Source: a virus. Taken from it: a stretch of 64,000 nt of DNA. The notes beneath the pieces were generated by a model that ran no database searches, had not been told where the DNA came from, and saw only the letters and a list, made by a program, of their open reading frames with translations. Position numbers and translations under genes: made by a program. Positions 1 through 64,000 of the stretch are shown here, piece after piece (position 1 is the first letter of the stretch; each line of letters opens with the position of its first letter). The stretch is taken from positions 62,001-126,000 of the IMG/VR virus record IMGVR_UViG_3300037258_001099, one strand, 5' to 3'.

Positions 1-1569
1 CAAACTTTCACAAATACCCAAGCTGCCTATGCCGATTCCCCGTCTTTTTCTTTGATGGATTTTACTACTGGAGATAGATTAGAATATGATGCCTGGCTCA
101 ATGTATTGTCTAATACCTCCGTATCTGTTATTGGAATATACCGTTCATCTTCCACAACGCTAGGTGCATCAGGGTGCAATATGGTAACACCTGGCTTTGC
201 TCCGACGCCTTCAACGAACCAGAGGAAGATTATTTCTAGGCTCTCTCAATATGCGACAACTCAGAGGAAGGGAGTAAGCAGGTTTTACCAGTATGCTGTT
301 AAGGCAAAAAAGACAACAACTAGACTTTTCCAAAAGGGATTAGTGAATAGAGGTATCTCTACACGATTTGCTCACTATAGCAAATCACTCAAAGCTACTG
401 CTACGAGAGTAATTCAGTATCTTCTTGCAAAAAGGGCAATAGGAACGAGACTCACTCAATATGCTGTAGGACAGATAAATATTGCTGCTAGGATGTCCCA
501 GTACGGTCTTGCGGGAAAATCAGTTCCATCGCGCTTCTTTCAAATGCTGTCTTCCGCAAGGCGCTATGCGGTAAGACTCTATCAGTATAGTGCGATCAAG
601 AGGATAGTTGCCTCTAGGCTTTCCCAGTTTGTTCTAGGCATGCGGACTGTCGCATCTCGTCTAAGCCAATACAGCATATCTGGACGCATAGTCTCCTCTC
701 GCTTCTTTGCCTACCTCAAAGCTCAGAGGTCCACTGCCTCTCGGGTACATCAATACCTGATAGCAGATAAAGCGTTCCTTTCCAGAATGAGGCAGTACGG
801 GGTATCATCTCAGACAGTACTAATTCGGTACGGCCAATATGCTTTCCACTTTTCTATACAGAGCATCCAGTCCAGGTTCTCTCAGTACGTAGCACAAATG
901 AGGGGAATACAAAGTCACTTTGGACACTATAGTGTTTCTGACAGGCGTATTGCTTCCAGACTCTTTTTGCTTGGACACGGTGTCCAGACAGTTGTCTCTC
1001 GGTTCTATCAACACATGGTCAGCCAGAGGGCCTATCAAACCAGGCTTAGGATGGTAAGCAGTTTCCAGTTTGCGCAGCAGTTTTTTGCCTCTAGGCTCTA
1101 TCAGTTCACAGGAGCACAAAGGGCTGTTCGTTCTCGCGTGGCGCTTATTCTCCTCTCTCCAAAGGCATTCGCCATCAGGCTTTATCAGTATGCAGAGAGC
1201 CAGCAAAAGATACACACTCGCATCTTTGTCTATAGGCAAGCAATGAAGTCCCTTCCTATAAGGCTCTTTGCTTATGGCCGTAAGAGCCAGAAATATCCGT
1301 CGAGAGTTTTTATTTATAATGTAGCCACGCGTGGGATTGGGTCGCGTACATTTTCTTACGATAAGAGGAAACACAGTCTAGCAACCAGACTCAATCACAT
1401 TGTTACTCCGATGACGACCAGATTGATAGCCTTGCGTATGAGCCAGTTTGCGGGACAGCACCGAGGAGTCTCTTCTCGACTAAAATGTGTAGAAGCACTT
1501 GATCTTGCTCCTGTCGTTGGACAAGCAGTGGGCAGAGATGGCATTATGGAAATACGGAGGATTCTATGA
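1..1569 (+). CDS. Repeat-rich structural protein (5' end outside window)
   Basis: The reading frame is open from the first base, so this is the C-terminal part of a longer protein; no start can be assigned here. The first ~75 residues look like the end of a beta-rich domain. From about base 223 to 1490 the protein consists of roughly 30 tandem 14-residue repeats with consensus R-x-x-x-[ST]-R-[LFV]-x-Q-Y-x-x-x-x, where the central S-R-L-x-Q-Y core is best kept. DNA identity between repeats is low, so the array is old and maintained at protein level. Two units near residues 210 and 330 are longer by 2-3 residues. A regular short repeat beside tail genes suggests a fibre or shaft, but no family is recognised. 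Its stop overlaps the next start (ATGA). Confidence 0.8.
   Translation, partial: QTFTNTQAAYADSPSFSLMDFTTGDRLEYDAWLNVLSNTSVSVIGIYRSSSTTLGASGCNMVTPGFAPTPSTNQRKIISRLSQYATTQRKGVSRFYQYAVKAKKTTTRLFQKGLVNRGISTRFAHYSKSLKATATRVIQYLLAKRAIGTRLTQYAVGQINIAARMSQYGLAGKSVPSRFFQMLSSARRYAVRLYQYSAIKRIVASRLSQFVLGMRTVASRLSQYSISGRIVSSRFFAYLKAQRSTASRVHQYLIADKAFLSRMRQYGVSSQTVLIRYGQYAFHFSIQSIQSRFSQYVAQMRGIQSHFGHYSVSDRRIASRLFLLGHGVQTVVSRFYQHMVSQRAYQTRLRMVSSFQFAQQFFASRLYQFTGAQRAVRSRVALILLSPKAFAIRLYQYAESQQKIHTRIFVYRQAMKSLPIRLFAYGRKSQKYPSRVFIYNVATRGIGSRTFSYDKRKHSLATRLNHIVTPMTTRLIALRMSQFAGQHRGVSSRLKCVEALDLAPVVGQAVGRDGIMEIRRIL
223..1490 (+). repeat. 42-bp period coding repeat (about 30 units)
   Basis: Each unit encodes 14 residues with a fixed S/T-R-hydrophobic-x-Q-Y core. 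The period is exact over most of the array but diverged at DNA level. Confidence 0.85.
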
Positions 1570-1904
1570 GTATCTCTCCCTGGTATCAATTTGACACAAA
1601 GCCCTCGTGGAAGTTCTTTCTACTTCTCGACAGTGGTATCCTTGTCACTACTGGCCTTGCTCCATCTGACTTCTCGTTTCGGATGGTCAACACACAAAAT
1701 ACAAGCGCACAGGAGATTATTGGAGCTGGATATTGCAGTGATCTGCTAGCGGCAGACGCGGACACGCTGCCATCAATTATCTATAATCAGAGTAGGGCAG
1801 ATGTCTCCGTCCCTGGTATTTATCGTACCTATTTTGTCATTACGCTGCCAACGCAGGACCAGGAAACGCTTTCTCTTGGTGAAATAAAAATCGTATCGAG
1901 GTAA
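1566..1904 (+). CDS. BppU-like N-terminal domain protein
   Basis: This 112-residue protein is translationally coupled to the repeat protein by a 4-base overlap. It has the pattern of the N-terminal domain of phage baseplate upper proteins: a short D-x-K/P-x-W beginning, a central D-F-S-F-R-M-V-N strand, a D-V-S-x-P-G-I-Y-R strand near residue 80, and a closing L-S-L-G-E-I-x-I strand. These domains are immunoglobulin-like and anchor receptor-binding parts to the tail. The family assignment is from pattern memory and is tentative. The neighbouring fibre-like repeat protein fits a host-recognition structure. Confidence 0.55.
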   Translation: MSISPWYQFDTKPSWKFFLLLDSGILVTTGLAPSDFSFRMVNTQNTSAQEIIGAGYCSDLLAADADTLPSIIYNQSRADVSVPGIYRTYFVITLPTQDQETLSLGEIKIVSR

Positions 1905-1906
1905 CT

Positions 1907-2185
1907 ATGAACGAAGATCTTGTAACCGAGATTGGCAAAGCCGTGGCTGATGTCAACGTGACCGATCTACCGACCATTCTCAAACTGATGGAGAAAATTT
2001 CCTCTGATAGCATTGTTATGTTACTCTCATGCAATAAGGCCCATATTTTGGCCGATCTTCTGCTCTCAAAGCTCACCCTTTGGCTGGCTGATATTCCAGC
2101 GCTTCCTGTGGAGCAGCGAGCAGTACTACAAAATATTGTCTCCCTCTACCAGGAAGGTGTGAAAGGACAGTGGAAATATGCTTGA
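1907..2185 (+). CDS. Small helical protein of unknown function
   Basis: The product is 92 residues, largely alpha-helical by composition, with no cysteine pair, membrane segment or known motif. It starts 2 bases after the preceding stop and overlaps the thymidylate kinase start by 8 bases, so it belongs to the same operon. No function can be assigned. Confidence 0.7.
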   Translation: MNEDLVTEIGKAVADVNVTDLPTILKLMEKISSDSIVMLLSCNKAHILADLLLSKLTLWLADIPALPVEQRAVLQNIVSLYQEGVKGQWKYA

Positions 2186-2813
2186 ACGTGGCTATTTTAT
2201 TTCATTTGAAGGGATCGATGGGGCAGGTAAATCTACCCAGGTGAAGTTGCTTCACGACTATTTAGTGGGCCGTGGTATTCCCACCCTTATGACTCATGAG
2301 CCTGGAGGGACAACACTTGGCCGTGAACTACGCTATCTTCTCATGAGTGCAGATGCAAAGATGGACCCGCTTGCTGCAATGTTTCTCTATCAGGCCGATC
2401 GCGCTCAGCACTTTGAGACGGTCGTTATCCCGCATCTCGTTATGGGTGACATGGTGCTCACCGATCGCTGTTATGACTCCACTGTGGTTTATCAGGGCTA
2501 CGGGCATGGCATTGACCCAAAATTGATTGATCATATCAGCCTTCTAGCCATGCATGGCTTTATGCCACAACTCACCATCTATCTTGACCTTGATCCAGCA
2601 CTTGTGTGGCAGCGCAAACGCGATAACAACCCGCTCTCCTACGATTGGGCACCAGCAGCCTTTCACGAGAGGCTACGGGCTGCCTATGTGGATCGTAAGA
2701 CGAAAGACCCTGATCGCATCAAAGCTATTCGCGCAGACCAGCCACAAGAGAAAGTCCATGCTGAAGTAGTGAGACATGTTGAGGAGCTTTTTGCAAGGAG
2801 GCACCATGATTGA
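2178..2813 (+). CDS. tmk: Thymidylate kinase
   Basis: Phosphorylates dTMP to dTDP with ATP and so supplies dTTP for phage DNA synthesis in the cytoplasm. The P-loop G-I-D-G-A-G-K-S-T is at residues 12-20. The E-P-G-G-T motif follows at about 41-45. The D-R-x-x-x-S motif reads D-R-C-Y-D-S at 96-101, with C where most members have Y or F. Length (211 residues) is normal. It overlaps the genes on both sides. Together with the ribonucleotide reductase at 29.8 kb it indicates that the element provides part of its own deoxynucleotide metabolism. Confidence 0.96.
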   Translation: MLERGYFISFEGIDGAGKSTQVKLLHDYLVGRGIPTLMTHEPGGTTLGRELRYLLMSADAKMDPLAAMFLYQADRAQHFETVVIPHLVMGDMVLTDRCYDSTVVYQGYGHGIDPKLIDHISLLAMHGFMPQLTIYLDLDPALVWQRKRDNNPLSYDWAPAAFHERLRAAYVDRKTKDPDRIKAIRADQPQEKVHAEVVRHVEELFARRHHD

Positions 2814-3300
2814 TGTCTATCCTGGTATCTATGTTGGTAGTGACAAGGATTACAATGAGTGGGCCTCCCACGGGAGTGGCTTTGCTATTGTCCATGCAGC
2901 TAAAGAGCCATGGCATAGAAAGGCCGTAGGCTATCGGGGCCGAGGATGTCCAAAGGATAGCCCTGAGTATCTGGTGGCTAGACGTGACCACAGACTGATG
3001 CTCAACATGATCGACACTGAAGACCCTACCTATGTGCCAATGGCGATGATCTGGCAGTCGCTGAAATTCATCGAAGAGCATCACGAGGCTGGATACAAAG
3101 TCCTCATAGCTTGCAACAAGGGAGAGTCTCGCGCTCCATCCATCGCTATGCTCTATCTGTCCGCTTGGCTCAAAGTTATTCCAAATAAAACAATAGAGGA
3201 GGCTGAAGATCATTTTGTCGAGCTCTATCCCAATTACCATCCAAGGTCTGGTATCCGCCTTCATCTCAAGGAAAACTGGGAAAGGTATCGCAACGAATGA
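2806..3300 (+). CDS. Dual-specificity-phosphatase-like protein
   Basis: The start at 2806 is chosen because AAGGAGG lies just upstream; a longer frame from 2776 lacks a site. The 164-residue product carries the C-x5-R phosphate-binding loop C-N-K-G-E-S-R at 103-109, followed by A-P-S as in dual-specificity and tyrosine phosphatases. The histidine usually before the cysteine is replaced by alanine (I-A-C), which may alter activity. The N-terminus (I-D-V-Y-P-G-I-Y-V-G) resembles the DSP start. It overlaps tmk and the next gene. The substrate could be a protein or a small phosphate ester and cannot be told from sequence. Confidence 0.75.
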   Translation: MIDVYPGIYVGSDKDYNEWASHGSGFAIVHAAKEPWHRKAVGYRGRGCPKDSPEYLVARRDHRLMLNMIDTEDPTYVPMAMIWQSLKFIEEHHEAGYKVLIACNKGESRAPSIAMLYLSAWLKVIPNKTIEEAEDHFVELYPNYHPRSGIRLHLKENWERYRNE

Positions 3301-3839
3301 AACTTTTTGAGCATATACGGCATCCCTATACCCCAAAAAATATCAATGAAATCCATGACGACCAGCTTGGTGTTGGAGACAAAGTTTCTGATAGCGTGGC
3401 TGCAACTATGGGGAGTTGGCGATTCATTATCATCCAGGGAAGTCTTCTCATTATCTGGATTATCATCAACACCATCGCCTTTTTTGCGCACTTTGATGGC
3501 TATCCGTACATTTTGCTCAACTTGGCCCTATCGTTTCAAGCGGCCTTCGCTACTCCGATAATTTTGATGTCACAGAACAGGCAATCCTCCAAGGATCGGC
3601 TAACTGCTGAGCATGATTACCAGATCAACCTCAAATCAGAGCAAGAGACTAGGCAACTTATTGCTCACCTGGATGAGCAGGATAAGCAACTTCTCCTGGC
3701 CTACGAAGAGCTGATCAAGCAGACATCTATGCTGATCTCGCTCCTTGAGCACAAGGATATGCCAACAATTCCGAAAACAACTGTTTCCGAAATTAATGAT
3801 GTTGAATCCTATAATGATTCCAATACGCCAAAGCCTTAG
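3297..3839 (+). CDS. DUF1003 family membrane protein
   Basis: The 180-residue protein has two hydrophobic segments at about residues 45-65 and 70-93 joined by a short polar turn, then a conserved M-S-Q-N-R-Q motif and a long soluble helix (about 105-160). This order is the hallmark of the DUF1003 family of inner-membrane proteins, whose function is unknown. It overlaps the phosphatase gene by 4 bases and ends the first plus-strand operon. Confidence 0.8.
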   Translation: MKLFEHIRHPYTPKNINEIHDDQLGVGDKVSDSVAATMGSWRFIIIQGSLLIIWIIINTIAFFAHFDGYPYILLNLALSFQAAFATPIILMSQNRQSSKDRLTAEHDYQINLKSEQETRQLIAHLDEQDKQLLLAYEELIKQTSMLISLLEHKDMPTIPKTTVSEINDVESYNDSNTPKP

Positions 3840-3866
3840 TTTGCTGCTGTAAAAAATTATATTTGC

Positions 3867-3895
3867 TTGCTTTATGATGTAATATATTTTATAAT
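3867..3895 (+). promoter_or_regulatory. Sigma70-type promoter for the HNH gene
   Basis: TTGCTT at 3867-3872 and TATAAT at 3890-3895 are separated by 17 bases. The leader that follows contains a small GCCCC/GGGGC hairpin. Confidence 0.6.
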
Positions 3896-3977
3896 GGTAG
3901 AGGTAACTAAATACTGTTGCCCCCGCGATGCTGATACATCCAGGGGCGTGAGTCAATTCTGTTTAGGAGAATTAACT

Positions 3978-4901
3978 ATGCATAGTGTAACACCTCATGA
4001 CCAAAACGACAATCCTCCAGAAAAAGCTTGCACAGGTCTTTGTGGACGTACCCTTCCGGCTACCGCCGAATTTTTCCATAGAGGGCAGAAGAATAAGAGC
4101 TCACTAGCCAGCAAATGCAAGGAATGTGTAAGCAAAGCCAAGAAAGAATATTATAGTCAGACTCGCGTTAAAGAGCATAAACGCACCTATGACAAAGTCC
4201 GTAATAGTAATCCAGAAACGCACGAACATATTCTCGCTTTAAAGAGAGTTTCTGACAACCGTCCTGATGTACATAATCGAAAAAAGCAGCGCGACAAGGA
4301 CTATCGTACTCGTTCAGGAATACGAGAACGCAAACGATCCTATGCTGAAAGATACCGTAATAGCCCAGAAGGACAGAGATATAGATACGATTATCGTAAC
4401 CGCCCAGATGTAAAGGAGCGCAGGAAAGCTTTGTGCAAAGTCTATCGCAACCAGCCAGCGATTCGAGTAAGAATACAGAACTGGAAAAGAGAGTATTATA
4501 GCCGACCTGACGTTCGTGAGAAAGTTAGACAGAACCGACGTATCTGGCAGGAAAATTACTTTAGTAATCCAGAAAAAAAAGAAATGAGAATTGCTAGAGT
4601 TCGTAATCGTCGAGCTAAGAAGAACTCTATTCCTGGTGTTCATACTCCCCAACAAATCCAGGAACAATTAACTCGACAAGAACACAGGTGCTACTATGCT
4701 GCCTGTGGTTACTCCAAGTTTGATCAAATTAATGGTAAATATATCTACCATGTTGATCATACATTTCCAATAAGTAGGGTAGCAGGGACTGATATTCCTG
4801 CAAATAGCATTGAGTACTTGGTGTTAGCTTGTCCTGCCTGCAATATGAGTAAAGGAAATAAATTCCCATGGGAATTCCCTGAAGGCGGACGACTTTTATA
4901 G
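3978..4901 (+). CDS. HNH endonuclease with zinc knuckle and repeat linker
   Basis: The start at 3978 follows TAGGAGA; an upstream in-frame ATG at 3867 lies inside the promoter. The 307-residue protein begins with a zinc-binding C-x3-C ... C-x2-C module (about residues 15-50). A very basic middle (about 60-215) follows, made of 13-21-residue repeats of the form Y-R-N-R-P-D-V-[KR]-E-R. The C-terminal HNH nuclease has C-Y-Y-A-A-C-G-Y, H-V-D-H-T-F-P-I-S and C-P-A-C-N-x-S-K-G-N. Such proteins are often selfish homing endonucleases. It has its own promoter and terminator, consistent with an inserted unit. The basic repeats probably track along DNA, which is inference. Confidence 0.88.
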   Translation: MHSVTPHDQNDNPPEKACTGLCGRTLPATAEFFHRGQKNKSSLASKCKECVSKAKKEYYSQTRVKEHKRTYDKVRNSNPETHEHILALKRVSDNRPDVHNRKKQRDKDYRTRSGIRERKRSYAERYRNSPEGQRYRYDYRNRPDVKERRKALCKVYRNQPAIRVRIQNWKREYYSRPDVREKVRQNRRIWQENYFSNPEKKEMRIARVRNRRAKKNSIPGVHTPQQIQEQLTRQEHRCYYAACGYSKFDQINGKYIYHVDHTFPISRVAGTDIPANSIEYLVLACPACNMSKGNKFPWEFPEGGRLL

Positions 4902-4904
4902 GGA

Positions 4905-4932
4905 AAAGGGGAGCTCGTAAAATCTCCCCTTT
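4905..4932. terminator. Bidirectional terminator between convergent genes
   Basis: Arms AAAGGGGAG (4905-4913) and CTCCCCTTT (4924-4932) form a stem with a 10-base loop. U-rich tracts follow on both strands, and it separates the HNH gene from the convergent regulator gene. Confidence 0.85.
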
Positions 4933-5620
4933 ATTTTAAGTTATAGCACTCGCACTGCATATTTTTGCATTGGCTAAAAGATACTCTCCATTTTATCCAA
5001 AATAGCATTGCAGCTTTTTGTAAATCGGTATCTAGATATCGTTCAGTTTCATGAGGGCGTCCTGGCTTGGGACGGTTCGTTGTCTCAATCTTCTCTTTAT
5101 TTGGGCCAATACCATCCTCAACATGATGTCTCCATGTGCTTCGTTTAATGCCGTGCATTTCTGCGAACTTTGAGCCAAGGATGGAGCCCTCTGGGAGATT
5201 GCTTTGTACTGGCTTTGCCGCAACACCCTCGGCTTTGAAGGTATAGGAGTCAAGATCTTCTGGTTTCAGTATGGGGGCGATGCGCTGTTCAAGACTTGCT
5301 ACTCGCCCTTCGAGAATAGCTATTGCCACCTTGAGCTCACCAATCTCCGCTTCTAGCTCCTTTCTGGTAGTATCCTGGAAGAGTACTTCCTCTCTAGGAG
5401 GTTCTAGAAAGCCCATAATCTGGGATGTGGTGAGAAAGCTTGATCGCTCTTCTTCCCAGGCTTTTTTAGCACGCTCAACCTCTTCCAGGGTAAATCTGAG
5501 CTTGCCCTGTGGGGTACGATCGCCTGTGATCCAGCCTTCATCGTAGCGTTTCTTGAGGGTCTTGTAGGACATTCCAATGAGTCGTGCGGCCATATCTCCG
5601 CCTACGAACTGTTGTGTCAT
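4931..5620 (-). CDS. Two-HTH DNA-binding protein with coiled coil
   Basis: The 229-residue protein starts with an excisionase/MerR-like winged HTH (residues about 5-55: A-A-R-L-I-G-M-S-Y-K-T-L-K-K-R-Y ... G-K-L-R-F-T). A glutamate- and leucine-rich coiled coil at about 85-118 probably dimerises it. A second HTH-like segment follows near 150-175 (M-H-G-I-K-R-S-T-W-R-H-H). It is not MerR proper because the effector domain is missing. Its position next to the partition operon suggests a plasmid-maintenance or lysogeny regulator, or a replication accessory protein. The exact role is unknown. Confidence 0.75.
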   Translation of the reverse strand: MTQQFVGGDMAARLIGMSYKTLKKRYDEGWITGDRTPQGKLRFTLEEVERAKKAWEEERSSFLTTSQIMGFLEPPREEVLFQDTTRKELEAEIGELKVAIAILEGRVASLEQRIAPILKPEDLDSYTFKAEGVAAKPVQSNLPEGSILGSKFAEMHGIKRSTWRHHVEDGIGPNKEKIETTNRPKPGRPHETERYLDTDLQKAAMLFWIKWRVSFSQCKNMQCECYNLK

Positions 5621-5688
5621 GGTGTGCTACTTTCTTCTAGTAGTAATCGGTAGGTTCTAGAAGGATTATAGCACGCACTGGCAAAAAG

Positions 5689-5715
5689 AAACCGTGAGAA
5701 TCATTCTCACGGTTT
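5689..5715 (-). terminator. Terminator of the partition operon
   Basis: The 11-bp arms AAACCGTGAGA (5689-5699) and TCTCACGGTTT (5705-5715) are followed on the minus strand by CTTTTTG. It stops transcription after the second parR-like gene. Confidence 0.85.
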
Positions 5716-5734
5716 CCTAGGACAGTCTTTCTAT

Positions 5735-5998
5735 TTAGTCTGGATCTCCATAGACATCTAGGTTTTCGTCACTAATATTACTGGTGATAAGATCATGTCT
5801 ACCATTTGACTTGATGAAGTCATCAAGATTTTGGTTAATGCGATTCTGCTCAGACATCTGATATCGTTCTTTTAGGAGATCATGGATCAGATCGGCAACA
5901 CTTATCCCTCTTTGTCTGGCCTCTTCTTGGTAAAAATTTGCAAAATCTGACCCATCCTGCATGGGGATGGAAACCTGTCGTATTTCTTCATTTTTCAT
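5735..5998 (-). CDS. ParR-like ribbon-helix-helix protein (second copy)
   Basis: The 87-residue protein has an N-terminal ribbon-helix-helix pattern: a short strand (R-Q-V-S-I-P-M), then F-Y-Q-E-E-A and S-V-A-D-L-I-H-D-L-L-K-E-R-Y helices. It is clearly paralogous to the next gene upstream (shared I-x-M-x-[DE]-G-S, F-Y-Q-E-E-A and L-K-E-R-Y). The C-terminal half is polar and acidic. In type II partition systems the RHH adaptor binds the centromere and caps the ParM filament through its C-terminal tail, and the order parM-parR fits that role. A ribosome site AGAAAGGAAAA precedes the start. Confidence 0.72.
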   Translation of the reverse strand: MKNEEIRQVSIPMQDGSDFANFYQEEARQRGISVADLIHDLLKERYQMSEQNRINQNLDDFIKSNGRHDLITSNISDENLDVYGDPD

Positions 5999-6012
5999 GG
6001 TAGTTTTCCTTT

Positions 6013-6321
6013 CTAGTCTTCTATGCCGCCAAGGGCATCCAATAACTGATCATCTGCTGGAGGAGTAGGATCTTTTCTATTCTCCTCCAGCTTAGTTGCT
6101 TTTTTTAAGGAAGAGGGGACCGTAACGATCCCTCCTCCAGGCCAATATGTAGAGTGCTGAACCTTCTCGGTCATTAAAAGGTAACGTTCTTTTAAGATGC
6201 TGTGAAGTAAGCTTGTGACGCTACCAGCCTCTCTTCTTGCGGCTTCCTCTTGATAGAATCGCTCTAGTTCTGAGCCCTCTTCCATTAGGATGATAAACTG
6301 GCGAGTCCCTTGCTTTCTCAT
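6013..6321 (-). CDS. parR: ParR-like ribbon-helix-helix protein (first copy)
   Basis: The 102-residue protein overlaps the stop of the ParM-like gene by 4 bases, so the two are co-translated. The N-terminal 50 residues form an RHH domain (R-Q-F-I-I-L-M-E-E-G-S ... S-V-T-S-L-L-H-S-I-L-K-E-R-Y). The rest is a disordered acidic/proline tail ending in L-D-A-L-G-G-I-E-D, the kind of tail that binds actin-like filaments. Symbol assigned by context and architecture, not by direct similarity. Confidence 0.72.
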   Translation of the reverse strand: MRKQGTRQFIILMEEGSELERFYQEEAARREAGSVTSLLHSILKERYLLMTEKVQHSTYWPGGGIVTVPSSLKKATKLEENRKDPTPPADDQLLDALGGIED

Positions 6322-7508
6322 GATACTTGTCCTACATTCTGATATTGCCCTAAGAGGGCTCTAGCATAGTAGGCTAACCCATCTGCTGTGTCAAACTCAG
6401 GGTGGCTAGAAACGGTGATTTTACGGGCAGGAATACGGGGACGGAAAGCATCTCTAAAGAAGTAGAACCCTCCTCCTACAAAGTAAACAGTTGATGCCTT
6501 TTCTGCAAGCATTCCATCTTTTCCTGCACCTAATCTGCTTGCAAGCTCTGCGGTGATTTGATATCCAACACTATTGCATCCATCCCTTACCCATCTTTCC
6601 ATATCTTCTAGGCTTACTGGTCCCCTATCGCTATTGGTTTCAATGATTGGATACGCAGGTATCTCTCGATGTTCTCTCCCTCTTCCCATTTCTGTAATAT
6701 CAAAGTCATCGTTCTCTTCTTGATATCTTCGTACAGCTATGTATGCACGGAGAATGTCCTCTGTTCTCGCTTGACTAATTTCAACCCCGTACTCATTCCT
6801 TGCTTCACTAATAATATGGTCAGCTATGTTCCTGACACCCTTGTTGATAGTTCCGCACTCAGCACCATCTTGTGCCTTCATTCCTCTTAGGGTGGCATAA
6901 TCGAATGTGTAATATCCACTATCAAAAACGATAGTGTATCGGTCATCCGCTGGAGCATTCCTAATAGCAGGCCCTATTCCCTCGGCGACAATTCTCCCTA
7001 CTTTAAGATCCTGGATGCGAATTTTTCTACCATTGTACTCAATATCGTGTGGGCCATTAAGGTTTCTCTTTACTTTTTCTTTTACTACTGGGTCCGATGC
7101 TAGTGTGAGAGGCAGGCACATGACACCAACAATATTGCACTGAACAATATCCTTGGGAAGTAGGGCTGCTATCCCAGTGAGCACATTCCTTCTGCACTCA
7201 AGAGATGAGTACCTACCTGGATCTGAATGACTCGTGGATGCATCTTTGGAGCGAAAAGCTCGGTCTCCAACAAACCATGATTGTTTGTTATATTTAAGCA
7301 CATGATCTGTCGGTTCAAGAGCATCGATGTCAGCAACAACAGAATTCCCTAGCAGGCTTCTTCGAGACGCAATATCTTCAATCCGCCCTAATTTACTTGC
7401 GCTTGGGAACGTTACCCTCTCGTATACTCCTTGTTCATTAATTCTCACTGCCGTAAAGTAGGAATTTCCATCATCAATTCCTATTGCAAAGGTTGGAACG
7501 TCGGTCAT
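6318..7508 (-). CDS. parM: ParM-like actin-fold ATPase for DNA segregation
   Basis: The 396-residue protein has the actin-superfamily nucleotide site. Phosphate-1 loop is G-I-D-D-G-N-S-Y-F at 10-18, phosphate-2 is F-D-S-G-Y-Y-T-F-D at 195-203, and the adenosine motif is V-Y-F-V-G-G-G-F-Y-F at 341-350. Length matches ParM/Alp proteins. It would polymerise with ATP and push plasmid copies apart after binding the RHH adaptor at the centromere. The CTAGTA repeat region directly upstream and the RHH genes downstream reproduce the parC-parM-parR order. It could also act as a phage cytoskeletal spindle protein (PhuZ is tubulin, so that is less likely). Confidence 0.85.
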   Translation of the reverse strand: MTDVPTFAIGIDDGNSYFTAVRINEQGVYERVTFPSASKLGRIEDIASRRSLLGNSVVADIDALEPTDHVLKYNKQSWFVGDRAFRSKDASTSHSDPGRYSSLECRRNVLTGIAALLPKDIVQCNIVGVMCLPLTLASDPVVKEKVKRNLNGPHDIEYNGRKIRIQDLKVGRIVAEGIGPAIRNAPADDRYTIVFDSGYYTFDYATLRGMKAQDGAECGTINKGVRNIADHIISEARNEYGVEISQARTEDILRAYIAVRRYQEENDDFDITEMGRGREHREIPAYPIIETNSDRGPVSLEDMERWVRDGCNSVGYQITAELASRLGAGKDGMLAEKASTVYFVGGGFYFFRDAFRPRIPARKITVSSHPEFDTADGLAYYARALLGQYQNVGQVS

Positions 7509-7529
7509 TTTTCTGTTTCCCTTTCTAAA

Positions 7530-7560
7530 TTTTAATGGAATAGCAATCTATCTTAAAATT
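7530..7560 (-). promoter_or_regulatory. Conserved leader box of the parM operon
   Basis: The minus strand reads AAGATAGATTGCTATTCCA here. Near-identical boxes follow the promoters at 49.55 kb and 61.2 kb, so this is a shared 5'-leader element of unknown function. Confidence 0.5.
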
Positions 7561-7579
7561 GCCATCCAATTCTTCTAGA

Positions 7580-7608
7580 AGTATAGCATACTCTTTTTGA
7601 TAAAACAA
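7580..7608 (-). promoter_or_regulatory. Promoter of the parM operon
   Basis: On the minus strand TTGTTT (7608-7603) and TATACT (7585-7580) are 17 bases apart, about 70 bases ahead of the parM start and just downstream of the CTAGTA repeats. Confidence 0.65.
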
Positions 7609-7755
7609 GGCTTACTAGTACTAGAACTACTAATGTACTAGTAAGGTACTAGCAACTATTTTGCACTTCGGGATTTTAATTTTAAATTGTGTTTTACGGG
7701 CACTTTTCTAATGGTCTTTCTAGTACTTCACTAGTACCCGTACTAGTAGCTCCAT
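7609..7755. repeat. CTAGTA iteron cluster, candidate parC centromere
   Basis: At least seven TACTAG/CTAGTA words occur in two groups (about 7613-7652 and 7719-7748), separated by an AT-rich stretch. Several are the palindrome TACTAGTA. Repeats immediately upstream of a parM promoter are the usual position of a centromere that also autoregulates the operon. An origin of replication is an alternative. Confidence 0.6.
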
Positions 7756-7867
7756 TTCCCCTCTCATTTGCCCCACTTTTTGACCATACAGTAGAGTATG
7801 CTTTGCTAGCCCCCACTACCCACTAACAAGGGTATGCCAAAAATGAGCTTAAAAAAGCCGTCAGGAG

Positions 7868-8023
7868 CCTGTAGAGCGGTGGCCGCACTTTTGATTTTCC
7901 TCTGGTAGTGAGGAAGGGGGAACAGAAAACCCCCTACCCAGGGGGTTTTGCAGCTATTTTCTTACTCAAAATTGCAAAATAAGTCAGTTTTCTGTCCAAA
8001 ATCCCAGGACGCCGCTCTACAGG
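7868..8023. repeat. 12-bp inverted repeat flanking a terminator
   Basis: CCTGTAGAGCGG (7868-7879) and CCGCTCTACAGG (8012-8023) are perfect inverted copies 132 bases apart, with the strong terminator at 7926-7949 between them. The rest of the 7509-8057 non-coding stretch holds the parM promoter and CTAGTA repeats. Confidence 0.6.
7926..7949. terminator. Strong bidirectional terminator
   Basis: AAAACCCCC (7926-7934) and GGGGGTTTT (7941-7949) form a 9-bp perfect stem with a 6-base loop. A-tract and T-tract make it work in both directions, isolating the partition operon from the plus-strand genes. Confidence 0.85.
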
Positions 8024-8057
8024 CCGTTGACTGGTTTTTTAACAGAAAGGAATGACC

Positions 8058-8285
8058 ATGACAGTCATGGATTACCAATGTCCAGAGTGCAGCCACATCT
8101 GGGAAGTCACACGAGGAATGAAGGACGAGAGCCCTATCCTGTGCCCCTCGTGTAGTCATATCGGGCTTGCCTACTTTGGTAAGATGAACGCATCTGATGT
8201 ACAGTTGAGCTTCGGCTTTCGGCCAGAGAAATATGACAACGATGTGGACAGACGCATCGCCCAATTTCAACATACCCATTTGTAA
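8058..8285 (+). CDS. FmdB-like zinc ribbon protein
   Basis: An ATG at 8052 is only one base from AGAAAGG, so the second ATG at 8058 is preferred, giving 75 residues. Two C-x2-C pairs (C-P-E-C near residue 9 and C-P-S-C near 32) form a zinc ribbon of the FmdB type, a family of small regulators or accessory proteins of uncertain function. The C-terminus is charged and holds no motif. It is the first gene of the long plus-strand tail and metabolism block. Confidence 0.75.
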   Translation: MTVMDYQCPECSHIWEVTRGMKDESPILCPSCSHIGLAYFGKMNASDVQLSFGFRPEKYDNDVDRRIAQFQHTHL

Positions 8286-8293
8286 GGAGAAAT

Positions 8294-8503
8294 ATGAAAA
8301 CTAGCATCCATTCATTTTTTGGGAACGACAATGCTGCTTACCCTGAGAGAGCAATACAGGGAGCAATAGAGCAATCAAATAAGTTTCTTGATTCTCTTCG
8401 GAAAGAATTCCACGCTGTAGAGGTCGATGCTATTACAATGACTCACTTCACCCACGGTGAATTTTTTTCATCTGTCATTACATTGGCAATAAGCACAGAT
8501 TAG
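8294..8503 (+). CDS. Small protein of unknown function
   Basis: The 69-residue product starts after TAAGGAGAAAT. It appears to form one helix followed by a strand pair (V-E-V-D-A-I-T-M and S-S-V-I-T-L-A-I). No family is recognised. It lies 8 bases after the zinc ribbon gene. Confidence 0.65.
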   Translation: MKTSIHSFFGNDNAAYPERAIQGAIEQSNKFLDSLRKEFHAVEVDAITMTHFTHGEFFSSVITLAISTD

Positions 8504-8521
8504 GCCGAAGGAAGCATAGAT

Positions 8522-8815
8522 ATGCTAGGAAAGCATCTGAAAAATATCTATGAAGCATTGCAGATTGATAATACGCTCAGTGAGGCACTGCTTCATATGC
8601 TGAACCAGCAACACGTGGAATTTCTTGATTTCCAAAAACAGTGCTACCAACAACAGCAGGACTGGATTGATTGGTGCAAGCAAAACAAAAAAGAGGAAGA
8701 GGATAAGAAAACCCAAGAGAAAGAGGCAGCTCTCCTCGTGCTTAATGAAAGAATCCGCGAGACGTTTACAGATGATGCTAAAGAGCGCTTAGAAGCCGAG
8801 GAAAAGCCCAAATGA
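8522..8815 (+). CDS. Small coiled-coil protein
   Basis: The 97-residue protein is almost wholly helical, with a strongly charged K/E-rich coiled coil from about residue 45 to 97. It overlaps the glycosyltransferase start by 4 bases (ATGA). Such small helical proteins often act as scaffolds or subunits, but nothing specific can be said. Confidence 0.65.
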   Translation: MLGKHLKNIYEALQIDNTLSEALLHMLNQQHVEFLDFQKQCYQQQQDWIDWCKQNKKEEEDKKTQEKEAALLVLNERIRETFTDDAKERLEAEEKPK

Positions 8816-9711
8816 AAATCCTTGCCCTCTATACCGAGTACAATTTCTCGATCCTGCGCCGTGTAAAAGGGCCATTCAGTGTTCTTGCAGAGCGCAATCA
8901 CTCTTTTAACCTGCTCCAGGTGAAGTCCTTCTCGACAGGGCTCTCCTTTGGCTCTGATATCACGGTGCTTGCGAACTGGGAACTTTCCGAAGAGGAACTA
9001 GGAGGGCTGCGCTCAGTTATCCCACACAGAGCTATTGTTGCCGACTGCTCTGACCCTAGGCTCCTCTACAACGAGCTCTACCGCAAGCAGCTCGAAGTGG
9101 TAAGCCTGGTGACTGTTCCCAATGACTGGACGCGTAGCGCTATCCATGGCATTAACCCCCGCGTGGTCGTGGTCCCATCGTGTGTGGACCTTCCCTATTT
9201 TGTCCAGGCTAATAAGGTGAAGATCGCCAAGAACCAACCACTCACCATCGGGTGCCTTGGTCCCTATGATTGGAAGCTGGTGAAGGATGCACTTATTGCC
9301 ATTGCAGAGAAGTATCCCAAGGTAGCTATCTGCGCTGATCAGGGATCGTACCCTATCCTAAGAGATGTGCCACGTATTCTTGGTGTGCAGACCTCAGTCT
9401 ATAATTTACCAGAGGTCATGCGTCATTGCGGCTTTGGTCTTTGCCCCTACGACGGACAGAGCGGCTGGGATGATATCTGGGAATATGAGTATGGCTCGCT
9501 GTGTCGACCAGTCATCAAGCTCCACCCACCTATCTCACAAAACACAGGAGCATGGGTTGCTCGCATCGAAGAGCTGACTAGAGACGGAGCACTTCGATCA
9601 AAACTTGGAAACCAGGCCTTTATCCGAGCAAACGAGCAGCGTACCACCAAGCTTGCCTCCAAATATCTTGCCGCATACCACAAGAAGTTGCCTCAGTTGT
9701 TTCTCGCTTAG
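8812..9711 (+). CDS. GT-B fold glycosyltransferase
   Basis: The 299-residue protein resembles family 4 type glycosyltransferases. It has an N-terminal Rossmann half ending in V-P-N-D-W-T-R and V-V-V-P-S-C-V-D-L-P-Y-F, then a second half beginning T-I-G-C-L-G-P-Y-D-W-K. A donor-site region near residues 205-230 reads G-F-G-L-C-P-Y-D ... E-Y-E-Y-G-S-L-C-R-P-V-I. It is short for the family because the acceptor domain is reduced. Lying just ahead of the tail-tube gene, it may glycosylate a virion protein, although DNA-base or host-surface glycosylation are possible. The sugar donor is unknown. Confidence 0.75.
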   Translation: MKILALYTEYNFSILRRVKGPFSVLAERNHSFNLLQVKSFSTGLSFGSDITVLANWELSEEELGGLRSVIPHRAIVADCSDPRLLYNELYRKQLEVVSLVTVPNDWTRSAIHGINPRVVVVPSCVDLPYFVQANKVKIAKNQPLTIGCLGPYDWKLVKDALIAIAEKYPKVAICADQGSYPILRDVPRILGVQTSVYNLPEVMRHCGFGLCPYDGQSGWDDIWEYEYGSLCRPVIKLHPPISQNTGAWVARIEELTRDGALRSKLGNQAFIRANEQRTTKLASKYLAAYHKKLPQLFLA

Positions 9712-9803
9712 TACCCTCAGAGGAGCACATTGTACTTTCTCTTGCCCTGTGAGGGGGTCACAAGCTGATCCCTTCAACAGATGCTTTCCCCTTCACGGGT
9801 AGT

Positions 9804-9822
9804 GCCTGCTTGCCTTGCAGGC
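9804..9822 (+). promoter_or_regulatory. Hairpin in the tail-tube leader
   Basis: GCCTGC (9804-9809) and GCAGGC (9817-9822) pair over a 7-base loop, 25 bases ahead of the tail-tube start. The T-tract after it is short (TTT), so it may be an mRNA-stabilising hairpin or a weak terminator. Confidence 0.4.
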
Positions 9823-9847
9823 TTTCCCTCTCGTGGAGAAAAGCTCT

Positions 9848-10885
9848 ATGTCACACACAGCACTCTCTGGAGCGATTGGCTTTGCTAAGCAATCAGCCAA
9901 AGACATCGCCAATACCTCCTACAATTACATGGCCTGCACATCCATTAGTATGGACCCCCAGCAAAATGCACAGGTACTTCCGCCTGAGATCGGGGGCGCG
10001 TACTTCCCGCGTGGGTCCTACAAAGCCTCGATCATGAGTAACGGCACGCTCGGCTTTTTGGTCCGTCCACATAGCATTGGGCATTTGCTCATGATGCTTT
10101 GCGGTGTAGATACCGTACTCACTGATACCCCAGTAGCAGGCGCAAACACCCATACCTTTACGCCGTTTCTGGTCGGCACTGGCAACGATTTGCCTTGGTA
10201 CACCACCGCTAAAGATGAGAGCCAGCTCTGGGCTGAGCAGCACTTAAACACCAGGCTTTCAAGTCTGCAACTCACCGTCCCCAAGTCAAGCATCATGACA
10301 GGGCAGGCAACGCTTGTTGCAACCACACCATCTGCTATCCTGTCATCCTCTCTTGGGGCCAAAACGTTCGACAACAATCCACCCTTCCAGGCGTGTCTGG
10401 CATCGATGAGTCTACAAGAAGAGGGTGGCTCTGGCAACATCTCGGCTAATTCTGTTCATGTGGAGCGCCTTGGCTTTACCTACAACAACAACCTCTCAAA
10501 CGATGAGTTTAGCGTTGGTAGCTTCAGTCTTGACGACATCACGCTGCAACAGAGGACGGTCACGGTTGACATGGATTTCGTGGTGAGAGATCCGGCCATC
10601 TATCAGGCGGTGTATTACAACGGTGGTGCAATCCCGCAGTCTTGGAGCCCCACAATTTATCGTGGGAATTTAAGCGTTGACGCCATTTCTACTGCCAATA
10701 TCGGCGCAACGACCACGCCGTTTTCTTGCCAGTTTAACTTCCCTGGATTGGATTTCTTGATGTTCCCAGCTCCCATGCAGGGTTCTGATGTTGTTCGCGC
10801 CACACTCTCAACACAAGTAACCCTTGGTCCGAGTGGGAGTGATCAGTTTAGCGTGGTGCTTATCAACGACGTAGCTTCGTACTAG
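9848..10885 (+). CDS. Major tail tube protein
   Basis: Start 9848 follows GTGGAGAAAAGC; a longer frame from 9815 has no ribosome site. The 345-residue product is rich in S, T, G, N and beta-strand pattern, with few charged residues, as expected for a tube subunit with an added immunoglobulin-like domain. The assignment rests mainly on position: it sits directly before a frameshifted chaperone and a tape-measure gene, which is the invariant siphovirus order. The C-terminal half (from about 215) contains paired strands (T-V-T-V-D-M-D-F-V-V) typical of tail tube folds. Confidence 0.78.
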   Translation: MSHTALSGAIGFAKQSAKDIANTSYNYMACTSISMDPQQNAQVLPPEIGGAYFPRGSYKASIMSNGTLGFLVRPHSIGHLLMMLCGVDTVLTDTPVAGANTHTFTPFLVGTGNDLPWYTTAKDESQLWAEQHLNTRLSSLQLTVPKSSIMTGQATLVATTPSAILSSSLGAKTFDNNPPFQACLASMSLQEEGGSGNISANSVHVERLGFTYNNNLSNDEFSVGSFSLDDITLQQRTVTVDMDFVVRDPAIYQAVYYNGGAIPQSWSPTIYRGNLSVDAISTANIGATTTPFSCQFNFPGLDFLMFPAPMQGSDVVRATLSTQVTLGPSGSDQFSVVLINDVASY

Positions 10886-10897
10886 AGGAGCTGTGTT

Positions 10898-11671
10898 ATG
10901 GGGGAATTGTTTCTACTCCCAACCCATCCAGACTACCCATATGGGCAGAAAAGTGGTGAGGGGGATCAACCTTTAAAGGAGATATGTTCCCCCTCGTCTG
11001 TCCATAATATGGAGCAACTCTCCAAATCCGAGCTGCACGCCTACATGGTAACCCATAGTGTCAAAGGAAATAAATTTATGCCAAAAAGAGCGCCATTCGT
11101 CGGCGATACCAAGACCTTCGCTTCCCCAACTGATAAAGAAACCACCTTTGTCATCAGGCGGCTCTCGATCCAGCAAGTCATGATCTACCGCGATCGCAAC
11201 TCCAAGGTCCGCTACATCACTGAGGATAACGATGACAACAACCAGAAAGTGGTCACTGAGCGCGATTACCCCGCAGGCTCGATGACCGTGGATATTGCGG
11301 TGCTTGGCCTTGCCTCCTGGAACATCGCCGATCTTGCTGGCAATAACGTTCCTGTTTCTGAGGAGAACATGCTCAAGTATCTGGAGCCAGAGGAGCTGGA
11401 CTTTATCTCAGAGAAGGTTCTCGATGTCAATCCCATTCTCAGCAATCGGGGGAACCAGAAAAGCAAACCTGGAGAAAATGCTTCGCCCTCAGATGGCAGC
11501 AGTGATGGAACAGATGACACACCGACAGTACGTCAAATACTGCCAGGAGACGGAGGTGGAGAAGGAACACTACGAGACTCACAGCTATCCACATCCGTTT
11601 CTCCTCATCTGGATGGAGGCCAGACGACAAGTCAATCCCATCACGGGAGCTATGAGTTATCCCGAACCTAA
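10898..11671 (+). CDS. Tail assembly chaperone, short (zero-frame) form
   Basis: The 257-residue product starts after GAGGAG. It sits between tail tube and tape measure, where lambda gpG-like chaperones occur. Residues about 60-185 look folded (G-S-M-T-V-D-I-A-V-L ... E-E-L-D-F-I-S-E-K-V-L). After about residue 188 the zero frame becomes low-complexity G/S/D/T sequence, while a different frame over the same DNA encodes a good helical protein. That is the signature of programmed frameshifting. The chaperone coats the tape measure during tail assembly and is absent from mature tails. An alternative start with a good site exists at 11080. Confidence 0.75.
   Translation: MGELFLLPTHPDYPYGQKSGEGDQPLKEICSPSSVHNMEQLSKSELHAYMVTHSVKGNKFMPKRAPFVGDTKTFASPTDKETTFVIRRLSIQQVMIYRDRNSKVRYITEDNDDNNQKVVTERDYPAGSMTVDIAVLGLASWNIADLAGNNVPVSEENMLKYLEPEELDFISEKVLDVNPILSNRGNQKSKPGENASPSDGSSDGTDDTPTVRQILPGDGGGEGTLRDSQLSTSVSPHLDGGQTTSQSHHGSYELSRT
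11448..11453 (+). promoter_or_regulatory. Predicted -2 frameshift slippery site
   Basis: Zero-frame codons are CGG GGG AAC. A tRNA on GGG (11450-11452) can re-pair on GGG two bases back (11448-11450), after which reading continues GGA ACC AGA in the frame of the long helical extension. A +1 shift nearby would reach the same frame. Confidence 0.55.
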
Positions 11672-11819
11672 CAAAGGCTACCTGGAGCAAGATGCCGAGC
11701 TGATGCTGGCCTTTGAGGTCCTGGAGGAGCTCTACGAAGAGCATGAAGCTGAGCAGGAACGCATGGAAGAGATAAAGAAGGCTAGATCAGCGCATTTCGG
11801 GACCCAGCAGTCGGGATAG
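11451..11819 (+). CDS. Frameshift extension of the tail assembly chaperone
   Basis: This frame encodes about 122 residues, K/E/M/Y-rich and helical, ending in a charged coiled coil (E-V-L-E-E-L-Y-E-E-H-E-A-E-Q). It has no plausible ribosome site of its own at the beginning, and it overlaps the 3' part of the short chaperone. A -2 (or +1) ribosomal shift at 11448-11453 would fuse it to the first 185 residues, giving a protein of about 307 residues equivalent to gpGT. The T-like part normally recruits the tail tube subunit. It ends 90 bases before the tape-measure start. Confidence 0.72.
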   Translation, partial: GTRKANLEKMLRPQMAAVMEQMTHRQYVKYCQETEVEKEHYETHSYPHPFLLIWMEARRQVNPITGAMSYPEPNKGYLEQDAELMLAFEVLEELYEEHEAEQERMEEIKKARSAHFGTQQSG

Positions 11820-11828
11820 GCCAACGTA

Positions 11829-11844
11829 TTAAGGAAAAGTCGGT
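11829..11844 (+). promoter_or_regulatory. Copy of the 16-base element (tape-measure leader)
   Basis: TTAAGGAAAAGTCG matches the shared element for 14 bases and then diverges. It lies 68 bases ahead of the tape-measure start, in the same orientation. No clear promoter follows it here. Confidence 0.6.
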
Positions 11845-11910
11845 TTCACGCACATTTTTGGAAAGGACAAGAGCAGTTCTTGTTCCCAGAAGAAAAGGAA
11901 CGTGAAACCG
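11841..11910 (+). promoter_or_regulatory. Nested hairpin closing on the tape-measure start codon
   Basis: CGGTTTCACG (11841-11850) pairs perfectly with CGTGAAACCG (11901-11910), whose last G is the first base of the GTG start. Inside, ACAAGA (11867-11872) pairs with TCTTGT (11878-11883), and the ribosome site AAAAGGA lies in the side loop. Confidence 0.55.
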
Positions 11911-14900
11911 TGTCAACATTCGATTACAGCGCCTGGTTTGGATTTCGTCCCAGGATTTCATCCACAGCGGAAGGGTTTGCACGCATGCCAGACTATGATC
12001 CCTCTCAGTTTGCTCCCCGTCCTGTGTGGAACCCTGCAACAGGTAAGTGGGAAGATCCAAACAAAGCAAATCGCACAATCAACCGCAGACCTACCATTGA
12101 GGCAGAGATTGCTGAGCGACAGCGCAGAGGATATTCTCTCTCTGATATTTCGCTTGCGCCACATGCTATCCCTCAAGGTGCCGCAGGTCCAGAGAAGTAT
12201 CAGTCACCAGAGGAATGGAAGAAAGCTCAGAGCACCTTCCAGTCTGTACAAGGCGCTCTTGGAGCCTCCACTGGTAAACAAGCTGCTACAGAAGCCCTAC
12301 GACGAAGTGATCTCAATAAGGCACTACGCCAGGGTCAGATAAGTACAGCAACTGCTGGCAAAGCTGCCATGATCACTGAGCGCATGAACCAAGAAGGGAA
12401 GCGTACACAGGCAGCGAACGAGGATCAGCTCAGAAATATGAGCACCCAGCCAGATGTAACGCCCTTCACCATCGTGCCACAAAAGAATCTTCCGTCACGA
12501 GCAAGCTTGCTCTCCCAGATGGAAGCTGCACAGCCCCAGGTAATAGCACTGCAACAGCAAACGCAGAAAAATGCCTCCGAGCTTATGGGCAAACAGGTAA
12601 AGATGCAGACGGTAAGTCAGTTCTTACCTGCCCTTTCACACGAGCAGCTTGGAGGGGTGCAGAGCAAGTCACAATATGTAGGGTTTCGTGGTGGTCCTGG
12701 TGGTGGCAAAAGTAAAGCGCTCATATCAGCCATCTTCAACAATCTGCTCAACCAAGGGCTCTCATCTGACGAGGCTGCTAGACTTGCCAAAAATACCATC
12801 TTTCTAAGCCAGACCAAATCAGCAGTCAGTCGCATGCGCACCAATATGGAAGGTGCAGAGCAAATGATCCCAGGCTGGGACGAGAAGGCTAGATCCGAGC
12901 AGATGATGACACTTGGCCGCTTTGCCATGAGTCTGCTTAATCGTAACCAGTCATCAGGCGGATCAATCTTACAGCAGATGGGGGCAGGTGACTACAAGCC
13001 GCTCTACCAGGGATCTGGCGAAAACATTGAAGAGGAGATGGCAAAGCGCGAGCATGAGCAGGTTTTGAAGCGCGTGCTCACCCAACATGGTTACAATACT
13101 CGGATCAATAATGTAGGCCAGCTTGCCCAAACGATCGCCGAGATCAAAGGCACAAGCAGAGAGACTTTTGAGGCAGCCTACAAACGAGGGAAGTCTCTGC
13201 AAGACCAAAATAGTCAACGGCAAGTCATCCCCTCTGAGCAGGCGCTCTACTTGTATCAGAACGAGCTGCATAGAACGAAGCAGTATGACATCAATGATGT
13301 GCCAGGAATGCTACTCAAAGCTTCGACGAAGAAGAATGTTCAGTTTCCGCGATTTGGCATGATTGCCAATGATGAGAGTCAGGACACGCCACCCATTTAT
13401 GGACAGCTCTTCCAGAAACTCCTTGGTCCATCTGGCCGACTCATTACGGCGGGCGACCCATCTCAGCAAGCGATCCGTCGCCCATGGGATATCGATCAGA
13501 CCATGAAGAGTGCTGGAGCCAAAATCCATGAGCTGAGCATCAATTTTCGTACTGGCCGCCACAATGTCTCCAGTCTCAATCCACTGCTCGCAACCCAGGC
13601 CATGGCTGATCAGCCAAAGAGCCCATTCCAGGCTGCATTCAAAGAGCATGATCAACCTATCAGAACGCATGTGGAGGAAAATTTCCCTGCCATGCACCGA
13701 GCCATGTTTGGCAACTGGATGAAAGACATGGGTCTGACTCCAGCCATGATTGCCAAAAACATGCAGTCAGGGGTCCATCCATTCTCAAGTCCAGATGCTG
13801 GGAGTCTGCTTCCAGGAGATGCACCGTTCATCTTCCAAAGAGATGAGGAAGGTCGTGGTGCATTCCTCAAAGAGATGCGGTCTACGCTGAGCAAGCACAT
13901 GGACGAGGCGATGCTTGATCGCTTCATGCAAGAGAACATCTCCAGCGAGCCACCTACCGCAAGCAATGTGATGTCTGCTCGTGCCTACACGGTTGGTCAA
14001 GCTAGGTCCCATGAGTTCCCTGAAATTCATGGCGACGTAACTCCGCAAGGTCTCTGGCCTCCAGAAGGTCATATAGGCCAGATCTATACGATGCAGTCAA
14101 GGGCTATTAATCAGCAGCATCTCTACTATTCTAAGAAGAATATGCCCAAGGGAACGCAGCATGATCTGGCTACCTCGTTCTTTGGAGGCCAAGAAGTGCC
14201 ACATGGTTGGGACCAACTTATGCAGGCAGGAACAGAAAATCTGGTAGATCAGCAAGGTATGGCTGTCGCAGATTTACCAGAGGCGATGCAGTATGCCTAT
14301 AACAGCCCACATGCCATGAACCTGGGGACTTCTCCAGAGCGGCCAACAGAAGACCCAGAGATGGTGAAGCAGTTTGTTGAGGAAACACTCTTTGCCAACA
14401 AGTTCTATAGTCCACCAGTTGACTCTGGATCTGGGCTGCTCCAGGGCAGCAAAGATGATCAATTTGCCGCTGACATGCGCACTTACGGTTTCAACGCCGA
14501 GATGCTCTCAGGGCAAACCAAGCGTTCTGTGATCTCACAGTCCAAGATGGAGATGGCAGCGCGTGCAGCCCAAGATATGATCATGAATGGCCCTGGTGTG
14601 GTCTCGCGGGGAGCAGCAACCTTCAACAGCGAAGGTGTCTGGCAAACCAAGCGTATGGGCAGGTCAGAGATCGAATCCGTTCCATCGCCCAAAGAGTTCA
14701 TGGATCGTATCCATCAGATGGCGGGACCTATTCCAGCACGTCTCATGAAGGACGATATCGAGCGAGAAGCTTCCTCAGAGTTTCCTGAGATCGATAATAT
14801 CCAGATGAAGCCATGGGCAGGAAAGGAGCAATCTCAAGAGGCTGGTGACACGACGCAGGTCCGTCAGTGGATGGGACACGCACTTGCTATTCCAGGGTTC

Positions 14901-17900
14901 CGCAATGTTCCAGAGATCATGGGCAGACTGAATGATCTACTCACTCATCCCAAGGTTCTCCAGTCGATCACGGGGCCACTTGGGAAGCTTGCTAAAAGTG
15001 ATCCAAAGCTTGCTCAACTTCAGAAGCGGATCAATCTTGGTCGGCTCGATGGTCACGAAGCTGAGAAGATCAAGAACAGGATTGCCAGACTTATAGGACT
15101 GGGTGCAAAAATCACACAGACTCAGCAAGTCCAGCTTTCTGCACTGCAATCGAAGATGAAGAAGGTTGGAGGAGAGCCTCTTCACCGGATCATCTCGCGG
15201 GTAGTGACACCAACACTCACAGGTACCAACAAACCTAATCCGCTCTATCATGCAGGGTTTGCAGATCTACTTCATGGGGCCGCAGCAAAACAGCTTCCCT
15301 GGCAGCATCTTGATCCAGACTTTGTGGGCTCGCTGGGAGGTAGGGCACGACAATTTGAAAGAGAGGGAGACACATCCAAGCGCCGTTTCTGGGGTGAGGC
15401 GGCAGGAAAATTTGAAGCATTTAGTTCCCAGGTGCATCCAGATGGATCGCCGCTCACAAAAGAGATGCTTGCCCACGCAGCTCCTCACGAGCGAGCACTT
15501 TTAGAGCGGATCTTCGAGAGCAAGCATGGTGGAGATATCCTGCCCTATAACCACCCAGATGTCGAGAGCCGCGTAAGCCAGTTTACCTATCAGCGAGGCC
15601 TCGTCAATCGTGGCATGGTCTCTCCCGAAAACATGGCAGCAATGAAGCTTTCTCGTGCTAACTCCAGGCGTGCTCCTGGTGAGACGGAGTTTGCCAACCT
15701 CTACATGGCGTTGCAAGGTGGTCTTTCGGAAGGAAGCGGCTCTGGTATCGAAGACCCAATGAACACACTTGCACGGGGAGGAGGCAGATTTGCAAGTCTT
15801 GGCGCTGGAACGCGACTTGACTCTATGATCCAGAGACTTACGGAACTCTCTGATCCTGCTGGTCGTGTGCTCACTTCAGCCGAACGTGCGGGGTTTGCTG
15901 AGCAACTTGGGCAGGCACAGTATGTGAAGTCTGAGCTCTCCAGTCCTACCAACTGGCGTGATTGGGCGCATACCCTGCGGGCGGCAAGCCTTGCCTCAAC
16001 TGGGAAAAACCTCCATGATCCAAAGCCCTTGGAGGAAGGAAAACCCAACGATCCAGTGAGAGAGCTTTTCCGCCACCGCGACCAACATGTTAAAAATGCT
16101 AGGTCTCTAGAAGGGCTGACAGGTCTCATCACTCCGCTCAAAGAGGCAACAGCACATTTACAAAAGACAGGATCACTGCGGCGGTCTCATGTGGACGAGA
16201 TCCTGAGAGCGTTTGGCTACGATCCGGCGGACAAGAATCTTACCGCGCTCCGAAAGCTAGAGGAGAAGAAAGGCTTTAGTAGCCGAGGCGGCCAAGATCC
16301 AGATCTACCAATGGCAAAATTGATCGGGCAGTTCCCAGACCAGATGAAAGATATGCGGGAGCAGCTTACCCGTGTGCCGATTATCCAGGGATCGCAGCAC
16401 TACACTTATATGGGAGGCGAGCCTGGATATGCCGATATCAAAAAAGCACAGCAGGGTATTCCCTCTGGGATCATGGGAACGCTGCATCCGCTTCCTAAAA
16501 CAGATGAGACTGGGCCTGAAGAAGAATTTGGTCTCTCCAAAAATGTCCAGTTCCACATGAGTCGGGACATGTTCTCCAAATCCGATCTGGGAGTATTCAA
16601 CCCAGAGAAGGCCAAGAGATTACCAGAGCATGTTGCAAATATGGATTATGCGCCACTCATGCAATTTGAAGGAATGCACCAGGGCAGCCACGTAAGCTTT
16701 CCAGTTCACCCAGAGCAACTTGCTCTTGCGGACACCAGTGGCCTCGAACAGGAAAAGGGTATCCAGGATCTCTTCAAACGTGCTAGGTGGACAGGTCTCA
16801 GATGGAAGGAGCAAGATCAAAATAAAAAGCAGATAGAGGTATTGCGTCGGTCAGCAGACGCTAAGCATAGAAAGGAGCATCCCCTCTTTACGCCAAGGCA
16901 GCTTGCAAACCCTCGGGGATATGCTAGTTCCTTTGGAGTTGATCCACGGACACTCCCGCCAGCGTACAGATCACACATAGGAGGGCAAATTAACTCTCCA
17001 AGCAAGGTCCTGGCGGCAGCGCAGGTAGCCCAGCACAGCCAGGGTCAGATGGCACGAGGGCTGGTGGGAATGCAGCAGCCAGTGCCAGAGCCCATGCCGT
17101 CTTATCGTGGATACCAGCTTGGTGGAGATTTAAACGAAGCGGCCATTGACTCGATCATTCGCAGCCAGCAGAAGAAGGAGCTAGAGGCAAATACGGCAGA
17201 GACACCTGAGTTTGGGCCAGTTGATCCAAATTTGCAGCCGATGCTTCCTGGCTTTGGTGGAGGCGGGGGAAATCTTCCCCCAAGGCCACCATCGGTTCCT
17301 ACACCAGAACCAGAAAACGATCCCAGTAGAATGTTCTCGGCTTTGTCTTCTCCAGAATTGGAGAGGGCACAGCCTTTTCTTGCGCATCCCAGATTCAACC
17401 AGCTCTACAAAACTTTCGAGACAGGACGGCTCTTTGGAAGACAAGTAACGTGGCAAGGGCATCTTGAAGATGAGCACGCCTTTAATCTGCGTCATCCAGA
17501 GCTCCATAAGAGTGATCTTGAGCTAACGAGCGGCCTCTTGGGGAAATCAGTTCCTCCGCCTCCACCTGATGCATCTACCATGGCTCCACGGCAAAGACAA
17601 GAATCATCCGGCTTGCGCCAAAGAATGATGGTTCAACATGCATCTGGTCTGGCACAGGCAAGAGATAGGAAAAACGATCCGCTGCTCGCAACGATTGGGC
17701 AGCATATTCCTGCCCAGGTGCCACTAGCACCAAGCCAAGGGGGAATTCCACCCCACGACATGGCTCAACTTCTTACACATCTACGCAGCGGGAAACAGTC
17801 CTCTGATATCGCCCTGGCAAAGCAATACGGCAAAGCGCCGATGCAATACCTAGGTAGTATTTCCGGTAATCAGAAACCATTACCGGAAATTGCAGCAGTA

Positions 17901-20900
17901 GCTCCTGGCGCGAGAGGGTCCTGGGATGAAGATTCGTATGGCTTCCCAGCAGAAGCTCCTCCTGATGACCTTTCTATGGGTGACGAGGAAATGTTTGAGT
18001 TTCACCAAGCTCTGGGTCAGATGGATGCGTTCGAGTCACCTGCAAAAAAAGCTACTCCAGCCCCTGTAAGTCCAACGCCTATTCCTGCTCCTGCCTCAGC
18101 GGGGCCAGCGTACCAACTCTCTCACTTGCCAAAGCTGATGCGATCACAAAGGCGCACCCTTATTAGAGGAGGCCAGATTCACCCCTTTGAGGAAGGAAAG
18201 CCTGGCATTGGTGTTGGAGGAACCAATCCTGAGCAACGTGATGTGTTAAATGCTCCTGATCGCCGCATGATTGTGCAAGGTGGGCCTGGCACGGGCAAAA
18301 CTGAGACCATGATCATGAAGATCGCGGACCTGATTGCTAAAGGCCATGTCGACCCAAGCCGTATCATGGCTTTCTCTGGTATGCACTCAGGTGTCTCTGA
18401 GCTCAACACCAGGATGAGCAAATTCTTGCAGCCATTACTTCCCCATGGAGAAGAGCACAAGCTTCCTGCGGCTCGTACACTGCACTCTCTAGCCCATCAG
18501 GTCCTCTTCCAAAGAGGCAAGCCAAGTCCAGCACTGGGTGGCATTGGACTTGGTTGGATTAAGGGGGTCATGGGTAACCCAAGCGAGGAAGAGCTCGCAA
18601 GGCAAACTCCAGAGACCCAGGAAAAGCTCCGCGACCAGCAACGTCAATTCTTGCACGGGGCTATTAAGCAAAACTTCCCGAAAGCCAAATGGCTTCCAAG
18701 CACACCAGACGAGCTTGATCGTGTCATGGGGGATATCAAGAAATACAAGTCTAGTCGCACTGGAGAGGACCCACTTTACGATAAGATGATAAAAAAAGGC
18801 CTTGGGGATATTTCTCATGGCAAAAAGTTCACCCATGCCGGAGCCCTTGCTGTCTATGAGCAATCTGTGGCGCAGACAGGCAACATTGATTTTGAGGATC
18901 TGATCACCTACGGCAGTTCTGCTCTTGGCCGTCTCGGAAGCGAAGCTATCCCGCAAGGTGTTGAGGGAACGCAGCTCCTCGCCTATGACGAGGCGCAAGA
19001 CGCCAACCGAGAGAACCTGGGATTTGTCTCCAATCTCGTGAGTGCTCTTGGACCAGAAACACATGCAGTTGTCGGTCTTGATCCACTCCAGTCGCTTTTT
19101 CAGGGAGCTGGAAGCCTGCCTGGAGAGCATATTGTGCCAGCCATTCAGCAGATGCTGGGTGGAGCAGGACACATTCAGCTTCGCGGAAACTATCGCAGCT
19201 CCATGAAGGATGTGGCGCTCTCCAATTCGATCTTACAAATGCATGCCATGAGCGGAAAGAAAGGACTTTCCCCACTTCAGGTCCCCTATTCACAGAAGCT
19301 TGGATCAGAGCCAAGCTTCATGCTTAGAAAATCCCAGCCTGAGCTCTATAAGAAGATGTTTTCCTCTATGCTTGCCCATGCTGGTGTCTCTCCAAAAACC
19401 ATGCGAGAAAATATTTTGGCTGGAGAGCATCCCTTTAAAGGAGTGGACTGGAACCAGCCAGACAAGATTCGGCCAGGGGAAATGCCTGCACTTTTTATGA
19501 TGAAGGCGCAGCGCTCACTCTTTGAGCATATTGCCCCATCAATCATTCAGGGGCTTGATCCAGCGGGCAAGATTGATCCTGAGATGGCAAAGAAAGCCTT
19601 TGGGCAGATGTATCGGCCAGGTCTGCCTGGCAAAGCCGCAAGCGATGAAGAACAGACTATATTTGCCAATAAGCTCGCATTCCGAGGACTCACCGTGGGC
19701 CAGAGTAGAGGACTCTCCTTTGAGAACCCACATATGGATGCCTCCCCCGTAGGGGAATGGCGGCGTCCTGGGGAGAAGGCTGAGGAGTCGTACTTGCACA
19801 ATCTGGGAGTCATGGTTTCTCGCACAAAAGAGGGTGGACGCAGCTTTATTGGGGCGGCAAGCACCCCGTTTTCTGGCGATCAGATGAAGGATTTTGTCCA
19901 GACACAAGGAAAGCACTACCGCGAGACCTCTCCAGAGTCACATAATCGTGGATCGGTATGGTATGGGGAACCTGGCTCTGATCCGCTATCTGTCCATCCC
20001 CGCAATGAGTTCGATACCCACGAAGGTCAACCAGTAGCACACTACTTTGGCGAGATTATGGGACTCCAGAAGAAGCAGGTAGATGACTGGAAAGCGATGA
20101 AGAATTCCCCTGCCCAAGCGGCTGTTCCAGCACAACTTGTCTCGCAAGAAGCAGTTGCCGCATCACCCCCTAGAAAGCAAGATCTTGCCAAGACAGCTCT
20201 GTCTGACCTTCAATCACGTGCGCCATCTGGCAGGAGTGCTCAAATAGAGTCGCTGCTAGCAAAGACGGTTGCATCGCCCCACGCGTCAGATCCTAGCCAG
20301 CACGCAATGGTCGGTCAACTCCACACAGAGTTTGCCAAACTTGGTGGCTCAGCTTCCTGGTCAGATTTCATGAAAGCAAAAGCACCAGAGATTGAGAATC
20401 TAGCAGGACCACAAAGCCCTGTGACCAAGCTTGCTCAAACAATGGCCGCATCCCCTGATAAATATGCGCCTGGATCTACGGCGATATCAGCCAAAGATGT
20501 CACCGTCAATGCTGCCGCCAATTCCAAAATCACCGTTGCAGGGGGCGCACAGGTTGATGTGATCCGAGCAAGCACGCCTCCTCTCGCCTCTATGGCAGCA
20601 GTAGGTAAAGGCGCATCGCCCGTGAGCTCCACCATTGCCAAAAATACACCAATAGAGGACTTACCTCTCTCGGGAGCAACTCCTGTCACGCGTATTAGCC
20701 GCAATCCTTTTGCAAGCACTGGAGGCATTCCGTCTACGTCAACAACGACAGTGGCTCAGGTCACAGGTGGTGCTCCTTCTGGGACAAGTGTTGGCGCAAG
20801 CACAGTAGGTGGGCCATCATCTAAAGGTGGCATTGGCTCGTTGGTTATCCACCCAGGAGCATCTGTTGGCGCTATCAACGTCTACGGAGGTGGACCAACT

Positions 20901-23900
20901 ACGGGCGGAGGCGGAGATGGTGGGGACAAAGAGCCGCCAAAGACCACGCTTGCGAAGTTCTCCGACGGGCTCACGAATACTGGTCGTACCTTCGCTCGTA
21001 TTGGGCAGGAGATGCAGTACTTCGGGCAGCTCTTCAATGATGTTACGCAGAAGGCACTTGAGCAAGGATCAGACTATAGACTTGCCTCTGGGACATTTAA
21101 AGCATCTGGCGCAACCGCTGACAGGGGCTTCTACGACTTTGCCAATCCTGCGAGCGGCATCTCTCAGATGCAGACGAATAGCCTGCCGATGTTCTCCAAG
21201 ACCGATATTGCACAAAATCTCCAAAATGTAGCAGGCATGGTAGGAGGCCAGCTTCCACCTTCTGGGACGTCAACGAGTATCATGCAGCTTGCAGCACTAA
21301 CTGGGGCAGATCCGACACAGCTTACCTCTCAGATAGGCTACATCAGTGGCTCGATGGGACAAGGGATGACCGCTACACCTGCAATCGAAGGATACACGGG
21401 GAGCCTCTATCACGGCCAGGTAAACGCAACCAACCTTGCTCCAACGCTCCAAGCGGTCTCCTCGGCGCTTCCCAGCATGCAAGGGCTCACATTTGGACAA
21501 GGCAACAATCTAGGAGCCTTCTACGGCCTCATGAATGCGGCTCAAGGCGGAGGCATGACAGCGGCCAATATGCCCGATGTCTCTGACCTTACGAATTCTC
21601 TGGCTCAAGTAGGCACTGCGCCTAATCTCAATCAGCAGGCAGCACTCAATCAGCTTTTCCCAGGACAGCTCACAGGCGGTGCCCAGCTTGCCCAGTTCCA
21701 ACAGCAACAAGTGGGAATGAGTGAGCAGGCAGGAGAGCTTGGTCTTCAGCAGCAGTTCAATGTGCCAGGCCTTCAGATGCAGATTGGCAATGCCAACGTC
21801 GCGATGCAGCAGGCTAATGTTGATCTCGGGCAGATCCAACAACAGCAAGGCTATGCCCAACTTGGCCTCTCTCAGCAAGAGCTTGGATCAAGCCAGGCGA
21901 ACCTTGATTACCAGAGAGACCAGCATGACTATCAGCAAGCCAGCCTGAACTATCAGAAGCAGCAGCTTAATTATAGTGAGGCACAGCTTGGCTATTCCCA
22001 GCAGCAATTTCAATATAGCCAGGCTCAGTACAGCCAAGCGCAACTCCAGCAGCAATATGCGCAAGCGAGCTTTACCCAGCAGCAATATGTCCAGACACAG
22101 GAGTATGGCCCCATTGGTGCCGACACTGGACGGCAGAGCTACTTCGATTTCATGCGTAATCAGCAAGCGGCAGGATACAACCCGCTCTCCGCTGAAACTG
22201 GGACCCAGTTCAAGCCGTCAGCGCCTCAAGGTATCCAGAACATGCAGTTCTACGCAGGGATTGAGAACCAGCGTCAGATGAGCATCCTCTCGCGGTCACC
22301 GCTGCTCTCAGATGCTGCATTTCAGCAACAGCAAAAATACTTAAACGAGCAAGAGGCCTTCTATAAGGAGCAGCTAGACTTAACAAACGAGCAGCGTACC
22401 TTTGACGTGACCTGGGGACAGAAGATGCTCGACTCCCAGCAGAAACTCCTCGACCTACAAGGGCCACTGCTCACTACACAGAAGAAGCTCCTGGATATGC
22501 AGCAGCCAATGCTCGATACCCAAAAGAGCCTGCTGAACCAACAGCAAGGGCTTCTCAACACTGAGGGGCATCTCCTCGATCTCCAACAAGGCATTCTGGA
22601 TACCCAAAAAGGCATGCTTGTCTATACCCAGGAAGCCCTTGATCAGCAGGGCAAAATCCTGGGTATCCAGCAGACCCAGGTGGGCCTTACAGCGCAGATG
22701 AATGATTACCAAAATGCTCAGCTCAAGCTTCAACAAGCGTATCTGCCAGCCCAGCTTGGGGCTCTTCTCGCAGTCCAGACAGCCATGGAGCAGCAAATTA
22801 ATGGACAAGGCCCTGTCAATGGCACAAATCCCACGCCACAGCAGATCATTAAGCAGCTCTCTCTTATCCAGAATCCAACCCAGCAACAGGATATTATGCG
22901 CAACCTGGGACTGCCTCCCAATCAGGTAAATACCCTGCAAACTATCCTCAATGGTATGAAGAAGGCTGGCGGCTATGATGCAGCCATGAGTGGGGTTTCC
23001 CCTGCCGACAAAAGCATCCAGGCGCAGGTGAACAACCTCATCAAGTCAGGAGCCTTTGCTGGACAAACAAATCAAGCTGCACAGTCTGACACCTCGCTCC
23101 TGCTTGGTGGCACAGCAGCGCAGTGGACAAAGTTCACGCAGGCTTTTGATACGGCCAACAAATATGCAGAGCAAACAGCAAACGCTGCATCCTCCATCAA
23201 CGACTATATCAAGGGCTGGGGAACCTTCTTTTCTATGGCTGGTCCTGCCATTGTTGGCATCGGCATGCTGCTCCAGGGTCTTGGGCTTGGCGGACAGGCA
23301 CTGAACTTCTTTACATCAGGAGGTGCCTCTGCTGCTGCTGGCGGGGCTGCAAGCTGGGTAACACAAACAGCAGCTCCAGCAGTCGCCTCGGCGGCATCAA
23401 CAACGGCAAGCGCAATCTCGTTAGCCCTTACCACTGCTGCCCCTATCATCATTCCTCTGGTTATTGCTGCTGCCGGAACGGCAATTATAACATTCGCATT
23501 AAAGTGGCTTGGGGATCAGGCATCAAATATTAATCAGCAGAACTTTAACAACCCAAAGAATGCAACCTCAAATCTTCCGTCGTGGCTTCAGTGGCTTCCT
23601 GGCAAAACAGCTTCTCCACAAGTTGTTGCTTCTGCGCAATCGAAGCAAGATGCGTACCGAGCCTCTCACGGCGGAAAAGACATGCCGATGCCTGATGAGA
23701 GTCCGCTCGCCAAGGGAACGCTTCTTGGGGATGCCTGGAGCGGTATTAAGACAGGCGTAGGCAACGCCTGGAATTGGCTGACAGGTGGAAACAACAAAGC
23801 TGAAGCATCTCCCGCTCCAGCAAATCCCAAAGGACATGACTTTGGGGCACAACCAAATGCACCAGTGATACCCACGCCACCATCGGTATCACCATGGAGT

Positions 23901-25646
23901 ACGGCATACAAAGCTATTGTGGGGGTATTTGCGCCGCTAGGCAAAACTTTCCAGGGCTATTGGAACGCTGTAGCTAGCGGATCTGACTGGTTAAGAACAT
24001 ATATCAAAGGTAAAATAAGCGATTCATGGAATGCTATCGTCACTAAGTTCTCTCCTCTAGGTAAGTTTTTTAGCAATCTTTGGGTTGATGTACAAAATGT
24101 ATGGAAATCAGCTCCTGGATGGCTACACGATAGATTTCAAGATGCATGGAACAGGGTAACAGGGGTATGGTCCCCTCTCGGTAAGATTTTCCAGGGCTTT
24201 TGGAAAGACGTACAGAATGTATTTGTAGGAGCACCCAAGTGGTTCCAAGGTGAATGGCAAATTGCGTGGAATAATGTAACAAATATATGGTCTCCAATCG
24301 GTAAAACATTCCAGGGATACTGGAATGATATCATGGGAGGAGTTAATTGGCTCAGAACGAATATATCTAATACATGGAATAGTATAAAGGTAGATACTGA
24401 AAATATATTTCACAATATGATAAACGGGATTATCGATCATTTAAATGATGGAATATCGGGCGTAGAGGGATTTATTAACTTTTTTGGGCAAGGACTCGAT
24501 AAAATTGCTGGGGCCTTCCATGTCAGTGATCCTATCCCACAGAATAATCACCTCGGTCGCATTCCCCACTATGCTCTTGGTACCGACTCCCATCCTGGCG
24601 GCCCTATGGTTGTAGGTGAAAAAGGTCCCGAACTGCTTTTTGCTCCAAAGGGCTCTACAGTTGTTCCGGCTGATCTGACCGAAGCGCTGCTCTCAATGTT
24701 TAAAGGCAAGGTTCCAGGCTATGCTGGCGGCGTTGGTGATATCACAGCGTCTATCATCGATTGGGTAACAGGTGGCGCTAAATCGTTATTGGACAACGTT
24801 GTGAGCACTCTGCATATCACGGCTCCAAATCTCGGACCAATGAAGGACATTTCATCTGGTGTCTTCAACTCATTGGAGAAGTGGGCGCTAAGTTGGATCA
24901 GTTCGATTTTGCCATCTTTCGGTGGCAGTGGCAGCCAAGGGAGCCCAGGAACACTGACAGGTGTTCCTGGCAATGTTGCTTCATGGATACAATCCGCTAT
25001 GGCGCTCACGCACGTGCCTGCAAGCTGGCTAGCAGACCTAGAAATTATCGCTATGCACGAATCGGGCGGCAATCCGAATTCTATTAACCTTTGGGACAGC
25101 AATGCCCTAGCTGGTCATCCTTCACAAGGCCTGTTTCAGACGATACCTGGCACTTTCGCCGCCCATGCTCTTCCAGGTCACGGAAATATATTAAACCCGA
25201 TAGACAATGCTGCTTCAGCTATTGGGTACATAGAGGGTAGATATGGCGATGTGTTCCATGTGCCTGGAATAGTCTCAATGAGTCATGGTGGCCCTTATGT
25301 CGGGTATTCTGGAGGCGGCATACTCTCTGAACCTGTTGTTGGCACGGGACTGAGTACTGGGACACGATATAGCTTTGCAGAGGCTGCGCCAGAGGCAATT
25401 GTGCCACTCTCAAAGCTTTCCATTGCGCTCAAGTCTCTTCCCAAGAGCGGGAGTAGTGCCGTCTCTACCCAGCCAACAACAATATCTTCAAATTCTGGAC
25501 AAAGCATTCAAATAAAGAGCCTGATTGGGACCGCAACCATTAACATAAACACCAATGGAACAAAAATTGCTGACACCGAGAAAGATGAGCTGATGAGTCA
25601 GATCATGGATCTCTTTAGTGATGCGCTCAAGCAGTTGAACACCTAA
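11910..25646 (+). CDS. Giant tape-measure protein with two UvrD-like helicase cores and lytic transglycosylase
   Basis: GTG at 11910 (10 bases after AAAAGGA) is preferred to an upstream TTG, giving 4,578 residues. It sets tail length and is injected ahead of the DNA. Domains in order: SF1 helicase core 1 (about 250-745); a long Q/P/G-rich unknown region; SF1 helicase core 2 (about 2105-2660); G/S/T-rich linker (to about 3000); Q-rich coiled-coil repeats (about 3260-3630); hydrophobic segments (about 3773-3868); four W-S-P-L-G-K-x-F-Q-G-x-W repeats (about 4000-4165); tape-measure hallmark G-G-P-M-V-V-G-E-K-G-P-E-L-L-F (about 4230); transglycosylase domain (about 4350-4470). The C-terminus repeats a G-G-G-I-L-S-E-P-V-V-G motif typical of tape measures. 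Among known phages only tape measures near 5,000 residues are as long. Confidence 0.93.
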   Translation: MSTFDYSAWFGFRPRISSTAEGFARMPDYDPSQFAPRPVWNPATGKWEDPNKANRTINRRPTIEAEIAERQRRGYSLSDISLAPHAIPQGAAGPEKYQSPEEWKKAQSTFQSVQGALGASTGKQAATEALRRSDLNKALRQGQISTATAGKAAMITERMNQEGKRTQAANEDQLRNMSTQPDVTPFTIVPQKNLPSRASLLSQMEAAQPQVIALQQQTQKNASELMGKQVKMQTVSQFLPALSHEQLGGVQSKSQYVGFRGGPGGGKSKALISAIFNNLLNQGLSSDEAARLAKNTIFLSQTKSAVSRMRTNMEGAEQMIPGWDEKARSEQMMTLGRFAMSLLNRNQSSGGSILQQMGAGDYKPLYQGSGENIEEEMAKREHEQVLKRVLTQHGYNTRINNVGQLAQTIAEIKGTSRETFEAAYKRGKSLQDQNSQRQVIPSEQALYLYQNELHRTKQYDINDVPGMLLKASTKKNVQFPRFGMIANDESQDTPPIYGQLFQKLLGPSGRLITAGDPSQQAIRRPWDIDQTMKSAGAKIHELSINFRTGRHNVSSLNPLLATQAMADQPKSPFQAAFKEHDQPIRTHVEENFPAMHRAMFGNWMKDMGLTPAMIAKNMQSGVHPFSSPDAGSLLPGDAPFIFQRDEEGRGAFLKEMRSTLSKHMDEAMLDRFMQENISSEPPTASNVMSARAYTVGQARSHEFPEIHGDVTPQGLWPPEGHIGQIYTMQSRAINQQHLYYSKKNMPKGTQHDLATSFFGGQEVPHGWDQLMQAGTENLVDQQGMAVADLPEAMQYAYNSPHAMNLGTSPERPTEDPEMVKQFVEETLFANKFYSPPVDSGSGLLQGSKDDQFAADMRTYGFNAEMLSGQTKRSVISQSKMEMAARAAQDMIMNGPGVVSRGAATFNSEGVWQTKRMGRSEIESVPSPKEFMDRIHQMAGPIPARLMKDDIEREASSEFPEIDNIQMKPWAGKEQSQEAGDTTQVRQWMGHALAIPGFRNVPEIMGRLNDLLTHPKVLQSITGPLGKLAKSDPKLAQLQKRINLGRLDGHEAEKIKNRIARLIGLGAKITQTQQVQLSALQSKMKKVGGEPLHRIISRVVTPTLTGTNKPNPLYHAGFADLLHGAAAKQLPWQHLDPDFVGSLGGRARQFEREGDTSKRRFWGEAAGKFEAFSSQVHPDGSPLTKEMLAHAAPHERALLERIFESKHGGDILPYNHPDVESRVSQFTYQRGLVNRGMVSPENMAAMKLSRANSRRAPGETEFANLYMALQGGLSEGSGSGIEDPMNTLARGGGRFASLGAGTRLDSMIQRLTELSDPAGRVLTSAERAGFAEQLGQAQYVKSELSSPTNWRDWAHTLRAASLASTGKNLHDPKPLEEGKPNDPVRELFRHRDQHVKNARSLEGLTGLITPLKEATAHLQKTGSLRRSHVDEILRAFGYDPADKNLTALRKLEEKKGFSSRGGQDPDLPMAKLIGQFPDQMKDMREQLTRVPIIQGSQHYTYMGGEPGYADIKKAQQGIPSGIMGTLHPLPKTDETGPEEEFGLSKNVQFHMSRDMFSKSDLGVFNPEKAKRLPEHVANMDYAPLMQFEGMHQGSHVSFPVHPEQLALADTSGLEQEKGIQDLFKRARWTGLRWKEQDQNKKQIEVLRRSADAKHRKEHPLFTPRQLANPRGYASSFGVDPRTLPPAYRSHIGGQINSPSKVLAAAQVAQHSQGQMARGLVGMQQPVPEPMPSYRGYQLGGDLNEAAIDSIIRSQQKKELEANTAETPEFGPVDPNLQPMLPGFGGGGGNLPPRPPSVPTPEPENDPSRMFSALSSPELERAQPFLAHPRFNQLYKTFETGRLFGRQVTWQGHLEDEHAFNLRHPELHKSDLELTSGLLGKSVPPPPPDASTMAPRQRQESSGLRQRMMVQHASGLAQARDRKNDPLLATIGQHIPAQVPLAPSQGGIPPHDMAQLLTHLRSGKQSSDIALAKQYGKAPMQYLGSISGNQKPLPEIAAVAPGARGSWDEDSYGFPAEAPPDDLSMGDEEMFEFHQALGQMDAFESPAKKATPAPVSPTPIPAPASAGPAYQLSHLPKLMRSQRRTLIRGGQIHPFEEGKPGIGVGGTNPEQRDVLNAPDRRMIVQGGPGTGKTETMIMKIADLIAKGHVDPSRIMAFSGMHSGVSELNTRMSKFLQPLLPHGEEHKLPAARTLHSLAHQVLFQRGKPSPALGGIGLGWIKGVMGNPSEEELARQTPETQEKLRDQQRQFLHGAIKQNFPKAKWLPSTPDELDRVMGDIKKYKSSRTGEDPLYDKMIKKGLGDISHGKKFTHAGALAVYEQSVAQTGNIDFEDLITYGSSALGRLGSEAIPQGVEGTQLLAYDEAQDANRENLGFVSNLVSALGPETHAVVGLDPLQSLFQGAGSLPGEHIVPAIQQMLGGAGHIQLRGNYRSSMKDVALSNSILQMHAMSGKKGLSPLQVPYSQKLGSEPSFMLRKSQPELYKKMFSSMLAHAGVSPKTMRENILAGEHPFKGVDWNQPDKIRPGEMPALFMMKAQRSLFEHIAPSIIQGLDPAGKIDPEMAKKAFGQMYRPGLPGKAASDEEQTIFANKLAFRGLTVGQSRGLSFENPHMDASPVGEWRRPGEKAEESYLHNLGVMVSRTKEGGRSFIGAASTPFSGDQMKDFVQTQGKHYRETSPESHNRGSVWYGEPGSDPLSVHPRNEFDTHEGQPVAHYFGEIMGLQKKQVDDWKAMKNSPAQAAVPAQLVSQEAVAASPPRKQDLAKTALSDLQSRAPSGRSAQIESLLAKTVASPHASDPSQHAMVGQLHTEFAKLGGSASWSDFMKAKAPEIENLAGPQSPVTKLAQTMAASPDKYAPGSTAISAKDVTVNAAANSKITVAGGAQVDVIRASTPPLASMAAVGKGASPVSSTIAKNTPIEDLPLSGATPVTRISRNPFASTGGIPSTSTTTVAQVTGGAPSGTSVGASTVGGPSSKGGIGSLVIHPGASVGAINVYGGGPTTGGGGDGGDKEPPKTTLAKFSDGLTNTGRTFARIGQEMQYFGQLFNDVTQKALEQGSDYRLASGTFKASGATADRGFYDFANPASGISQMQTNSLPMFSKTDIAQNLQNVAGMVGGQLPPSGTSTSIMQLAALTGADPTQLTSQIGYISGSMGQGMTATPAIEGYTGSLYHGQVNATNLAPTLQAVSSALPSMQGLTFGQGNNLGAFYGLMNAAQGGGMTAANMPDVSDLTNSLAQVGTAPNLNQQAALNQLFPGQLTGGAQLAQFQQQQVGMSEQAGELGLQQQFNVPGLQMQIGNANVAMQQANVDLGQIQQQQGYAQLGLSQQELGSSQANLDYQRDQHDYQQASLNYQKQQLNYSEAQLGYSQQQFQYSQAQYSQAQLQQQYAQASFTQQQYVQTQEYGPIGADTGRQSYFDFMRNQQAAGYNPLSAETGTQFKPSAPQGIQNMQFYAGIENQRQMSILSRSPLLSDAAFQQQQKYLNEQEAFYKEQLDLTNEQRTFDVTWGQKMLDSQQKLLDLQGPLLTTQKKLLDMQQPMLDTQKSLLNQQQGLLNTEGHLLDLQQGILDTQKGMLVYTQEALDQQGKILGIQQTQVGLTAQMNDYQNAQLKLQQAYLPAQLGALLAVQTAMEQQINGQGPVNGTNPTPQQIIKQLSLIQNPTQQQDIMRNLGLPPNQVNTLQTILNGMKKAGGYDAAMSGVSPADKSIQAQVNNLIKSGAFAGQTNQAAQSDTSLLLGGTAAQWTKFTQAFDTANKYAEQTANAASSINDYIKGWGTFFSMAGPAIVGIGMLLQGLGLGGQALNFFTSGGASAAAGGAASWVTQTAAPAVASAASTTASAISLALTTAAPIIIPLVIAAAGTAIITFALKWLGDQASNINQQNFNNPKNATSNLPSWLQWLPGKTASPQVVASAQSKQDAYRASHGGKDMPMPDESPLAKGTLLGDAWSGIKTGVGNAWNWLTGGNNKAEASPAPANPKGHDFGAQPNAPVIPTPPSVSPWSTAYKAIVGVFAPLGKTFQGYWNAVASGSDWLRTYIKGKISDSWNAIVTKFSPLGKFFSNLWVDVQNVWKSAPGWLHDRFQDAWNRVTGVWSPLGKIFQGFWKDVQNVFVGAPKWFQGEWQIAWNNVTNIWSPIGKTFQGYWNDIMGGVNWLRTNISNTWNSIKVDTENIFHNMINGIIDHLNDGISGVEGFINFFGQGLDKIAGAFHVSDPIPQNNHLGRIPHYALGTDSHPGGPMVVGEKGPELLFAPKGSTVVPADLTEALLSMFKGKVPGYAGGVGDITASIIDWVTGGAKSLLDNVVSTLHITAPNLGPMKDISSGVFNSLEKWALSWISSILPSFGGSGSQGSPGTLTGVPGNVASWIQSAMALTHVPASWLADLEIIAMHESGGNPNSINLWDSNALAGHPSQGLFQTIPGTFAAHALPGHGNILNPIDNAASAIGYIEGRYGDVFHVPGIVSMSHGGPYVGYSGGGILSEPVVGTGLSTGTRYSFAEAAPEAIVPLSKLSIALKSLPKSGSSAVSTQPTTISSNSGQSIQIKSLIGTATININTNGTKIADTEKDELMSQIMDLFSDALKQLNT
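12660..14145 (+). other. Helicase core 1 inside the tape-measure gene
   Basis: UvrD/Rep-like SF1 motifs are present in order. I: G-G-P-G-G-G-K-S at residues 261-268. Ia-like: F-L-S-Q-T-K-S-A-V-S-R-M. II: D-E-S-Q-D at 488-492. III: G-D-P-S-Q-Q at 515-520. IV: L-S-I-N-F-R at about 544. V: T-V-G-Q-A-R-S-H-E-F-P at about 693. VI: Y-T-M-Q-S-R-A-I-N near 725. The catalytic lysine, D-E pair and arginines of IV and VI are kept; motif V is divergent. Confidence 0.82.
17859..17890. repeat. Palindromic element ATTTCCGGTAAT inside the tape-measure gene
   Basis: ATTTCCGGTAAT (17859-17870) and ATTACCGGAAAT (17879-17890) are perfect 12-bp inverted arms with an 8-base spacer. The same element recurs at 58831-58870 and as a half site at 62915. 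Confidence 0.75.
18222..19890 (+). other. Helicase core 2 inside the tape-measure gene
   Basis: A second UvrD-like set. Q motif: N-P-E-Q-R-D-V-L. I: G-G-P-G-T-G-K-T at 2124-2131. Ib-like: A-R-T-L-H-S-L-A-H. II: D-E-A-Q-D at 2360-2364. III: G-L-D-P-L-Q-S-L-F near 2390. IV: L-R-G-N-Y-R-S-S near 2427. V: L-T-V-G-Q-S-R-G-L-S-F near 2594. VI: V-M-V-S-R-T-K-E near 2634. It is closer to canonical UvrD than core 1. Confidence 0.88.
21690..22800 (+). repeat. Glutamine-rich coiled-coil repeats of the tape measure
   Basis: Two arrays: Y-S-Q-A-Q/Y-Q-K-Q-Q type heptad-like repeats (to about 22100), then repeats of the form L-L-D-x-Q-[QK]-x-[LM]-L-x-x-Q (about 22420-22690). They are typical of the extended rod of tape-measure proteins. 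Confidence 0.8.
23905..24400 (+). repeat. Four tryptophan-rich repeats of the tape measure, AT-richer segment
   Basis: Four units share [FW]-[SA]-P-[LI]-G-K-x-F-x-x-x-W followed by A-W-N-x-[IV]. Units 2-4 and the following 100 bases are visibly more AT-rich than the rest of the gene. Confidence 0.75.
24960..25320 (+). other. Lytic transglycosylase domain of the tape measure
   Basis: The SLT-like signature M-H-E-S-G-G-N-P contains the catalytic glutamate at residue 4384, followed by S-Q-G-L-F-Q-T-I-P-G-T-F and a downstream A-A-S-A-I-G-Y-I motif. It would open peptidoglycan during injection. Confidence 0.88.
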
Positions 25647-26170
25647 TGGGAAATGCAAGTGGCTTTGGCATTGGAACATACCAGCCTCTCTCTGGGGTAA
25701 CAACAACCATCGGATCAGGCTTTCCAAATGCTCCATTTCAGCTCGTCCATCCGTATGCAGGTACCTACGGTGGCAACTATGGGTACGTGATCGACACGAC
25801 GATCAAGTCACCAAACGAGGTCCAGTGGACTCCTGCGCCAGAAATCGGCATTGATGGGATTGGCAACTCTGTCATTCGTGGATTTCCACAGATTGAGTGG
25901 GACTACCCGATTATGCGGCCAGATCATTGGTACAAGCTAAAATTTTTGAGAAATCAGTCAGCTAAAGTGCCACCTGCATATCAGTACATTGTGTTGCTCC
26001 AGTACCCCGACGTTTTTGGATCAGGGGTGCTCGCACAACAACTAGCACGATTTGAGCCCATCACCTTTTCAAGCCGAACATCTGCGATCTTCCAATCGGT
26101 CGTCTTGAAATTCACGTACGTGGGGCAAGCACAACTGCTTTCTGGAACACCTATTTCTATCATTGCATAA
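25646..26170 (+). CDS. Probable distal tail protein
   Basis: The 174-residue protein starts on the last base of the tape-measure stop (TAATG), so translation is coupled. It is beta-rich, with aromatic strands, no cysteine and no membrane segment. Its place directly after the tape measure is that of the distal tail (Dit-like) protein that caps the tube and anchors the hub. No sequence motif proves this, so the call is positional. Confidence 0.6.
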   Translation: MGNASGFGIGTYQPLSGVTTTIGSGFPNAPFQLVHPYAGTYGGNYGYVIDTTIKSPNEVQWTPAPEIGIDGIGNSVIRGFPQIEWDYPIMRPDHWYKLKFLRNQSAKVPPAYQYIVLLQYPDVFGSGVLAQQLARFEPITFSSRTSAIFQSVVLKFTYVGQAQLLSGTPISIIA

Positions 26171-26181
26171 GGAGGCGACCT

Positions 26182-27243
26182 ATGACTTGCCAGGATGTTA
26201 CAAAGGTTACAGGACAACATCTGATCTTTCTTGGGGTGGGTGCCGCGTCCTGGTCTCTTGCGCAGTTTAGCCAAGCAGGAGCCTTTGCCAAAGCGCATGG
26301 GGTAGATAGCCTTCTTCTCAAAAGCGCAGATGGAACGAACAGATGGTACGGGGGGATGGACGGGTACCGCCAAAGGAGAGATGCGATCAAAGCTCAAGGC
26401 GTTGGTGTTGTCCCCTATACCTATAGCTACGGCAACAAATTTGGGGCTATTGATGGAGAAATTGCGATCCTCAAGAGCTTTATGGCAGAGGACGGCGTGG
26501 TATGCATGGATGCTGAGGCCGAGTGGAATGGGCAAGTTGGCTGGGCTTCCCACCTGTGTTCTGCAATGACTGGCACTCCTGGCATCTTCCTAGTCTCCAC
26601 ATGGGCAGATCCATCGATCCAAAACTGGATGGGTGTGCTCCAAGCAATGAACCCGTGTGTGGATGCCTACATGCCACAGCAGTACAGTAATTTCCTGGCA
26701 CCACTTTGGACGCAGTTTGGAGCAACGGGAGCAGCCTGTATCCAACCAACCGTGGATCTGAGCCAGGAAGCAGGGCCTAACGATCCTGTCGCTATTGCAC
26801 GGGCCGCAAGCGCACAGGGGCATACAGCACTTTCTGTCTGGCATCATGATCTGGCCGTTGCCAACCCTGCACTTCTTGATGCGATCCTGGCCGCATTCCC
26901 AAAAATAGAGGAGGACATCCCTATGGTTATTAATCTCACAACGCCCCTGGTTGGCAACTATTACGAATCTACTGGCAATGATGCTGTATGGAAGTGCAAG
27001 CAAACAGGCTTTCTGGTAGGACACGGCATCCTAGCCTTCTACCAGAAATTTGGGGGAGATGCCCTTTGTGGGCTCACCTACCTCGGGATAGCGATGAGTA
27101 ATGAAATTGCAATAACAGGACATCCTGGCAGTGTGTACCAAAAATTTGAGCGAGGGATTGCGGTTTATAATCCAGACCACAGCTTCGACTTTCCCCCAGG
27201 AGCGGGTCCTGTATACATGGCCCATACTGACGCAAAGTTTTAG
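26182..27243 (+). CDS. Glycoside-hydrolase-like wall enzyme with LGFP-like C-terminus
   Basis: The 353-residue protein starts after AAGGAGG. Residues about 10-240 have a TIM-barrel glycosidase pattern: acidic strand end V-C-M-D-A-E-A-E-W near 110, P-G-I-F-L-V-S-T-W-A-D, A-Y-M-P-Q-Q-Y-S, and W-H-H-D. It resembles GH25-like or DUF1906-like lysins. Residues about 260-345 carry a G-x-G-x-x-x-F-Y-Q-K-F-G-G ... L-G-I-A-M-S-N-E ... Y-Q-K-F-E-R-G-I-A-V-Y unit like LGFP cell-wall-binding repeats. It is probably an endolysin or tail-tip wall hydrolase. The next gene is a small membrane protein, as in lysis cassettes. Confidence 0.68.
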   Translation: MTCQDVTKVTGQHLIFLGVGAASWSLAQFSQAGAFAKAHGVDSLLLKSADGTNRWYGGMDGYRQRRDAIKAQGVGVVPYTYSYGNKFGAIDGEIAILKSFMAEDGVVCMDAEAEWNGQVGWASHLCSAMTGTPGIFLVSTWADPSIQNWMGVLQAMNPCVDAYMPQQYSNFLAPLWTQFGATGAACIQPTVDLSQEAGPNDPVAIARAASAQGHTALSVWHHDLAVANPALLDAILAAFPKIEEDIPMVINLTTPLVGNYYESTGNDAVWKCKQTGFLVGHGILAFYQKFGGDALCGLTYLGIAMSNEIAITGHPGSVYQKFERGIAVYNPDHSFDFPPGAGPVYMAHTDAKF

Positions 27244-27253
27244 GGGGACGACT

Positions 27254-27415
27254 ATGATGCACTTCTTGCAAAATTGCATTCAGCCTAGCGCTGTACTCAT
27301 GCTTTTTATATCGGTGGTCTGCCTGGTTGGATATGGGTATTCAGGATATAAAGCAAATAATGGTCTTCTCTGGCTGCTCTGGCTTTTTATTGGTATTCTA
27401 GCCCTAGTATCCTAG
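27254..27415 (+). CDS. Small two-helix membrane protein, holin candidate
   Basis: This start (27254, after AGGGGGACG) gives 53 residues. Two hydrophobic segments (about 11-29 and 37-52) are joined by a short polar turn (G-Y-K-A-N-N-G). Size and topology fit a class II holin, and it directly follows a wall hydrolase. A second, clearer holin gene exists at 42819, so the role is uncertain. Confidence 0.6.
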   Translation: MMHFLQNCIQPSAVLMLFISVVCLVGYGYSGYKANNGLLWLLWLFIGILALVS

Positions 27416-27439
27416 TTCATGATTGTAGGATCGTAAAGT

Positions 27440-29563
27440 ATGGCTTCTCCCTACGCACTCACCAATTACGATCTGAGCCTGGTCAATCTTACTGGGCAAG
27501 CTTTTCGTGTCTATGTTGCCTTCATGAATCCGGTAAGGATTACTACTTCCTGGGCTTCGCTTAACCAAGATGCGCAAGGAAATTGGCTTCCGCCTCCAAA
27601 CTTCGACACTGCTGCCAACCATAAGCAGCCGTATGCGCCCACGGCGAACTTAGGGTCGAATAGAATTGGGTTTGTGGGTGAGCCACTCTACTTTGATGGC
27701 TCGCGATCAACCCAGCGCTATGATATTCCGGTGATTACTGGAAGCTATGTCTGGACGATTACTGGCCCTGCTAGCACCACTTCTTATAATGGCAATTCTC
27801 AGGTTGCTATCTCCTGGTCCAATCCTGGTCTCTACACGGTCTCTCTTTCGGTTAAAGACCGTGCTGGGACAGCCGTGGTGGGCACAAGACAGGTGATGAT
27901 CTATCAGGACAGGAACTCAACACTACCAGGTGTGATCAGCGTCTCAGGGCTCTCTGGAAGCCTTGCCAATGGTGGCTGGACCATGCAGCTTACCACGGTC
28001 AATTCCCAGACCACGATTCTCAGTCCCGATGTGCTTCCTTCTGGGAGTTATCTGCCAGTCGTACTGTTGTGCGAGACGAGCTATGAAGTTACTCCTGGCA
28101 ACTGGGTGAGTCGCACCATCGGGCCGCATGGGTTGTTTAATCCAGGATATCCCTATATTGACTCCAGGGTGCTCTTCGATGGCTACGTCCAAAATGGTAC
28201 TATTCACCAGGATGTGGACAAAGATAGTCTTTCCTGCACCTGTGTAGGTCCACAGATGATTCTTCAGCTTGCTCAAAGCGCCCAGCTCGGCTACTATAAC
28301 TGTGCGTACACAAGTGTTGTTAACAACGTACCCCTTGGATGCAAGACTTCTCCTGCTGGTCAAGGATATCAAGTGGGGTATCTCGGTTCAGCCGATGTTA
28401 TTCACTCGCTTCTACAAGACCACTGCAATATCGGCACCTATCATGATATCCATATCTGGAATCCACTCATTGTGACCAATCCGTATAGTCCAAGCAAAAC
28501 AAATGCCTACTACTATCAGTACTACACCACGCTCTCAGTCAATCAGGGAACGATCTGGCAGTGCATCGGGGATCTGACCGCCAATGAATGGAGCCAGTGC
28601 TACTGTGAGCGAGATGGTTCTATCCGCGTTGGCCCAATGGTGAACTACCAGGGGTATGACTTCTGGAATCAGCCAACACTTCTTGGAGGGCTTGCCGCCC
28701 CCTACTTGATTAATCTTGTCCAAGATTTGGGGTATTCCACGCCTGGGGATCTCAACACTATTGCCTCCAATATCCCAATACTACCAGCAACACCCATGCC
28801 TATTCAATTCGTGCATCCCTGGGGGCAGCAGCAGAACCCGCCGCAGTTCTTAAAGCCTTTTGGGGAGCCCAATGCGCAAATCCAGGTAACGCAATCAGCC
28901 CTTGTCGGGCCACCCATCCTTTGCGCCTTTAGTGATGTGCCCCTCTATGACCAATCAGGAACGCCTCCTGATACACAGGCGCTCTTTCCCTGGATCGTTG
29001 CCAATTGGCCCCAAGATCTAGTCGTCTATCCAGTCGCTTTTGACTTCCAAGAAAACTACACTACAAGAGACAGCTTGGTAAAACTCATCACGACCACCTA
29101 CGGTCAGACCACGCTCTGGAGTGCCTGGTATCCACTCTCCGCCTTTAGCCTTACTGGAGATGGCACGGTCTCTATTGTGCAAACCATTCTCCCTGCTGGA
29201 AACTGGACCGTGGACCAATCTCATCTGCTTCCCGACATCACCACCAACCAGAACAAGCTACTTGTCTGGAATTACCTCTGGGAGATGGCGAGACGTACCT
29301 ACTATGACCAGAATACTAACTATACTGGTACGATCACCCTTGGGCAATTTACTGCGATCTCCCTTGGCGATATCGTGAGTGTCACACGGCAAGGCGGCAC
29401 CCTTGGACCAAAATTTGCCCAGAAGCTCTTTTATGTGCAAGGCATTGACTATTCCATTGATCTTACTGCCCGTGTCTGGCAGACCAGTCTCACCGTCTCA
29501 GAAGTTACCTCAAATACCCTTGGCCCTATCCAGACGCCTCCAGTGACGATACCCAAGGCGTAG
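27440..29563 (+). CDS. Tail hub/baseplate protein with PKD-like domain
   Basis: The 707-residue protein has an immunoglobulin/PKD-like module at about residues 70-155 (F-D-G-S-R-S-T ... Y-V-W-T-I-T-G ... P-G-L-Y-T-V-S-L-S-V-K-D). The long body after it ends with a beta-rich segment (L-G-Q-F-T-A-I-S-L-G-D-I-V-S-V-T-R) like the C-terminal domain of siphovirus hub or tail-associated proteins. The PKD module may bind host-surface carbohydrate. It is the last large gene of the tail-tip set. No catalytic motif is visible. Confidence 0.65.
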   Translation: MASPYALTNYDLSLVNLTGQAFRVYVAFMNPVRITTSWASLNQDAQGNWLPPPNFDTAANHKQPYAPTANLGSNRIGFVGEPLYFDGSRSTQRYDIPVITGSYVWTITGPASTTSYNGNSQVAISWSNPGLYTVSLSVKDRAGTAVVGTRQVMIYQDRNSTLPGVISVSGLSGSLANGGWTMQLTTVNSQTTILSPDVLPSGSYLPVVLLCETSYEVTPGNWVSRTIGPHGLFNPGYPYIDSRVLFDGYVQNGTIHQDVDKDSLSCTCVGPQMILQLAQSAQLGYYNCAYTSVVNNVPLGCKTSPAGQGYQVGYLGSADVIHSLLQDHCNIGTYHDIHIWNPLIVTNPYSPSKTNAYYYQYYTTLSVNQGTIWQCIGDLTANEWSQCYCERDGSIRVGPMVNYQGYDFWNQPTLLGGLAAPYLINLVQDLGYSTPGDLNTIASNIPILPATPMPIQFVHPWGQQQNPPQFLKPFGEPNAQIQVTQSALVGPPILCAFSDVPLYDQSGTPPDTQALFPWIVANWPQDLVVYPVAFDFQENYTTRDSLVKLITTTYGQTTLWSAWYPLSAFSLTGDGTVSIVQTILPAGNWTVDQSHLLPDITTNQNKLLVWNYLWEMARRTYYDQNTNYTGTITLGQFTAISLGDIVSVTRQGGTLGPKFAQKLFYVQGIDYSIDLTARVWQTSLTVSEVTSNTLGPIQTPPVTIPKA

Positions 29564-29609
29564 TCTTTGACACATAGGCTAGGATAGCTCAAAAGGAGAG
29601 AGAGAGACT

Positions 29610-29768
29610 GTGCTTGAATTGCTACGCAAAAAGCTTTTTGTACGCCCAAAATCAAAGCTGGTCTTCTTAGACGGGGCGAATCACTGGAACCCCAATTGGA
29701 AGCCAGAGCAAGAAACACCGAGCAGGAAGCTCCACAAGATCACCCTTATTTCGGAAACAGTTGTTTAG
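29610..29768 (+). CDS. Small basic protein
   Basis: GTG start after AAAGGAGAGAG gives 52 residues with a K/R-rich N-terminus and a W-N-P-N-W-K-P motif near 26-32. It fills the space between hub and ribonucleotide reductase. No family is recognised. Confidence 0.5.
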   Translation: MLELLRKKLFVRPKSKLVFLDGANHWNPNWKPEQETPSRKLHKITLISETVV

Positions 29769-29786
29769 AAAATTGGAGAGAAATAA

Positions 29787-32700
29787 ATGGTCACTGAGAA
29801 AAGAACAATTCTAGACGGTATTCGCCAAAAGGTCTTTCTGGATCGCTACGCACTCAAAGATGCAGGGGGAAACCCCATCGAGGAGTATCCAGAAGAAATG
29901 TGGAGACGAGTTGCCTTCGCCATCGCATCCGTTGAGAAGACAAAGCCAGATCAAGACCTCTGGGAAAAGCGCTTCTACCATGCCATGGCTGATTTCAAAT
30001 TTGTCCCTGGTGGCCGTATTCTCTCTGGTGCAGGAACTGGGTTTGATGTAACATGCTATAACTGCTATGTGATCGAAAGTCCTCATGACAGTCGTGAAGG
30101 TATTATCGATAATCTGAAGATCATGACCGAGATCATGGCACGTGGTGGTGGTGTTGGTATTAATCTCTCTACGCTGCGTCCACGCGGAAGTTATATCAAG
30201 ACGGTCAATGGGACAGCATCGGGACCTTGCTCGTGGGCACAATTGTACTCGGTTGCCACAGGTGATGTGATCCAGCAAGGTGGCTGCTTTGGGCCGCATG
30301 TAGAAATTGAGACAGACCGTGGAGTGATCGCAGCAAGTGATCTTGCTGACCTGCTCGATAGTGGCGAGGATGTACAAGCACTTACCCATAAAGGATATCA
30401 CCCCATTACGGCGGTTTTTCGCAATGGGAAAAAGAAACTCTTCCAGGTAAAAACCTATTCTGGCTTTGAAATTGAAGTCACAAAAGACCATAAGATGGGC
30501 GTCCTTCGTGACGATACCATAACGACCGTTCCCCTTGAACATCTGCGCATCGGTAGCTCTATTCTTCGTTTCCGCAAAGAGTCGAGTACCTGCCACCCGA
30601 CAAGCATCTCCTCTATCACGCCTATTGGCGAGCACGAGACCTTTGATTTTGAAGTTGCAGATGTGCATCTGCTTGTTGCTAACGGCCTCTATACCTCAAA
30701 CTCCAGGCGCGGCGCACTTATGCTGATGCTCAATGATAATCATCCTGATATTGAAGAGTTCATCACGGTCAAAAAGCAGAAGGGCATGATTGAGCATGCG
30801 AACCTTTCTATCTGTGTCTCAGATTCGTTCATGAAGGCAGTTGAGCATGATGCTGACTGGAACCTCATCTGGGACGACAAAGTACAAAAGACAGTGAAGG
30901 CTCGCTCACTCTGGGATCTCATCTGCACCTCGGCCTGGGAGTCAGCCGAACCAGGACTGGTATTTATGGAGCGGTGTAACGAGCAAAGCAATACATGGTA
31001 CTATGAAAAGATTAATTGTGTCAATCCATGTGTGGCTGGAGACACCCTTGTCTCTTGCTTCTACTCGATAGAGCCCATTCCTATCAAAGAGCTCGCAGAG
31101 AGAGGAAAAGATGTTCGGGTAGAGTGCTTTGACAAAGAGCGCGGTACGAGAGAAATACGCCTTGGGAGATCTCCACGTCTTACCCGCAAAGATGCGGAAG
31201 TCTGGAAGCTTACGCTTGATGATGGATCAGTCTTTCGAGCAACCCCTGACCATAAAATGCTGCTTGCAAACGGAGAAGAGCGCCAGCTTCAAGATCTTCA
31301 GGTAGATGATTACCTTGCTTCTTACGTTCGCAAAGAGGGAGTGTCGCCAACAACTAGGCAAGTTGCGGGCATTGTTCCTTATGGCAGAGAAGATGTCTAC
31401 AACATTACTGTGGATGACTATCATACCGTTGCCTATATAACAAATGCAGAAAAGTATTCTGGCATCTTTGCCATGAATTGCGGCGAGCAGCCGTTAGGGG
31501 ATTGGGGTGTATGTAATCTGGGAGCGATTAACTTAGCAGCTTTTGTAGAAGATGAGACCTTTGACTACACAGAGCTCAGATTAGTCACAAGAGAAGCAAT
31601 GCGCTTCTTGGACAACGTGATTGACGCAACCACCTATTTTATTCCTGAGAACAAAGAAGCCCAGCTTGGTACCCGCCGTACGGGTCTTGGAACCATGGGT
31701 TTGGCCGACGCGCTGATTAAAATGCGTATCTCGTATGGGAGTCTAGAATCGCTCACTCTTATTGAATCTATCTATACCAACATTCGTAACGTTGCCTATG
31801 AAACATCTGCGCACCTGGCAGGTGAAAAGGGAGCGTTTCCAAAGTATAGCTGGGGTGAGTATAAGCAAGGCTACTTTATTGAGCGGCTTCCTTCCCACAT
31901 CCGAAGTGAGATCGCGGCAAACGGGATACGTAATGCAGTCCTGTTGACTCAGGCCCCTACAGGCACCACAAGTCTATTTGCGGGTGTCAGTTCTGGCATC
32001 GAACCTGTCTACGACTTTGCGATGATCCGGCGCGATCGTACAGGTGAGCATGTGATGTATCATCCACTGATGCAGAAGTGGCTTGACACCTGCTCTGAGA
32101 AAACACATGGATCACTTCCAAGCTACTTTGTCTCCTCAAAAGATCTCACCCCAGAACAACATGTGGCCGTACAAGCCAGGATACAGAAGTTTACCGACGC
32201 TTCCATTTCCAAAACTGTAAATGCTCCCAGTAATCATACTGTTGAACAAGTAAAAAAGCTTTATCAGCTTGCCTACAATGAGGGTTGTAAAGGTATTACT
32301 TACTACCGTGACGGCTCACGTGACGCGGTACTCACCCGTATTGCTGACGAGAAGATACTAGAAACGCCCCAGGTCGCGGAAATCTTTCAGAGAGATCGTC
32401 CAGAGATCGTCTATGGCTACACCAGGCAAATCCAGGCTCCTGAAGGCAAAGCTAATGTAACGATCAATAGTGATGAGGCAGGGCTTTTTGAGGTCTTCAT
32501 AAATGTAGGGAAAGCAGGCTCGGATATCGCGGCACTATCGGAAGCACTAGGGCGGCTGATTTCCCTCAATCTTCAAATACCAAGCCTACTCTCCCCAGAG
32601 ATGAAGACGATGGAGATCATCAAACAGTTACGTGGCATTGGTGGAAGCCGTACTGTTGGCTTTGGAACGCGCCAGGTGCGTTCCCTTCCTGATGCAGTAG

Positions 32701-32897
32701 CGCGTACCCTGGAGCTCCACAGCAGCCGTGTGAGCCAAGCAGAAAGCGCAGAGATTATCAGCGATGTTATTGCGTGCATGGGGTGCGCTGCTGAACCTAT
32801 TCTCACTGGCAACCTCTGTCCTGAGTGTGGATGTGACAGCGTGGTCAGAGAAGAGGGATGCAAGAAGTGCCACATCTGTGGTTATAGTGAGTGCTAA
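29787..32897 (+). CDS. nrdJ: Adenosylcobalamin-dependent ribonucleotide reductase with two mini-inteins
   Basis: Class II enzyme reducing ribonucleotides to deoxyribonucleotides with B12, so oxygen is not required. The 1,036-residue precursor contains two inteins (residues 167-305 and 415-564), and the spliced product is about 747 residues. Extein marks are V-P-G-G-R, the N-L-S-T-L-R-P-R-G loop, Q-G-G/S-R-R-G-A, N-P/C-G-E-Q-P-L-G around the active-site cysteine, and A-P-T-G-T-T-S. A C-terminal TSCPD-like region and a cysteine-rich zinc tail (C-P-E-C-G-C-D ... C-K-K-C-H-I-C-G-Y) follow. GGAGAG precedes the start. With tmk it provides dNTPs. Both inteins sit in strictly conserved catalytic motifs. 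Confidence 0.96.
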   Translation: MVTEKRTILDGIRQKVFLDRYALKDAGGNPIEEYPEEMWRRVAFAIASVEKTKPDQDLWEKRFYHAMADFKFVPGGRILSGAGTGFDVTCYNCYVIESPHDSREGIIDNLKIMTEIMARGGGVGINLSTLRPRGSYIKTVNGTASGPCSWAQLYSVATGDVIQQGGCFGPHVEIETDRGVIAASDLADLLDSGEDVQALTHKGYHPITAVFRNGKKKLFQVKTYSGFEIEVTKDHKMGVLRDDTITTVPLEHLRIGSSILRFRKESSTCHPTSISSITPIGEHETFDFEVADVHLLVANGLYTSNSRRGALMLMLNDNHPDIEEFITVKKQKGMIEHANLSICVSDSFMKAVEHDADWNLIWDDKVQKTVKARSLWDLICTSAWESAEPGLVFMERCNEQSNTWYYEKINCVNPCVAGDTLVSCFYSIEPIPIKELAERGKDVRVECFDKERGTREIRLGRSPRLTRKDAEVWKLTLDDGSVFRATPDHKMLLANGEERQLQDLQVDDYLASYVRKEGVSPTTRQVAGIVPYGREDVYNITVDDYHTVAYITNAEKYSGIFAMNCGEQPLGDWGVCNLGAINLAAFVEDETFDYTELRLVTREAMRFLDNVIDATTYFIPENKEAQLGTRRTGLGTMGLADALIKMRISYGSLESLTLIESIYTNIRNVAYETSAHLAGEKGAFPKYSWGEYKQGYFIERLPSHIRSEIAANGIRNAVLLTQAPTGTTSLFAGVSSGIEPVYDFAMIRRDRTGEHVMYHPLMQKWLDTCSEKTHGSLPSYFVSSKDLTPEQHVAVQARIQKFTDASISKTVNAPSNHTVEQVKKLYQLAYNEGCKGITYYRDGSRDAVLTRIADEKILETPQVAEIFQRDRPEIVYGYTRQIQAPEGKANVTINSDEAGLFEVFINVGKAGSDIAALSEALGRLISLNLQIPSLLSPEMKTMEIIKQLRGIGGSRTVGFGTRQVRSLPDAVARTLELHSSRVSQAESAEIISDVIACMGCAAEPILTGNLCPECGCDSVVREEGCKKCHICGYSEC
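30285..30701 (+). other. Mini-intein 1 in nrdJ
   Basis: 139 residues inserted between Q-G-G and S-R-R-G-A. It starts with Cys167, has the block B motif T-K-D-H-K-M, and ends V-A-N-G-L-Y-T-S-N before Ser306 (+1). The penultimate residue is Ser, not the usual His. No homing-endonuclease domain fits in this size. Confidence 0.9.
31029..31478 (+). other. Mini-intein 2 in nrdJ
   Basis: 150 residues inserted in the active-site motif N-P/C-G-E-Q-P-L. It starts with Cys415 (C-V-A-G-D-T-L-V), has block B motif T-P-D-H-K-M, and ends F-A-M-N before Cys565 (+1). The penultimate residue is Met. No endonuclease domain. Confidence 0.92.
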
Positions 32898-32898
32898 C

Positions 32899-33063
32899 AT
32901 GCCGCTAGAAGTTATCCGAGAACTCTTTGTGGTCCTTATTATGGGTGCCATCATTATCATTGCCATGCTTCTCTTTCTCGTTGTAGCGTGGAAACTCTTT
33001 GTGCTTATAAACAAGATAACCTGTGCAGCAATGGATAGGTTTCAGAAAAGGAATGTTCGATGA
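32899..33063 (+). CDS. Small single-span membrane protein
   Basis: The start at 32899 lies one base after the nrdJ stop and gives 54 residues. One long hydrophobic segment (about 8-36) is followed by a basic tail (D-R-F-Q-K-R-N-V-R), so the C-terminus is probably cytoplasmic. The stop overlaps the next start (ATGA). Function unknown. Confidence 0.65.
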   Translation: MPLEVIRELFVVLIMGAIIIIAMLLFLVVAWKLFVLINKITCAAMDRFQKRNVR

Positions 33064-33281
33064 ACAGAGAAGAAAAAAGAAAAAAGATTATCCATTCATT
33101 CACTTACCATAGTCCAAAAGGTGATCAGCAAGAGCGCTACCAGGCGCTACGAGAGAAGGGCCTAGAGCTTGCGCTTCTCATCTTTGACACAACTCCAGAG
33201 TCTCTGGAGCAGGATCAAGCACAGATGCTTCTCAACCTGGCAGTAATGAGCGCCAACGCTTCTGTAGCAAGGAATGAATAG
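33060..33281 (+). CDS. Acb2/Tad1-type cyclic-nucleotide sponge (anti-CBASS/anti-Thoeris)
   Basis: The 73-residue protein has the pattern of the Acb2/Tad1 hairpin family as I remember it: I-x-x-x-F-x-Y-H-x-P near residues 10-19, then Q-x-x-x-Y-x-x-[IL]-R, a helix rich in L-A-x-x-I, P-x-S-x-E, and a closing A-V-M-x-A-N-A-S-V-A-R helix. These proteins form hexameric helical bundles that sequester cyclic di- and trinucleotides or gcADPR made by host defences. It lies in an operon with nrdJ, a small membrane protein and an XRE regulator. The assignment is by motif and would need a profile match. Confidence 0.8.
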   Translation: MNREEKRKKIIHSFTYHSPKGDQQERYQALREKGLELALLIFDTTPESLEQDQAQMLLNLAVMSANASVARNE

Positions 33282-33655
33282 TGGCACCACCAAGAAGAGC
33301 CGCTGATTCGGCAAGGTATAACGCTGTTATCGCCAGGCGCATTAAGAGCCAACGGATAGCAGTAGGTCTCACACAAGACGCGCTTGCAGAAAGGATTGAT
33401 TATACGCGGGTCACGGTACATCATGTTGAGACAGGCAGACATGACGTTAGCATTTATTTGCTCTATAGACTATCCTCTGCCTTTGGCTGCTCCATCTATG
33501 ATTTGCTGCCGGAGCATATTGAGGAAGAGCTGGAGAAGGAGAATGTCTACCATCTGGCAAGTATTCTCAACGTTGACGCAGACATTAATGAAGAGGATCT
33601 CTCTACTATCTTAGGGAAGATCAAAGGTCTCAAACCAAAAAGTCGAGAGGAGTGA
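33281..33655 (+). CDS. XRE-family HTH regulator
   Basis: GTG start overlaps the preceding stop (TAGTG). The 124-residue protein has a Cro/CI-type HTH at about residues 17-72 (I-K-S-Q-R-I-A-V-G-L-T-Q-D-A-L-A-E-R-I ... T-R-V-T-V-H-H-V-E-T-G). A helical C-terminal tail of about 45 residues is probably for dimerisation. It is the last gene of the plus-strand block and may control this operon or the divergent lysogeny state. Confidence 0.85.
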   Translation: MAPPRRAADSARYNAVIARRIKSQRIAVGLTQDALAERIDYTRVTVHHVETGRHDVSIYLLYRLSSAFGCSIYDLLPEHIEEELEKENVYHLASILNVDADINEEDLSTILGKIKGLKPKSREE

Positions 33656-33670
33656 TCTCTCGGCTTTCCT
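33644..33670 (+). terminator. Terminator after the XRE gene
   Basis: CGAGAG (33644-33649) pairs with CTCTCG (33657-33662), followed by GCTTTCCTTTTC. It overlaps the end of the XRE gene. Confidence 0.6.
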
Positions 33671-33673
33671 TTT

Positions 33674-34237
33674 CTATAGCTGAACGTAACCTCGTTTCAC
33701 ATCATCAATGTCGGCGGGGTTCTCTTTAACATGAAGGTACCTATTAAGCGGGTCAATCCACCTGAACGCTGAGAGATTTTTTTCCTTAATGTAGGCGCTT
33801 TCCCCTGTCTCGGGAAATCCTTGGACCTCGAATTGTAGATCCTTTTTCTCCATGCCAAGGGTGACCATTACTGATTTCATATAGCTAATCACATGGGAGG
33901 CAGACATCCTCCCACTTTTGCCTGGGAAATGGATAGTAATATGCGTGACTTGTCCCTTCTCAGTCGATAGGTTGAGGCAGGTAAGCTCACGTGCTTTTTG
34001 TGAGGTTGCAAAACGGATCTCAAAGGGAGAGCCTTGTTGCTCTTCGATCATATCCTCTAGATAGTAAGCCTGGAGCCTACTCTCTGACCTATCCGGCCAA
34101 ATCATATCGTTGTTTAGGCTGCCAAGAAGTGTCTCAATGCCAGGGAGTTGATACTGATCTGCAATTTTCTCGTAGATCAAGCTAAGCAGCAGGGGATATT
34201 TAAGAACGTTACTGATGGTAATCTGGGTGACGTACAT
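33674..34237 (-). CDS. Hypothetical protein (187 aa)
   Basis: A mixed alpha/beta protein with no recognised family, membrane segment or cysteine cluster. It contains an acidic helix (L-E-D-M-I-E-E-Q-Q) near 57-65 and a V-T-H-I-T-I-H-F-P strand near 105. AGAAGGATTG precedes the start. It converges on the XRE gene and is the last gene of the 33.7-39.2 kb minus cluster. Confidence 0.7.
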   Translation of the reverse strand: MYVTQITISNVLKYPLLLSLIYEKIADQYQLPGIETLLGSLNNDMIWPDRSESRLQAYYLEDMIEEQQGSPFEIRFATSQKARELTCLNLSTEKGQVTHITIHFPGKSGRMSASHVISYMKSVMVTLGMEKKDLQFEVQGFPETGESAYIKEKNLSAFRWIDPLNRYLHVKENPADIDDVKRGYVQL

Positions 34238-34263
34238 AGTTTCAATCCTTCTCTTCAGGTAAT

Positions 34264-34289
34264 AAAAAATGCCAGACTTTCATCTGGCA
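34264..34289 (-). terminator. Terminator inside the minus-strand cluster
   Basis: On the minus strand TGCCAGA (34289-34283) and TCTGGCA (34276-34270) form a 7-bp stem followed by TTTTTTATT. It ends the transcript of the 34448-35461 gene. Confidence 0.8.
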
Positions 34290-34396
34290 GAAGTACCCTC
34301 ACGGGCTGTTTTAATCCCAACTGGGACGATAGTTCCAAGTGTTGTAGGCATGCTACAGAAAAGTTTCAATCGCTAGTGCGTTCTAGAGGAAGAATA

Positions 34397-34438
34397 CCAT
34401 GATGATCGGTACGTGTCAATGGGTTCCGATCATCATGG
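34397..34438. repeat. 13-bp inverted repeat without T-tract
   Basis: CCATGATGATCGG (34397-34409) and CCGATCATCATGG (34426-34438) are perfect inverted arms with a 16-base spacer. There is no U-run, so it is more likely an operator or RNA structure than a terminator. Confidence 0.6.
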
Positions 34439-34447
34439 GACTTTTGC

Positions 34448-35461
34448 TTATCCAAAGATCTCATTAAAGAAATCATTTGCATCTTCAGATGACTTTACTT
34501 CCTCTTCAAGATCTGTCTTTGTCGGCCAGCCATGCTTGGAATTGTTTTCCTCTCCAAGTGGCACCCATCCATGTTTTCGACTATCCTCTTTCCACTGCTC
34601 ATCTGTTTGTCGTGGTCCTCGCTTACAAGAAGCGTTGCCGTATCCTATAACAGTTTCTTTAGCAGTATAGGACTCTATATCTCGAACTGGAATGCGGTAG
34701 TACTTGCTTGCAATATCGCGGTCATGATCACTTCCGCGATCACTTATATCAATAGGGGCTTCAGCTAACGCCATCTGAGTAAGCTTCTTCTCTCCAAATG
34801 TTTTCTGCGCCCATTTATAGAGATCGTCTCCATGACAACTACATCCTCGAACTATTGCAGTAAGGGCTTGAAATGCAAGTTTCCCTTCACCTTTATAAAC
34901 ACCAATATACTCCTGCCATTGCTCTTGGTAGAGTTGGTCAGCAAGAGTAGATGGGACCCATCTTCGTATAGCGCTGCCATAGTGTTCTTCCCAGATATTA
35001 TGGCCCTTATAAGAATAGGGATAAAAGCCCACACCAGTCCCCAGCGTTCCAGTTTTAAAACCCTGTCCTTGTGCGTCTTGCCGTTTTGTTGATCCCTTGA
35101 GCATGAGAGTGGTACAAACATACCCATCAAGAGCAGTCTTGATCCACTCTGACTCCCGATCTTTCTCAGCTTTCTCCTTATTTCGCTCCTGCTGGTACTC
35201 TTGATCCTTCTTCTCTTTCTCGGCTTTCTCTTCAGCATTCATAGCATCATAGAACGCCTTTGTAGGAAGAGGTCGATGCATGACTGTCCAGCCTACCTCG
35301 CTGTAGTAATAGCCTCCACGCTCTCTTGCTTGTGCTGACAGCTTGGCAATAATGGTAAAGGGGTAATCGTCATTGTCGGTAACTTTGACTTTCTGCACAA
35401 GTTCTTGGTCAACTGAGTCTAGACTTTCAAACCACTGGTCGTAGACTTGGTTACTATTCAT
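34448..35461 (-). CDS. Hypothetical protein with charged coiled coil (337 aa)
   Basis: The protein has an acidic N-terminal region, then a long E/K/R-rich coiled coil at about residues 74-105. A globular part follows with aromatic motifs (V-G-F-Y-P-Y-S-Y-K-G-H-N-I-W-E-E-H-Y-G) and an acidic C-terminus. A C-x-C-H near residue 210 could bind metal. No family is recognised. The ribosome site AGAAAGGAAAA is of the type used across this region. Confidence 0.72.
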   Translation of the reverse strand: MNSNQVYDQWFESLDSVDQELVQKVKVTDNDDYPFTIIAKLSAQARERGGYYYSEVGWTVMHRPLPTKAFYDAMNAEEKAEKEKKDQEYQQERNKEKAEKDRESEWIKTALDGYVCTTLMLKGSTKRQDAQGQGFKTGTLGTGVGFYPYSYKGHNIWEEHYGSAIRRWVPSTLADQLYQEQWQEYIGVYKGEGKLAFQALTAIVRGCSCHGDDLYKWAQKTFGEKKLTQMALAEAPIDISDRGSDHDRDIASKYYRIPVRDIESYTAKETVIGYGNASCKRGPRQTDEQWKEDSRKHGWVPLGEENNSKHGWPTKTDLEEEVKSSEDANDFFNEIFG

Positions 35462-35512
35462 GGGTTTTCCTTTCTATTTAAAAGACTTCTGCCTCTAAGT
35501 ATAAAGAGAAAA

Positions 35513-35529
35513 CCCGCAGGGATTGCGGG
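35513..35529 (-). terminator. Terminator after the 35553-35750 gene
   Basis: On the minus strand CCCGCA and TGCGGG form a 6-bp GC stem with a 5-base loop, followed by TTTTCTCTTT. Confidence 0.75.
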
Positions 35530-35552
35530 AATTCTCATGAGTTTTTGCTAAT

Positions 35553-35750
35553 TTAGAGCTTTCCTTCATGCCTTCCGCATTTAGTCCTTATACTTCCAGG
35601 GGGACACCAAAATGGACCGCCACATCCTGGGGCATTGCAGTATCGGGTCTCTCTCTTCTTAGTGCTATCCTTGAGTTTCCTCTCATGTTCCTGCTGTTTT
35701 GCTACTTTATCTCGTCGAAGTCTTTCTGTTTCTTGTGGGTCCTGGTACAT
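35553..35750 (-). CDS. Small zinc-finger-like protein
   Basis: The 65-residue protein has a basic, helical N-terminal half and a C-terminal cysteine cluster (C-N-A-P-G-C-G-G-P-F-W-C-P-P-G ... C-G-R-H) that can form one zinc site. It may bind nucleic acid. Size and position are typical of small phage regulators. Confidence 0.65.
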   Translation of the reverse strand: MYQDPQETERLRRDKVAKQQEHERKLKDSTKKRETRYCNAPGCGGPFWCPPGSIRTKCGRHEGKL

Positions 35751-35762
35751 ATATTTTCCTCT

Positions 35763-36080
35763 CTACTGCTCTAGTATAGTCCTGATAGCCTTACACTTTT
35801 CAGGACTTATCTCTCTCCAATCGATTTCTCGGAGATAGCTAACATTTTTATGATGCTCGATTGTTTCCCGTCTTTCTGAAGTGAGTGGATAAAGCTCCGA
35901 TCTACTAAAATGTCCTCCTTCTATTTTTCTCCCATCTTTTTTGTAGGTCTCTCCGTTCTCTAGGGTGATTCTCCCGCCAGGGGAGATCCTTTCGACCTTG
36001 ACAATACGCCCTACTTCCCGAAATGTTATCTGCAAGTAGAGTTCATCTCCAGTCTTCACTTGGTCTTTCTCTTCTAACAA
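35763..36080 (-). CDS. Hypothetical beta-barrel-like protein, paralogue of the 55091 gene
   Basis: The 105-residue protein starts V-K-T-G-D-E-L-Y-L, followed by a G-R-I-V-K-V-E strand and G-G-R-I-T-L-E-N-G, which suggests a small SH3/KOW-like barrel. It ends with a helix P-E-K-C-K-A-I-R-T-I-L. The same order (V-H-E-G-D-K-L-V-L ... Y-E-K-L-K-R-I-E-A-I) occurs in the product of 55091-55408, so the two are distant paralogues. Function unknown. Confidence 0.65.
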   Translation of the reverse strand: MLEEKDQVKTGDELYLQITFREVGRIVKVERISPGGRITLENGETYKKDGRKIEGGHFSRSELYPLTSERRETIEHHKNVSYLREIDWREISPEKCKAIRTILEQ

Positions 36081-36104
36081 AGTTTCTCCTTCCCAGCTAT
36101 GCTG

Positions 36105-36644
36105 CTATTTTTTCAGGCTCTCGCAGACCCTGATCTTGCACCCTGTCTTCTCAGCAAGCGAGAGTACTGCCTCTCGTATTGGTTCCTCGTCGTCTACGAA
36201 ACAAAGATACTCGATATTTAAAGCATAAATGAGTAGCTCTACTGCACCAGGCTTCCAGAGAGCTGTTTTAACAAACCTAAAAAAATCCATGTCTTTGCAG
36301 TAGATATTTCCGTCAACAGGAAGATCATGTTTGCGTATCCACTTTCTTGTGGCATTAAGTAGATAACTAGGTCTACTGGTAAGGTAGCTGATGCTATACC
36401 CGCTATTGCGTATAGCATAGATGCTCTCTCGTGCATTTGGAATAAGCTCGTCTTTTAGCACAAGCTCCTCTTTATAGAAGGTGTCCTTGTGATAAAAAAC
36501 TTTCTTTTTAAGATCTTCCATCTCTTTCTCATCGAGATACGGCGCAGCACGATTTGTTACCATATAAGCTGTATCCTTGGCATATATCTCGCGCTTTGTG
36601 CAGTCTGCAACAACTCGGTCAATATCAATAATTGCTGTACCCAT
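36105..36644 (-). CDS. HAD-superfamily phosphatase
   Basis: The start at 36644 follows AAAGGGAGA and places the catalytic motif at the N-terminus. The 179-residue protein has motif I D-I-D-R-V (nucleophile Asp and acid Asp), motif II L-T-S-R-P near residue 88, a lysine in F-V-K-T-A-L-W-K, and motif III V-D-D-E-E near 150. It resembles phage and bacterial HAD 5'-nucleotidases, which dephosphorylate nucleotides, and the minimal cap fits a small substrate. Polynucleotide 3'-phosphatase activity is an alternative. Confidence 0.8.
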   Translation of the reverse strand: MGTAIIDIDRVVADCTKREIYAKDTAYMVTNRAAPYLDEKEMEDLKKKVFYHKDTFYKEELVLKDELIPNARESIYAIRNSGYSISYLTSRPSYLLNATRKWIRKHDLPVDGNIYCKDMDFFRFVKTALWKPGAVELLIYALNIEYLCFVDDEEPIREAVLSLAEKTGCKIRVCESLKK

Positions 36645-36666
36645 CAGTCTTCTCCCTTTCCTTCTC

Positions 36667-37359
36667 CTAATTATCCAGGAATATTCCTGCTTTTGCGTCC
36701 TCCGCCGATTCGGCAAGGCGAGCTTCAATCTGGAGATTCATATCTTTTTTATCGTAGCGCTCTTGCTCAAGCTCCTTTGCTTTGCGCTGTGCCTCCTCTG
36801 CCTGATCCCTTGGGAATGGCTTGGGATGGATAAAGGAGACCTCCATGGTTGGGTTTCCCCATAGCTGCTCCTGCTGGCGGAAGTAGCAGAGGAAGTAGGC
36901 TGCATGTGGATGGTTCTTCTCAATACGCTCTCTCCAACGCTTTTGCTCTTCTTCTCTATCATGATGCTCACAAGACTGAGAAGATGGCTGGAAAGTAACA
37001 ACTTTTGGCTCTGGTACTGGAGTAAGTACTCCATTTTCCCAGAAGAGCTTGCCACTTGGCATACTCCCATCATTATTACTTTCGTAAATGTGTAAATTTA
37101 TCCCAACAAGGGAAAATTTGTAGGTTTTTCTATCCTGGACGTGACATGGCTCTATAAAGGCTGTAGCACATCCTGGGAGCACACGAGGATGCCCAAGAGG
37201 AGGCGACCCCTCTTCTCCCTCAATGAAGTATCCTCCATCACGATCCTTGAGAATCTGTCGGAAGCTTTTTGCTGCAAAGTGGTCCTGTGCCCAGGAGAGA
37301 TCTGAGAGGATACGATCGATAGCTTCTTTGAGTGTTGTATAAATTGGCGCTGGTTTCAT
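36667..37359 (-). CDS. Hypothetical protein (230 aa)
   Basis: No family recognised. The N-terminal ~130 residues look globular, and residues about 130-150 carry C-E-H-H-D-R-E-E-E, a possible metal ligand set. The C-terminus is a charged helix (A-E-E-A-Q-R-K-A-K-E-L-E-Q-E-R) followed by an alanine-rich tail. The ribosome site AGAAAGGAAAC precedes the start. Confidence 0.7.
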   Translation of the reverse strand: MKPAPIYTTLKEAIDRILSDLSWAQDHFAAKSFRQILKDRDGGYFIEGEEGSPPLGHPRVLPGCATAFIEPCHVQDRKTYKFSLVGINLHIYESNNDGSMPSGKLFWENGVLTPVPEPKVVTFQPSSQSCEHHDREEEQKRWRERIEKNHPHAAYFLCYFRQQEQLWGNPTMEVSFIHPKPFPRDQAEEAQRKAKELEQERYDKKDMNLQIEARLAESAEDAKAGIFLDN

Positions 37360-37426
37360 ACGTTTCCTTTCTAATTGGGCTACGATTTCTCCATCATAGC
37401 CCAGACATCCGACAGCTCGCGTCGCA

Positions 37427-37651
37427 CTAAGACCGAGGCAATGCTGCCTGAATCTTTAGCCCACGAATGTAGCGCTCTCGATCTTCCAAGAGGACCCTAG
37501 CGAGGATATCTTCGTCAGGTATCTCAATAGGGTCATCCTCCAGACAGCATGCTTGCCTCTCAAGGATAGAGAGATCACGGCGGATGGCCTCATGTTTCTT
37601 TGCCGCCCATGCAGCGTCTTCAATTTCTTGTTCTGTAAATTGTTCTGTCAT
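37427..37651 (-). CDS. Small acidic helical protein
   Basis: 74 residues, rich in E, D, A and R, with a C-C pair near 35. It forms a helix pair by pattern (E-I-E-D-A-A-W-A-A-K-K-H-E-A-I and D-I-L-A-R-V-L-L-E-D-R). No family recognised; it lies 14 bases after its upstream neighbour. Confidence 0.62.
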   Translation of the reverse strand: MTEQFTEQEIEDAAWAAKKHEAIRRDLSILERQACCLEDDPIEIPDEDILARVLLEDRERYIRGLKIQAALPRS

Positions 37652-37665
37652 GGATTTTCCCTTTG

Positions 37666-38244
37666 CTAAACGAGGTGTAGTGGCATGCTATCAAGACTAT
37701 TTGGCTGATACTTTTTCACTAGACGCTCTGGAGCCCAAAGTATGCCAACCGATCCCCAGAATGTTGTTTTAACACCACTATGAATGCCCTTGTGATCACC
37801 AGCAAATGCAAGAATGGCATTTTTATTAATGCGATTCCATCCATGAATGTTCTCTATGTCATAGTCTTCTGGTCTTTTGTGGTTATTTGTCGTATAGACA
37901 AATCCGTATTTGTTTCCCAGATCCTCAACTGGCTGAAAATCATTATCAACTTTGATGCTCTCAATAAGTGCAAGAGCGTAAAGTCCTCCAACTCTATTTT
38001 CTATGTCTACGGCATATCCAAGAGCTTCGGCCTCCTCCTTGGAATAGATCCAGTGTCGCCAGTAGCAGGCTGCAAGACGCAAATCGGCAGGATCTTTCCT
38101 TCTATTCATTTCCTGATACTCTTTAGGGATAGAGCGAAGGTATAAGTCTAGAGTGTCATCTGGAAGGCTTTGTAGCGCAGCTTTTCCCTTGTGGAGGTAG
38201 CGTGCGCTAAAAACAATTTCACTTGCTGGGATGTGATTGCTCAT
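37666..38244 (-). CDS. Hypothetical protein (192 aa)
   Basis: The N-terminal 50 residues read like a small helical domain (A-L-Q-S-L-P-D-D-T-L-D-L-Y-L). The centre contains C-Y-W-R-H-W-I-Y and an H-K-R-P-E-D-Y motif. No membrane segment. It belongs to a run of minus-strand genes with the same AGAAAGGAAA ribosome site. Confidence 0.68.
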   Translation of the reverse strand: MSNHIPASEIVFSARYLHKGKAALQSLPDDTLDLYLRSIPKEYQEMNRRKDPADLRLAACYWRHWIYSKEEAEALGYAVDIENRVGGLYALALIESIKVDNDFQPVEDLGNKYGFVYTTNNHKRPEDYDIENIHGWNRINKNAILAFAGDHKGIHSGVKTTFWGSVGILWAPERLVKKYQPNSLDSMPLHLV

Positions 38245-38319
38245 GAGTATTTCCTTTCTCTTGGGAATAAATCCCTATCTATTGGTATTTTACCAAATCG
38301 TCCGAGACAGAATCTGTCC

Positions 38320-38748
38320 CTACGAGAGCAATTCCTTTGTGTCGATCACATTAGGGAACGATTGGTGAGGATGGTCAGGGAAAACAATCCTGCCATACTC
38401 AATCTTTCGACTGTTATAAAAGTAGCGTGCCTGCCAGTAGACTCCTTCGTCGCTAAAACCAGTAGCATAGCTCCCAGGATTGATAACCCCGATAAGCTGA
38501 TTGAGAACTTCATTGTCTTCAATCCAAAGCTCACCAGCAAAAATCTCTCTGTTGATATAGAGATCATCGCCTTGGGTTACGACACGAAATCCAGCGGACT
38601 GTAGGATTCTCTTTACTCTCACAATAGGAATAAGCTTTCGATTTGATATCTCTTCCTGGTGAATTCGCTGTAGCACCGCAAGTGCTCGATCCATCTGAGC
38701 CGCGAGAATGCAGAGCTCTGTGTACTTTGGAACAATAGTATCTGTCAT
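38320..38748 (-). CDS. Hypothetical protein (142 aa)
   Basis: Start 38748 is chosen because GGAAAGAGG precedes it. The protein begins with a helical segment (A-A-Q-M-D-R-A-L-A-V-L-Q-R-I-H) and then shows alternating short strands. No motif is recognised. The 75-base gap downstream contains a TTGGTA/TACCAA hairpin. Confidence 0.65.
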   Translation of the reverse strand: MTDTIVPKYTELCILAAQMDRALAVLQRIHQEEISNRKLIPIVRVKRILQSAGFRVVTQGDDLYINREIFAGELWIEDNEVLNQLIGVINPGSYATGFSDEGVYWQARYFYNSRKIEYGRIVFPDHPHQSFPNVIDTKELLS

Positions 38749-38750
38749 GA

Positions 38751-39239
38751 CTACCTCTTTCCTCTCTCCTGGCTGTACCAACGCTGATACTCTCGCGCAA
38801 ACTGGTCTCGCAGCTCTGGGCTGAGATCACCAAGCTCTGGGTCGTACCATGTTGGTATTTCTGCGTAGGTTTTTGCCAAGCGCTCTATGTCATAGGTCTT
38901 CTTGATAGAGAGGTGATAGGCCACATCATCCTCTGCCATCTTCCTTGCCTGATCAAGGGCAAAGACTTTTAGCTGGTCTTCCCAGCCTGCTGATGCTTGG
39001 TAGTATGCTTTTTGGTACCGAGCCACATAAACGTAATGAAACATTCGATAGTCGTTGGTAAGATCTTTGTGCGTTTCCTGCAAGCTTCTTGCGCGAGCCG
39101 ATGCAAAATCGAATAGCTCCCGTTGATGAAACGTTACTCCCGATGTTTTGCTGTCGGCGTAGTCCTCACTTGCATCATCTGAGGCAAGTTGCTGAACTTC
39201 AAGTTCCGCTTCAGGGAGCGGATAAAGTGTGTTTGCCAT
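38751..39239 (-). CDS. Hypothetical helical protein (162 aa)
   Basis: Start 39239 follows CAGAAAGGAAA. The protein is helical and aromatic (Y-R-M-F-H-Y-V-Y-V-A-R-Y-Q-K-A-Y-Y), with a charged C-terminus. It is the first gene of the 33.7-39.2 kb cluster. The DNA upstream contains a partial copy of the shared 16-base element abutting the right end of the TnpB cassette. Confidence 0.65.
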   Translation of the reverse strand: MANTLYPLPEAELEVQQLASDDASEDYADSKTSGVTFHQRELFDFASARARSLQETHKDLTNDYRMFHYVYVARYQKAYYQASAGWEDQLKVFALDQARKMAEDDVAYHLSIKKTYDIERLAKTYAEIPTWYDPELGDLSPELRDQFAREYQRWYSQERGKR

Positions 39240-39282
39240 GCTATATTTCCTTTCTGTTAATGGAATGATCCACTCATATTGT

Positions 39283-39420
39283 ATCACTAATCGACTTTGT
39301 GACGTATCCCTGCCCGAAGGTAGAGACTCCTACGCTGTTTCCAACGTTAGACTCGTCCGGCCTAATAATTGCTTTTGCCCAAGTGTTAGGATGTTCACGG
39401 CGGCATTTACATCTCTATCT
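39283..39420 (-). ncRNA. Candidate omega-RNA (reRNA) of the TnpB cassette
   Basis: The minus strand past the tnpB stop reads GTCTCTACCTTCGGGCAGGG then ATACGTCA, the CTTCGGG hairpin and end sequence typical of IS605-type right ends whose 3' RNA guides TnpB. The guide would begin with CAAAGTCGATTAGTGA. The 5' limit inside tnpB is a guess. Confidence 0.5.
39288..39298 (-). repeat. Partial 16-base element at the right end of the TnpB cassette
   Basis: TAATCGACTTT here matches TAATCGACTTT at 40729-40739, so the RHH-tnpB cassette is flanked by 11-base direct repeats of the shared element. Confidence 0.6.
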
Positions 39421-40523
39421 AGTTCGCACCCACAGGCGCAAGAGTGCCATCGCTCCGAGAGATCTTTCTTACGGATAGTTCCGCATCCTGAGCATGTCTG
39501 ACTTGTGTAGGCTGGATTCACAAAGAGGACTGTCCGCCCAGCATTTGCAGCTTTGGCTTTGACCATCTCTGTAAAGCTATGCCATCCCACATCATTGATA
39601 CTTTTGTTAAGACCTGCCTTGGTGCTTGCTCCATTAGGTAGGTACTTCCCGTTTCCATCCTGCTTTGCCTTTGGTCTCTTGCTCAGATTGGCGGGTGCCA
39701 AATCTTCAAACACGATTATCTGGTAGCGATTGACCAGCTTTCTGGACTCTTTGTGGTGAAAGTCTCGTCTCTGGTTACGCACTTTGCGATAAGCTTTGGA
39801 AACTGTCTTGACGGCGTTCTTACGCCTGTGAGAACCGCGCCTCTTACGGGAGAGTGTCTCTTGCAGCTTCTTGAGCTTATTCTCAGATTTTCGATAATGA
39901 CGCGGATTATCGATCATTTTACCATTCGAGAGAGCAGCAAAATGCGCAATACCCAAGTCTATGCCTACATCCTCATAAGCTACTAGCAACTTCTCAGCTT
40001 CGACTTCGCAGACAAATGTCACATACCAGTGCTCACCCTCACGTTTGATCGTACATGTCTTAATCTTGCCTTCAATAGGACGATGAAACCTGATGTTGAT
40101 TGAGCCAATTTTTGAGAGATTGAGCTTAGCATGCTTCTTCTCACCAACTTTGAGCTTCCATCCCTGCAATTCAGGATAAACAAAGCTATCATAGCGGTTG
40201 TACCCCTGAAATCGAGGAAATCCTGGCTTTTCTCCACGTCTTACTCGTTTGAAGAAGCCTTGGAATGCTAAGTCAACACGCTTTATCACGTTTTGTAGTA
40301 CATGGGCGCTAATATCTTTATACTCAGTCCTGATTGCTTTGATCTCTGGAAGATCGCCCTGTTGGTCATAATAGCTGATTGATTTGCGTTTATACTTCCA
40401 AGCTTCTTTTCGTTCTTGCAAAGCAGCGTTGTAGAGCTCTCTACACCGATCAAGAATCCATTGCAGCTTCTCAGCTACTTCTTTATTTGGATAAAGGCGA
40501 TATCTAAAGCTTTTCATGTTCAT
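39330..40523 (-). CDS. tnpB: TnpB RNA-guided nuclease (IS605-type OrfB)
   Basis: Start 40523 follows GGAGAG. The 397-residue protein has the three RuvC acidic residues: D189 in G-I-D-L-G-I, E273 in V-F-E-D-L, and D371 in D-R-D-V-N-A-A. A zinc finger (C344-x2-C347 ... C362-x-C364) separates the last two, and the N-terminal R-Y-R-L-Y-P strand is present, so it appears catalytically intact. TnpB cuts DNA matched to a guide from the element's right end and helps the element persist. No TnpA is present, so it cannot move by itself. It overlaps an RHH gene that shares its promoter. Confidence 0.93.
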   Translation of the reverse strand: MNMKSFRYRLYPNKEVAEKLQWILDRCRELYNAALQERKEAWKYKRKSISYYDQQGDLPEIKAIRTEYKDISAHVLQNVIKRVDLAFQGFFKRVRRGEKPGFPRFQGYNRYDSFVYPELQGWKLKVGEKKHAKLNLSKIGSINIRFHRPIEGKIKTCTIKREGEHWYVTFVCEVEAEKLLVAYEDVGIDLGIAHFAALSNGKMIDNPRHYRKSENKLKKLQETLSRKRRGSHRRKNAVKTVSKAYRKVRNQRRDFHHKESRKLVNRYQIIVFEDLAPANLSKRPKAKQDGNGKYLPNGASTKAGLNKSINDVGWHSFTEMVKAKAANAGRTVLFVNPAYTSQTCSGCGTIRKKDLSERWHSCACGCELDRDVNAAVNILTLGQKQLLGRTSLTLETA

Positions 40524-40686
40524 CTTTTTGCTTCTCTCCTTTCCTTTTCGCGGCATAATCTCTCAATATCCAAATAATCTCACCATTGAATGAACGTTCA
40601 TCTTCCTGTGCAAACTGTTTCGTGTCTTGCCAAACATCCACAGGGAAACGAACTTGTACTTTTTGTTCCGAATGTTTCTCTTTCAT
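40504..40686 (-). CDS. Arc-like ribbon-helix-helix protein co-transcribed with tnpB
   Basis: Start 40686 gives 60 residues. An RHH domain is evident: strand K-V-Q-V-R-F-P, then D-V-W-Q-D-T-K-Q-F-A and S-F-N-G-E-I-I-W-I-L-R-D-Y helices. The end overlaps the tnpB start by 20 bases, so the two are translationally coupled. It is probably an autorepressor that limits tnpB expression. It may belong to the mobile unit, because an 11-base direct repeat flanks both genes together. Confidence 0.8.
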   Translation of the reverse strand: MKEKHSEQKVQVRFPVDVWQDTKQFAQEDERSFNGEIIWILRDYAAKRKGEKQKDEHEKL

Positions 40687-40692
40687 GTACCT

Positions 40693-40721
40693 ATTATACA
40701 CCTATTTTAGATGTATGTCAA
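40693..40721 (-). promoter_or_regulatory. Perfect consensus promoter of the RHH-tnpB operon
   Basis: On the minus strand TTGACA (40721-40716) and TATAAT (40698-40693) are exactly 17 bases apart, with the 16-base element immediately upstream. Confidence 0.88.
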
Positions 40722-40728
40722 TGATAAT

Positions 40729-40747
40729 TAATCGACTTTTTCTTAAA
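40729..40747 (-). promoter_or_regulatory. Copy of the 16-base element (RHH-tnpB)
   Basis: The minus strand reads TTTAAGAAAAAGTCGATTA, one base different from TTAAGGAAAAGTCGAT, ending 7 bases before the -35 box. Confidence 0.65.
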
Positions 40748-40794
40748 TCTCTCGGGACTATCATGAGTTTTCTCTCCTGATTTATACTCTCTTC

Positions 40795-41853
40795 ATGACA
40801 AATTCTCAAGACCCGTTTCACCAGTATCCCGCAAAGTACCCTAAAGCCAGACGCAAAGCTGTGGAAGTTGCTGGGCATATCCACAGGTTGGTTAAGAATG
40901 GGCCGCGTACTGTTGTGGGTACGGTTGTTGACACCAGCTTCCACACGTCTGCTGGCTATGTCAGTTGCACTACGCAGCTTGGAAGCATCGTGAATGTGTT
41001 CGGCGTTCCATACGGCTCTGTGGTAAACGGTATGCGGATTTTCTGTCGTCAGATTGGAGGAGCAGCAACCAATAGATCCTATGTCTATGATGGAGCAGCA
41101 CCCAATCTCTCTGGATTGGGATACACAGGAAGTTTTGCCTATAACACTACTTTTACAGGAAGTCCCTCGGCCATTGCTCTCACCTTTGGAGGCGCTGTCC
41201 CTACCTCGGCCAGCATCATAACAGCGCAAGGTTATTTTGCTTACTGGTTTTTCTACATTCCCGCGCTTCCCACAAGTAATGCCATCCTCTGGCAATTAGT
41301 AAATGGAACGAATGTGCTTTCCTGCACGTATCTACCCAATGGTCGTCTGCAAATAAGCTCACAAGACGGACACGGCTACGCCACAACTGCCCCTGTCTCT
41401 GCCCACAATGTCCACTGGTGTATCTTGCAGCCTGGCCTCTCTGGCCTAGAGCTCCTTGTTGATATGGTGGCAGCCTATAGCGGCTTGCTCTCTTCTCCTG
41501 ATATTCCAACATTTATTGGTGGCAGCTCAGGGTACCAGCTTTCCTTGCTTTCTGATCTTTTTGGAAATAGTCTTTGTCCTCTTGGCACCTGGATTAGCAA
41601 ATTCTCAGTCGGCACTGCCTGGAATACTGTCTACGTGCCACAACTTCAGTCACTGGGAACAGGCCTTGGTAGTGTGCCAAGCTTAGATAGCGAGCTTCCT
41701 TGTGCCACAGCACAGCAAGACGTTTCCCTAACATACGAGCTCCTCTGTGAAGACGTGATAGGATCAAGCAACTTGGTCGATTCTGCCGGAGCTGGGGGAA
41801 CAAATATCTTCATCTCGTCAGGAGGCGCAGTCCAAGCCATAGGTCCCTATTAG
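40795..41853 (+). CDS. Probable virion surface protein with lectin-like fold
   Basis: The 352-residue protein has a basic N-terminus (about 1-40) and then a beta-rich G/S/T body with no charge clusters. It has regularly spaced aromatic strands (Y-F-A-Y-W-F-F-Y-I-P; V-H-W-C-I-L-Q-P) that resemble a concanavalin/LamG-type sandwich. Such domains occur in tail fibres and capsid decorations. No ribosome site is obvious ahead of the ATG. It opens a plus-strand block with a second structural protein and a holin, so a receptor-binding role is possible but unproven. Confidence 0.55.
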   Translation: MTNSQDPFHQYPAKYPKARRKAVEVAGHIHRLVKNGPRTVVGTVVDTSFHTSAGYVSCTTQLGSIVNVFGVPYGSVVNGMRIFCRQIGGAATNRSYVYDGAAPNLSGLGYTGSFAYNTTFTGSPSAIALTFGGAVPTSASIITAQGYFAYWFFYIPALPTSNAILWQLVNGTNVLSCTYLPNGRLQISSQDGHGYATTAPVSAHNVHWCILQPGLSGLELLVDMVAAYSGLLSSPDIPTFIGGSSGYQLSLLSDLFGNSLCPLGTWISKFSVGTAWNTVYVPQLQSLGTGLGSVPSLDSELPCATAQQDVSLTYELLCEDVIGSSNLVDSAGAGGTNIFISSGGAVQAIGPY

Positions 41854-41936
41854 AAAGTAGCCTCTCTTGCTGCTGTCCCCCTAGAATGATCGTATCCCTC
41901 TACACGGGAGGGTAGATTTTGGGAGATTGCTACTTT
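41854..41936 (+). promoter_or_regulatory. Structured leader before the 41957 gene
   Basis: AAAGTAGC (41854-41861) pairs with GCTACTTT (41929-41936). Inside, CCCTC (41896-41900) pairs with GAGGG (41908-41912). The structure fills the gap between two genes of the same operon. Confidence 0.45.
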
Positions 41937-41956
41937 ACCTTTGGGAGGATTTTTCT

Positions 41957-42808
41957 ATGGCCCTTACCACCACACAAATAACCCAGATAACAGATTCACT
42001 TGCTAAAGGCTGTGACGACTTTAATACCGCCTTTATCCTCAACACCAACACTAACACACCACTCTACTCCACCATTGTTACTGGTGTCTCAGGGACCGGA
42101 GCAAGCCAGACTTTGGGAAGAGTTTTGAACTTTTTGGAGCTCGCATCTGAAGTCAATATGCTTGGCAAGATGCAAGCAGTTGCCGCTACCGTGACTTCCT
42201 ATATCGCCTCGATCAGGTCACTGGCTGGGTACTATCAAACGCTCTACCCAGTACTGGACGCGCTTGACCTCTCCATCTCTGGTGGACTCAACGCCTTTCT
42301 CACAACAAACTCACTTCAGGTAAGTGCCCATGTAGCCACTGCTTTCAATAACTACCAGAATGTAGCAGTAGCCGCAGGCTTCCGTAGCGCAGGGAACATC
42401 CCTACAGCTATTGCTGTGCCAAACTACTTCCCATACGCAGTAGTAGACGATATGTGGGATATGACTGCATCTGGTGCTACAACTTTCTCAGCTAACTTAG
42501 TGGGCGCAAATACGTCTACAGCCGTTTCAGGAGGGGGATCAGCGCAATTATACATATACAAGGTCAATGCGGGAAATGCCGCTGGAGGAGCAACCTTTAC
42601 AATTACCTATACAAATGCTCTTGGCGGATCATCCCAGGCAACGTACAGCACTGTCTCTGGTACTCCAACAGCCTCCGGCTCTCTTGCTGCTGGTTTCTCT
42701 ATATCTGGAGCCATTGTTCAGGCTGTCACGGCTGTCACGGCTACTGGAATGACCTCTGGGGAGCAGTATCGCCTTGGATGTAAATTGCTTAGAAGCCCTG
42801 CGTACTAG
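41957..42808 (+). CDS. Probable virion protein (283 aa)
   Basis: Start 41957 follows GGGAGGAT. The first ~130 residues are helical and neutral (T-T-Q-I-T-Q-I-T-D-S-L ... L-A-S-E-V-N-M-L-G-K-M). The last ~110 are a beta-rich, G/S/T/A-dominated domain (G-G-A-T-F-T-I-T-Y-T-N-A). The composition is typical of phage structural proteins with a C-terminal immunoglobulin-like head. Position before a holin suggests an end-of-morphogenesis gene. No family is recognised. Confidence 0.6.
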   Translation: MALTTTQITQITDSLAKGCDDFNTAFILNTNTNTPLYSTIVTGVSGTGASQTLGRVLNFLELASEVNMLGKMQAVAATVTSYIASIRSLAGYYQTLYPVLDALDLSISGGLNAFLTTNSLQVSAHVATAFNNYQNVAVAAGFRSAGNIPTAIAVPNYFPYAVVDDMWDMTASGATTFSANLVGANTSTAVSGGGSAQLYIYKVNAGNAAGGATFTITYTNALGGSSQATYSTVSGTPTASGSLAAGFSISGAIVQAVTAVTATGMTSGEQYRLGCKLLRSPAY

Positions 42809-42818
42809 GAGAACGCCT

Positions 42819-43229
42819 ATGAACAGCCAGGCAATCCGCTCTCTCTTTGCCGATCCGGTCACGATCGCCATTATCCTCACGCCACTTGGGTTACTTGCCT
42901 GCGATATTGCGACGGGCATTCTGCGAGCAGTGATGACCAATCAGTTCAAGGCTCGCCGCCTAGCTGACTTTCTAGGGACCAGCTTTATGAAGTATGTGGC
43001 AATGCTTGTTGGCGTCATTATTGTCTGGTTGGCAAGCGGGGACAGCGTTGCAACCTCTACAGCATCCTTGCTTGGCATGGGTATTCTCTCCCTCTCCATT
43101 GGGGCCTCGATCATTGAGAATATGCAGGCGCTTGGGCTTCCACCAACAGTTGAGCGTGATGCTGAAACGGTAGTCAAAGACCTGGAGAGTATTGCAGATC
43201 CAGCAGCAAAGCCAGAGGTAAAGCCATGA
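42819..43229 (+). CDS. Phage holin
   Basis: Start 42819 follows TAGGAGAACG. The 136-residue protein has three hydrophobic segments (about 13-34, 52-70 and 80-98), a C-D-I-A-T-G-I-L motif in the first, a basic A-R-R-L connector and a charged C-terminal tail. This is the layout of the phage_holin_4-like lysis holins (D-x-x-T-G in segment 1). It would form membrane holes at the end of infection and release a lysin. The candidate lysin lies far upstream at 26.2 kb. Confidence 0.75.
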   Translation: MNSQAIRSLFADPVTIAIILTPLGLLACDIATGILRAVMTNQFKARRLADFLGTSFMKYVAMLVGVIIVWLASGDSVATSTASLLGMGILSLSIGASIIENMQALGLPPTVERDAETVVKDLESIADPAAKPEVKP

Positions 43230-43453
43230 AGAATACGTGTCCTAAGTGCCTGACCGAGACAGGTGTGTCCATGGAGAGGATCACCAGAGAAAGCGAGAAT
43301 GCTGAGGACATTGCTCATATCCCAGAAGGACTTGCAGCTATTACTGTCATGCAGTGCAGATCCTGCTGTTATGAGTGGCATAACGTTTCACATAGCCATG
43401 TACTACAATCTCTTCGACTCTGGAATGCACCACTGCCAACAGGAAGGAGCTGA
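43226..43453 (+). CDS. Small zinc ribbon protein
   Basis: The 75-residue protein overlaps the holin stop by 4 bases. C-P-K-C at residues 5-8 and C-R-S-C-C at about 44-48 form a zinc ribbon, and a histidine-rich stretch (H-N-V-S-H-S-H) follows. Function unknown. Confidence 0.68.
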   Translation: MKNTCPKCLTETGVSMERITRESENAEDIAHIPEGLAAITVMQCRSCCYEWHNVSHSHVLQSLRLWNAPLPTGRS

Positions 43454-43455
43454 GT

Positions 43456-44082
43456 ATGACTCGCATTCAGTGCTTCTTATTAGAAAAAACAGGGCGAGTG
43501 GAGGTAATGCTCCGGCGATATCGCTCACCGAGTACTTTTCCAGACACCTCTTGTCCAACTGGGTATGGATACCATAATGCTTCTTTCCCCATTGGAGATG
43601 AAACAGAAGTATGCGATGAGCAAGGCTCTATCCAAAATGGCCGCATGGATATTCCTGCACATGATGACACCCGTTGGCCCACCACATGCCCCTGTGGTTA
43701 CATCTTTGAGGAAGAAGATAACTGGCAGCGCACAGCTTACCCTCTCTACAGGAGAACTGATACTGGAGAAGAAATGGTCCTCAAGGATTTGCCAGTTGGC
43801 GCTATGTATTACGCAGAATGGCTAGATGATGTTTTTTGTCCTCAAAATGAGCATTGTCTTGTGGTACAAACTCCAGGTGGAGAGTGGATCATCGATAGTC
43901 AAAGTTCTAATTGTTCTATGAAAGATGATTTTAGGCAAGAAAGGCACCATTGTTGGATACAACATGGATATCCACCTAATGTGACAGTCGATAAGCAAGG
44001 CGTGAGTTGTTCAGCAGGAGGTGGAAGTATTGAATGCAATAATTATCACGGCTTCTTGAGGAATGGATGTTTAGTCAATTAA
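43456..44082 (+). CDS. Conserved phage protein with W-P-x-T-C-x-C-G-Y motif
   Basis: The 208-residue protein contains W-P-T-T-C-P-C-G-Y near residue 74, then D-T-G-E-E-M and P-V-G-A-M-Y-Y-A-E-W, C-L-V-V-Q-T-P-G-G-E-W and H-H-C-W-I-Q-H-G-Y-P-P ... Y-H-G-F-L-R-N-G. From memory this pattern recurs in many actinobacteriophage genomes near structural genes, with function unknown. Cysteine and histidine positions suggest a metal-stabilised fold. Confidence 0.7.
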   Translation: MTRIQCFLLEKTGRVEVMLRRYRSPSTFPDTSCPTGYGYHNASFPIGDETEVCDEQGSIQNGRMDIPAHDDTRWPTTCPCGYIFEEEDNWQRTAYPLYRRTDTGEEMVLKDLPVGAMYYAEWLDDVFCPQNEHCLVVQTPGGEWIIDSQSSNCSMKDDFRQERHHCWIQHGYPPNVTVDKQGVSCSAGGGSIECNNYHGFLRNGCLVN

Positions 44083-44095
44083 TGGAGGACGTTTG

Positions 44096-44440
44096 ATGAA
44101 GATCCACATCGATACCGCTGATGAGAAAGAGAAAGCCCAGGCAAAGACCATTGCAACCAAGGGGAACGCCACAAAGTCCTCTGCAAAACAGAAGCCTGGT
44201 ACCCCCATGAACACCAAGCCTGCACAGCAAAGCCAGCCGAGTCAGCAGCCACTTCCCAAGCAGAAAGCGAATTTGCCTAAGAGCCCTCCAAAAGAGCCCA
44301 AGGCTCCCAAGGATGTAGTGGCAGCACGCAAGGCACAGACAGATGTTCTTCAGGCTAGGCAACAGCGTGAATTGCAAGGGAAAACGGATGCCTTTAAGGA
44401 ACAGGCAGGGGTAGGGTTTTGGCCGACCATGTTTCTCTAG
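44096..44440 (+). CDS. Low-complexity basic K/Q/P-rich protein
   Basis: ATG 44096 follows TGGAGGACG. The 114-residue protein is dominated by K, Q, P, A and S, with no predicted fold until a short hydrophobic end (G-F-W-P-T-M-F-L). It may be a disordered DNA-binding or scaffold-like protein. No family can be assigned. Confidence 0.6.
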   Translation: MKIHIDTADEKEKAQAKTIATKGNATKSSAKQKPGTPMNTKPAQQSQPSQQPLPKQKANLPKSPPKEPKAPKDVVAARKAQTDVLQARQQRELQGKTDAFKEQAGVGFWPTMFL

Positions 44441-44452
44441 AGAAGGCTATGT

Positions 44453-44803
44453 ATGCAAGAACCAATAAAGGATCTCAGCTCTCTTATTGCTATGCTCAAT
44501 ATTCCCGTAAAGCAGGCCATTGATGTGAGTGAGCAAAACAGAAGATCTCTTGATGAGATGGCTCGCAAGATGATTATTCAGGAAGAAAGGCTTGTGAGAG
44601 TGGCAGATGAAAACAAGGAGTTACGGTTGGAGTTACGAGAAAGATCCAAAGAGCTAAAAGATCAAATATCTGTGCTTGAGGCCACTCTTCTAACAGATCA
44701 GAAAAAGCGAACCAATATGATTATCGGCTCGCAGGCCACAGTTCTTCTTCTTATTGTTGGAGCTTTTATCACGTACATTTTTCTTTTTCTGCCGAGGCAC
44801 TAA
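44453..44803 (+). CDS. Coiled-coil protein with C-terminal membrane anchor
   Basis: 116 residues: a helical N-terminus, a heptad-rich coiled coil at about 45-85 (E-N-K-E-L-R-L-E-L-R-E-R), and one membrane segment at about 92-112. The tail-anchored topology recalls small lysis or superinfection proteins. No family recognised. It sits 12 bases after the K/Q/P-rich gene. Confidence 0.65.
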   Translation: MQEPIKDLSSLIAMLNIPVKQAIDVSEQNRRSLDEMARKMIIQEERLVRVADENKELRLELRERSKELKDQISVLEATLLTDQKKRTNMIIGSQATVLLLIVGAFITYIFLFLPRH

Positions 44804-44812
44804 GGAGTTATC

Positions 44813-45601
44813 ATGCTCAAACCACTCCTCTCTCGTTCTGGCATCGCGTATATGAGTGTATTTGTGGTCATAGCATGCCTTATCATTTTTTCCAATATCC
44901 TTACGCAGATCACCTTTGCCCAGGAAATAACAACGCGCAGTCTTGCTTCAACAATGTCGCTTCAAGAACTACGCACCCAGTCACTCTTTCGCAACGGACT
45001 GCTTGCAATTGTGCCTGCACCCCACCGAAATCAGCTCAATTCGCTTAAAGTAGATCCCATTGCCTCACTCAAAAGCAACCTTACCGCTATCGAGGCAACC
45101 AACAAGATACTCATCAGCCCTGCGACTCTAAGTTCTACCGCAAAACAAATGAGAGCCCTTCAGCCTGACTTTATTCTCATGGATAAGGCTGGTCGTACTA
45201 TCCTGGTTGATGTTGCAAGTAAAAACGCGAAGGATGCAGGTCAGCAGATTGCCATTCTCTTTATTCACGAGCAGAAGTATCTGCAAGGAACCTACGCTGC
45301 CTACCAGGATCTCACGCGGACAGCAGATGATCAGATCAACTCTATCATGCAACTTGAGCGCATTATCCTGGCGCTTTCTCTCATCACACTCGCGGCAGAG
45401 GCACGATTTGTAGCCTGGCCGCTGATCCGAGATCACTATACACTCATCAGTGAGATTGATAATCTACGAACACTACAAGAACAGAGGAGAGAAGACCATG
45501 CCGAAGAAGACCATTCAGATACCAGTACAGATACCGGAACAGGAAACACCGCCGCAACAGGAGAAACAACTCTCGCCAACGGAGAAAAGGCGGATCATTG
45601 A
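44813..45601 (+). CDS. Membrane protein with large extracytoplasmic helical domain
   Basis: The 262-residue protein has an N-terminal hydrophobic segment at about 13-36 and a second near 180-200. The ~140 residues between them look helical, and the cytoplasmic tail is E/D/T/G-rich and disordered. The layout recalls four-helix-bundle sensor domains, but no receptor motif is seen. The 3' end overlaps the next gene by about 100 bases in another frame. It may be a virion-associated or superinfection-related membrane protein. Confidence 0.62.
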   Translation: MLKPLLSRSGIAYMSVFVVIACLIIFSNILTQITFAQEITTRSLASTMSLQELRTQSLFRNGLLAIVPAPHRNQLNSLKVDPIASLKSNLTAIEATNKILISPATLSSTAKQMRALQPDFILMDKAGRTILVDVASKNAKDAGQQIAILFIHEQKYLQGTYAAYQDLTRTADDQINSIMQLERIILALSLITLAAEARFVAWPLIRDHYTLISEIDNLRTLQEQRREDHAEEDHSDTSTDTGTGNTAATGETTLANGEKADH

Positions 45602-45899
45602 ACAGAGCCCAGCCGTCCACCAGGCGACTCTGGCGCTCATCCGTGGCCGCACCTTTGCAACGACACGCTTCCCGCACTACGGAGGCTTTCTCTGCAAGCT
45701 CAGGCTCGCCTATCAGGATGATAATAGGTCAGACTTTCTCTATTATCTAAGGGAGTATCTTAAAGAAGGAAATAGATATGTGTCGCAGATCCCCGACGCA
45801 CAAAAGGCAGAGAAAATCCTTGCGGATATCTCTGCCTTGGTTACTACCTACGGAACAAGAGCGGTGGCGAGCTGCGTGCTAGCTCGACTGCTTGGCTAA
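45498..45899 (+). CDS. Hypothetical protein (133 aa), overlapping the membrane gene
   Basis: Start 45498 follows GAGGAGAAGA inside the 3' end of the preceding gene. The first 30 residues are P/Q/E-rich and disordered. The remainder is a compact helical domain (A-E-K-I-L-A-D-I-S-A-L-V-T-T-Y-G-T-R-A-V-A). The overlap of about 104 bases is unusually long. It converges on the minus-strand block with a 4-base stop overlap. Confidence 0.65.
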   Translation: MPKKTIQIPVQIPEQETPPQQEKQLSPTEKRRIIEQSPAVHQATLALIRGRTFATTRFPHYGGFLCKLRLAYQDDNRSDFLYYLREYLKEGNRYVSQIPDAQKAEKILADISALVTTYGTRAVASCVLARLLG

Positions 45900-46135
45900 T
45901 CTCTAGGGAAGAAGAAGTCGTGAGATCTGAGCTCACGGATAATAATCTCACGCTTTTCATCGAATGTGAGCGCATCAGGGCCTAAGTCCTCACGAGTGCA
46001 AAGCCAGGCGTCAATTTCCATAGCAAGCTCGAAAATGAGTTGCCTTCCTGCGGAATCGATAAAGTCTTCGGCGTGATAGGCAACCTTCTCCTCACAAAGA
46101 GCTCTTGCTGCCTTCTTTCTTTCCTCATCATTCAT
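45896..46135 (-). CDS. Hypothetical protein (79 aa)
   Basis: Charged helical protein ending R-S-H-D-F-F-F-P-R-D. It overlaps the stop of the convergent plus-strand gene by 4 bases and the stop of its upstream neighbour by 8. No family recognised. It is the promoter-distal end of the 45.9-49.5 kb minus operon. Confidence 0.62.
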   Translation of the reverse strand: MNDEERKKAARALCEEKVAYHAEDFIDSAGRQLIFELAMEIDAWLCTREDLGPDALTFDEKREIIIRELRSHDFFFPRD

Positions 46136-46454
46136 CAGTTTTCTCCCTGGTTAAAAGCTTGGCAATAATATCATCAATAGTCACTTCGCGCAGAACGTCA
46201 TCTGCCCACCAATAGTAGTACCTATCTGTCTTGTACTTCTTACATGCATAGGCAAGGTCTAGGTAGGCTCTGTCTCCAGGCAAGAATATATCAGTCCCAC
46301 ATTCGCGAATGCCCCAACCAAATTCCTGTGGGGCGTCAAGGTCCATCATTACACGGGCATCGTGTACTTTCAAGTCGTCTTTAAAAGCTTCCGGCCAGCC
46401 AAGTTCTTCCGCTTTAGCACAGATGGCTGCATATCCTTCTATATTATGTGGCAT
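46128..46454 (-). CDS. Hypothetical protein (108 aa)
   Basis: Mixed protein with aromatic segments (F-G-W-G-I-R-E-C-G-T-D-I-F and R-Y-Y-Y-W-W-A-D-D). It is preceded by AGAAAGGATAG. No family recognised. Confidence 0.62.
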   Translation of the reverse strand: MPHNIEGYAAICAKAEELGWPEAFKDDLKVHDARVMMDLDAPQEFGWGIRECGTDIFLPGDRAYLDLAYACKKYKTDRYYYWWADDVLREVTIDDIIAKLLTREKTDE

Positions 46455-46478
46455 GGCTCTATCCTTTCTTCTTGTCGT

Positions 46479-46709
46479 CTAACATGCGTTCTTAATTCGT
46501 GCCCACAGATGAGTGAGCATTGCCCTTGCGCCATTGAGATGGATCATTTCATCAGTAATACGCTTCCTATCTCGTGTCTGCTGGAAGCCCTCTCCTTTAA
46601 TAGATTTCCCTTCCTCTGCATACTTTCTCAAATTTTCGTCGCATAACTCCATCTCTTGCTCAATGAATGCGACGATATCTTCTCTTGTTTCTAGTTCTTC
46701 CCTGGTCAT
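46479..46709 (-). CDS. Hypothetical helical protein (76 aa)
   Basis: The start at 46709 follows GGGAAAGGGAAA. The protein is helical and charged (I-V-A-F-I-E-Q-E-M-E-L-C-D-E-N-L). A longer frame in this position overlaps the upstream gene and lacks a site, so it is rejected. Function unknown. Confidence 0.6.
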   Translation of the reverse strand: MTREELETREDIVAFIEQEMELCDENLRKYAEEGKSIKGEGFQQTRDRKRITDEMIHLNGARAMLTHLWARIKNAC

Positions 46710-46710
46710 T

Positions 46711-47058
46711 TTAGATTTCCCTTTCCCAAAGACTCCCAAGCGTTGCCTCAAATGGCTCATCTGCTGGAATGTTCTCCTGAATATACCGGATGATCCTCTG
46801 CCATTCACGGGTGAGGATGCCCCATTGAGTATTTGTACGAATCGCGTCCTGGATAGCAAACCCACAGAATGTTTCATTATTTACGTAGTCCTCCCAAACT
46901 TTACAGGATGTCTCACTACGTACTACTTCATAGAGTTGCCCAAGGAGATCCTTCACGGGATCTAACATATCGAGCTCATCAACATTGATGCGATGAGCCC
47001 AACCTAGATCATGCCGGTTGAGGATGGTGATTCCCTCGGCGATATCTCTTTCAAACAT
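46711..47058 (-). CDS. Hypothetical protein (115 aa)
   Basis: Mostly helical, with a D-L-G-W-A-H-R-I and a C-G-F-A-I-Q-D-A-I-R-T-N motif. It ends one base before the next start. No family recognised. Confidence 0.62.
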   Translation of the reverse strand: MFERDIAEGITILNRHDLGWAHRINVDELDMLDPVKDLLGQLYEVVRSETSCKVWEDYVNNETFCGFAIQDAIRTNTQWGILTREWQRIIRYIQENIPADEPFEATLGSLWEREI

Positions 47059-47065
47059 GTGATTC

Positions 47066-47629
47066 TTACTCCTTATGGTTAAATGGCATAAAAAATGCTA
47101 CAATTTTCCACTCATCACTCATCTGCTTACGGAAGGACACACGAACTGGCTGGATTTGCAGAGGATCTCCTGGCTTGTAGAGCATTTCCCAGCGAAAGTG
47201 GTAGTCAAGGTCAATTTCCATTGGAGCAAGGATGTCAGTAAGTCTTTTGTTGATCCAGACAGTAACTACCTTGTTATTGGGAGTCTCAGGTGTTCTATTC
47301 GTGAACTTGCGTACAAGAAAACCATCGAATGGTTGATAGAAGTAGTCTTTGGGGTAGACTATATGAGTATCAATAAACTCTGACGACCATCCTTCCCATA
47401 GCCGAGATGGGTTGTGGATATGTTCCTCAAGGAAATCCGATTCATCTCTAGCCTTTATGTATGCCTTTCCGTGGACTCCAGGATCGCAAGCAGCTAAATC
47501 TTTGTGTCGCTCTACCTGAAACATCGCGCTACTCTCTCCAATAAGAAGATGCTCTTCTGTTGCATAGACCATAAGTTGTCTATCTTTGAGATACGATGCA
47601 AGCTTCTTGATGTTAAATGGGGTCTTCAT
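47066..47629 (-). CDS. Hypothetical protein, tandem paralogue of the 47654 gene
   Basis: Start 47629 gives 187 residues. Shared features with the next gene upstream: K-L-x-S-Y-L near the start, V-x-A-T-E-E-x-x-x-x-G-E, I-V-x-P-x-[DN]-x-x-Y-Q, L-x-R-K-F-T, V-W-[IL]-N-K, and E-M-L-Y-x-P with a C-terminal V-R-[VI]-S-F-R. The pair arose by tandem duplication. Function unknown; the conserved aromatic and basic residues suggest a folded, possibly ligand-binding domain. Confidence 0.7.
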   Translation of the reverse strand: MKTPFNIKKLASYLKDRQLMVYATEEHLLIGESSAMFQVERHKDLAACDPGVHGKAYIKARDESDFLEEHIHNPSRLWEGWSSEFIDTHIVYPKDYFYQPFDGFLVRKFTNRTPETPNNKVVTVWINKRLTDILAPMEIDLDYHFRWEMLYKPGDPLQIQPVRVSFRKQMSDEWKIVAFFMPFNHKE

Positions 47630-47653
47630 ACGATGTCCGCCTTTTATCATTAC

Positions 47654-48217
47654 TTACTTCTCCTCCATGTTCTTGAAAGGAGAAAGAAGCGCAATAGGCT
47701 GCCAATCATCTTTGGCATTCATTCTAAATGAGATGCGAACAGGAACTGCCCAGTCTGGATTAGAGGGATGGTAGAGCATCTCAAACTGAAACGCTTCCGC
47801 AAGATCCCACTCCATAGGACCAAAAATGTCTGTTGCCACCTTGTTGAGCCAAACGGTATTCTCGCCATCGGTGAACTTGCGAAGCAGGATTCGCTCTTCT
47901 ACTTGGTAGAGGTGATTAGTTGGGCAAACAATATAGGCATCGGTCATAGCTATATGCTTGTCCCATTCCTTCCTCACCCTGTCGAAAGCGTACTCTTCAA
48001 GCTCTCCCTTTTGACCTTTGTATTCCTGATGAAGTTTTGCTGGAAGGTATGGACCAAGTTCTTTGTGATACTGCTTAGTAAAGATCTGCGGTACACGAAA
48101 GAGTGAGCCCTCTTCTCCAAAGAAGACATACTCCTCTGTCGCATGGACACGATACTCTTTCCCATTTAAGTACGAGACAAGCTTTGGCGCTTTGAATGGC
48201 CGCAGTATGTGATACAT
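47654..48217 (-). CDS. Hypothetical protein, tandem paralogue of the 47066 gene
   Basis: 187 residues, the same length as its neighbour, with the shared motifs A-T-E-E-Y-V-F-F-G-E, L-L-R-K-F-T, V-W-L-N-K and E-M-L-Y-H-P. AGAAAGGGAAAA precedes the start. Paralogues are kept in tandem in phages often because the copies have diverged in specificity, which is inference. Confidence 0.7.
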   Translation of the reverse strand: MYHILRPFKAPKLVSYLNGKEYRVHATEEYVFFGEEGSLFRVPQIFTKQYHKELGPYLPAKLHQEYKGQKGELEEYAFDRVRKEWDKHIAMTDAYIVCPTNHLYQVEERILLRKFTDGENTVWLNKVATDIFGPMEWDLAEAFQFEMLYHPSNPDWAVPVRISFRMNAKDDWQPIALLSPFKNMEEK

Positions 48218-48268
48218 AGTATTTTCCCTTTCTAATAGAAAGAAGAGGGCAGAGAGCCCTCCTCATAA

Positions 48269-48520
48269 TCATTTGGCTACTAGCCCCAGTCTTATCTGGA
48301 CAATAGCATCAACTTCTTTCGACAGGAAAACATATCCACTACCAGCTAGCGCAGCTCCATCCTGGATAGTCTGGAGATAGAGTTCTCCATCACGGTAAGA
48401 TGTCATCTCTATCTGTGTCCTCTGATCTATCCTCACGCTATACGTTGCCGCAATTTCATTGTCAGTCTTTACGGAAACATCTGTTCCCATAATTGACTGG
48501 ATCGCTTCCTCTGTGGTCAT
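48269..48520 (-). CDS. Hypothetical beta-rich protein (83 aa)
   Basis: Start 48520 follows AGGAGGAAG, the strongest ribosome site in this cluster. The protein alternates strands (Y-S-V-R-I-D, T-Q-I-E-M-T-S-Y, E-L-Y-L-Q-T-I). No family recognised. Confidence 0.62.
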   Translation of the reverse strand: MTTEEAIQSIMGTDVSVKTDNEIAATYSVRIDQRTQIEMTSYRDGELYLQTIQDGAALAGSGYVFLSKEVDAIVQIRLGLVAK

Positions 48521-48528
48521 ACTTCCTC

Positions 48529-48819
48529 CTAAATGGCAACAGGTGTCGCTACGATCAAATCTACACGCACTTGATCTTCTTGCTCCCACCGCTCAACCGG
48601 ATAATGGGAGATGTCGTCGTTCTCGAATACGTAGCTGTACCAGCCAGGCTCGATCTCTTCCCTTTCGCAGTCCCCATATTTATTTTTTAGGAATTCGTTG
48701 ATCTCCTCTATTTTGTGGAATATATGGGTACTATAGTCCATGTGGTTAAAGGGCTCTTCTGAGCCGATGTCCCTTTGAGATTTAGCGATACTTACCTCAA
48801 AGTATGTTCTGCTCTCCAT
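48529..48819 (-). CDS. Hypothetical acidic protein (96 aa)
   Basis: Acidic protein with a helix (I-F-H-K-I-E-E-I-N-E-F-L-K-N-K-Y) and two strands (W-Y-S-Y-V-F and V-R-V-D-L-I-V-A). Ends 8 bases before the next start. No family recognised. Confidence 0.62.
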   Translation of the reverse strand: MESRTYFEVSIAKSQRDIGSEEPFNHMDYSTHIFHKIEEINEFLKNKYGDCEREEIEPGWYSYVFENDDISHYPVERWEQEDQVRVDLIVATPVAI

Positions 48820-48820
48820 G

Positions 48821-49180
48821 CTATGCTACTCCTTCAAAAACAATAGAACCGTCTTCAAGAAGCTTTTCAACTTCATCGTAAATCTGGTAGTCTGGAAACC
48901 AATAGACTCTTCCAATAGTTTCTGCTTCTCCGTGATCGTCATACGTTGCCTCATCTGAGAGGACAGGGCAGTAATCACTAATAAGCGCGGCAATCTCTTC
49001 TGGATGAATCAAATCCCAGCCATTGGCAAGCTGAAATTCAATCACGTCACAGAACTTATGAAAGATCCCTATATCCTCTCTGCGCTGAATCTCTTCAACT
49101 TCTTCTCTTCCCTCGGGTAAGAGCTCTATCCTAAGATTGCCGCTGGGGAGTTTCTTGAACTCGACGAGTCTTTCTGTCAT
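48821..49180 (-). CDS. Hypothetical protein (119 aa)
   Basis: Acidic alpha/beta protein (L-R-I-E-L-L-P-E-G-R-E-E-V-E at about 15-28; I-G-R-V-Y-W-F-P-D-Y near 88). AGGAAGGACA precedes the start. Directly upstream lies a nested hairpin region. No family recognised. Confidence 0.62.
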   Translation of the reverse strand: MTERLVEFKKLPSGNLRIELLPEGREEVEEIQRREDIGIFHKFCDVIEFQLANGWDLIHPEEIAALISDYCPVLSDEATYDDHGEAETIGRVYWFPDYQIYDEVEKLLEDGSIVFEGVA

Positions 49181-49210
49181 GGACTTGTCCTTCCTGCTAT
49201 ACTAGAGACC

Positions 49211-49286
49211 TGTGAGAGAGTGCCAGCTATTTGTTCCTTCACTAACTGAGAATAGTTTTAGCTGTACTGCATATCGCTCTCTCACA
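49211..49286 (-). promoter_or_regulatory. Three-layer nested hairpin in the intergenic leader
   Basis: Outer arms TGTGAGAGAG (49211-49220) and CTCTCTCACA (49277-49286), middle arms CAGCTA (49224-49229) and TAGCTG (49259-49264), and inner ACTA (49241-49244)/TAGT (49253-49256) are all nested. It fills the gap between two minus-strand genes and has no T-tract. Confidence 0.55.
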
Positions 49287-49296
49287 AGGCCTTCTC

Positions 49297-49503
49297 CTAA
49301 CCTCTAAGTGCCTCATTAAATTTTTCGAAGTCCGCAATCTCCTCTTTAAGCGCCTTAATGTGATTTACAGCAGATTGGTGCCTCCTTTTTGCTTCTACCA
49401 CCCATGGTGCGCTATCTGTCAGCTCTTCCAGCTCTGCATAGACACCTGAAAGTGCAAGCAAAGTATCCTCTAGGTGAAGCTCTGCCTTGGCAAACTCTTT
49501 CAT
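49297..49503 (-). CDS. Small coiled-coil protein
   Basis: 68 residues forming two helices: L-H-L-E-D-T-L-L-A-L-S-G-V-Y-A-E-L-E-E-L and N-H-I-K-A-L-K-E-E-I-A-D-F-E-K. AGAAGGAGAT precedes the start. It is the first gene of the 45.9-49.5 kb minus operon and is preceded by a TATAAT box and the 16-base element. Confidence 0.65.
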   Translation of the reverse strand: MKEFAKAELHLEDTLLALSGVYAELEELTDSAPWVVEAKRRHQSAVNHIKALKEEIADFEKFNEALRG

Positions 49504-49521
49504 AAAAATCTCCTTCTTTGT

Positions 49522-49552
49522 TGTAATAACAATCTAACTTAGCATTATTATA
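49522..49552 (-). promoter_or_regulatory. TATAAT box and conserved leader box (49503 gene)
   Basis: The minus strand has TATAAT (49552-49547) without a clear -35, followed by TTAGATTGTTATT. The same leader sequence follows the ssb and parM promoters. Confidence 0.5.
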
Positions 49553-49607
49553 CCACTAAACGCGGGAGGATGTGTCTCTCTCCTCCTCTTCTACCATCCT
49601 GGTCAAA

Positions 49608-49625
49608 TAATCGACTTTTCCTTAA
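49608..49625 (-). promoter_or_regulatory. Copy of the 16-base element (divergent region)
   Basis: The minus strand reads TTAAGGAAAAGTCGATTA, a full match, between the promoters of the 49503 (-) and 49750 (+) genes. Confidence 0.7.
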
Positions 49626-49698
49626 ATCGCTGGGGAATAGACGGCCCTCTTGGGAAATAATTGATTCTTTGTTGGTGGATTAATAATCTCTCTTTGGA

Positions 49699-49727
49699 TT
49701 GACATGCATGTTAAAATACGGTATACT
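49699..49727 (+). promoter_or_regulatory. Promoter of the RHH/antirepressor unit
   Basis: TTGACA (49699-49704) and TATACT (49722-49727) are 17 bases apart, 22 bases ahead of the start at 49750. Confidence 0.88.
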
Positions 49728-49749
49728 ATAGACAAGAAAGGGAAGAAGT

Positions 49750-49908
49750 ATGAATAAGAAAAATGTTACCTATCGGCTTGATGAAGACGACAAGAAGCTC
49801 ATTGTTTCACTTGCTAAACACTTTGGCATCAGTGAAACAGATGTTGTGAGAATGCTCGTCAGGAAGTCTGCAAGGGAAGAAGGAGTTAAGGCCAGCAACA
49901 CTGAGTAA
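49750..49908 (+). CDS. Small Arc/CopG-like ribbon-helix-helix protein
   Basis: 52 residues starting after AGGGAAGAAGT. RHH pattern: strand V-T-Y-R-L-D, helix E-D-D-K-K-L-I-V-S-L-A-K-H-F, then I-S-E-T-D-V-V-R-M-L-V-R-K-S-A. It is driven by a near-perfect promoter and is probably a repressor acting on the divergent promoters around 49.5-49.7 kb. Confidence 0.8.
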   Translation: MNKKNVTYRLDEDDKKLIVSLAKHFGISETDVVRMLVRKSAREEGVKASNTE

Positions 49909-49923
49909 GAGGAATTTGTATGA

Positions 49924-50100
49924 GCTCTTCTGTGACGAAGCATGCAACTAAACCACAGAAGAGCGAACCCTCGTAGAGCGAACTACTGCAAAGTCTAGAT
50001 AAATCATATCTCATGGCTTTGCAGTTAGCAATATGTCAAGCCATTAGGAATCCTAGTGGTTTGATAGCAACTTCAGTTGTCCGGCAAAATCGGACAACTG
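49924..50100 (+). ncRNA. Candidate structured RNA, four hairpins in series
   Basis: Stem 1 GCTCTTCTGTG/CACAGAAGAGC (49924-49934, 49954-49964). Stem 2 CTGCAAAG/CTTTGCAG (49986-49993, 50017-50024) with an inner AGAT/ATCT. Stem 3 is a near palindrome CCATTAGGA/TCCTAGTGG. Stem 4 CAGTTGTCCG/CGGACAACTG (50074-50083, 50091-50100). No ORF covers it. It may be a leader or a free RNA. Confidence 0.5.
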
Positions 50101-50118
50101 AAAAGGAAGGAAAGCAGC

Positions 50119-50973
50119 ATGACTAAAGATAGTCAGATCGTTCACTTTGAAGACAACAGCGATATCCGCCGCACATGGCATAGCAACGAATGGTACTACA
50201 GCATCGTAGATATTGTCTCAGTACTTGCCGACAACAAACGACCACGTAAATACTGGAGCGACCTTAAAGTAAAACTTACCGAAGAGGGGTACTTTGAAAC
50301 GTCCGAAAAAATCGGACAGTTGAAAATGAAAGCACCAGACGGCAAGATGCGAGAAACAGATGTCGTAGACCGAAAGACAGTTCTTAGAATTATCCAGTCT
50401 ATCCCAAGTCCAAAGGCTGAACCTTTCAAGCTTTGGCTTGCTCAACTTGGAGAAGAACGGCTTGAAGAAATAGAAAATCCAGAGCTTGGAATGAAACGAT
50501 CACGTGATCGCGCAAAAGCAAGCTGGAAATCGCAAGGCCATGATGAGTCATGGATTAAGTCAAGAACGGATGGCATAGATGTACGAAATCGGCTTACTGA
50601 TGGCTGGGATGCCCGTGGAGCAGAAGATGGTCTTCAGTTTGCCATTTTAACAAATACTATTCATGAGAAAGAATTCGATCTTTCGACCCAGGGACATAAA
50701 AAGTACAAGAATCTTCCTGCCAATGTAAGCCTTCGAGACAATATGACTCCTATGGAACTTGCGCTAACTACCCTGAGTGAGACAGCGGCTCTTCAAATGC
50801 ACGAAGATAGGGATAGCCAGGGATTTGATGAGCTCAAGAGAGATGCTACTGATGCTGGTCAAGCCGGAAGAAAGGCTCGACTAGCCTTTGAGGAGGCAAT
50901 GGGATCACCAATTGTTAGTTCAGAAAAGTACCCAAACCAAGGTGGTCAGCAAAAGAAGAAAGGAAGGGGATAA
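50119..50973 (+). CDS. Bro-N / DinD-like antirepressor protein
   Basis: Start 50119 follows AGGAAGGAAAG. The 284-residue protein has an N-terminal Bro-N DNA-binding domain (about 5-110: W-H-S-N-E-W-Y-Y-S-I-V-D-I-V-S-V-L, then Y-W-S-D-L-K-V-K-L, and I-G-Q-L-K-M-K-A-x-D-G-K). The C-terminal domain is typical of DinD-like antirepressors (G-x-D-V-R-N-x-L-T-D-x-W-x-x-R-G, L-R-D-N-M-T-P-M-E-L-A-L-T). Such proteins bind phage repressors or respond to DNA damage. The leader repeats a 33-base segment of this gene. Confidence 0.82.
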   Translation: MTKDSQIVHFEDNSDIRRTWHSNEWYYSIVDIVSVLADNKRPRKYWSDLKVKLTEEGYFETSEKIGQLKMKAPDGKMRETDVVDRKTVLRIIQSIPSPKAEPFKLWLAQLGEERLEEIENPELGMKRSRDRAKASWKSQGHDESWIKSRTDGIDVRNRLTDGWDARGAEDGLQFAILTNTIHEKEFDLSTQGHKKYKNLPANVSLRDNMTPMELALTTLSETAALQMHEDRDSQGFDELKRDATDAGQAGRKARLAFEEAMGSPIVSSEKYPNQGGQQKKKGRG

Positions 50974-51032
50974 ATTTGAAGATGCCATAGCCATAACCAC
51001 TTGTGAAGTTAGCGGCCAAGATCCTTCTCAAC

Positions 51033-51060
51033 ATTGGCTTACCCGTGCTGGTAAGCCAAT
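51033..51060 (+). terminator. Hairpin after the antirepressor gene
   Basis: ATTGGCTTAC (51033-51042) and GTAAGCCAAT (51051-51060) form a perfect 10-bp stem with an 8-base loop. The following AATTAGTAG is a weak T-tract, so termination is possible but not certain. Confidence 0.5.
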
Positions 51061-51174
51061 AATTAGTAGTAAAGGACATGTTCAATAGTTAAAATATTAC
51101 TGCATGAAACGTTATACTTGTTATCATAGAGCAAGCAAAAGTAGTTAGTAAAAAGAGTGGGCAATCCATATCAG

Positions 51175-51202
51175 ATCATGTTAACCTCCAAGTTAACATG
51201 AT
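51175..51202. promoter_or_regulatory. Palindromic operator before the Uma2 gene
   Basis: ATCATGTTAAC (51175-51185) and GTTAACATGAT (51192-51202) are perfect 11-bp inverted arms with a 6-base spacer, 31 bases ahead of the start. Confidence 0.65.
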
Positions 51203-51232
51203 ATCCACGGGGACAAAGAAAGGAAACACACG

Positions 51233-51817
51233 ATGGCAGCAAATTTTCAAGAGAATGACCCACATGGCCTTCCAATGTCTGAGAGAGACTACGAGCGGCT
51301 TGTAGACGCAGAGGATATCCCGCACTATGAATTAATAGACGGTGTTGTCTACGATATGACAGGATCAAGCGAAGAGCATGGTCACATAACAAATACCATC
51401 TCGACACTTATTAGCTCTCACATTGGACGGAGAGGATCTTGTCGAGTCTATCAGGACCAATACGTTAAGGTTCCTGGCAGACCATCTTCTGTTCCAGATG
51501 TAGTTGTCACTTGCAATAGCGATGATTGGAATAAAGAGAAAAAGCTGAAACCGTTCAAGATTCAGTATCCCCGCATCATTGTCGAAGTGCTTTCTCCCAG
51601 TACAAAAAACTTTGACCGCACAGAGAAGTTTGAGCGGTACAGATGCTGCCCTTCTCTTGAGGTTTACATCCTCGTAAGTCAGGATGAGACAATTATAGAC
51701 GTGTACCGAAAGATAAATGGGTGGAAGAAGGAACGATTTATTGAGGGCCAGATAATCACGCTAGACCAAATTGGGATGGATCTCTCCGTTGACGAGAGCT
51801 ATGAGGGAGTTTTCTAG
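51233..51817 (+). CDS. Uma2-family (DUF820) PD-(D/E)XK nuclease-like protein
   Basis: The 194-residue protein has the Uma2 order: Y-E-L-I-D-G-V-V-Y-D-M near 30, H-G-x-I near 49, V-P-D-V-V-V-T (metal Asp) near 85, P-x-I-I-V-E-V-L-S-P-S-T (E of the E-x-K core) near 112, and Y-x-x-x-P-S-L-x-x-Y-I-L-V near 136. The lysine expected two residues after the glutamate position is not obvious; K and R occur just after (K-F-E-R-Y). The family is expanded in Cyanobacteria and Chloroflexota, and its biological role is unsettled. Confidence 0.88.
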   Translation: MAANFQENDPHGLPMSERDYERLVDAEDIPHYELIDGVVYDMTGSSEEHGHITNTISTLISSHIGRRGSCRVYQDQYVKVPGRPSSVPDVVVTCNSDDWNKEKKLKPFKIQYPRIIVEVLSPSTKNFDRTEKFERYRCCPSLEVYILVSQDETIIDVYRKINGWKKERFIEGQIITLDQIGMDLSVDESYEGVF

Positions 51818-51834
51818 TATCTCAAGGATCTAAG

Positions 51835-51866
51835 ATACCTCCCAGCCATAAGAAGTTGGGAGGTAT
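51835..51866 (+). terminator. Terminator after the Uma2 gene
   Basis: ATACCTCCCA (51835-51844) and TGGGAGGTAT (51857-51866) form a 10-bp stem, followed by TCTTATC. Confidence 0.7.
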
Positions 51867-51874
51867 TCTTATCG

Positions 51875-52039
51875 CTACAGGTTCATTTTATGCATCTCCA
51901 TAAGCTTCTGATGGCCCGCCGCGTCTTGGCGGTACGGTGTCTCCCACCCGCATTCTTGACATTTATAAGTGTTTCGTGGCAATGCACTTAATACAAGAAC
52001 AATAAACAAGACAACAACTACTAGACCTATGATAGCCAT
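51875..52039 (-). CDS. Small membrane-anchored zinc-finger protein
   Basis: An ATG at 52039 after CAGAGGAACG gives 54 residues: one hydrophobic segment (about 2-20), then a C2H2-like finger (Y-K-C-Q-E-C-G-W-E-T, with H residues near 43 and 50). This combination is uncommon. It is transcribed toward the Uma2 gene from a region with a GTTAAAGT palindrome. Function unknown. Confidence 0.62.
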   Translation of the reverse strand: MAIIGLVVVVLFIVLVLSALPRNTYKCQECGWETPYRQDAAGHQKLMEMHKMNL

Positions 52040-52064
52040 ATCGTTCCTCTGTTGTACAAGATAC

Positions 52065-52085
52065 GTTAAAGTATGTTACTTTAAC
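52065..52085 (-). promoter_or_regulatory. Palindrome in the promoter of the 51875-52039 gene
   Basis: GTTAAAGT and ACTTTAAC arms with a 5-base spacer overlap a possible minus-strand promoter (TTGTTA, 18 bases, TATCTT), so a repressor could bind here. Confidence 0.45.
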
Positions 52086-52131
52086 AATATGCTGAACGGG
52101 CAGAAGAATTACTAGTAACAGAACAAAGAAA

Positions 52132-52160
52132 ATGGCCCATGAGACAAACCCATGGGCCAT
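52132..52160 (-). terminator. Terminator after the 52164-52550 gene
   Basis: ATGGCCCATG and CATGGGCCAT form a 10-bp stem, followed on the minus strand by TTTTCTTTG. It ends the long 52-55 kb minus operon. Confidence 0.82.
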
Positions 52161-52163
52161 AGC

Positions 52164-52550
52164 TTACTCTGAATCAAAATCTCCTAGCTGATCATCTCTC
52201 CACCCTTCTTCCTCCAGAAGACTGGCTATCTCCGATTTCTCTACTGGTGTCTCCTCTGTTGGACTATCCATTTCAGCCCACGGTGGAAGCGGAGTCTCTA
52301 CCCAAAGCTCGTCATCGTGCTTGTTTTTTCCTGACGGTGTGCTCTTTGGAAGAGATCCACGCAGCTTAATGAAAAATTTGTACGGGATGTGCATTTTCAG
52401 CTCCCGTATCTCTGCCAACCTCTTCTTTGCCTCTACCTTTGGGAGACCGCAGGACTCATATTGGTAGCTCTGTGGAACCCCAAGAGATGGTACAGGGCTC
52501 CTGTAAAAGTGAATATCATAGAGCATTGGAACCCTATCCACATTGTCCAT
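52164..52550 (-). CDS. Hypothetical protein (128 aa)
   Basis: The N-terminal half looks folded (M-L-Y-D-I-H-F-Y-R-S-P-V-P-S-L-G) and the C-terminal 50 residues are P/E-rich and acidic. No family recognised. Last gene before a strong terminator. Confidence 0.65.
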   Translation of the reverse strand: MDNVDRVPMLYDIHFYRSPVPSLGVPQSYQYESCGLPKVEAKKRLAEIRELKMHIPYKFFIKLRGSLPKSTPSGKNKHDDELWVETPLPPWAEMDSPTEETPVEKSEIASLLEEEGWRDDQLGDFDSE

Positions 52551-52609
52551 GTCATCGCGTGCCGCCTTTCTTTCTTTTGTCTATTTATACGATCAAGATG
52601 GGGAGGAAG

Positions 52610-52831
52610 TTATTCATCTACGCATGCTTGTTCGACTGCATCCCAGTCCACATAATCTAGGCTCGATTTTTCTTGATCAAGGCTCGCGTAGAGCCCTGGA
52701 GGAGCATTGCCTTCACGCACAAATGCTTCAATAGTATCTGCATCCTCTCCAAGTGCCTCTGTGTAGCAGTACTCATCATTGATGAGCCAGGCGATAACCT
52801 CTTGTGTCTCCCAATTTTCTTCGTTTTCCAT
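52610..52831 (-). CDS. Hypothetical acidic protein (73 aa)
   Basis: Start 52831 follows AAAGGGGAAAG. Acidic helical protein (W-E-T-Q-E-V-I-A-W-L-I-N-D-E-Y). A longer in-frame version from 52966 would overlap the cysteine-rich gene that occupies that DNA in another frame, so the shorter form is preferred. Confidence 0.65.
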   Translation of the reverse strand: MENEENWETQEVIAWLINDEYCYTEALGEDADTIEAFVREGNAPPGLYASLDQEKSSLDYVDWDAVEQACVDE

Positions 52832-52832
52832 C

Positions 52833-53012
52833 TTAGCTTTCCCCTTTCTTTTCTTCCTGAGCAACCGCCTTGACTCCTTCACACTGTGACGGAACCCTGC
52901 ACTCGCAAAGGTATCTGCTTCCACCACCAACATAGCGAGCGGTTGGGCATTTTCTGTAGTGCTCATTGAAAAGGGGGTACTCTTTATACTCCTGGCTTTT
53001 TTTTCTTGTCAC
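52833..53012 (-). CDS. Small cysteine-rich zinc-binding protein
   Basis: GTG at 53012 overlaps the preceding stop (GTGA) and lies 7 bases after AAGGAG. It encodes 59 residues with C-P-T-A-R-Y-V-G-G-G-S-R-Y-L-C-E-C and a fourth cysteine in P-S-Q-C, a plausible single zinc site. The stop is one base before the start of the next gene, so three genes are tightly coupled. Function unknown. Confidence 0.7.
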   Translation of the reverse strand: MTRKKSQEYKEYPLFNEHYRKCPTARYVGGGSRYLCECRVPSQCEGVKAVAQEEKKGES

Positions 53013-53383
53013 TGTTCACTCCTTACAAATGCTTCAAGTCTTCTGCGGAAAGACTCGCAGTACTCTGTGGTCCTTTTGCGGTACTCCAGGTTAAGCTGAT
53101 TAAACTTTCCTCTGTTCTGAGGGGTATGTGTGGTAATATCGTGGTACTCTGCAACATTCATCTGGTAGCGCTCAGCAACGATCCGGAGGTAGTCGTCGTC
53201 TTGAAGGTAATAGTGATATCTCGGATCAGCGGCCTTGAGGTATACTTTGCATTCAAAAACGAGCTCTCCACGTCTCAAATGAACAGTGATTGGCACTGGC
53301 TCACTAATATGTCCTCTCCGTTCTGGGTGGTGTTGATAGCTATCAACACCAATCCCAGCAGCCTTTAGCTGTTCAATATCCAT
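53009..53383 (-). CDS. Hypothetical protein (124 aa)
   Basis: Mixed protein: an N-terminal strand region (P-I-T-V-H-L-R-R-G-E-L-V-F-E-C-K-V-Y-L-K) and a C-terminal helix rich in R, E and Y. It starts directly after the stop of the upstream gene (no gap) and overlaps the next start by 4 bases. No family recognised. Confidence 0.65.
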   Translation of the reverse strand: MDIEQLKAAGIGVDSYQHHPERRGHISEPVPITVHLRRGELVFECKVYLKAADPRYHYYLQDDDYLRIVAERYQMNVAEYHDITTHTPQNRGKFNQLNLEYRKRTTEYCESFRRRLEAFVRSEQ

Positions 53384-53797
53384 CTAGTCTGCCTCCAGGA
53401 ACCGATCATAGTCCTTGCCAAGGAATGCTCGTATGTTACGAGAGATCTCCATCTCATCTTTGTACTGCCGCTCTCTCTTACGGCTATCTGAGTCATAATC
53501 AGATTCTCTACACCACTCCTCGAAGCTTATATCCTCATCAATAACGTTTCTAATATGCGTGGAAAGGATCTCGTCTGCGGTTGGGTCCTCTGCCACCTTA
53601 CTTCCCACGTACCAGTAGAGGGCAAGATCACGTCCCTGGAAGTGATATGTGGCAGTCCAGCCAACAGCATCAGCGGAAACAAGCTCGCTTACCGGAGCAG
53701 TAAAAGATTCAAGTTCTACGCTAAAGTTAAGCTCTCGCATGAGCTCCAGTGTTGTAGGATTTGAGGGATAGAGCCCTCCCTCTTGATAGTTTGCCAT
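53384..53797 (-). CDS. Hypothetical acidic protein (137 aa)
   Basis: Start 53797 follows AAGAAAGGAAAA. It has an N-terminal beta region (V-G-W-T-A-T-Y-H-F-Q-G-R-D-L-A-L-Y-W-Y), then an acidic helical C-terminus. No family recognised. Confidence 0.65.
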   Translation of the reverse strand: MANYQEGGLYPSNPTTLELMRELNFSVELESFTAPVSELVSADAVGWTATYHFQGRDLALYWYVGSKVAEDPTADEILSTHIRNVIDEDISFEEWCRESDYDSDSRKRERQYKDEMEISRNIRAFLGKDYDRFLEAD

Positions 53798-53814
53798 AGT
53801 GTATTTTCCTTTCT

Positions 53815-54537
53815 TTATACTAGAGGATGACTTGAACGCTCCCACCAGTCAGGTTTCACCATAGTTGGGGAATGCACAATCATCTCAAGGTTGGGGCGGT
53901 ACTCTGGATAGATCTTACGAATGGCACGAACAGCTTCGTGATTTTCAGGCACAGCTACGCTCCGCTTAGATTCAATAAACTGTATCCACTGATCTTCAAC
54001 ATCAGTGTAATAGCGCTCTCTGAACCGAAAATTCCAGATGATTGTATCCCCTTCTATGCTCGGTCCCCAAAGGACTTTTTGCTCCTTGCGCTGCTCACTT
54101 GATAGAGACTTGTTAACTGCTATATTGTTGAGGCGGTAGTAAGGAATAGGCCAGATGAGCATATCATTCTTCTCCTCTGGATCATGATAGCAAGACATTA
54201 GGTGTCTGTAACGCTCATGTTCCCAGGAATCGAAGCGGCTGCTCTTCATCGAAACAGGAATGTAGATTGAGGAAAAGTCGAGATAGCCTCTTTCGTCTCG
54301 GAGATCGTCAATGACACGATACTCACCATCTCTCTCAGGGTCAGCAATTACCCCGTCTGGGCCGCTACGAGGAGTATCTCCGCGTGAAGTAAAGACACTC
54401 TGGATAAAGTACGAAGGATACCCTGGAGCATCACCGTGGCATCCACTCCCTAGATTATCAGAGAGATGATGTCCTGGACGTAGACGATAGAGTGGAAGCT
54501 TCCTCAGCTCCTCAAGGTTGATGGTTGAATAATCCAT
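53815..54537 (-). CDS. Hypothetical protein (240 aa)
   Basis: Largest unknown of this operon. It contains D-D-L-R-D-E-R-G-Y-L-D-F-S-S-I-Y-I-P near 75-92, several Y/R-rich segments and a V-R-A-I-R-K-I-Y-P-E-Y helix near 205. No membrane segment or cysteine cluster. AGAAAGGAAAAC precedes the start. Confidence 0.68.
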   Translation of the reverse strand: MDYSTINLEELRKLPLYRLRPGHHLSDNLGSGCHGDAPGYPSYFIQSVFTSRGDTPRSGPDGVIADPERDGEYRVIDDLRDERGYLDFSSIYIPVSMKSSRFDSWEHERYRHLMSCYHDPEEKNDMLIWPIPYYRLNNIAVNKSLSSEQRKEQKVLWGPSIEGDTIIWNFRFRERYYTDVEDQWIQFIESKRSVAVPENHEAVRAIRKIYPEYRPNLEMIVHSPTMVKPDWWERSSHPLV

Positions 54538-54558
54538 GGATGTGTTTTCCTTTCTATA

Positions 54559-55077
54559 CTACTTTAGCTTGTTGGTTAACTGTTCCCAGTCAACTGACTC
54601 AATAACGATAGCAAAGTACTTCTTTACTAGAAGAGAGAGCGGAGAAGTGGCATGAGACCTTGCATCTGCCGACTCTACCCAGGTAATGATGCTATCCCTC
54701 ACCCAGATCTTGAGAGCTTCATCCTCGCGCTGTTCTCGGCCAGCAATAATGTTCTGCCAGAGTCCAACCTCCAGATAGGCAATGGTAGCCTCGTCGAGAT
54801 TGGAGAGCTCTTTATAGAGTATCTTGCCTTCAAGTGCGAGCATCACAAGCGGCCACTCCACAAACTGTATAGCAAGAGTGAGAAGATCCTGCATCAGCAA
54901 CTCACGGAAATGGTCCTTATAGATGATGCTGAAGAAGCCCTTGAGCTTGAGGGTGAGCCACTCTTGCACCCCTTGCTTTACAAAAACCTCTTGGAGATTG
55001 TTGTCCGTGATATGGGTGTATGCCGCCCATGTGGCGTAGTTGCTCCACCCGTTATATTCGGGAAACTCGATGTCCAT
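54559..55077 (-). CDS. Hypothetical protein with W-S-N-Y-A-T-W motif (172 aa)
   Basis: Start 55077 follows TAGGAAAGGAAAA. The N-terminal motif G-W-S-N-Y-A-T-W-A-A-Y is seen in a common family of phage and plasmid proteins of unknown function. The rest is helical, with repeated hydrophobic helices (L-L-M-Q-D-L-L-T-L-A-I-Q-F-V-E-W-P-L-V-M-L) that are amphipathic rather than membrane-spanning. Confidence 0.68.
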   Translation of the reverse strand: MDIEFPEYNGWSNYATWAAYTHITDNNLQEVFVKQGVQEWLTLKLKGFFSIIYKDHFRELLMQDLLTLAIQFVEWPLVMLALEGKILYKELSNLDEATIAYLEVGLWQNIIAGREQREDEALKIWVRDSIITWVESADARSHATSPLSLLVKKYFAIVIESVDWEQLTNKLK

Positions 55078-55090
55078 GTGTTTTCCTTTC

Positions 55091-55408
55091 CTAGTCCTCG
55101 TAGACAATTGCTTCAATGCGTTTAAGCTTCTCATAGCTAAGCCCATCAAGACCTCCAGAGCTCAGAGATTCTCGTATGCTCTCTGCTTCTACTTCCTTCC
55201 TTGTCTCTTCTGTAATCTCTGTAAGCGAGTAGTTGCCTTCAGCGTAATGAGTCTTGTTCTTTGGGCTGCCATCTAAATGAAAGATGGTTCCTCCTGCTGT
55301 GATATAGAACTTATCTACCGTTGTTGCTTCTACAATGTGATGAGGACTGCCTTCATAGCAAAGAACAAGCTTGTCTCCTTCATGGACAACTGTTTCTGGT
55401 TTAAGCAT
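55091..55408 (-). CDS. Hypothetical protein, paralogue of the 35763 gene
   Basis: Start 55408 follows AGAAAGGAAAACAG. 105 residues, the same length as its distant paralogue, with V-H-E-G-D-K-L-V-L, a central strand region ending H-L-D-G-S-P-K, and the helix L-S-Y-E-K-L-K-R-I-E-A-I. It is the first gene after the terminator at 55437-55465. Confidence 0.66.
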   Translation of the reverse strand: MLKPETVVHEGDKLVLCYEGSPHHIVEATTVDKFYITAGGTIFHLDGSPKNKTHYAEGNYSLTEITEETRKEVEAESIRESLSSGGLDGLSYEKLKRIEAIVYED

Positions 55409-55436
55409 GTACTGTTTTCCTTTCTCCAATAAAAAC

Positions 55437-55465
55437 GAGGGAGGAATCCCTTCGACTCCTCCCTC
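55437..55465 (-). terminator. Terminator after the 55490-55717 gene
   Basis: GAGGGAGGA (55437-55445) and TCCTCCCTC (55457-55465) form a 9-bp stem, followed on the minus strand by CGTTTTTATT. Confidence 0.85.
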
Positions 55466-55476
55466 TCCTGCATCGC

Positions 55477-55492
55477 AATCGACTTTTCCTTA
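55477..55492 (-). promoter_or_regulatory. Copy of the 16-base element (55408 gene)
   Basis: The minus strand reads GTAAGGAAAAGTCGATT, overlapping the stop of the upstream gene and just ahead of the terminator. No promoter is visible between it and the next gene. Confidence 0.6.
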
Positions 55493-55717
55493 CAATGTTT
55501 GTGTTTGGCTAATCTCTGGGGACATTATAACGCCTTCTTCCGCCCAATCAAGACCCTGATAGTACTCAGTGCGCAGATCGTTTGATCGCTGCTCCACTTG
55601 CTCCTCGGGAACATCACGGATATTGCCGACAATCTGGTAGGGACAGCCCTCCTGGTAGATAGCACAGGCCATCGTGTAGTACCCCCAGCCTTGTGGAATG
55701 ATGACAACTCTTCTCAT
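55490..55717 (-). CDS. Hypothetical protein (75 aa)
   Basis: Starts after GAGGAGAGAAGGGG. An N-terminal strand (R-R-V-V-I-I-P-Q-G-W-G-Y-Y) is followed by an acidic helical half. No family recognised. It is transcribed from its own promoter inside the end of the primase-like gene. Confidence 0.62.
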   Translation of the reverse strand: MRRVVIIPQGWGYYTMACAIYQEGCPYQIVGNIRDVPEEQVEQRSNDLRTEYYQGLDWAEEGVIMSPEISQTQTL

Positions 55718-55809
55718 CGCACACCCCTTCTCTCCTCTGAATTAAAGAGGACCACTCCAGTTACATAGAACATTGTAAACAAACAACGTTAGTGGAATGG
55801 TCCTTCTTT

Positions 55810-55839
55810 ATTATATCATCATTGATGCTATAAGGTCAA
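55810..55839 (-). promoter_or_regulatory. Promoter of the 55717 gene
   Basis: On the minus strand TTGACC (55839-55834) and TATAAT (55815-55810) are 18 bases apart, overlapping the end of the primase-like gene. A GGACCATTCC/GGAGTGGTCC hairpin follows in the leader. Confidence 0.72.
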
Positions 55840-56543
55840 TCCGGCTCCCAGAAGGAGACATATTTGATGCCTGCGGGAGTCAGGTATTTGCATTTTGCAG
55901 AACTAGGCTCGACTACTCTGGCTCGGTAGTAGAGCGTTTGCCTGGACTCTTTGTCTAGACAGCTAAAGACTATGCGGTCCTGGAGCCGAAGTGTGAGTAG
56001 TCCTTCTTTATCCTGGCAAAGGATGCCCATACCAATGGCCTCAGCGATCCCTGTCCAGCCATACTTGAAATTGATAGCCTCGGATAACCTGGCTGCAATC
56101 TTTCGGCTCGGATCAGCAGGACTATAACCGTAGACAGTTTTGAGTTGTGCAGCATTGGAGACTCCACGCTCTAGCAGATAGAGCCGTGCCTGATCAGCGT
56201 GCCTTGTGTGCCAGAAAAGGGCACCATGCCACCAGGAGGTCATCTGGGTAAGTATTTGCTGCTGCAAGAGTGAGGCCTCTGTTATGAGGCGTTTTCCTGG
56301 GGCAATCGGCTCTCTTGGACGATAATCACTTGCGATATCTGCCGCCTCCCTATCATCTACCTGCTCAAAGTCAGCAATAAGATCTGTTACTGTTCCCTTC
56401 CACCCACACTTGCACTGTGCAACACTACCACAGACACGAAACTGTCCTGTTCCGCAAAAGAGGCAGGTATAATAGAGCGTCTCTCCCGCCTCTATAGCTG
56501 GCTTTCTACAGAGGCGAGAAAGATACTGCTCTATGCTCAACAT
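55836..56543 (-). CDS. DnaG-like primase N-terminal part without TOPRIM
   Basis: The 235-residue protein has a primase zinc finger (C-L-F-C near 27-30 with C-x-C-G-W near 43-47) and a linker. The N-terminal catalytic-core segment follows: A-R-L-Y-L-L-E-R-G-V near 120, Y-G-Y-S-P, L-Q-D-R-I-V-F-S-C-L-D near 187, and K-Y-L-T-P-A-G near 222. It stops where the TOPRIM domain with its acidic residues should begin. It is therefore either a truncated primase or a stand-alone primer-recognition subunit. The next gene overlaps by 7 bases, so the truncation is a settled arrangement. Confidence 0.75.
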   Translation of the reverse strand: MLSIEQYLSRLCRKPAIEAGETLYYTCLFCGTGQFRVCGSVAQCKCGWKGTVTDLIADFEQVDDREAADIASDYRPREPIAPGKRLITEASLLQQQILTQMTSWWHGALFWHTRHADQARLYLLERGVSNAAQLKTVYGYSPADPSRKIAARLSEAINFKYGWTGIAEAIGMGILCQDKEGLLTLRLQDRIVFSCLDKESRQTLYYRARVVEPSSAKCKYLTPAGIKYVSFWEPD

Positions 56544-56950
56544 GGGATCAGTTCTGCCACTGGCTCCGAATAAACATGGAGCCCCAAGAACTTATTTCCG
56601 TAGTCGCGCACTCGCTCAATCTGGTGTTCATCGTCATCGACCAAGAGAAAGATAACGTCCCTGCCTGCAAGCGCACAGTGGCGTCGTTCTATGTCTGCTA
56701 GGTCCACCTGACGAGTATCCAGGTAGGTGAGGAGCGCACTATAACGCTCCTCAATCTCCTGTGGCGTTTTCGGCTCGTTTGGGAGCGCATGCCCACCTCT
56801 GCCTGGCTGTCCACGCCTGGTTTCTCGCTTGGGTGTAATTTTGAGCAACCTTGCCTCTTCACGGCAAGAGTAGCAGTGGAGAGAAAATTTCTCTCTCGCT
56901 TTTTTATGCTGTTTCACTATGGTGTACCTTTTTTTTAACTCTATGTTCAC
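56537..56950 (-). CDS. Hypothetical protein (137 aa)
   Basis: N-terminal ~45 residues are basic with a C-x2-C (Y-S-C-R-E pair region). Then comes a disordered G/R/P stretch and a C-terminal alpha/beta segment (D-V-I-F-L-L-V-D-D-D-E-H) that could be receiver-like. A GTG start at 56917 after AAAAAGG is an alternative to the ATG at 56950. It overlaps the primase-like gene and may be its partner. Confidence 0.62.
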   Translation of the reverse strand: MNIELKKRYTIVKQHKKAREKFSLHCYSCREEARLLKITPKRETRRGQPGRGGHALPNEPKTPQEIEERYSALLTYLDTRQVDLADIERRHCALAGRDVIFLLVDDDEHQIERVRDYGNKFLGLHVYSEPVAELIPC

Positions 56951-57184
56951 TATCCAATTGAAAGCTCCTCTTCTTCCAAAAAAAACAGTGGTTCTGTTTT
57001 ACTAACTCATCTTGTACAACCTCCAAAAAAGTTATTTTGCCTATTTTATCTTATCTACAAAATTTTTGTCAAAGATGGGAGAAAAATCCTATTCTCTCTA
57101 TCTTGTGTATCCCATCTAGCTTCATAGATGATATAGTACTATACTCACGTCTTTTTGGCATCTTGCGCTAGACGCTATAACCTA

Positions 57185-57306
57185 TTGCTCCTATATTCGG
57201 TATAATGTTTTGGGCGGCTTGCCAGATGCCACTTCTGGCTCGCATTATCCGCGTAGCTATGGTGTACCGCACCAGCATTCACTCCTCTTAGTGGGATGCT
57301 GGTGTT
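57185..57306 (+). ncRNA. Candidate small RNA antisense to the helicase 3' end
   Basis: A TATAAT box precedes two stems on the plus strand: GCCAGA/TCTGGC, then CACCAGCAT...ATGCTGGTG, the latter followed by TTTGC. It overlaps the last bases of the SF2 helicase gene on the other strand. The -35 box is weak. The rest of 56951-57287 is AT-rich non-coding DNA with no other clear feature. Confidence 0.35.
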
Positions 57307-58445
57307 TGCAAAAAGCAAGTTGGCCCTTTTCCAGGGAGAGCGCCGACCTGCGAAATGATTTGCGGAATGTGATTATATTTCTCCGAGGTGAGATACACCA
57401 ATTTTCCTGATGTTTTGTAGGGAAATCCATCTGGACCTATCTCATCAGAGAGCCTGGCTATGCGACCAGTAGCCTGGTGGTGCCCAATCGTGTACTTGCC
57501 AGCCATCCAGGAGTCCTTGGCGATGATCGCCCCCATAAGCCATGGTAAATCCACTCCTGTTACAAGCACACCGACATTGCAGAGAACCTTCACATCCTTT
57601 CCGTGGAGCGCCTCATAGATGCTTGCTCGGCGATCAGAGACAGTTTTACCAATCACCACAGCGCTTGCGATACCTTCCCCGCGAAAATGATTACGGAAGC
57701 GGTAGGCATCACGAATGTTGTTAGCAAAAAGCACCGTTCGCTCTTCTTCCAAGTGCTTGCTCCATGCCCACACTGCTTGCTCCATACGGTTTGCTGGCGT
57801 TGTCTGGACACGATAGGTCGCGTAAGGTAGGACATGACCCTCTTCTACCAATGTGTCTCTGCCGATTGAGTAGAAGAGACCGTCAGGGTATCTCGTGAGG
57901 AGCGATGTCTCATCAGATCTCCAGGGAGTAGCAGTAACCCCAAGTCGCAGCGCATAGGGAGCCTCTAGATCTGCCAGTATCTCCTCCAAAGTTCCCTGGA
58001 CACGCAGATGACACTCGTCGATCCATAGAAAGTTGAACTTGCGGAAACGCTGCGCTCGGAAGAGCTTCCTACGGGTAATAGGGTTCGCTAGAGTGTCGAT
58101 GGTTGCCACCACAATGGGGTGGTTGTACTCCCTATTCTCGGCCTGAACTAGCCCAACTTCGTGCTGTGGGAAGAAGCGACAGGCTTCTCTCGCATTCTTA
58201 ACGGCAAGATCAATCGTTGGCACTAAAAAAAGACCCGTAGTACTCGGGTCTCTTCTGCAAAGCTCATCATATACATTAAGGGCGACATGCGTTTTGCCAG
58301 CTCCGCAGCTCATTTCTACGACACCTTTCTCACGGTTGCCGTAGAAGTAAGATGAGAGAACTGTATCTACACAGTCCTGCTGGTAGGGACGCAGGTGGAA
58401 CGGCTCACATGCCGATGTGAGCCCTGGGAGCGCTGATTGAAACAT
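57288..58445 (-). CDS. SF2 DEAD/DEAH-type helicase
   Basis: The 385-residue protein has Walker A S-C-G-A-G-K-T at 46-52, a Q-like motif L-R-P-Y-Q-Q-D near 18-24, motif II D-E-C-H at 143-146, motif III T-A-T-P at 171-174, and motif VI Q-A-T-G-R-I-A-R at 324-331. It is a compact two-domain ATP-dependent helicase of the ResIII/phage UvsW-like group. In phages these unwind branched DNA or open origins, and neighbours encode annealing, SSB and primase functions. GAGGTGCAGC precedes the start. Confidence 0.92.
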   Translation of the reverse strand: MFQSALPGLTSACEPFHLRPYQQDCVDTVLSSYFYGNREKGVVEMSCGAGKTHVALNVYDELCRRDPSTTGLFLVPTIDLAVKNAREACRFFPQHEVGLVQAENREYNHPIVVATIDTLANPITRRKLFRAQRFRKFNFLWIDECHLRVQGTLEEILADLEAPYALRLGVTATPWRSDETSLLTRYPDGLFYSIGRDTLVEEGHVLPYATYRVQTTPANRMEQAVWAWSKHLEEERTVLFANNIRDAYRFRNHFRGEGIASAVVIGKTVSDRRASIYEALHGKDVKVLCNVGVLVTGVDLPWLMGAIIAKDSWMAGKYTIGHHQATGRIARLSDEIGPDGFPYKTSGKLVYLTSEKYNHIPQIISQVGALPGKGPTCFLQTPASH

Positions 58446-58504
58446 GCTGCACCTCTACCACTTCATGGTTAAGACAAAGCACAGGAACAGCGGCCAGGAG
58501 TTCT

Positions 58505-58816
58505 TTATGCAGCTTCATAGCTTCTCTCCTCCTCTCGAATCAGATGAGGAAGCGCGTACTTAATACTGAAGAAGAGAATATCTGCTGCGGTAACACTATC
58601 CCTGATTGTGAAGGGATTCATGGGTGTGTAGATGTATCTGCCTAGTCTGCCAATAAAGGACTCCAGGTGGATAGGGACCTCTGGATTCCATTCAACAAAG
58701 AGGATCTGTACAATATCGGCGATGGGAAGTTTTGTTCCCGAGTGGATGATCTTGTCAATCCTTTGCTCAAACTCTTCCTGGAGATCACGCGGAAACTCAT
58801 CAGTGTAGTGGCGCAT
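58505..58816 (-). CDS. Hypothetical helical protein (103 aa)
   Basis: Start 58816 follows GGAAAGGGAAAA. Helical protein (F-E-Q-R-I-D-K-I-I-H; I-V-Q-I-L-F-V-E-W) with no known motif. A strong palindrome lies just upstream of its ribosome site, so expression may be regulated there. Confidence 0.62.
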   Translation of the reverse strand: MRHYTDEFPRDLQEEFEQRIDKIIHSGTKLPIADIVQILFVEWNPEVPIHLESFIGRLGRYIYTPMNPFTIRDSVTAADILFFSIKYALPHLIREEERSYEAA

Positions 58817-58830
58817 GGTTTTCCCTTTCC

Positions 58831-58870
58831 GACAATTTCCGGTAATCATTTCTCGTTACCGGAAATTGTC
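58831..58870. repeat. Palindromic element with 15-bp arms
   Basis: GACAATTTCCGGTAA (58831-58845) and TTACCGGAAATTGTC (58856-58870) are perfect inverted arms with a 10-base spacer. The core is the same as at 17859-17890. There is no T-tract, so an operator or translational hairpin is more likely than a terminator. Confidence 0.78.
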
Positions 58871-58877
58871 TTCTGTT

Positions 58878-60119
58878 CTAGGCGGATTTCTTCGAGGTGA
58901 CTAGGAGAGCCACCCGATCCTTGTGGTTAGCCTTCACATCTTCTGGAAATTTCTCAACTGCTTCCTTGTTTGCGAGAGCCGCAGTTTTGAGCTTGCCAAA
59001 GTAGCCATTGAGGATGGCGCTCTGCTTGGCATGCCCGAAGATGTCGAGGGGATGCTCAATAGCATGTTTGCCATCTGCAAATTTAGCACCAATGGCCTGC
59101 AATTCTTTGTACTCAGTGTCAAAGATCTTGGCCGTCTCGGTGAAGAATCTGGCAAGAGATAGATCATCAAGGGCTCGTGCAACCGCAGGTGCGGTCAACT
59201 CGTCTAAGGCTTTTCCAAGGGTTCGGTCCTGGAAGGCCTTGAGACGTTCCGTGGTAAATTCCTTGGTGTGGCCTATGAAGGCCTCTTTCATCGAAGCTGT
59301 GGCTGGATAGAGCGCCAGCTTCATGGCAGCTTTACGATACTCAATAGATTTGAGATCGCCTTCAGGTGATACTTCGATCCCAGCAGACTTGAAGAAAGCA
59401 TCTCTCTCCTGCTGAGTCGCGTACTTCTCGAAGAGGCTGAGGGCTGCCTTGTCTTCTTCAATGGTGAGCTTTGCTGGAGCTTGTCCCTGATTTGCTGTCT
59501 TTGGCTGCTGAGCAGCATTGCCATTATTTTGGCCCTCCTGATTAGAGGACTCGGCATCCTTGCTTGTCTGATCTTCAATATCCACACGCCCATCTCCGTA
59601 GAGAGAATTGGCAAACTGATTGCCGTAAACGCGCAGACATCGTTTCAGTCCGTCCGTTGCTGCACCTTTGCCAGCTTGCTCGTGGCTCTCCATAATGGTT
59701 CTGCGAGCATTGTCAATTTCCCAGTCCTCAACTGGCTTTTCTCGATCTTTGGGTTTCCAGTTTCTTCTGCGAGTATCGATAAGATCCTGCACTGAGACAG
59801 AAGCCGCTGGTTGATATCCGGGCTCAATGGTAGGGCCAATACATCCTCGTACCGTGAGCTCCACCATTGCTGTGTACATAATCCCAATGACCTCTCCTGA
59901 TCTTGGATCTATGACGGAGCTTGGCTCACAAGAAAGCGTTCGATGATTCCAGTTTCCTTTACCGAAAATGCGATCTGCCTGATCAATTGCGGTATGTCCC
60001 TGGATATAGCTAAGCTTCTTTTTGTTTGCCCCTTCTCTCTCGCTTATAAGTCTGGGATCAAGCTTCGCATCAAGGGCAACTTCCTGTTCATCGGTAAAAA
60101 CTTGGTGATGTTTGTGCAT
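58878..60119 (-). CDS. Rad52-family single-strand annealing protein
   Basis: The 413-residue protein has the Rad52/Rad22 N-terminal core: L-S-Y-I-Q-G-H-T-A-I-D-Q-A-D-R-I-F-G near 37-54, W-N-H-R-T-L, then a later helix G-K-G-A-A-T-D-G-L-K-R-C-L-R-V-Y-G-N-Q-F near 149-168. A Q/N-rich linker (about 180-215) leads to a helical C-terminal half with no known domain, longer than in most phage Rad52-like proteins. It anneals complementary single strands during recombination-dependent replication and probably works with the SSB two genes upstream. Confidence 0.85.
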   Translation of the reverse strand: MHKHHQVFTDEQEVALDAKLDPRLISEREGANKKKLSYIQGHTAIDQADRIFGKGNWNHRTLSCEPSSVIDPRSGEVIGIMYTAMVELTVRGCIGPTIEPGYQPAASVSVQDLIDTRRRNWKPKDREKPVEDWEIDNARRTIMESHEQAGKGAATDGLKRCLRVYGNQFANSLYGDGRVDIEDQTSKDAESSNQEGQNNGNAAQQPKTANQGQAPAKLTIEEDKAALSLFEKYATQQERDAFFKSAGIEVSPEGDLKSIEYRKAAMKLALYPATASMKEAFIGHTKEFTTERLKAFQDRTLGKALDELTAPAVARALDDLSLARFFTETAKIFDTEYKELQAIGAKFADGKHAIEHPLDIFGHAKQSAILNGYFGKLKTAALANKEAVEKFPEDVKANHKDRVALLVTSKKSA

Positions 60120-60178
60120 AGTTTCTCCTTTGTGTGGCGAACAAAATGGGGCAGCACACTCGTACTACCCCGAAACTA

Positions 60179-60694
60179 CTAATAGTTAGCACTGTCCACA
60201 CTACTATCATCTGATAACAAATGCTTCCATGATCTGTTTAGCTTTATGTCGGAAATGGATCTACCAGAAACAGAGAATTGTTTTGCAATGGATAGTCCAC
60301 TAACTCCACCTGCCAGCAATTTCTTTATTTCTCTGACCTTATCGTCTGTCAGCTTGGCGTGAGGATGGCGCTCTCCAATAGCAAACCTTTTCCTATTAAC
60401 AGAGTCCCTAGTGTTGTCCTTTCCTGTTCCTAACTCAAGATGATTGGGGTTTACATATGGTGGATTATCGCATTTGTGCCGGATAACTAACCCTTCTGGA
60501 ATAGGCCCCTTATGTAGTTCATATGAAACTCTGTGGGCCAATGCCATTGTAGGGGCTCCTCTTGCGTCATCACATCCAAATGTTCCGTAGTTCCATGCAT
60601 TGCGATAGGCAGTCCACTCCCAGCACTCATCCTCTTCCCTCCTGTCAACCTTCATCCAAAAACGCTCTTCCATAGTTAAGACGCTTTTAAACAT
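60179..60694 (-). CDS. HNH homing endonuclease
   Basis: Start 60694 follows GCAAGGAGG, the strongest ribosome site in the block. The 171-residue protein has W-E-W-T and A-H-R-V-S-Y-E-L-H, then I-R-H-K-C-D-N-P-x-C-like core (here N-P-P-Y-V) and N-P-N-H-L-E-L-G-T, as in HNH_3 nucleases. A C-terminal HTH (L-T-D-D-K-V-R-E-I-K-K-L-L ... S-I-A-K-Q-F) completes it. It sits between the annealing protein and SSB genes, and is probably a free-standing homing endonuclease inserted into a recombination operon. Confidence 0.9.
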   Translation of the reverse strand: MFKSVLTMEERFWMKVDRREEDECWEWTAYRNAWNYGTFGCDDARGAPTMALAHRVSYELHKGPIPEGLVIRHKCDNPPYVNPNHLELGTGKDNTRDSVNRKRFAIGERHPHAKLTDDKVREIKKLLAGGVSGLSIAKQFSVSGRSISDIKLNRSWKHLLSDDSSVDSANY

Positions 60695-60754
60695 ACTAAC
60701 CTCCTTGCAATAGATGCAAAACGAGACATGCATTAATTATCCAGTTTTTTGTGC

Positions 60755-61144
60755 TCAAAAGGGGTGGTCCTCTAGCTCCCCGAGATCCTCTATACTGCTA
60801 TCAGTATTGTTGCTGGACTGACTTCTTGGAGTGAGGAACTCCAAGTCACTTGCTACGATCTCAACGGAGGTTCGATCGATCCCATTCTTGTCCTGATACT
60901 TACGAATATCTAGGCGGCCCTCAATGTAAACTTTGTTGCCTTTCTTGAGGTACGAACTACACGTCTCGGCTAGCTTTTGCCACGCGACTACTCGGAACCA
61001 TGTTGTGTTATCTTGTGCCTCTCCATCCTTACTCTTGCGCCTGTCATTAACTGCTACGCTAAACTTGGCAACCGCTGTACCGCTTGGAGTATAGTTAAAC
61101 TCCACATCTGATCCTAAGTTTCCAATGATTATCACTTTGTTCAC
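60755..61144 (-). CDS. ssb: Single-stranded DNA-binding protein
   Basis: 129 residues with the bacterial SSB OB fold: M-N-K-V-I-I-I-G-N-L-G start, F-S-V-A-V-N-D-R, T-T-W-F-R-V-V-A-W-Q-K-L-A-E, L-K-K-G-N-K-V-Y-I-E-G-R-L near 65-80. A short acidic tail ends D-L-G-E-L-E-D-H-P-F, a variant of the D-D-I-P-F tip that recruits partner enzymes. It protects ssDNA during replication and recombination. AGAAAGGACC precedes the start, and the promoter region carries the conserved leader box. Confidence 0.95.
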   Translation of the reverse strand: MNKVIIIGNLGSDVEFNYTPSGTAVAKFSVAVNDRRKSKDGEAQDNTTWFRVVAWQKLAETCSSYLKKGNKVYIEGRLDIRKYQDKNGIDRTSVEIVASDLEFLTPRSQSSNNTDSSIEDLGELEDHPF

Positions 61145-61177
61145 TTGGTCTGGTCCTTTCTGCTAAACAAATCATTA

Positions 61178-61233
61178 GTGGAATAACAATCTATCTTGAG
61201 ATTATTATATCACTTATCAAGAGGTCAAAACAA
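61178..61233 (-). promoter_or_regulatory. ssb promoter and conserved leader box
   Basis: On the minus strand TTGTTT (61233-61228) and TATAAT (61209-61204) are 18 bases apart, followed by AAGATAGATTGTTATTCCA, nearly identical to the parM leader. Confidence 0.65.
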
Positions 61234-61284
61234 CCTCGTCCTTTGGCTTGTGGGGCTGTTTTCTTGACACAAAATGGGGATGGG

Positions 61285-61300
61285 GATCGACTTTTCCTTA
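61285..61300 (-). promoter_or_regulatory. Copy of the 16-base element (ssb)
   Basis: The minus strand reads GTAAGGAAAAGTCGATC, about 50 bases upstream of the ssb -35 box. Confidence 0.68.
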
Positions 61301-61342
61301 CTGTCTTGTGGATGCGATCCCCTTGGAAAGATATATCCTACG

Positions 61343-62203
61343 TTACAATGCTTCTTCTATCCAGGCTCCAAGTTCTTGTTCTGAGAGTAGTGATGATTCT
61401 CCTTCGATTTTGAACTTGTAGGTGACATGCCCTCTTTTGATGGCGGTGATATGTTCCTCGGAGAGAAGAACAGATCCTCCTTTAAAGGAGAGCTGACAGA
61501 TAGATGGGTCATAGGAATCGACTGGGATTATTATAAGGGGCTTGTCTGTTCTCTTGCCACTTGCGGCAGCCATTCTGCGGACTTCCTCTGTTGGCAGATC
61601 AAGGATTGTCTCAGCACCTTTCCTGATCTCCTCTCCACACATCTTATCTACTGTCTGCTTCACTTCAGCTTTCTTATCCTGGGGAAGATCTCGAAAAGAT
61701 TTACTTCCTGCGGCCCGTGCTTGCTCTTCCTGGATCTTTTTCTTCTGGCTCTCAACATCGCCTACCATATCCTTAATAGCATCGATCTGACCGCGACTTG
61801 CACCTTGAATACGCTCTTTGGCAATTCCCTGGTTGCGAACCTTGACCCAGATCATGTAGCTCGACTTTGACTGATTAATGAGCTCGCGTGAGACGCCTCG
61901 ATGAAATTCTAGGTAGTCCTCCATCGAGGTCTCATTAGAAGGAAGAAAAATGCCCCGAGCATTTCCTGAGAAAATGAGGAAACCGATTTCCAAGCGTGAG
62001 ATCTCGATGTGACTGGCGAGGGCCTTGATGCGCCCTGAATAAATCCAGAGGTAACGCTCTTCGTCTGTCTCACCTTCTGCCCCTTTAAAGTCATCAGGGT
62101 AACTTTGCTTGGCATTACTGGGATCAACAAGTTTGCTCGCAAGCTCTCCGAACTCTGAGACGATTTCTGCATCGGAAAAAGGAACGAGTGATTGATTTGG
62201 CAT
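61343..62203 (-). CDS. Hypothetical DNA-metabolism-region protein (286 aa)
   Basis: Start 62203 follows TTAGAAAGGGGAAG. Mostly helical with a basic centre (W-V-K-V-R-N-Q-G-I-A-K-E-R-I-Q-G-A-S-R) and a predicted coiled coil near 155-175. The C-terminal ~60 residues form a beta segment (L-I-I-I-P-V-D-S-Y). No catalytic motif is seen. Its operon position ahead of SSB and Rad52-like genes suggests a role in replication or regulation, which is inference. Confidence 0.7.
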   Translation of the reverse strand: MPNQSLVPFSDAEIVSEFGELASKLVDPSNAKQSYPDDFKGAEGETDEERYLWIYSGRIKALASHIEISRLEIGFLIFSGNARGIFLPSNETSMEDYLEFHRGVSRELINQSKSSYMIWVKVRNQGIAKERIQGASRGQIDAIKDMVGDVESQKKKIQEEQARAAGSKSFRDLPQDKKAEVKQTVDKMCGEEIRKGAETILDLPTEEVRRMAAASGKRTDKPLIIIPVDSYDPSICQLSFKGGSVLLSEEHITAIKRGHVTYKFKIEGESSLLSEQELGAWIEEAL

Positions 62204-62216
62204 ACACTTCCCCTTT

Positions 62217-62834
62217 CTAAGATAAAGCGATTCCTGGATCTTGGATCGCAAACACGCTACAAGGGGAGGAATTGCTTTCTGGAGCTCTCTTTTTCAAAGA
62301 AATAACCTGATAATTGGTCGTTGCGGTGATAACTTGTGGCTTTTGTGGCGGAAACGCGGAAAGAAAAGCACGCAGCGACCAGCCTTGAGAAATCACATAT
62401 AAGAGGGTAAAGAACCAGGGGTTGCACATCGTGTCTATATAGGTCTTTACCTTCACCCGACTCATCTGTTCCCAGCAGCCAGGTTCTGCAACACAGAGCC
62501 ACTCAGGGAGATCTCGGTTTTTTCGCTTGGCACAATCACCGCATATTTTGAAGACATCATACTCAATCTTTTGCGCATGTTTTCCGTACAACTTTACCTT
62601 TTCGTCGTAGACTGGATATAAATAGAGGCATTGCTCTTCGTGATTGGGTCCAATCCCAATACAACAGAGATCACATGTAAACCAGGGGATAAGCAGCTTG
62701 CTGGCGTTGGTTTCTACTCCAGCAGCCGTATCCATTTTCTTCTGCGCTCGCCAATCTCCTACCCGCATAACGGTAAACTCACGCGGACTTTCGTAGGAAA
62801 TGACACCAAAACGAAGAAAAAAAGAAACAGACAT
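62217..62834 (-). CDS. Hypothetical zinc-binding protein (205 aa)
   Basis: Starts after GAGGAGGAAT. Two cysteine pairs, F-T-C-D-L-C near 52-57 and I-C-G-D-C near 97-101, form a probable zinc ribbon. A semi-hydrophobic segment (P-W-F-F-T-L-L-Y-V-I-S-Q-G-W) follows near 139. No family recognised. It is the first gene of the 56.5-62.8 kb operon. Confidence 0.68.
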   Translation of the reverse strand: MSVSFFLRFGVISYESPREFTVMRVGDWRAQKKMDTAAGVETNASKLLIPWFTCDLCCIGIGPNHEEQCLYLYPVYDEKVKLYGKHAQKIEYDVFKICGDCAKRKNRDLPEWLCVAEPGCWEQMSRVKVKTYIDTMCNPWFFTLLYVISQGWSLRAFLSAFPPQKPQVITATTNYQVISLKKRAPESNSSPCSVFAIQDPGIALS

Positions 62835-63080
62835 AGGGAAATTCCTCCTCTAACTAAAAAAGATCATATCCTTTCTCTCTTCATTATAGCCAAGCACACA
62901 GCCAGAAAACGCTAAATTTCCGGTAATTCTTTGGAAGGACCACTATATCCATATTTTTCTATTCAATGACAAACAAAAGAGACCCCGCTCTTTTTGTCTC
63001 TTGTTTATAACCTGCTTAGAAAGGAAAACGAAAGCATCAGGCAGAGCAGCAGTCTCTAGACCTTATCATAACACAAAGGG
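62835..63080 (-). promoter_or_regulatory. Promoter region of the replication operon
   Basis: On the minus strand a TATAAT box lies in GGCTATAATG (about 62883-62890). A half copy of the palindromic element, AAATTTCCGGTAAT on the plus strand (62914-62927), lies about 30 bases upstream of it. No ORF of coding quality lies in this stretch. Confidence 0.5.
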
Positions 63081-63081
63081 A

Positions 63082-63097
63082 TTAAGGAAAAGTCGAT
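63082..63097 (+). promoter_or_regulatory. Copy of the 16-base element (63198 gene)
   Basis: TTAAGGAAAAGTCGAT, the consensus itself, 29 bases upstream of a -35 box. Confidence 0.75.
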
Positions 63098-63126
63098 GAA
63101 AGCCCAGGTATGTGCCTATAAGGGTA

Positions 63127-63155
63127 TTGACAGGAGTATATGATTTTGGTATACT
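63127..63155 (+). promoter_or_regulatory. Consensus promoter of the 63198 operon
   Basis: TTGACA (63127-63132) and TATACT (63150-63155) are 17 bases apart. Confidence 0.88.
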
Positions 63156-63197
63156 TAGGCCATAAGTACATACTTTAGTTACGAAAGGAAAACAACT

Positions 63198-63665
63198 ATG
63201 ACACTTACAGCAGAGAAAGCAGTAAAGCACATTATTAAGATGGAACAAGGCGTTCTCTACATGAAGCTCAGGGAGAGCTTCAACACAACAACGATGCAGA
63301 TAGACTGCACGCTTGCGCAAATATCAAGAGAAGGCGTCCGTATTATCATAGCCAAGAGTAAAGACCTCTCCGATGTTACTTTCACAACAGAAGAGATGGG
63401 TCTCTTGGAAGAGGGCAGGCTTATCGTCGAGCGCTTCTGGGAAAGCGATCCTCTAGCGAAACGACATGTCTTATTAGAATGCGGACACACTGAAGATTGG
63501 GATGAGTGGAACGAGCGCATTAAGTCGTATTCTAGCACTCCTGAATACTATATGTACACGCAGCCGCAAGAAGGAACATTCTATTGCTGGGAATGTGAGA
63601 GAGATATGAGAGCGCATCGCTTCAACGAAAAGGACTTTGCAGAGGAGGTATCCACTCATGAGTAG
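63198..63665 (+). CDS. Hypothetical protein with C-terminal zinc-finger-like motif (155 aa)
   Basis: Starts after ACGAAAGGAAAAC. The N-terminal half is beta-rich (T-M-Q-I-D-C-T-L-A-Q-I; V-R-I-I-I-A-K). The C-terminal half has L-L-E-C-G-H-T-E and F-Y-C-W-E-C-E-R-D-M-R-A-H, together a likely zinc site. No family recognised. It has the best promoter of the region and overlaps the next gene. Confidence 0.7.
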   Translation: MTLTAEKAVKHIIKMEQGVLYMKLRESFNTTTMQIDCTLAQISREGVRIIIAKSKDLSDVTFTTEEMGLLEEGRLIVERFWESDPLAKRHVLLECGHTEDWDEWNERIKSYSSTPEYYMYTQPQEGTFYCWECERDMRAHRFNEKDFAEEVSTHE

Positions 63666-63855
63666 GCATGGATTAAATAGGCAAGCTGACATTAGCAATG
63701 AAGTCCAGGGCAGAGCATACAAAATCCCTAAGTCAGACTGGCAAGAGATGTACTTTGATCTCTATCGCCAAACGCACGGCGAGGACCGCACTGACCAGGA
63801 TGTAATGCAGGATGCAGAAAAGCGGAGAGGGATCTTGAAGAGAGCGAGAGGGTAG
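63658..63855 (+). CDS. Small hypothetical protein (65 aa)
   Basis: ATG at 63658 overlaps the preceding stop by 8 bases, so it is translationally coupled. Charged, with a basic end (K-R-R-G-I-L-K-R-A-R-G). No family recognised. Confidence 0.62.
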   Translation: MSRHGLNRQADISNEVQGRAYKIPKSDWQEMYFDLYRQTHGEDRTDQDVMQDAEKRRGILKRARG

Positions 63856-63882
63856 AGAGAGTCCACTTAATATCGATATATT

Positions 63883-63912
63883 GGGAAGGAGCAACATCCT
63901 TCCCTTATTTTT
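63883..63912 (+). terminator. Terminator of the 63198 operon
   Basis: GGGAAGGA (63883-63890) and TCCTTCCC (63897-63904) form an 8-bp stem, followed by TTATTTTT. Confidence 0.9.
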
Positions 63913-63963
63913 GCGCTATGCTATACTACCTGAAAACAATTTTCTTTAACGAAAGGATGATCG

Positions 63964-64000
63964 ATGACGACCTACGAACAGCCAACGCTTAGTAACTTCC
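63964..64000 (+). CDS. Start of a further gene (3' end outside window)
   Basis: ATG at 63964 lies 7 bases after GAAAGGA and opens a frame beginning M-T-T-Y-E-Q-P-T-L-S-N-F that runs off the window. A TATACT box lies 42 bases upstream. Nothing can be said of function. Confidence 0.55.
   Translation, partial: MTTYEQPTLSNF

Follow-up and report, generated by a model that had tools for sequence, protein, structure and literature searches.

Two UvrD-like helicase modules predicted in one reading frame with a tape-measure protein in a phage known from environmental DNA

The window is a stretch of 64,000 nucleotides (bases 62001-126000) of a 136,990-bp IMG/VR virus record; the phage is known only from environmental DNA. 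Features of the locus are given in Table 1. The giant frame starts at a GTG, ends at a stop at 25646 and has an alternative in-frame start, TTG 11880. The genes for terminase, portal and major head proteins are on the same strand, further upstream.

Other genes of the record are as follows. A thymidylate kinase gene and an endonuclease VII/HNH gene (window 2178-2813 and 3867-4901, + strand) interrupt the structural genes. A ParM/actin-like partition protein (window 6318-7508, - strand; PHROG 691 and Pfam ALP_N) is encoded on the opposite strand, inside the structural gene block; such a gene might fit what a phage-plasmid would carry. The large subunit of ribonucleotide reductase (window 29787-32897, + strand; 1,036 aa) has an intein-splicing match (PF14890, E 3e-12) inside its barrel domain. 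An IS605 OrfB/TnpB-type protein with a Cas12f-like TNB domain is found at window 39330-40556 (- strand), and a second lookalike of this type, similar by eye, at genome 39890-41215. A putative endonuclease of the Uma2 family is encoded at window 51233-51817 (+ strand; Pfam E 1e-29). This family is common in Cyanobacteria and Chloroflexota, and the gene is a weak hint of the host.

Table 1. Features of the giant frame and of one upstream tail gene. Coordinates are those of the window. Features are sorted by position.
Feature	Coordinates	Strand	Residues	Evidence or remark
Minor tail protein	9815..10885	+		PHROG 290, E 4.6e-20; two genes upstream of the giant frame
Giant frame	11910..25646	+		Uninterrupted; 4,578 aa from GTG 11910; paired UvrD-like modules N-terminal, then tape-measure protein
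N-terminal part	11910..12584	+	1-225	Without recognised domain (Pfam)
Core 1, UvrD/SF1A-like module	12627..14189	+	~240-760	PF00580 E 6e-17; hhalign 98.0%, E 1.5e-13 (RecA1 half)
Core 1 motif I / Walker A, GGPGGGKS	12690..12713	+	261-268	
Core 1 motif II, DESQD	13371..13385	+	488-492	
Core 1 motif IV, NFRTG	13542..13556	+	545-549	Motif scan and hhalign
Core 1 putative motif V, TVGQAR	13989..14006	+	694-699	Common to core 2; position only
Core 1 putative motif VI, QSRA	14094..14105	+	729-732	Position only
Spacer between cores	14307..18164	+	800-2085	Proline-rich near its end
Core 2, UvrD/SF1A-like module	18177..20009	+	~2090-2700	PF00580 E 3e-25; hhalign 99.5%, E 4e-22 (RecA1 half)
Core 2 motif I / Walker A, GGPGTGKT	18279..18302	+	2124-2131	
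Core 2 motif II, DEAQD	18987..19001	+	2360-2364	
Core 2 motif IV, NYRSS	19188..19202	+	2427-2431	Motif scan and hhalign
Core 2 putative motif V, TVGQSR	19692..19709	+	2595-2600	Common to core 1; spacing
Core 2 putative motif VI, VSRTKE	19815..19832	+	2636-2641	Spacing
Ala/Ser/Pro/Thr/Gly-rich linker	20067..20999	+	~2720-3030	Composition
Gln-rich repetitive rod	20997..23279	+	~3030-3790	
Hydrophobic membrane-spanning-type segment	23403..23513	+	3832-3868	Kyte-Doolittle peak 2.48; single strong segment
Conserved tape-measure C-terminal region	23895..25470	+	~3996-4520	PLGK-x-F repeats at 4009-4138
SLT lytic transglycosylase	25038..25250	+	4377-4447	Pfam PF01464, E 2.2e-7

The original prediction, made from the letters of the DNA, was of one continuous frame of 4,578 codons holding two UvrD-like helicase cores followed by a tape measure. 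The frame is uninterrupted as predicted. Codon usage differs by 0.018-0.041 bits among the cores, spacer, linker, rod and C-terminus, and by 0.024-0.077 bits between neighbouring phage genes. At the joint of helicase part and rod, GC by codon position shows no step, and the stretch from core 2 motif VI to the rod has no in-frame start preceded by a convincing ribosome-binding site. The uniform codon usage and the lack of a good internal start before the tape measure make an artefact unlikely; a genuine single polypeptide, with two UvrD-like modules fused to a tape measure, is supported by these sequence features.

The C-terminal part has the marks of a tape measure: a profile match, a rod, a hydrophobic segment, a cell-wall hydrolase and a place among tail genes. 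The profile match is to PHROG 167 (tape measure; residues 3558-4557, E 2.3e-73), with a further match to PHROG 4070 (E 4.7e-34). Residues 3207-3664, within the rod, are repetitive and contain 21-25% glutamine. The predicted rod, hydrophobic part and transglycosylase are thus all borne out, the hydrophobic part as one strong segment, and UvrD, PHROG 167 and SLT matches fall in one frame, as a fusion of a helicase pair to a tape measure would have it. The ordinary tape measure is about residues 3030-4578 (~1,550 aa), and the N-terminal extension is 3,000 residues long. The stretch between the cores (residues 800-2085; 1,285 residues) had no match in phages, Pfam or PADLOC.

The profile search that had been proposed gave two matches to Pfam UvrD-helicase (PF00580) over the curated cut-off in the giant frame (whole protein, E 1.8e-38); no other UvrD match was found by Pfam in the 137-kb record. 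In hhalign, the reference was a profile of 29 UvrD-family proteins. The match of both cores extends from the Q motif to motif IV and ends there; the spacer regions of the giant protein, used as control, gave no match (scores of at most 18.8). Both RecA1 halves carry the set of SF1A motifs (Q motif, Walker A, DExQD, motif III and motif IV). The spacing of motifs II and IV is 57 residues in core 1 and 67 in core 2, against a median of 62, and the best PDB sequence matches of core 2 are PcrA and UvrD. Motifs I-IV of both cores are statistically secure by these profile comparisons, including the motif IV arginines, and the residues predicted for both Walker A and both DExQD motifs are exact. Identity of the cores with Gabija GajB was considered and rejected: the PADLOC similarity is no more than that of any UvrD.

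Two complete sets of motifs I-VI had been predicted; motifs V and VI are less firmly placed than I-IV. No Pfam match to UvrD_C was found in either core, whereas standalone plasmid UvrDs do match it (E 1e-38 or better). The second-best hhalign matches (E 0.2-0.7) align TVGQAR of core 1 with motif V and QSRA with motif VI, and the matching stretch of core 2 falls on nearly the same profile columns. The spacings IV-V and V-VI are 149 and 35 residues in core 1 and 168 and 41 in core 2. They are 165 and 43 in the compact standalone UvrD of Sphingomonas phage MMDA13, and the medians of 16 UvrD-family proteins are 273 and 46. Motif V reads TVGQ[AS]R in both cores, unlike the usual T-x-H-x-x-K-G-L-E. 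From spacing and resemblance, motifs V and VI are probably present in both cores. A first MAFFT alignment left core 1 without the motif VI arginine; this reading was dropped, since QSRA (729) takes that place in the second-best hhalign match, at a spacing that resembles that of other helicases. The IV-V distance, far shorter than the median, is too short for the 2B regulatory domain of UvrD/PcrA/Rep, and both cores therefore appear to be without it. AlphaFold models of both cores, from a two-row alignment (only two alignable sequences), had a pLDDT of 32 and 34 and were uninformative. By their RecA1 halves the cores fall in the UvrD superfamily; assignment to the family proper, UvrD/PcrA/Rep, fails on 2B.

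The two cores match each other in BLASTP over 515 residues (E 7e-13, 23% identity; ~23-25% across comparisons). A match is likewise seen between the halves that follow motif IV (43.5 bits; none of 500 shuffles above 27.7). On these matches, core 1 and core 2 are paralogues, homologous past motif IV too. The low identity implies an old duplication. The catalytic residues of motifs I-IV are retained in both copies despite this divergence, which suggests selection for ATP use.

Relatives were searched with both parts of the protein. With the tape-measure C-terminus as query, IMG/VR gave 416 related stretches, of which the best 80 were kept. The closest among the matches listed, contigs L003-L016, have 42-54% identity over about 380-580 aa. 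The tape-measure frames of records L003-L018 are about 1,100-1,900 aa long where the contig end does not cut them, and no UvrD match was found anywhere in these 16 records, several of which are fragments. Among the best 80 of the 416 loci, a profile search detected neither a helicase nor a frame longer than 2,000 aa. In the genome collection, the C-terminus matched mostly Bacillus and actinobacterial prophages, in which the helicase is absent. Queries of IMG/VR with core 1, core 2, core alignments and DExQD and TVGQ patterns found no relatives, and the core profile found no helicases in the other viral and genomic loci fetched. Both cores were compared by tblastn with 50,697 phage records and with plasmids, and helicases were found at 19-39% identity: the five matches from unannotated phage records that were inspected are all standalone UvrD ORFs (617-755 aa), none fused, and the plasmids gave ordinary helicases only. 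In 399, 397 and 297 genomes (the second and third draws overlap), the core alignment turned up ordinary UvrD frames only (690-1,070 aa), an empty answer that proves little. The portal and capsid have distant relatives only, and a terminase query in IMG/VR found none. By these searches the fusion is a singleton so far. The statement of the original prediction that no helicase pair is known in a tail ruler agrees with the literature searches, which gave no earlier report of a helicase there.

The preferred reading is held tentatively, at somewhat under an even chance: a tape measure with paired compact SF1A motors that would be delivered and would act on the entering genome. Tape measures are believed to be injected, forming a channel (PMC10770324). 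In phage 80-alpha, the C-termini of the tape measure lie at the tip, and its N-termini lie at the neck, where they touch the tail-completion protein next to the DNA (PMC11661146). By analogy, the motors would sit head-proximally, close to the end of the genome. During infection the tape measure would exit first, and its hydrophobic and SLT parts would open the envelope. The N-terminal motors would arrive last, together with the leading DNA end, on the cytoplasmic side at the inner mouth of the channel. There, using host ATP, they could attach to the incoming DNA, translocate along it, clear bound proteins and help with pulling in or guarding the end of the genome. UvrD-family enzymes translocate as monomers and unwind as dimers, and deletion of 2B activates the monomer (PMC13238157). 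With two cores that lack 2B on a single chain, the pair would be built in, and the missing inhibitory domain would fit an unregulated motor. That the tail ruler is a motorised uptake device, with paired SF1 motors at the inner channel mouth that grip the genome end once the tape measure has made the envelope channel, and that spend host ATP on pulling the DNA inside or clearing the way for it, is unlikely.

A folded helicase core is wider than about 45 Å. The tail lumen is ~45 Å (PMC10034513), so the motors would need to be kept unfolded, placed outside the lumen or cleaved off. This is the main physical objection to delivered motors; it applies equally to the enzyme-bearing tape measure of Thermus phage P23-45. 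The need of UvrD-type motors for single-stranded DNA, which the incoming duplex has only at its end, also counts against the preferred reading, as do the failure to find a fused relative in the searches above and the missing UvrD_C match.

Action on the entering genome (pulling, clearing or guarding) would be the economical role, and injected counter-defence its main rival. In the latter, the motors would act against host nucleases, restriction enzymes or recombination proteins at the entering ends, displacing or blocking them as has been proposed for polyvalent proteins and the P1 DarB type, and would not pull DNA. Large helicase-bearing antirestriction proteins that are injected do exist: P1 DarB combines a methylase and an SF2 helicase, and a UvrD-like domain is found in giant conjugative polyvalent proteins (PMC5512222). 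Translocation by UvrD, moreover, strips RecA filaments (PMC13238157). Against this, none of the partner domains of polyvalent proteins (methylase, SWI2/SNF2, Ard, LPD, ParB-like and others) was found in the extension by Pfam, PHROGs, PADLOC or NCBIfam. Delivery and substrate are the same as in the preferred reading, so sequence cannot separate the two; counter-defence as the main function is not likely.

Quite improbable is a polyprotein whose helicase part would be cut off in the infected cell for replication, repair or recombination, leaving the C-terminal part as the tape measure. The long Ala/Ser/Pro/Thr linker that joins core 2 to the rod would suit it, as would the length of the tape-measure part alone, which fits the usual range of its relatives. 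Neither a cleavage site nor a partner protease was identified, however; gp96 of P23-45 is full-size in virions, and for replication the phage of this record encodes a primase and an SF2-type helicase separately. More doubtful still is a structural or degenerate use, in which the modules would neither hydrolyse ATP nor move, and would serve in DNA-end binding or neck assembly. The unusual motif V and a RecA2 half that profiles do not recognise are consistent with it; the catalytic residues of motifs I-IV and the arginine at the motif VI position, kept in both copies at ~23% identity, suggest selection for an ATPase and argue against it. An assembly or annotation artefact joining unrelated genes is very improbable: the record is single and no second example was found, but the frame is continuous over 13.7 kb, the codon usage of the helicase part is as near that of the rod as adjacent genes are to one another, composition is constant across their joint, and the cores are too divergent for a duplicated assembly error.

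P23-45 already showed that tape measures can carry an enzyme; a helicase would be a second, unrelated class of enzyme in that position. If the preferred reading is true, use of the tape measure as an arm that delivers a nucleic-acid machine would be a general principle, with a motor placed where DNA enters. This would bear on how the final stretch of a phage genome is taken up against the pressure of the cytoplasm and on how genome ends are guarded on entry. Such a protein would make these questions directly testable, through point mutations of the two Walker A lysines.

Among known systems, UvrD, PcrA and Rep share with the cores the RecA1 half with motifs I-IV and the Pfam UvrD-helicase match over the cut-off. 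They differ in that the cores have neither a UvrD_C match nor room for 2B, have TVGQ[AS]R as motif V, and are present as two copies within a tail protein. Polyvalent proteins and P1 DarB are also very large, multidomain and helicase-bearing, and are delivered with invading DNA (PMC5512222). They carry methylases, SF2 helicases and accessory domains, whereas none of these is recognised here and the carrier is a tape measure; the parallel is looser than that with P23-45. The tape measures of L003-L018 and PHROG 167 share the C-terminal region (up to ~580 aa in L003-L016) and the SLT domain; those of L003-L018 are of ordinary length, with no helicase in the tape measure or the record. The N4 virion RNA polymerase, given as a parallel in the original prediction, is carried in the virion and injected; unlike the giant protein, it is neither a tape measure nor a helicase.

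A closer precedent than N4 is P23-45 gp96, a tape measure of 5,002 residues with an N-terminal virion RNA polymerase, found full-size in virions (PMC10770324); N4-related fusions are mentioned in the same paper. Both proteins are giant tape measures with an N-terminal nucleic-acid enzyme and with hydrophobic and hydrolase parts. P23-45 gp96 is proposed to act on DNA passing the pore, and the same is proposed for the helicase fusion. The enzyme of gp96 is a single two-barrel RNA polymerase with DxDxD, unlike the paired helicases, and gp96 has a metallopeptidase where the giant protein has SLT. A hidden RNA polymerase in the giant protein was considered and rejected: D-x-D-x-D is found nowhere in it. 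The presence of gp96 in virions has been shown, whereas the giant protein is known from sequence alone. By analogy, the fusion would resemble the P23-45 kind, with a different enzyme.
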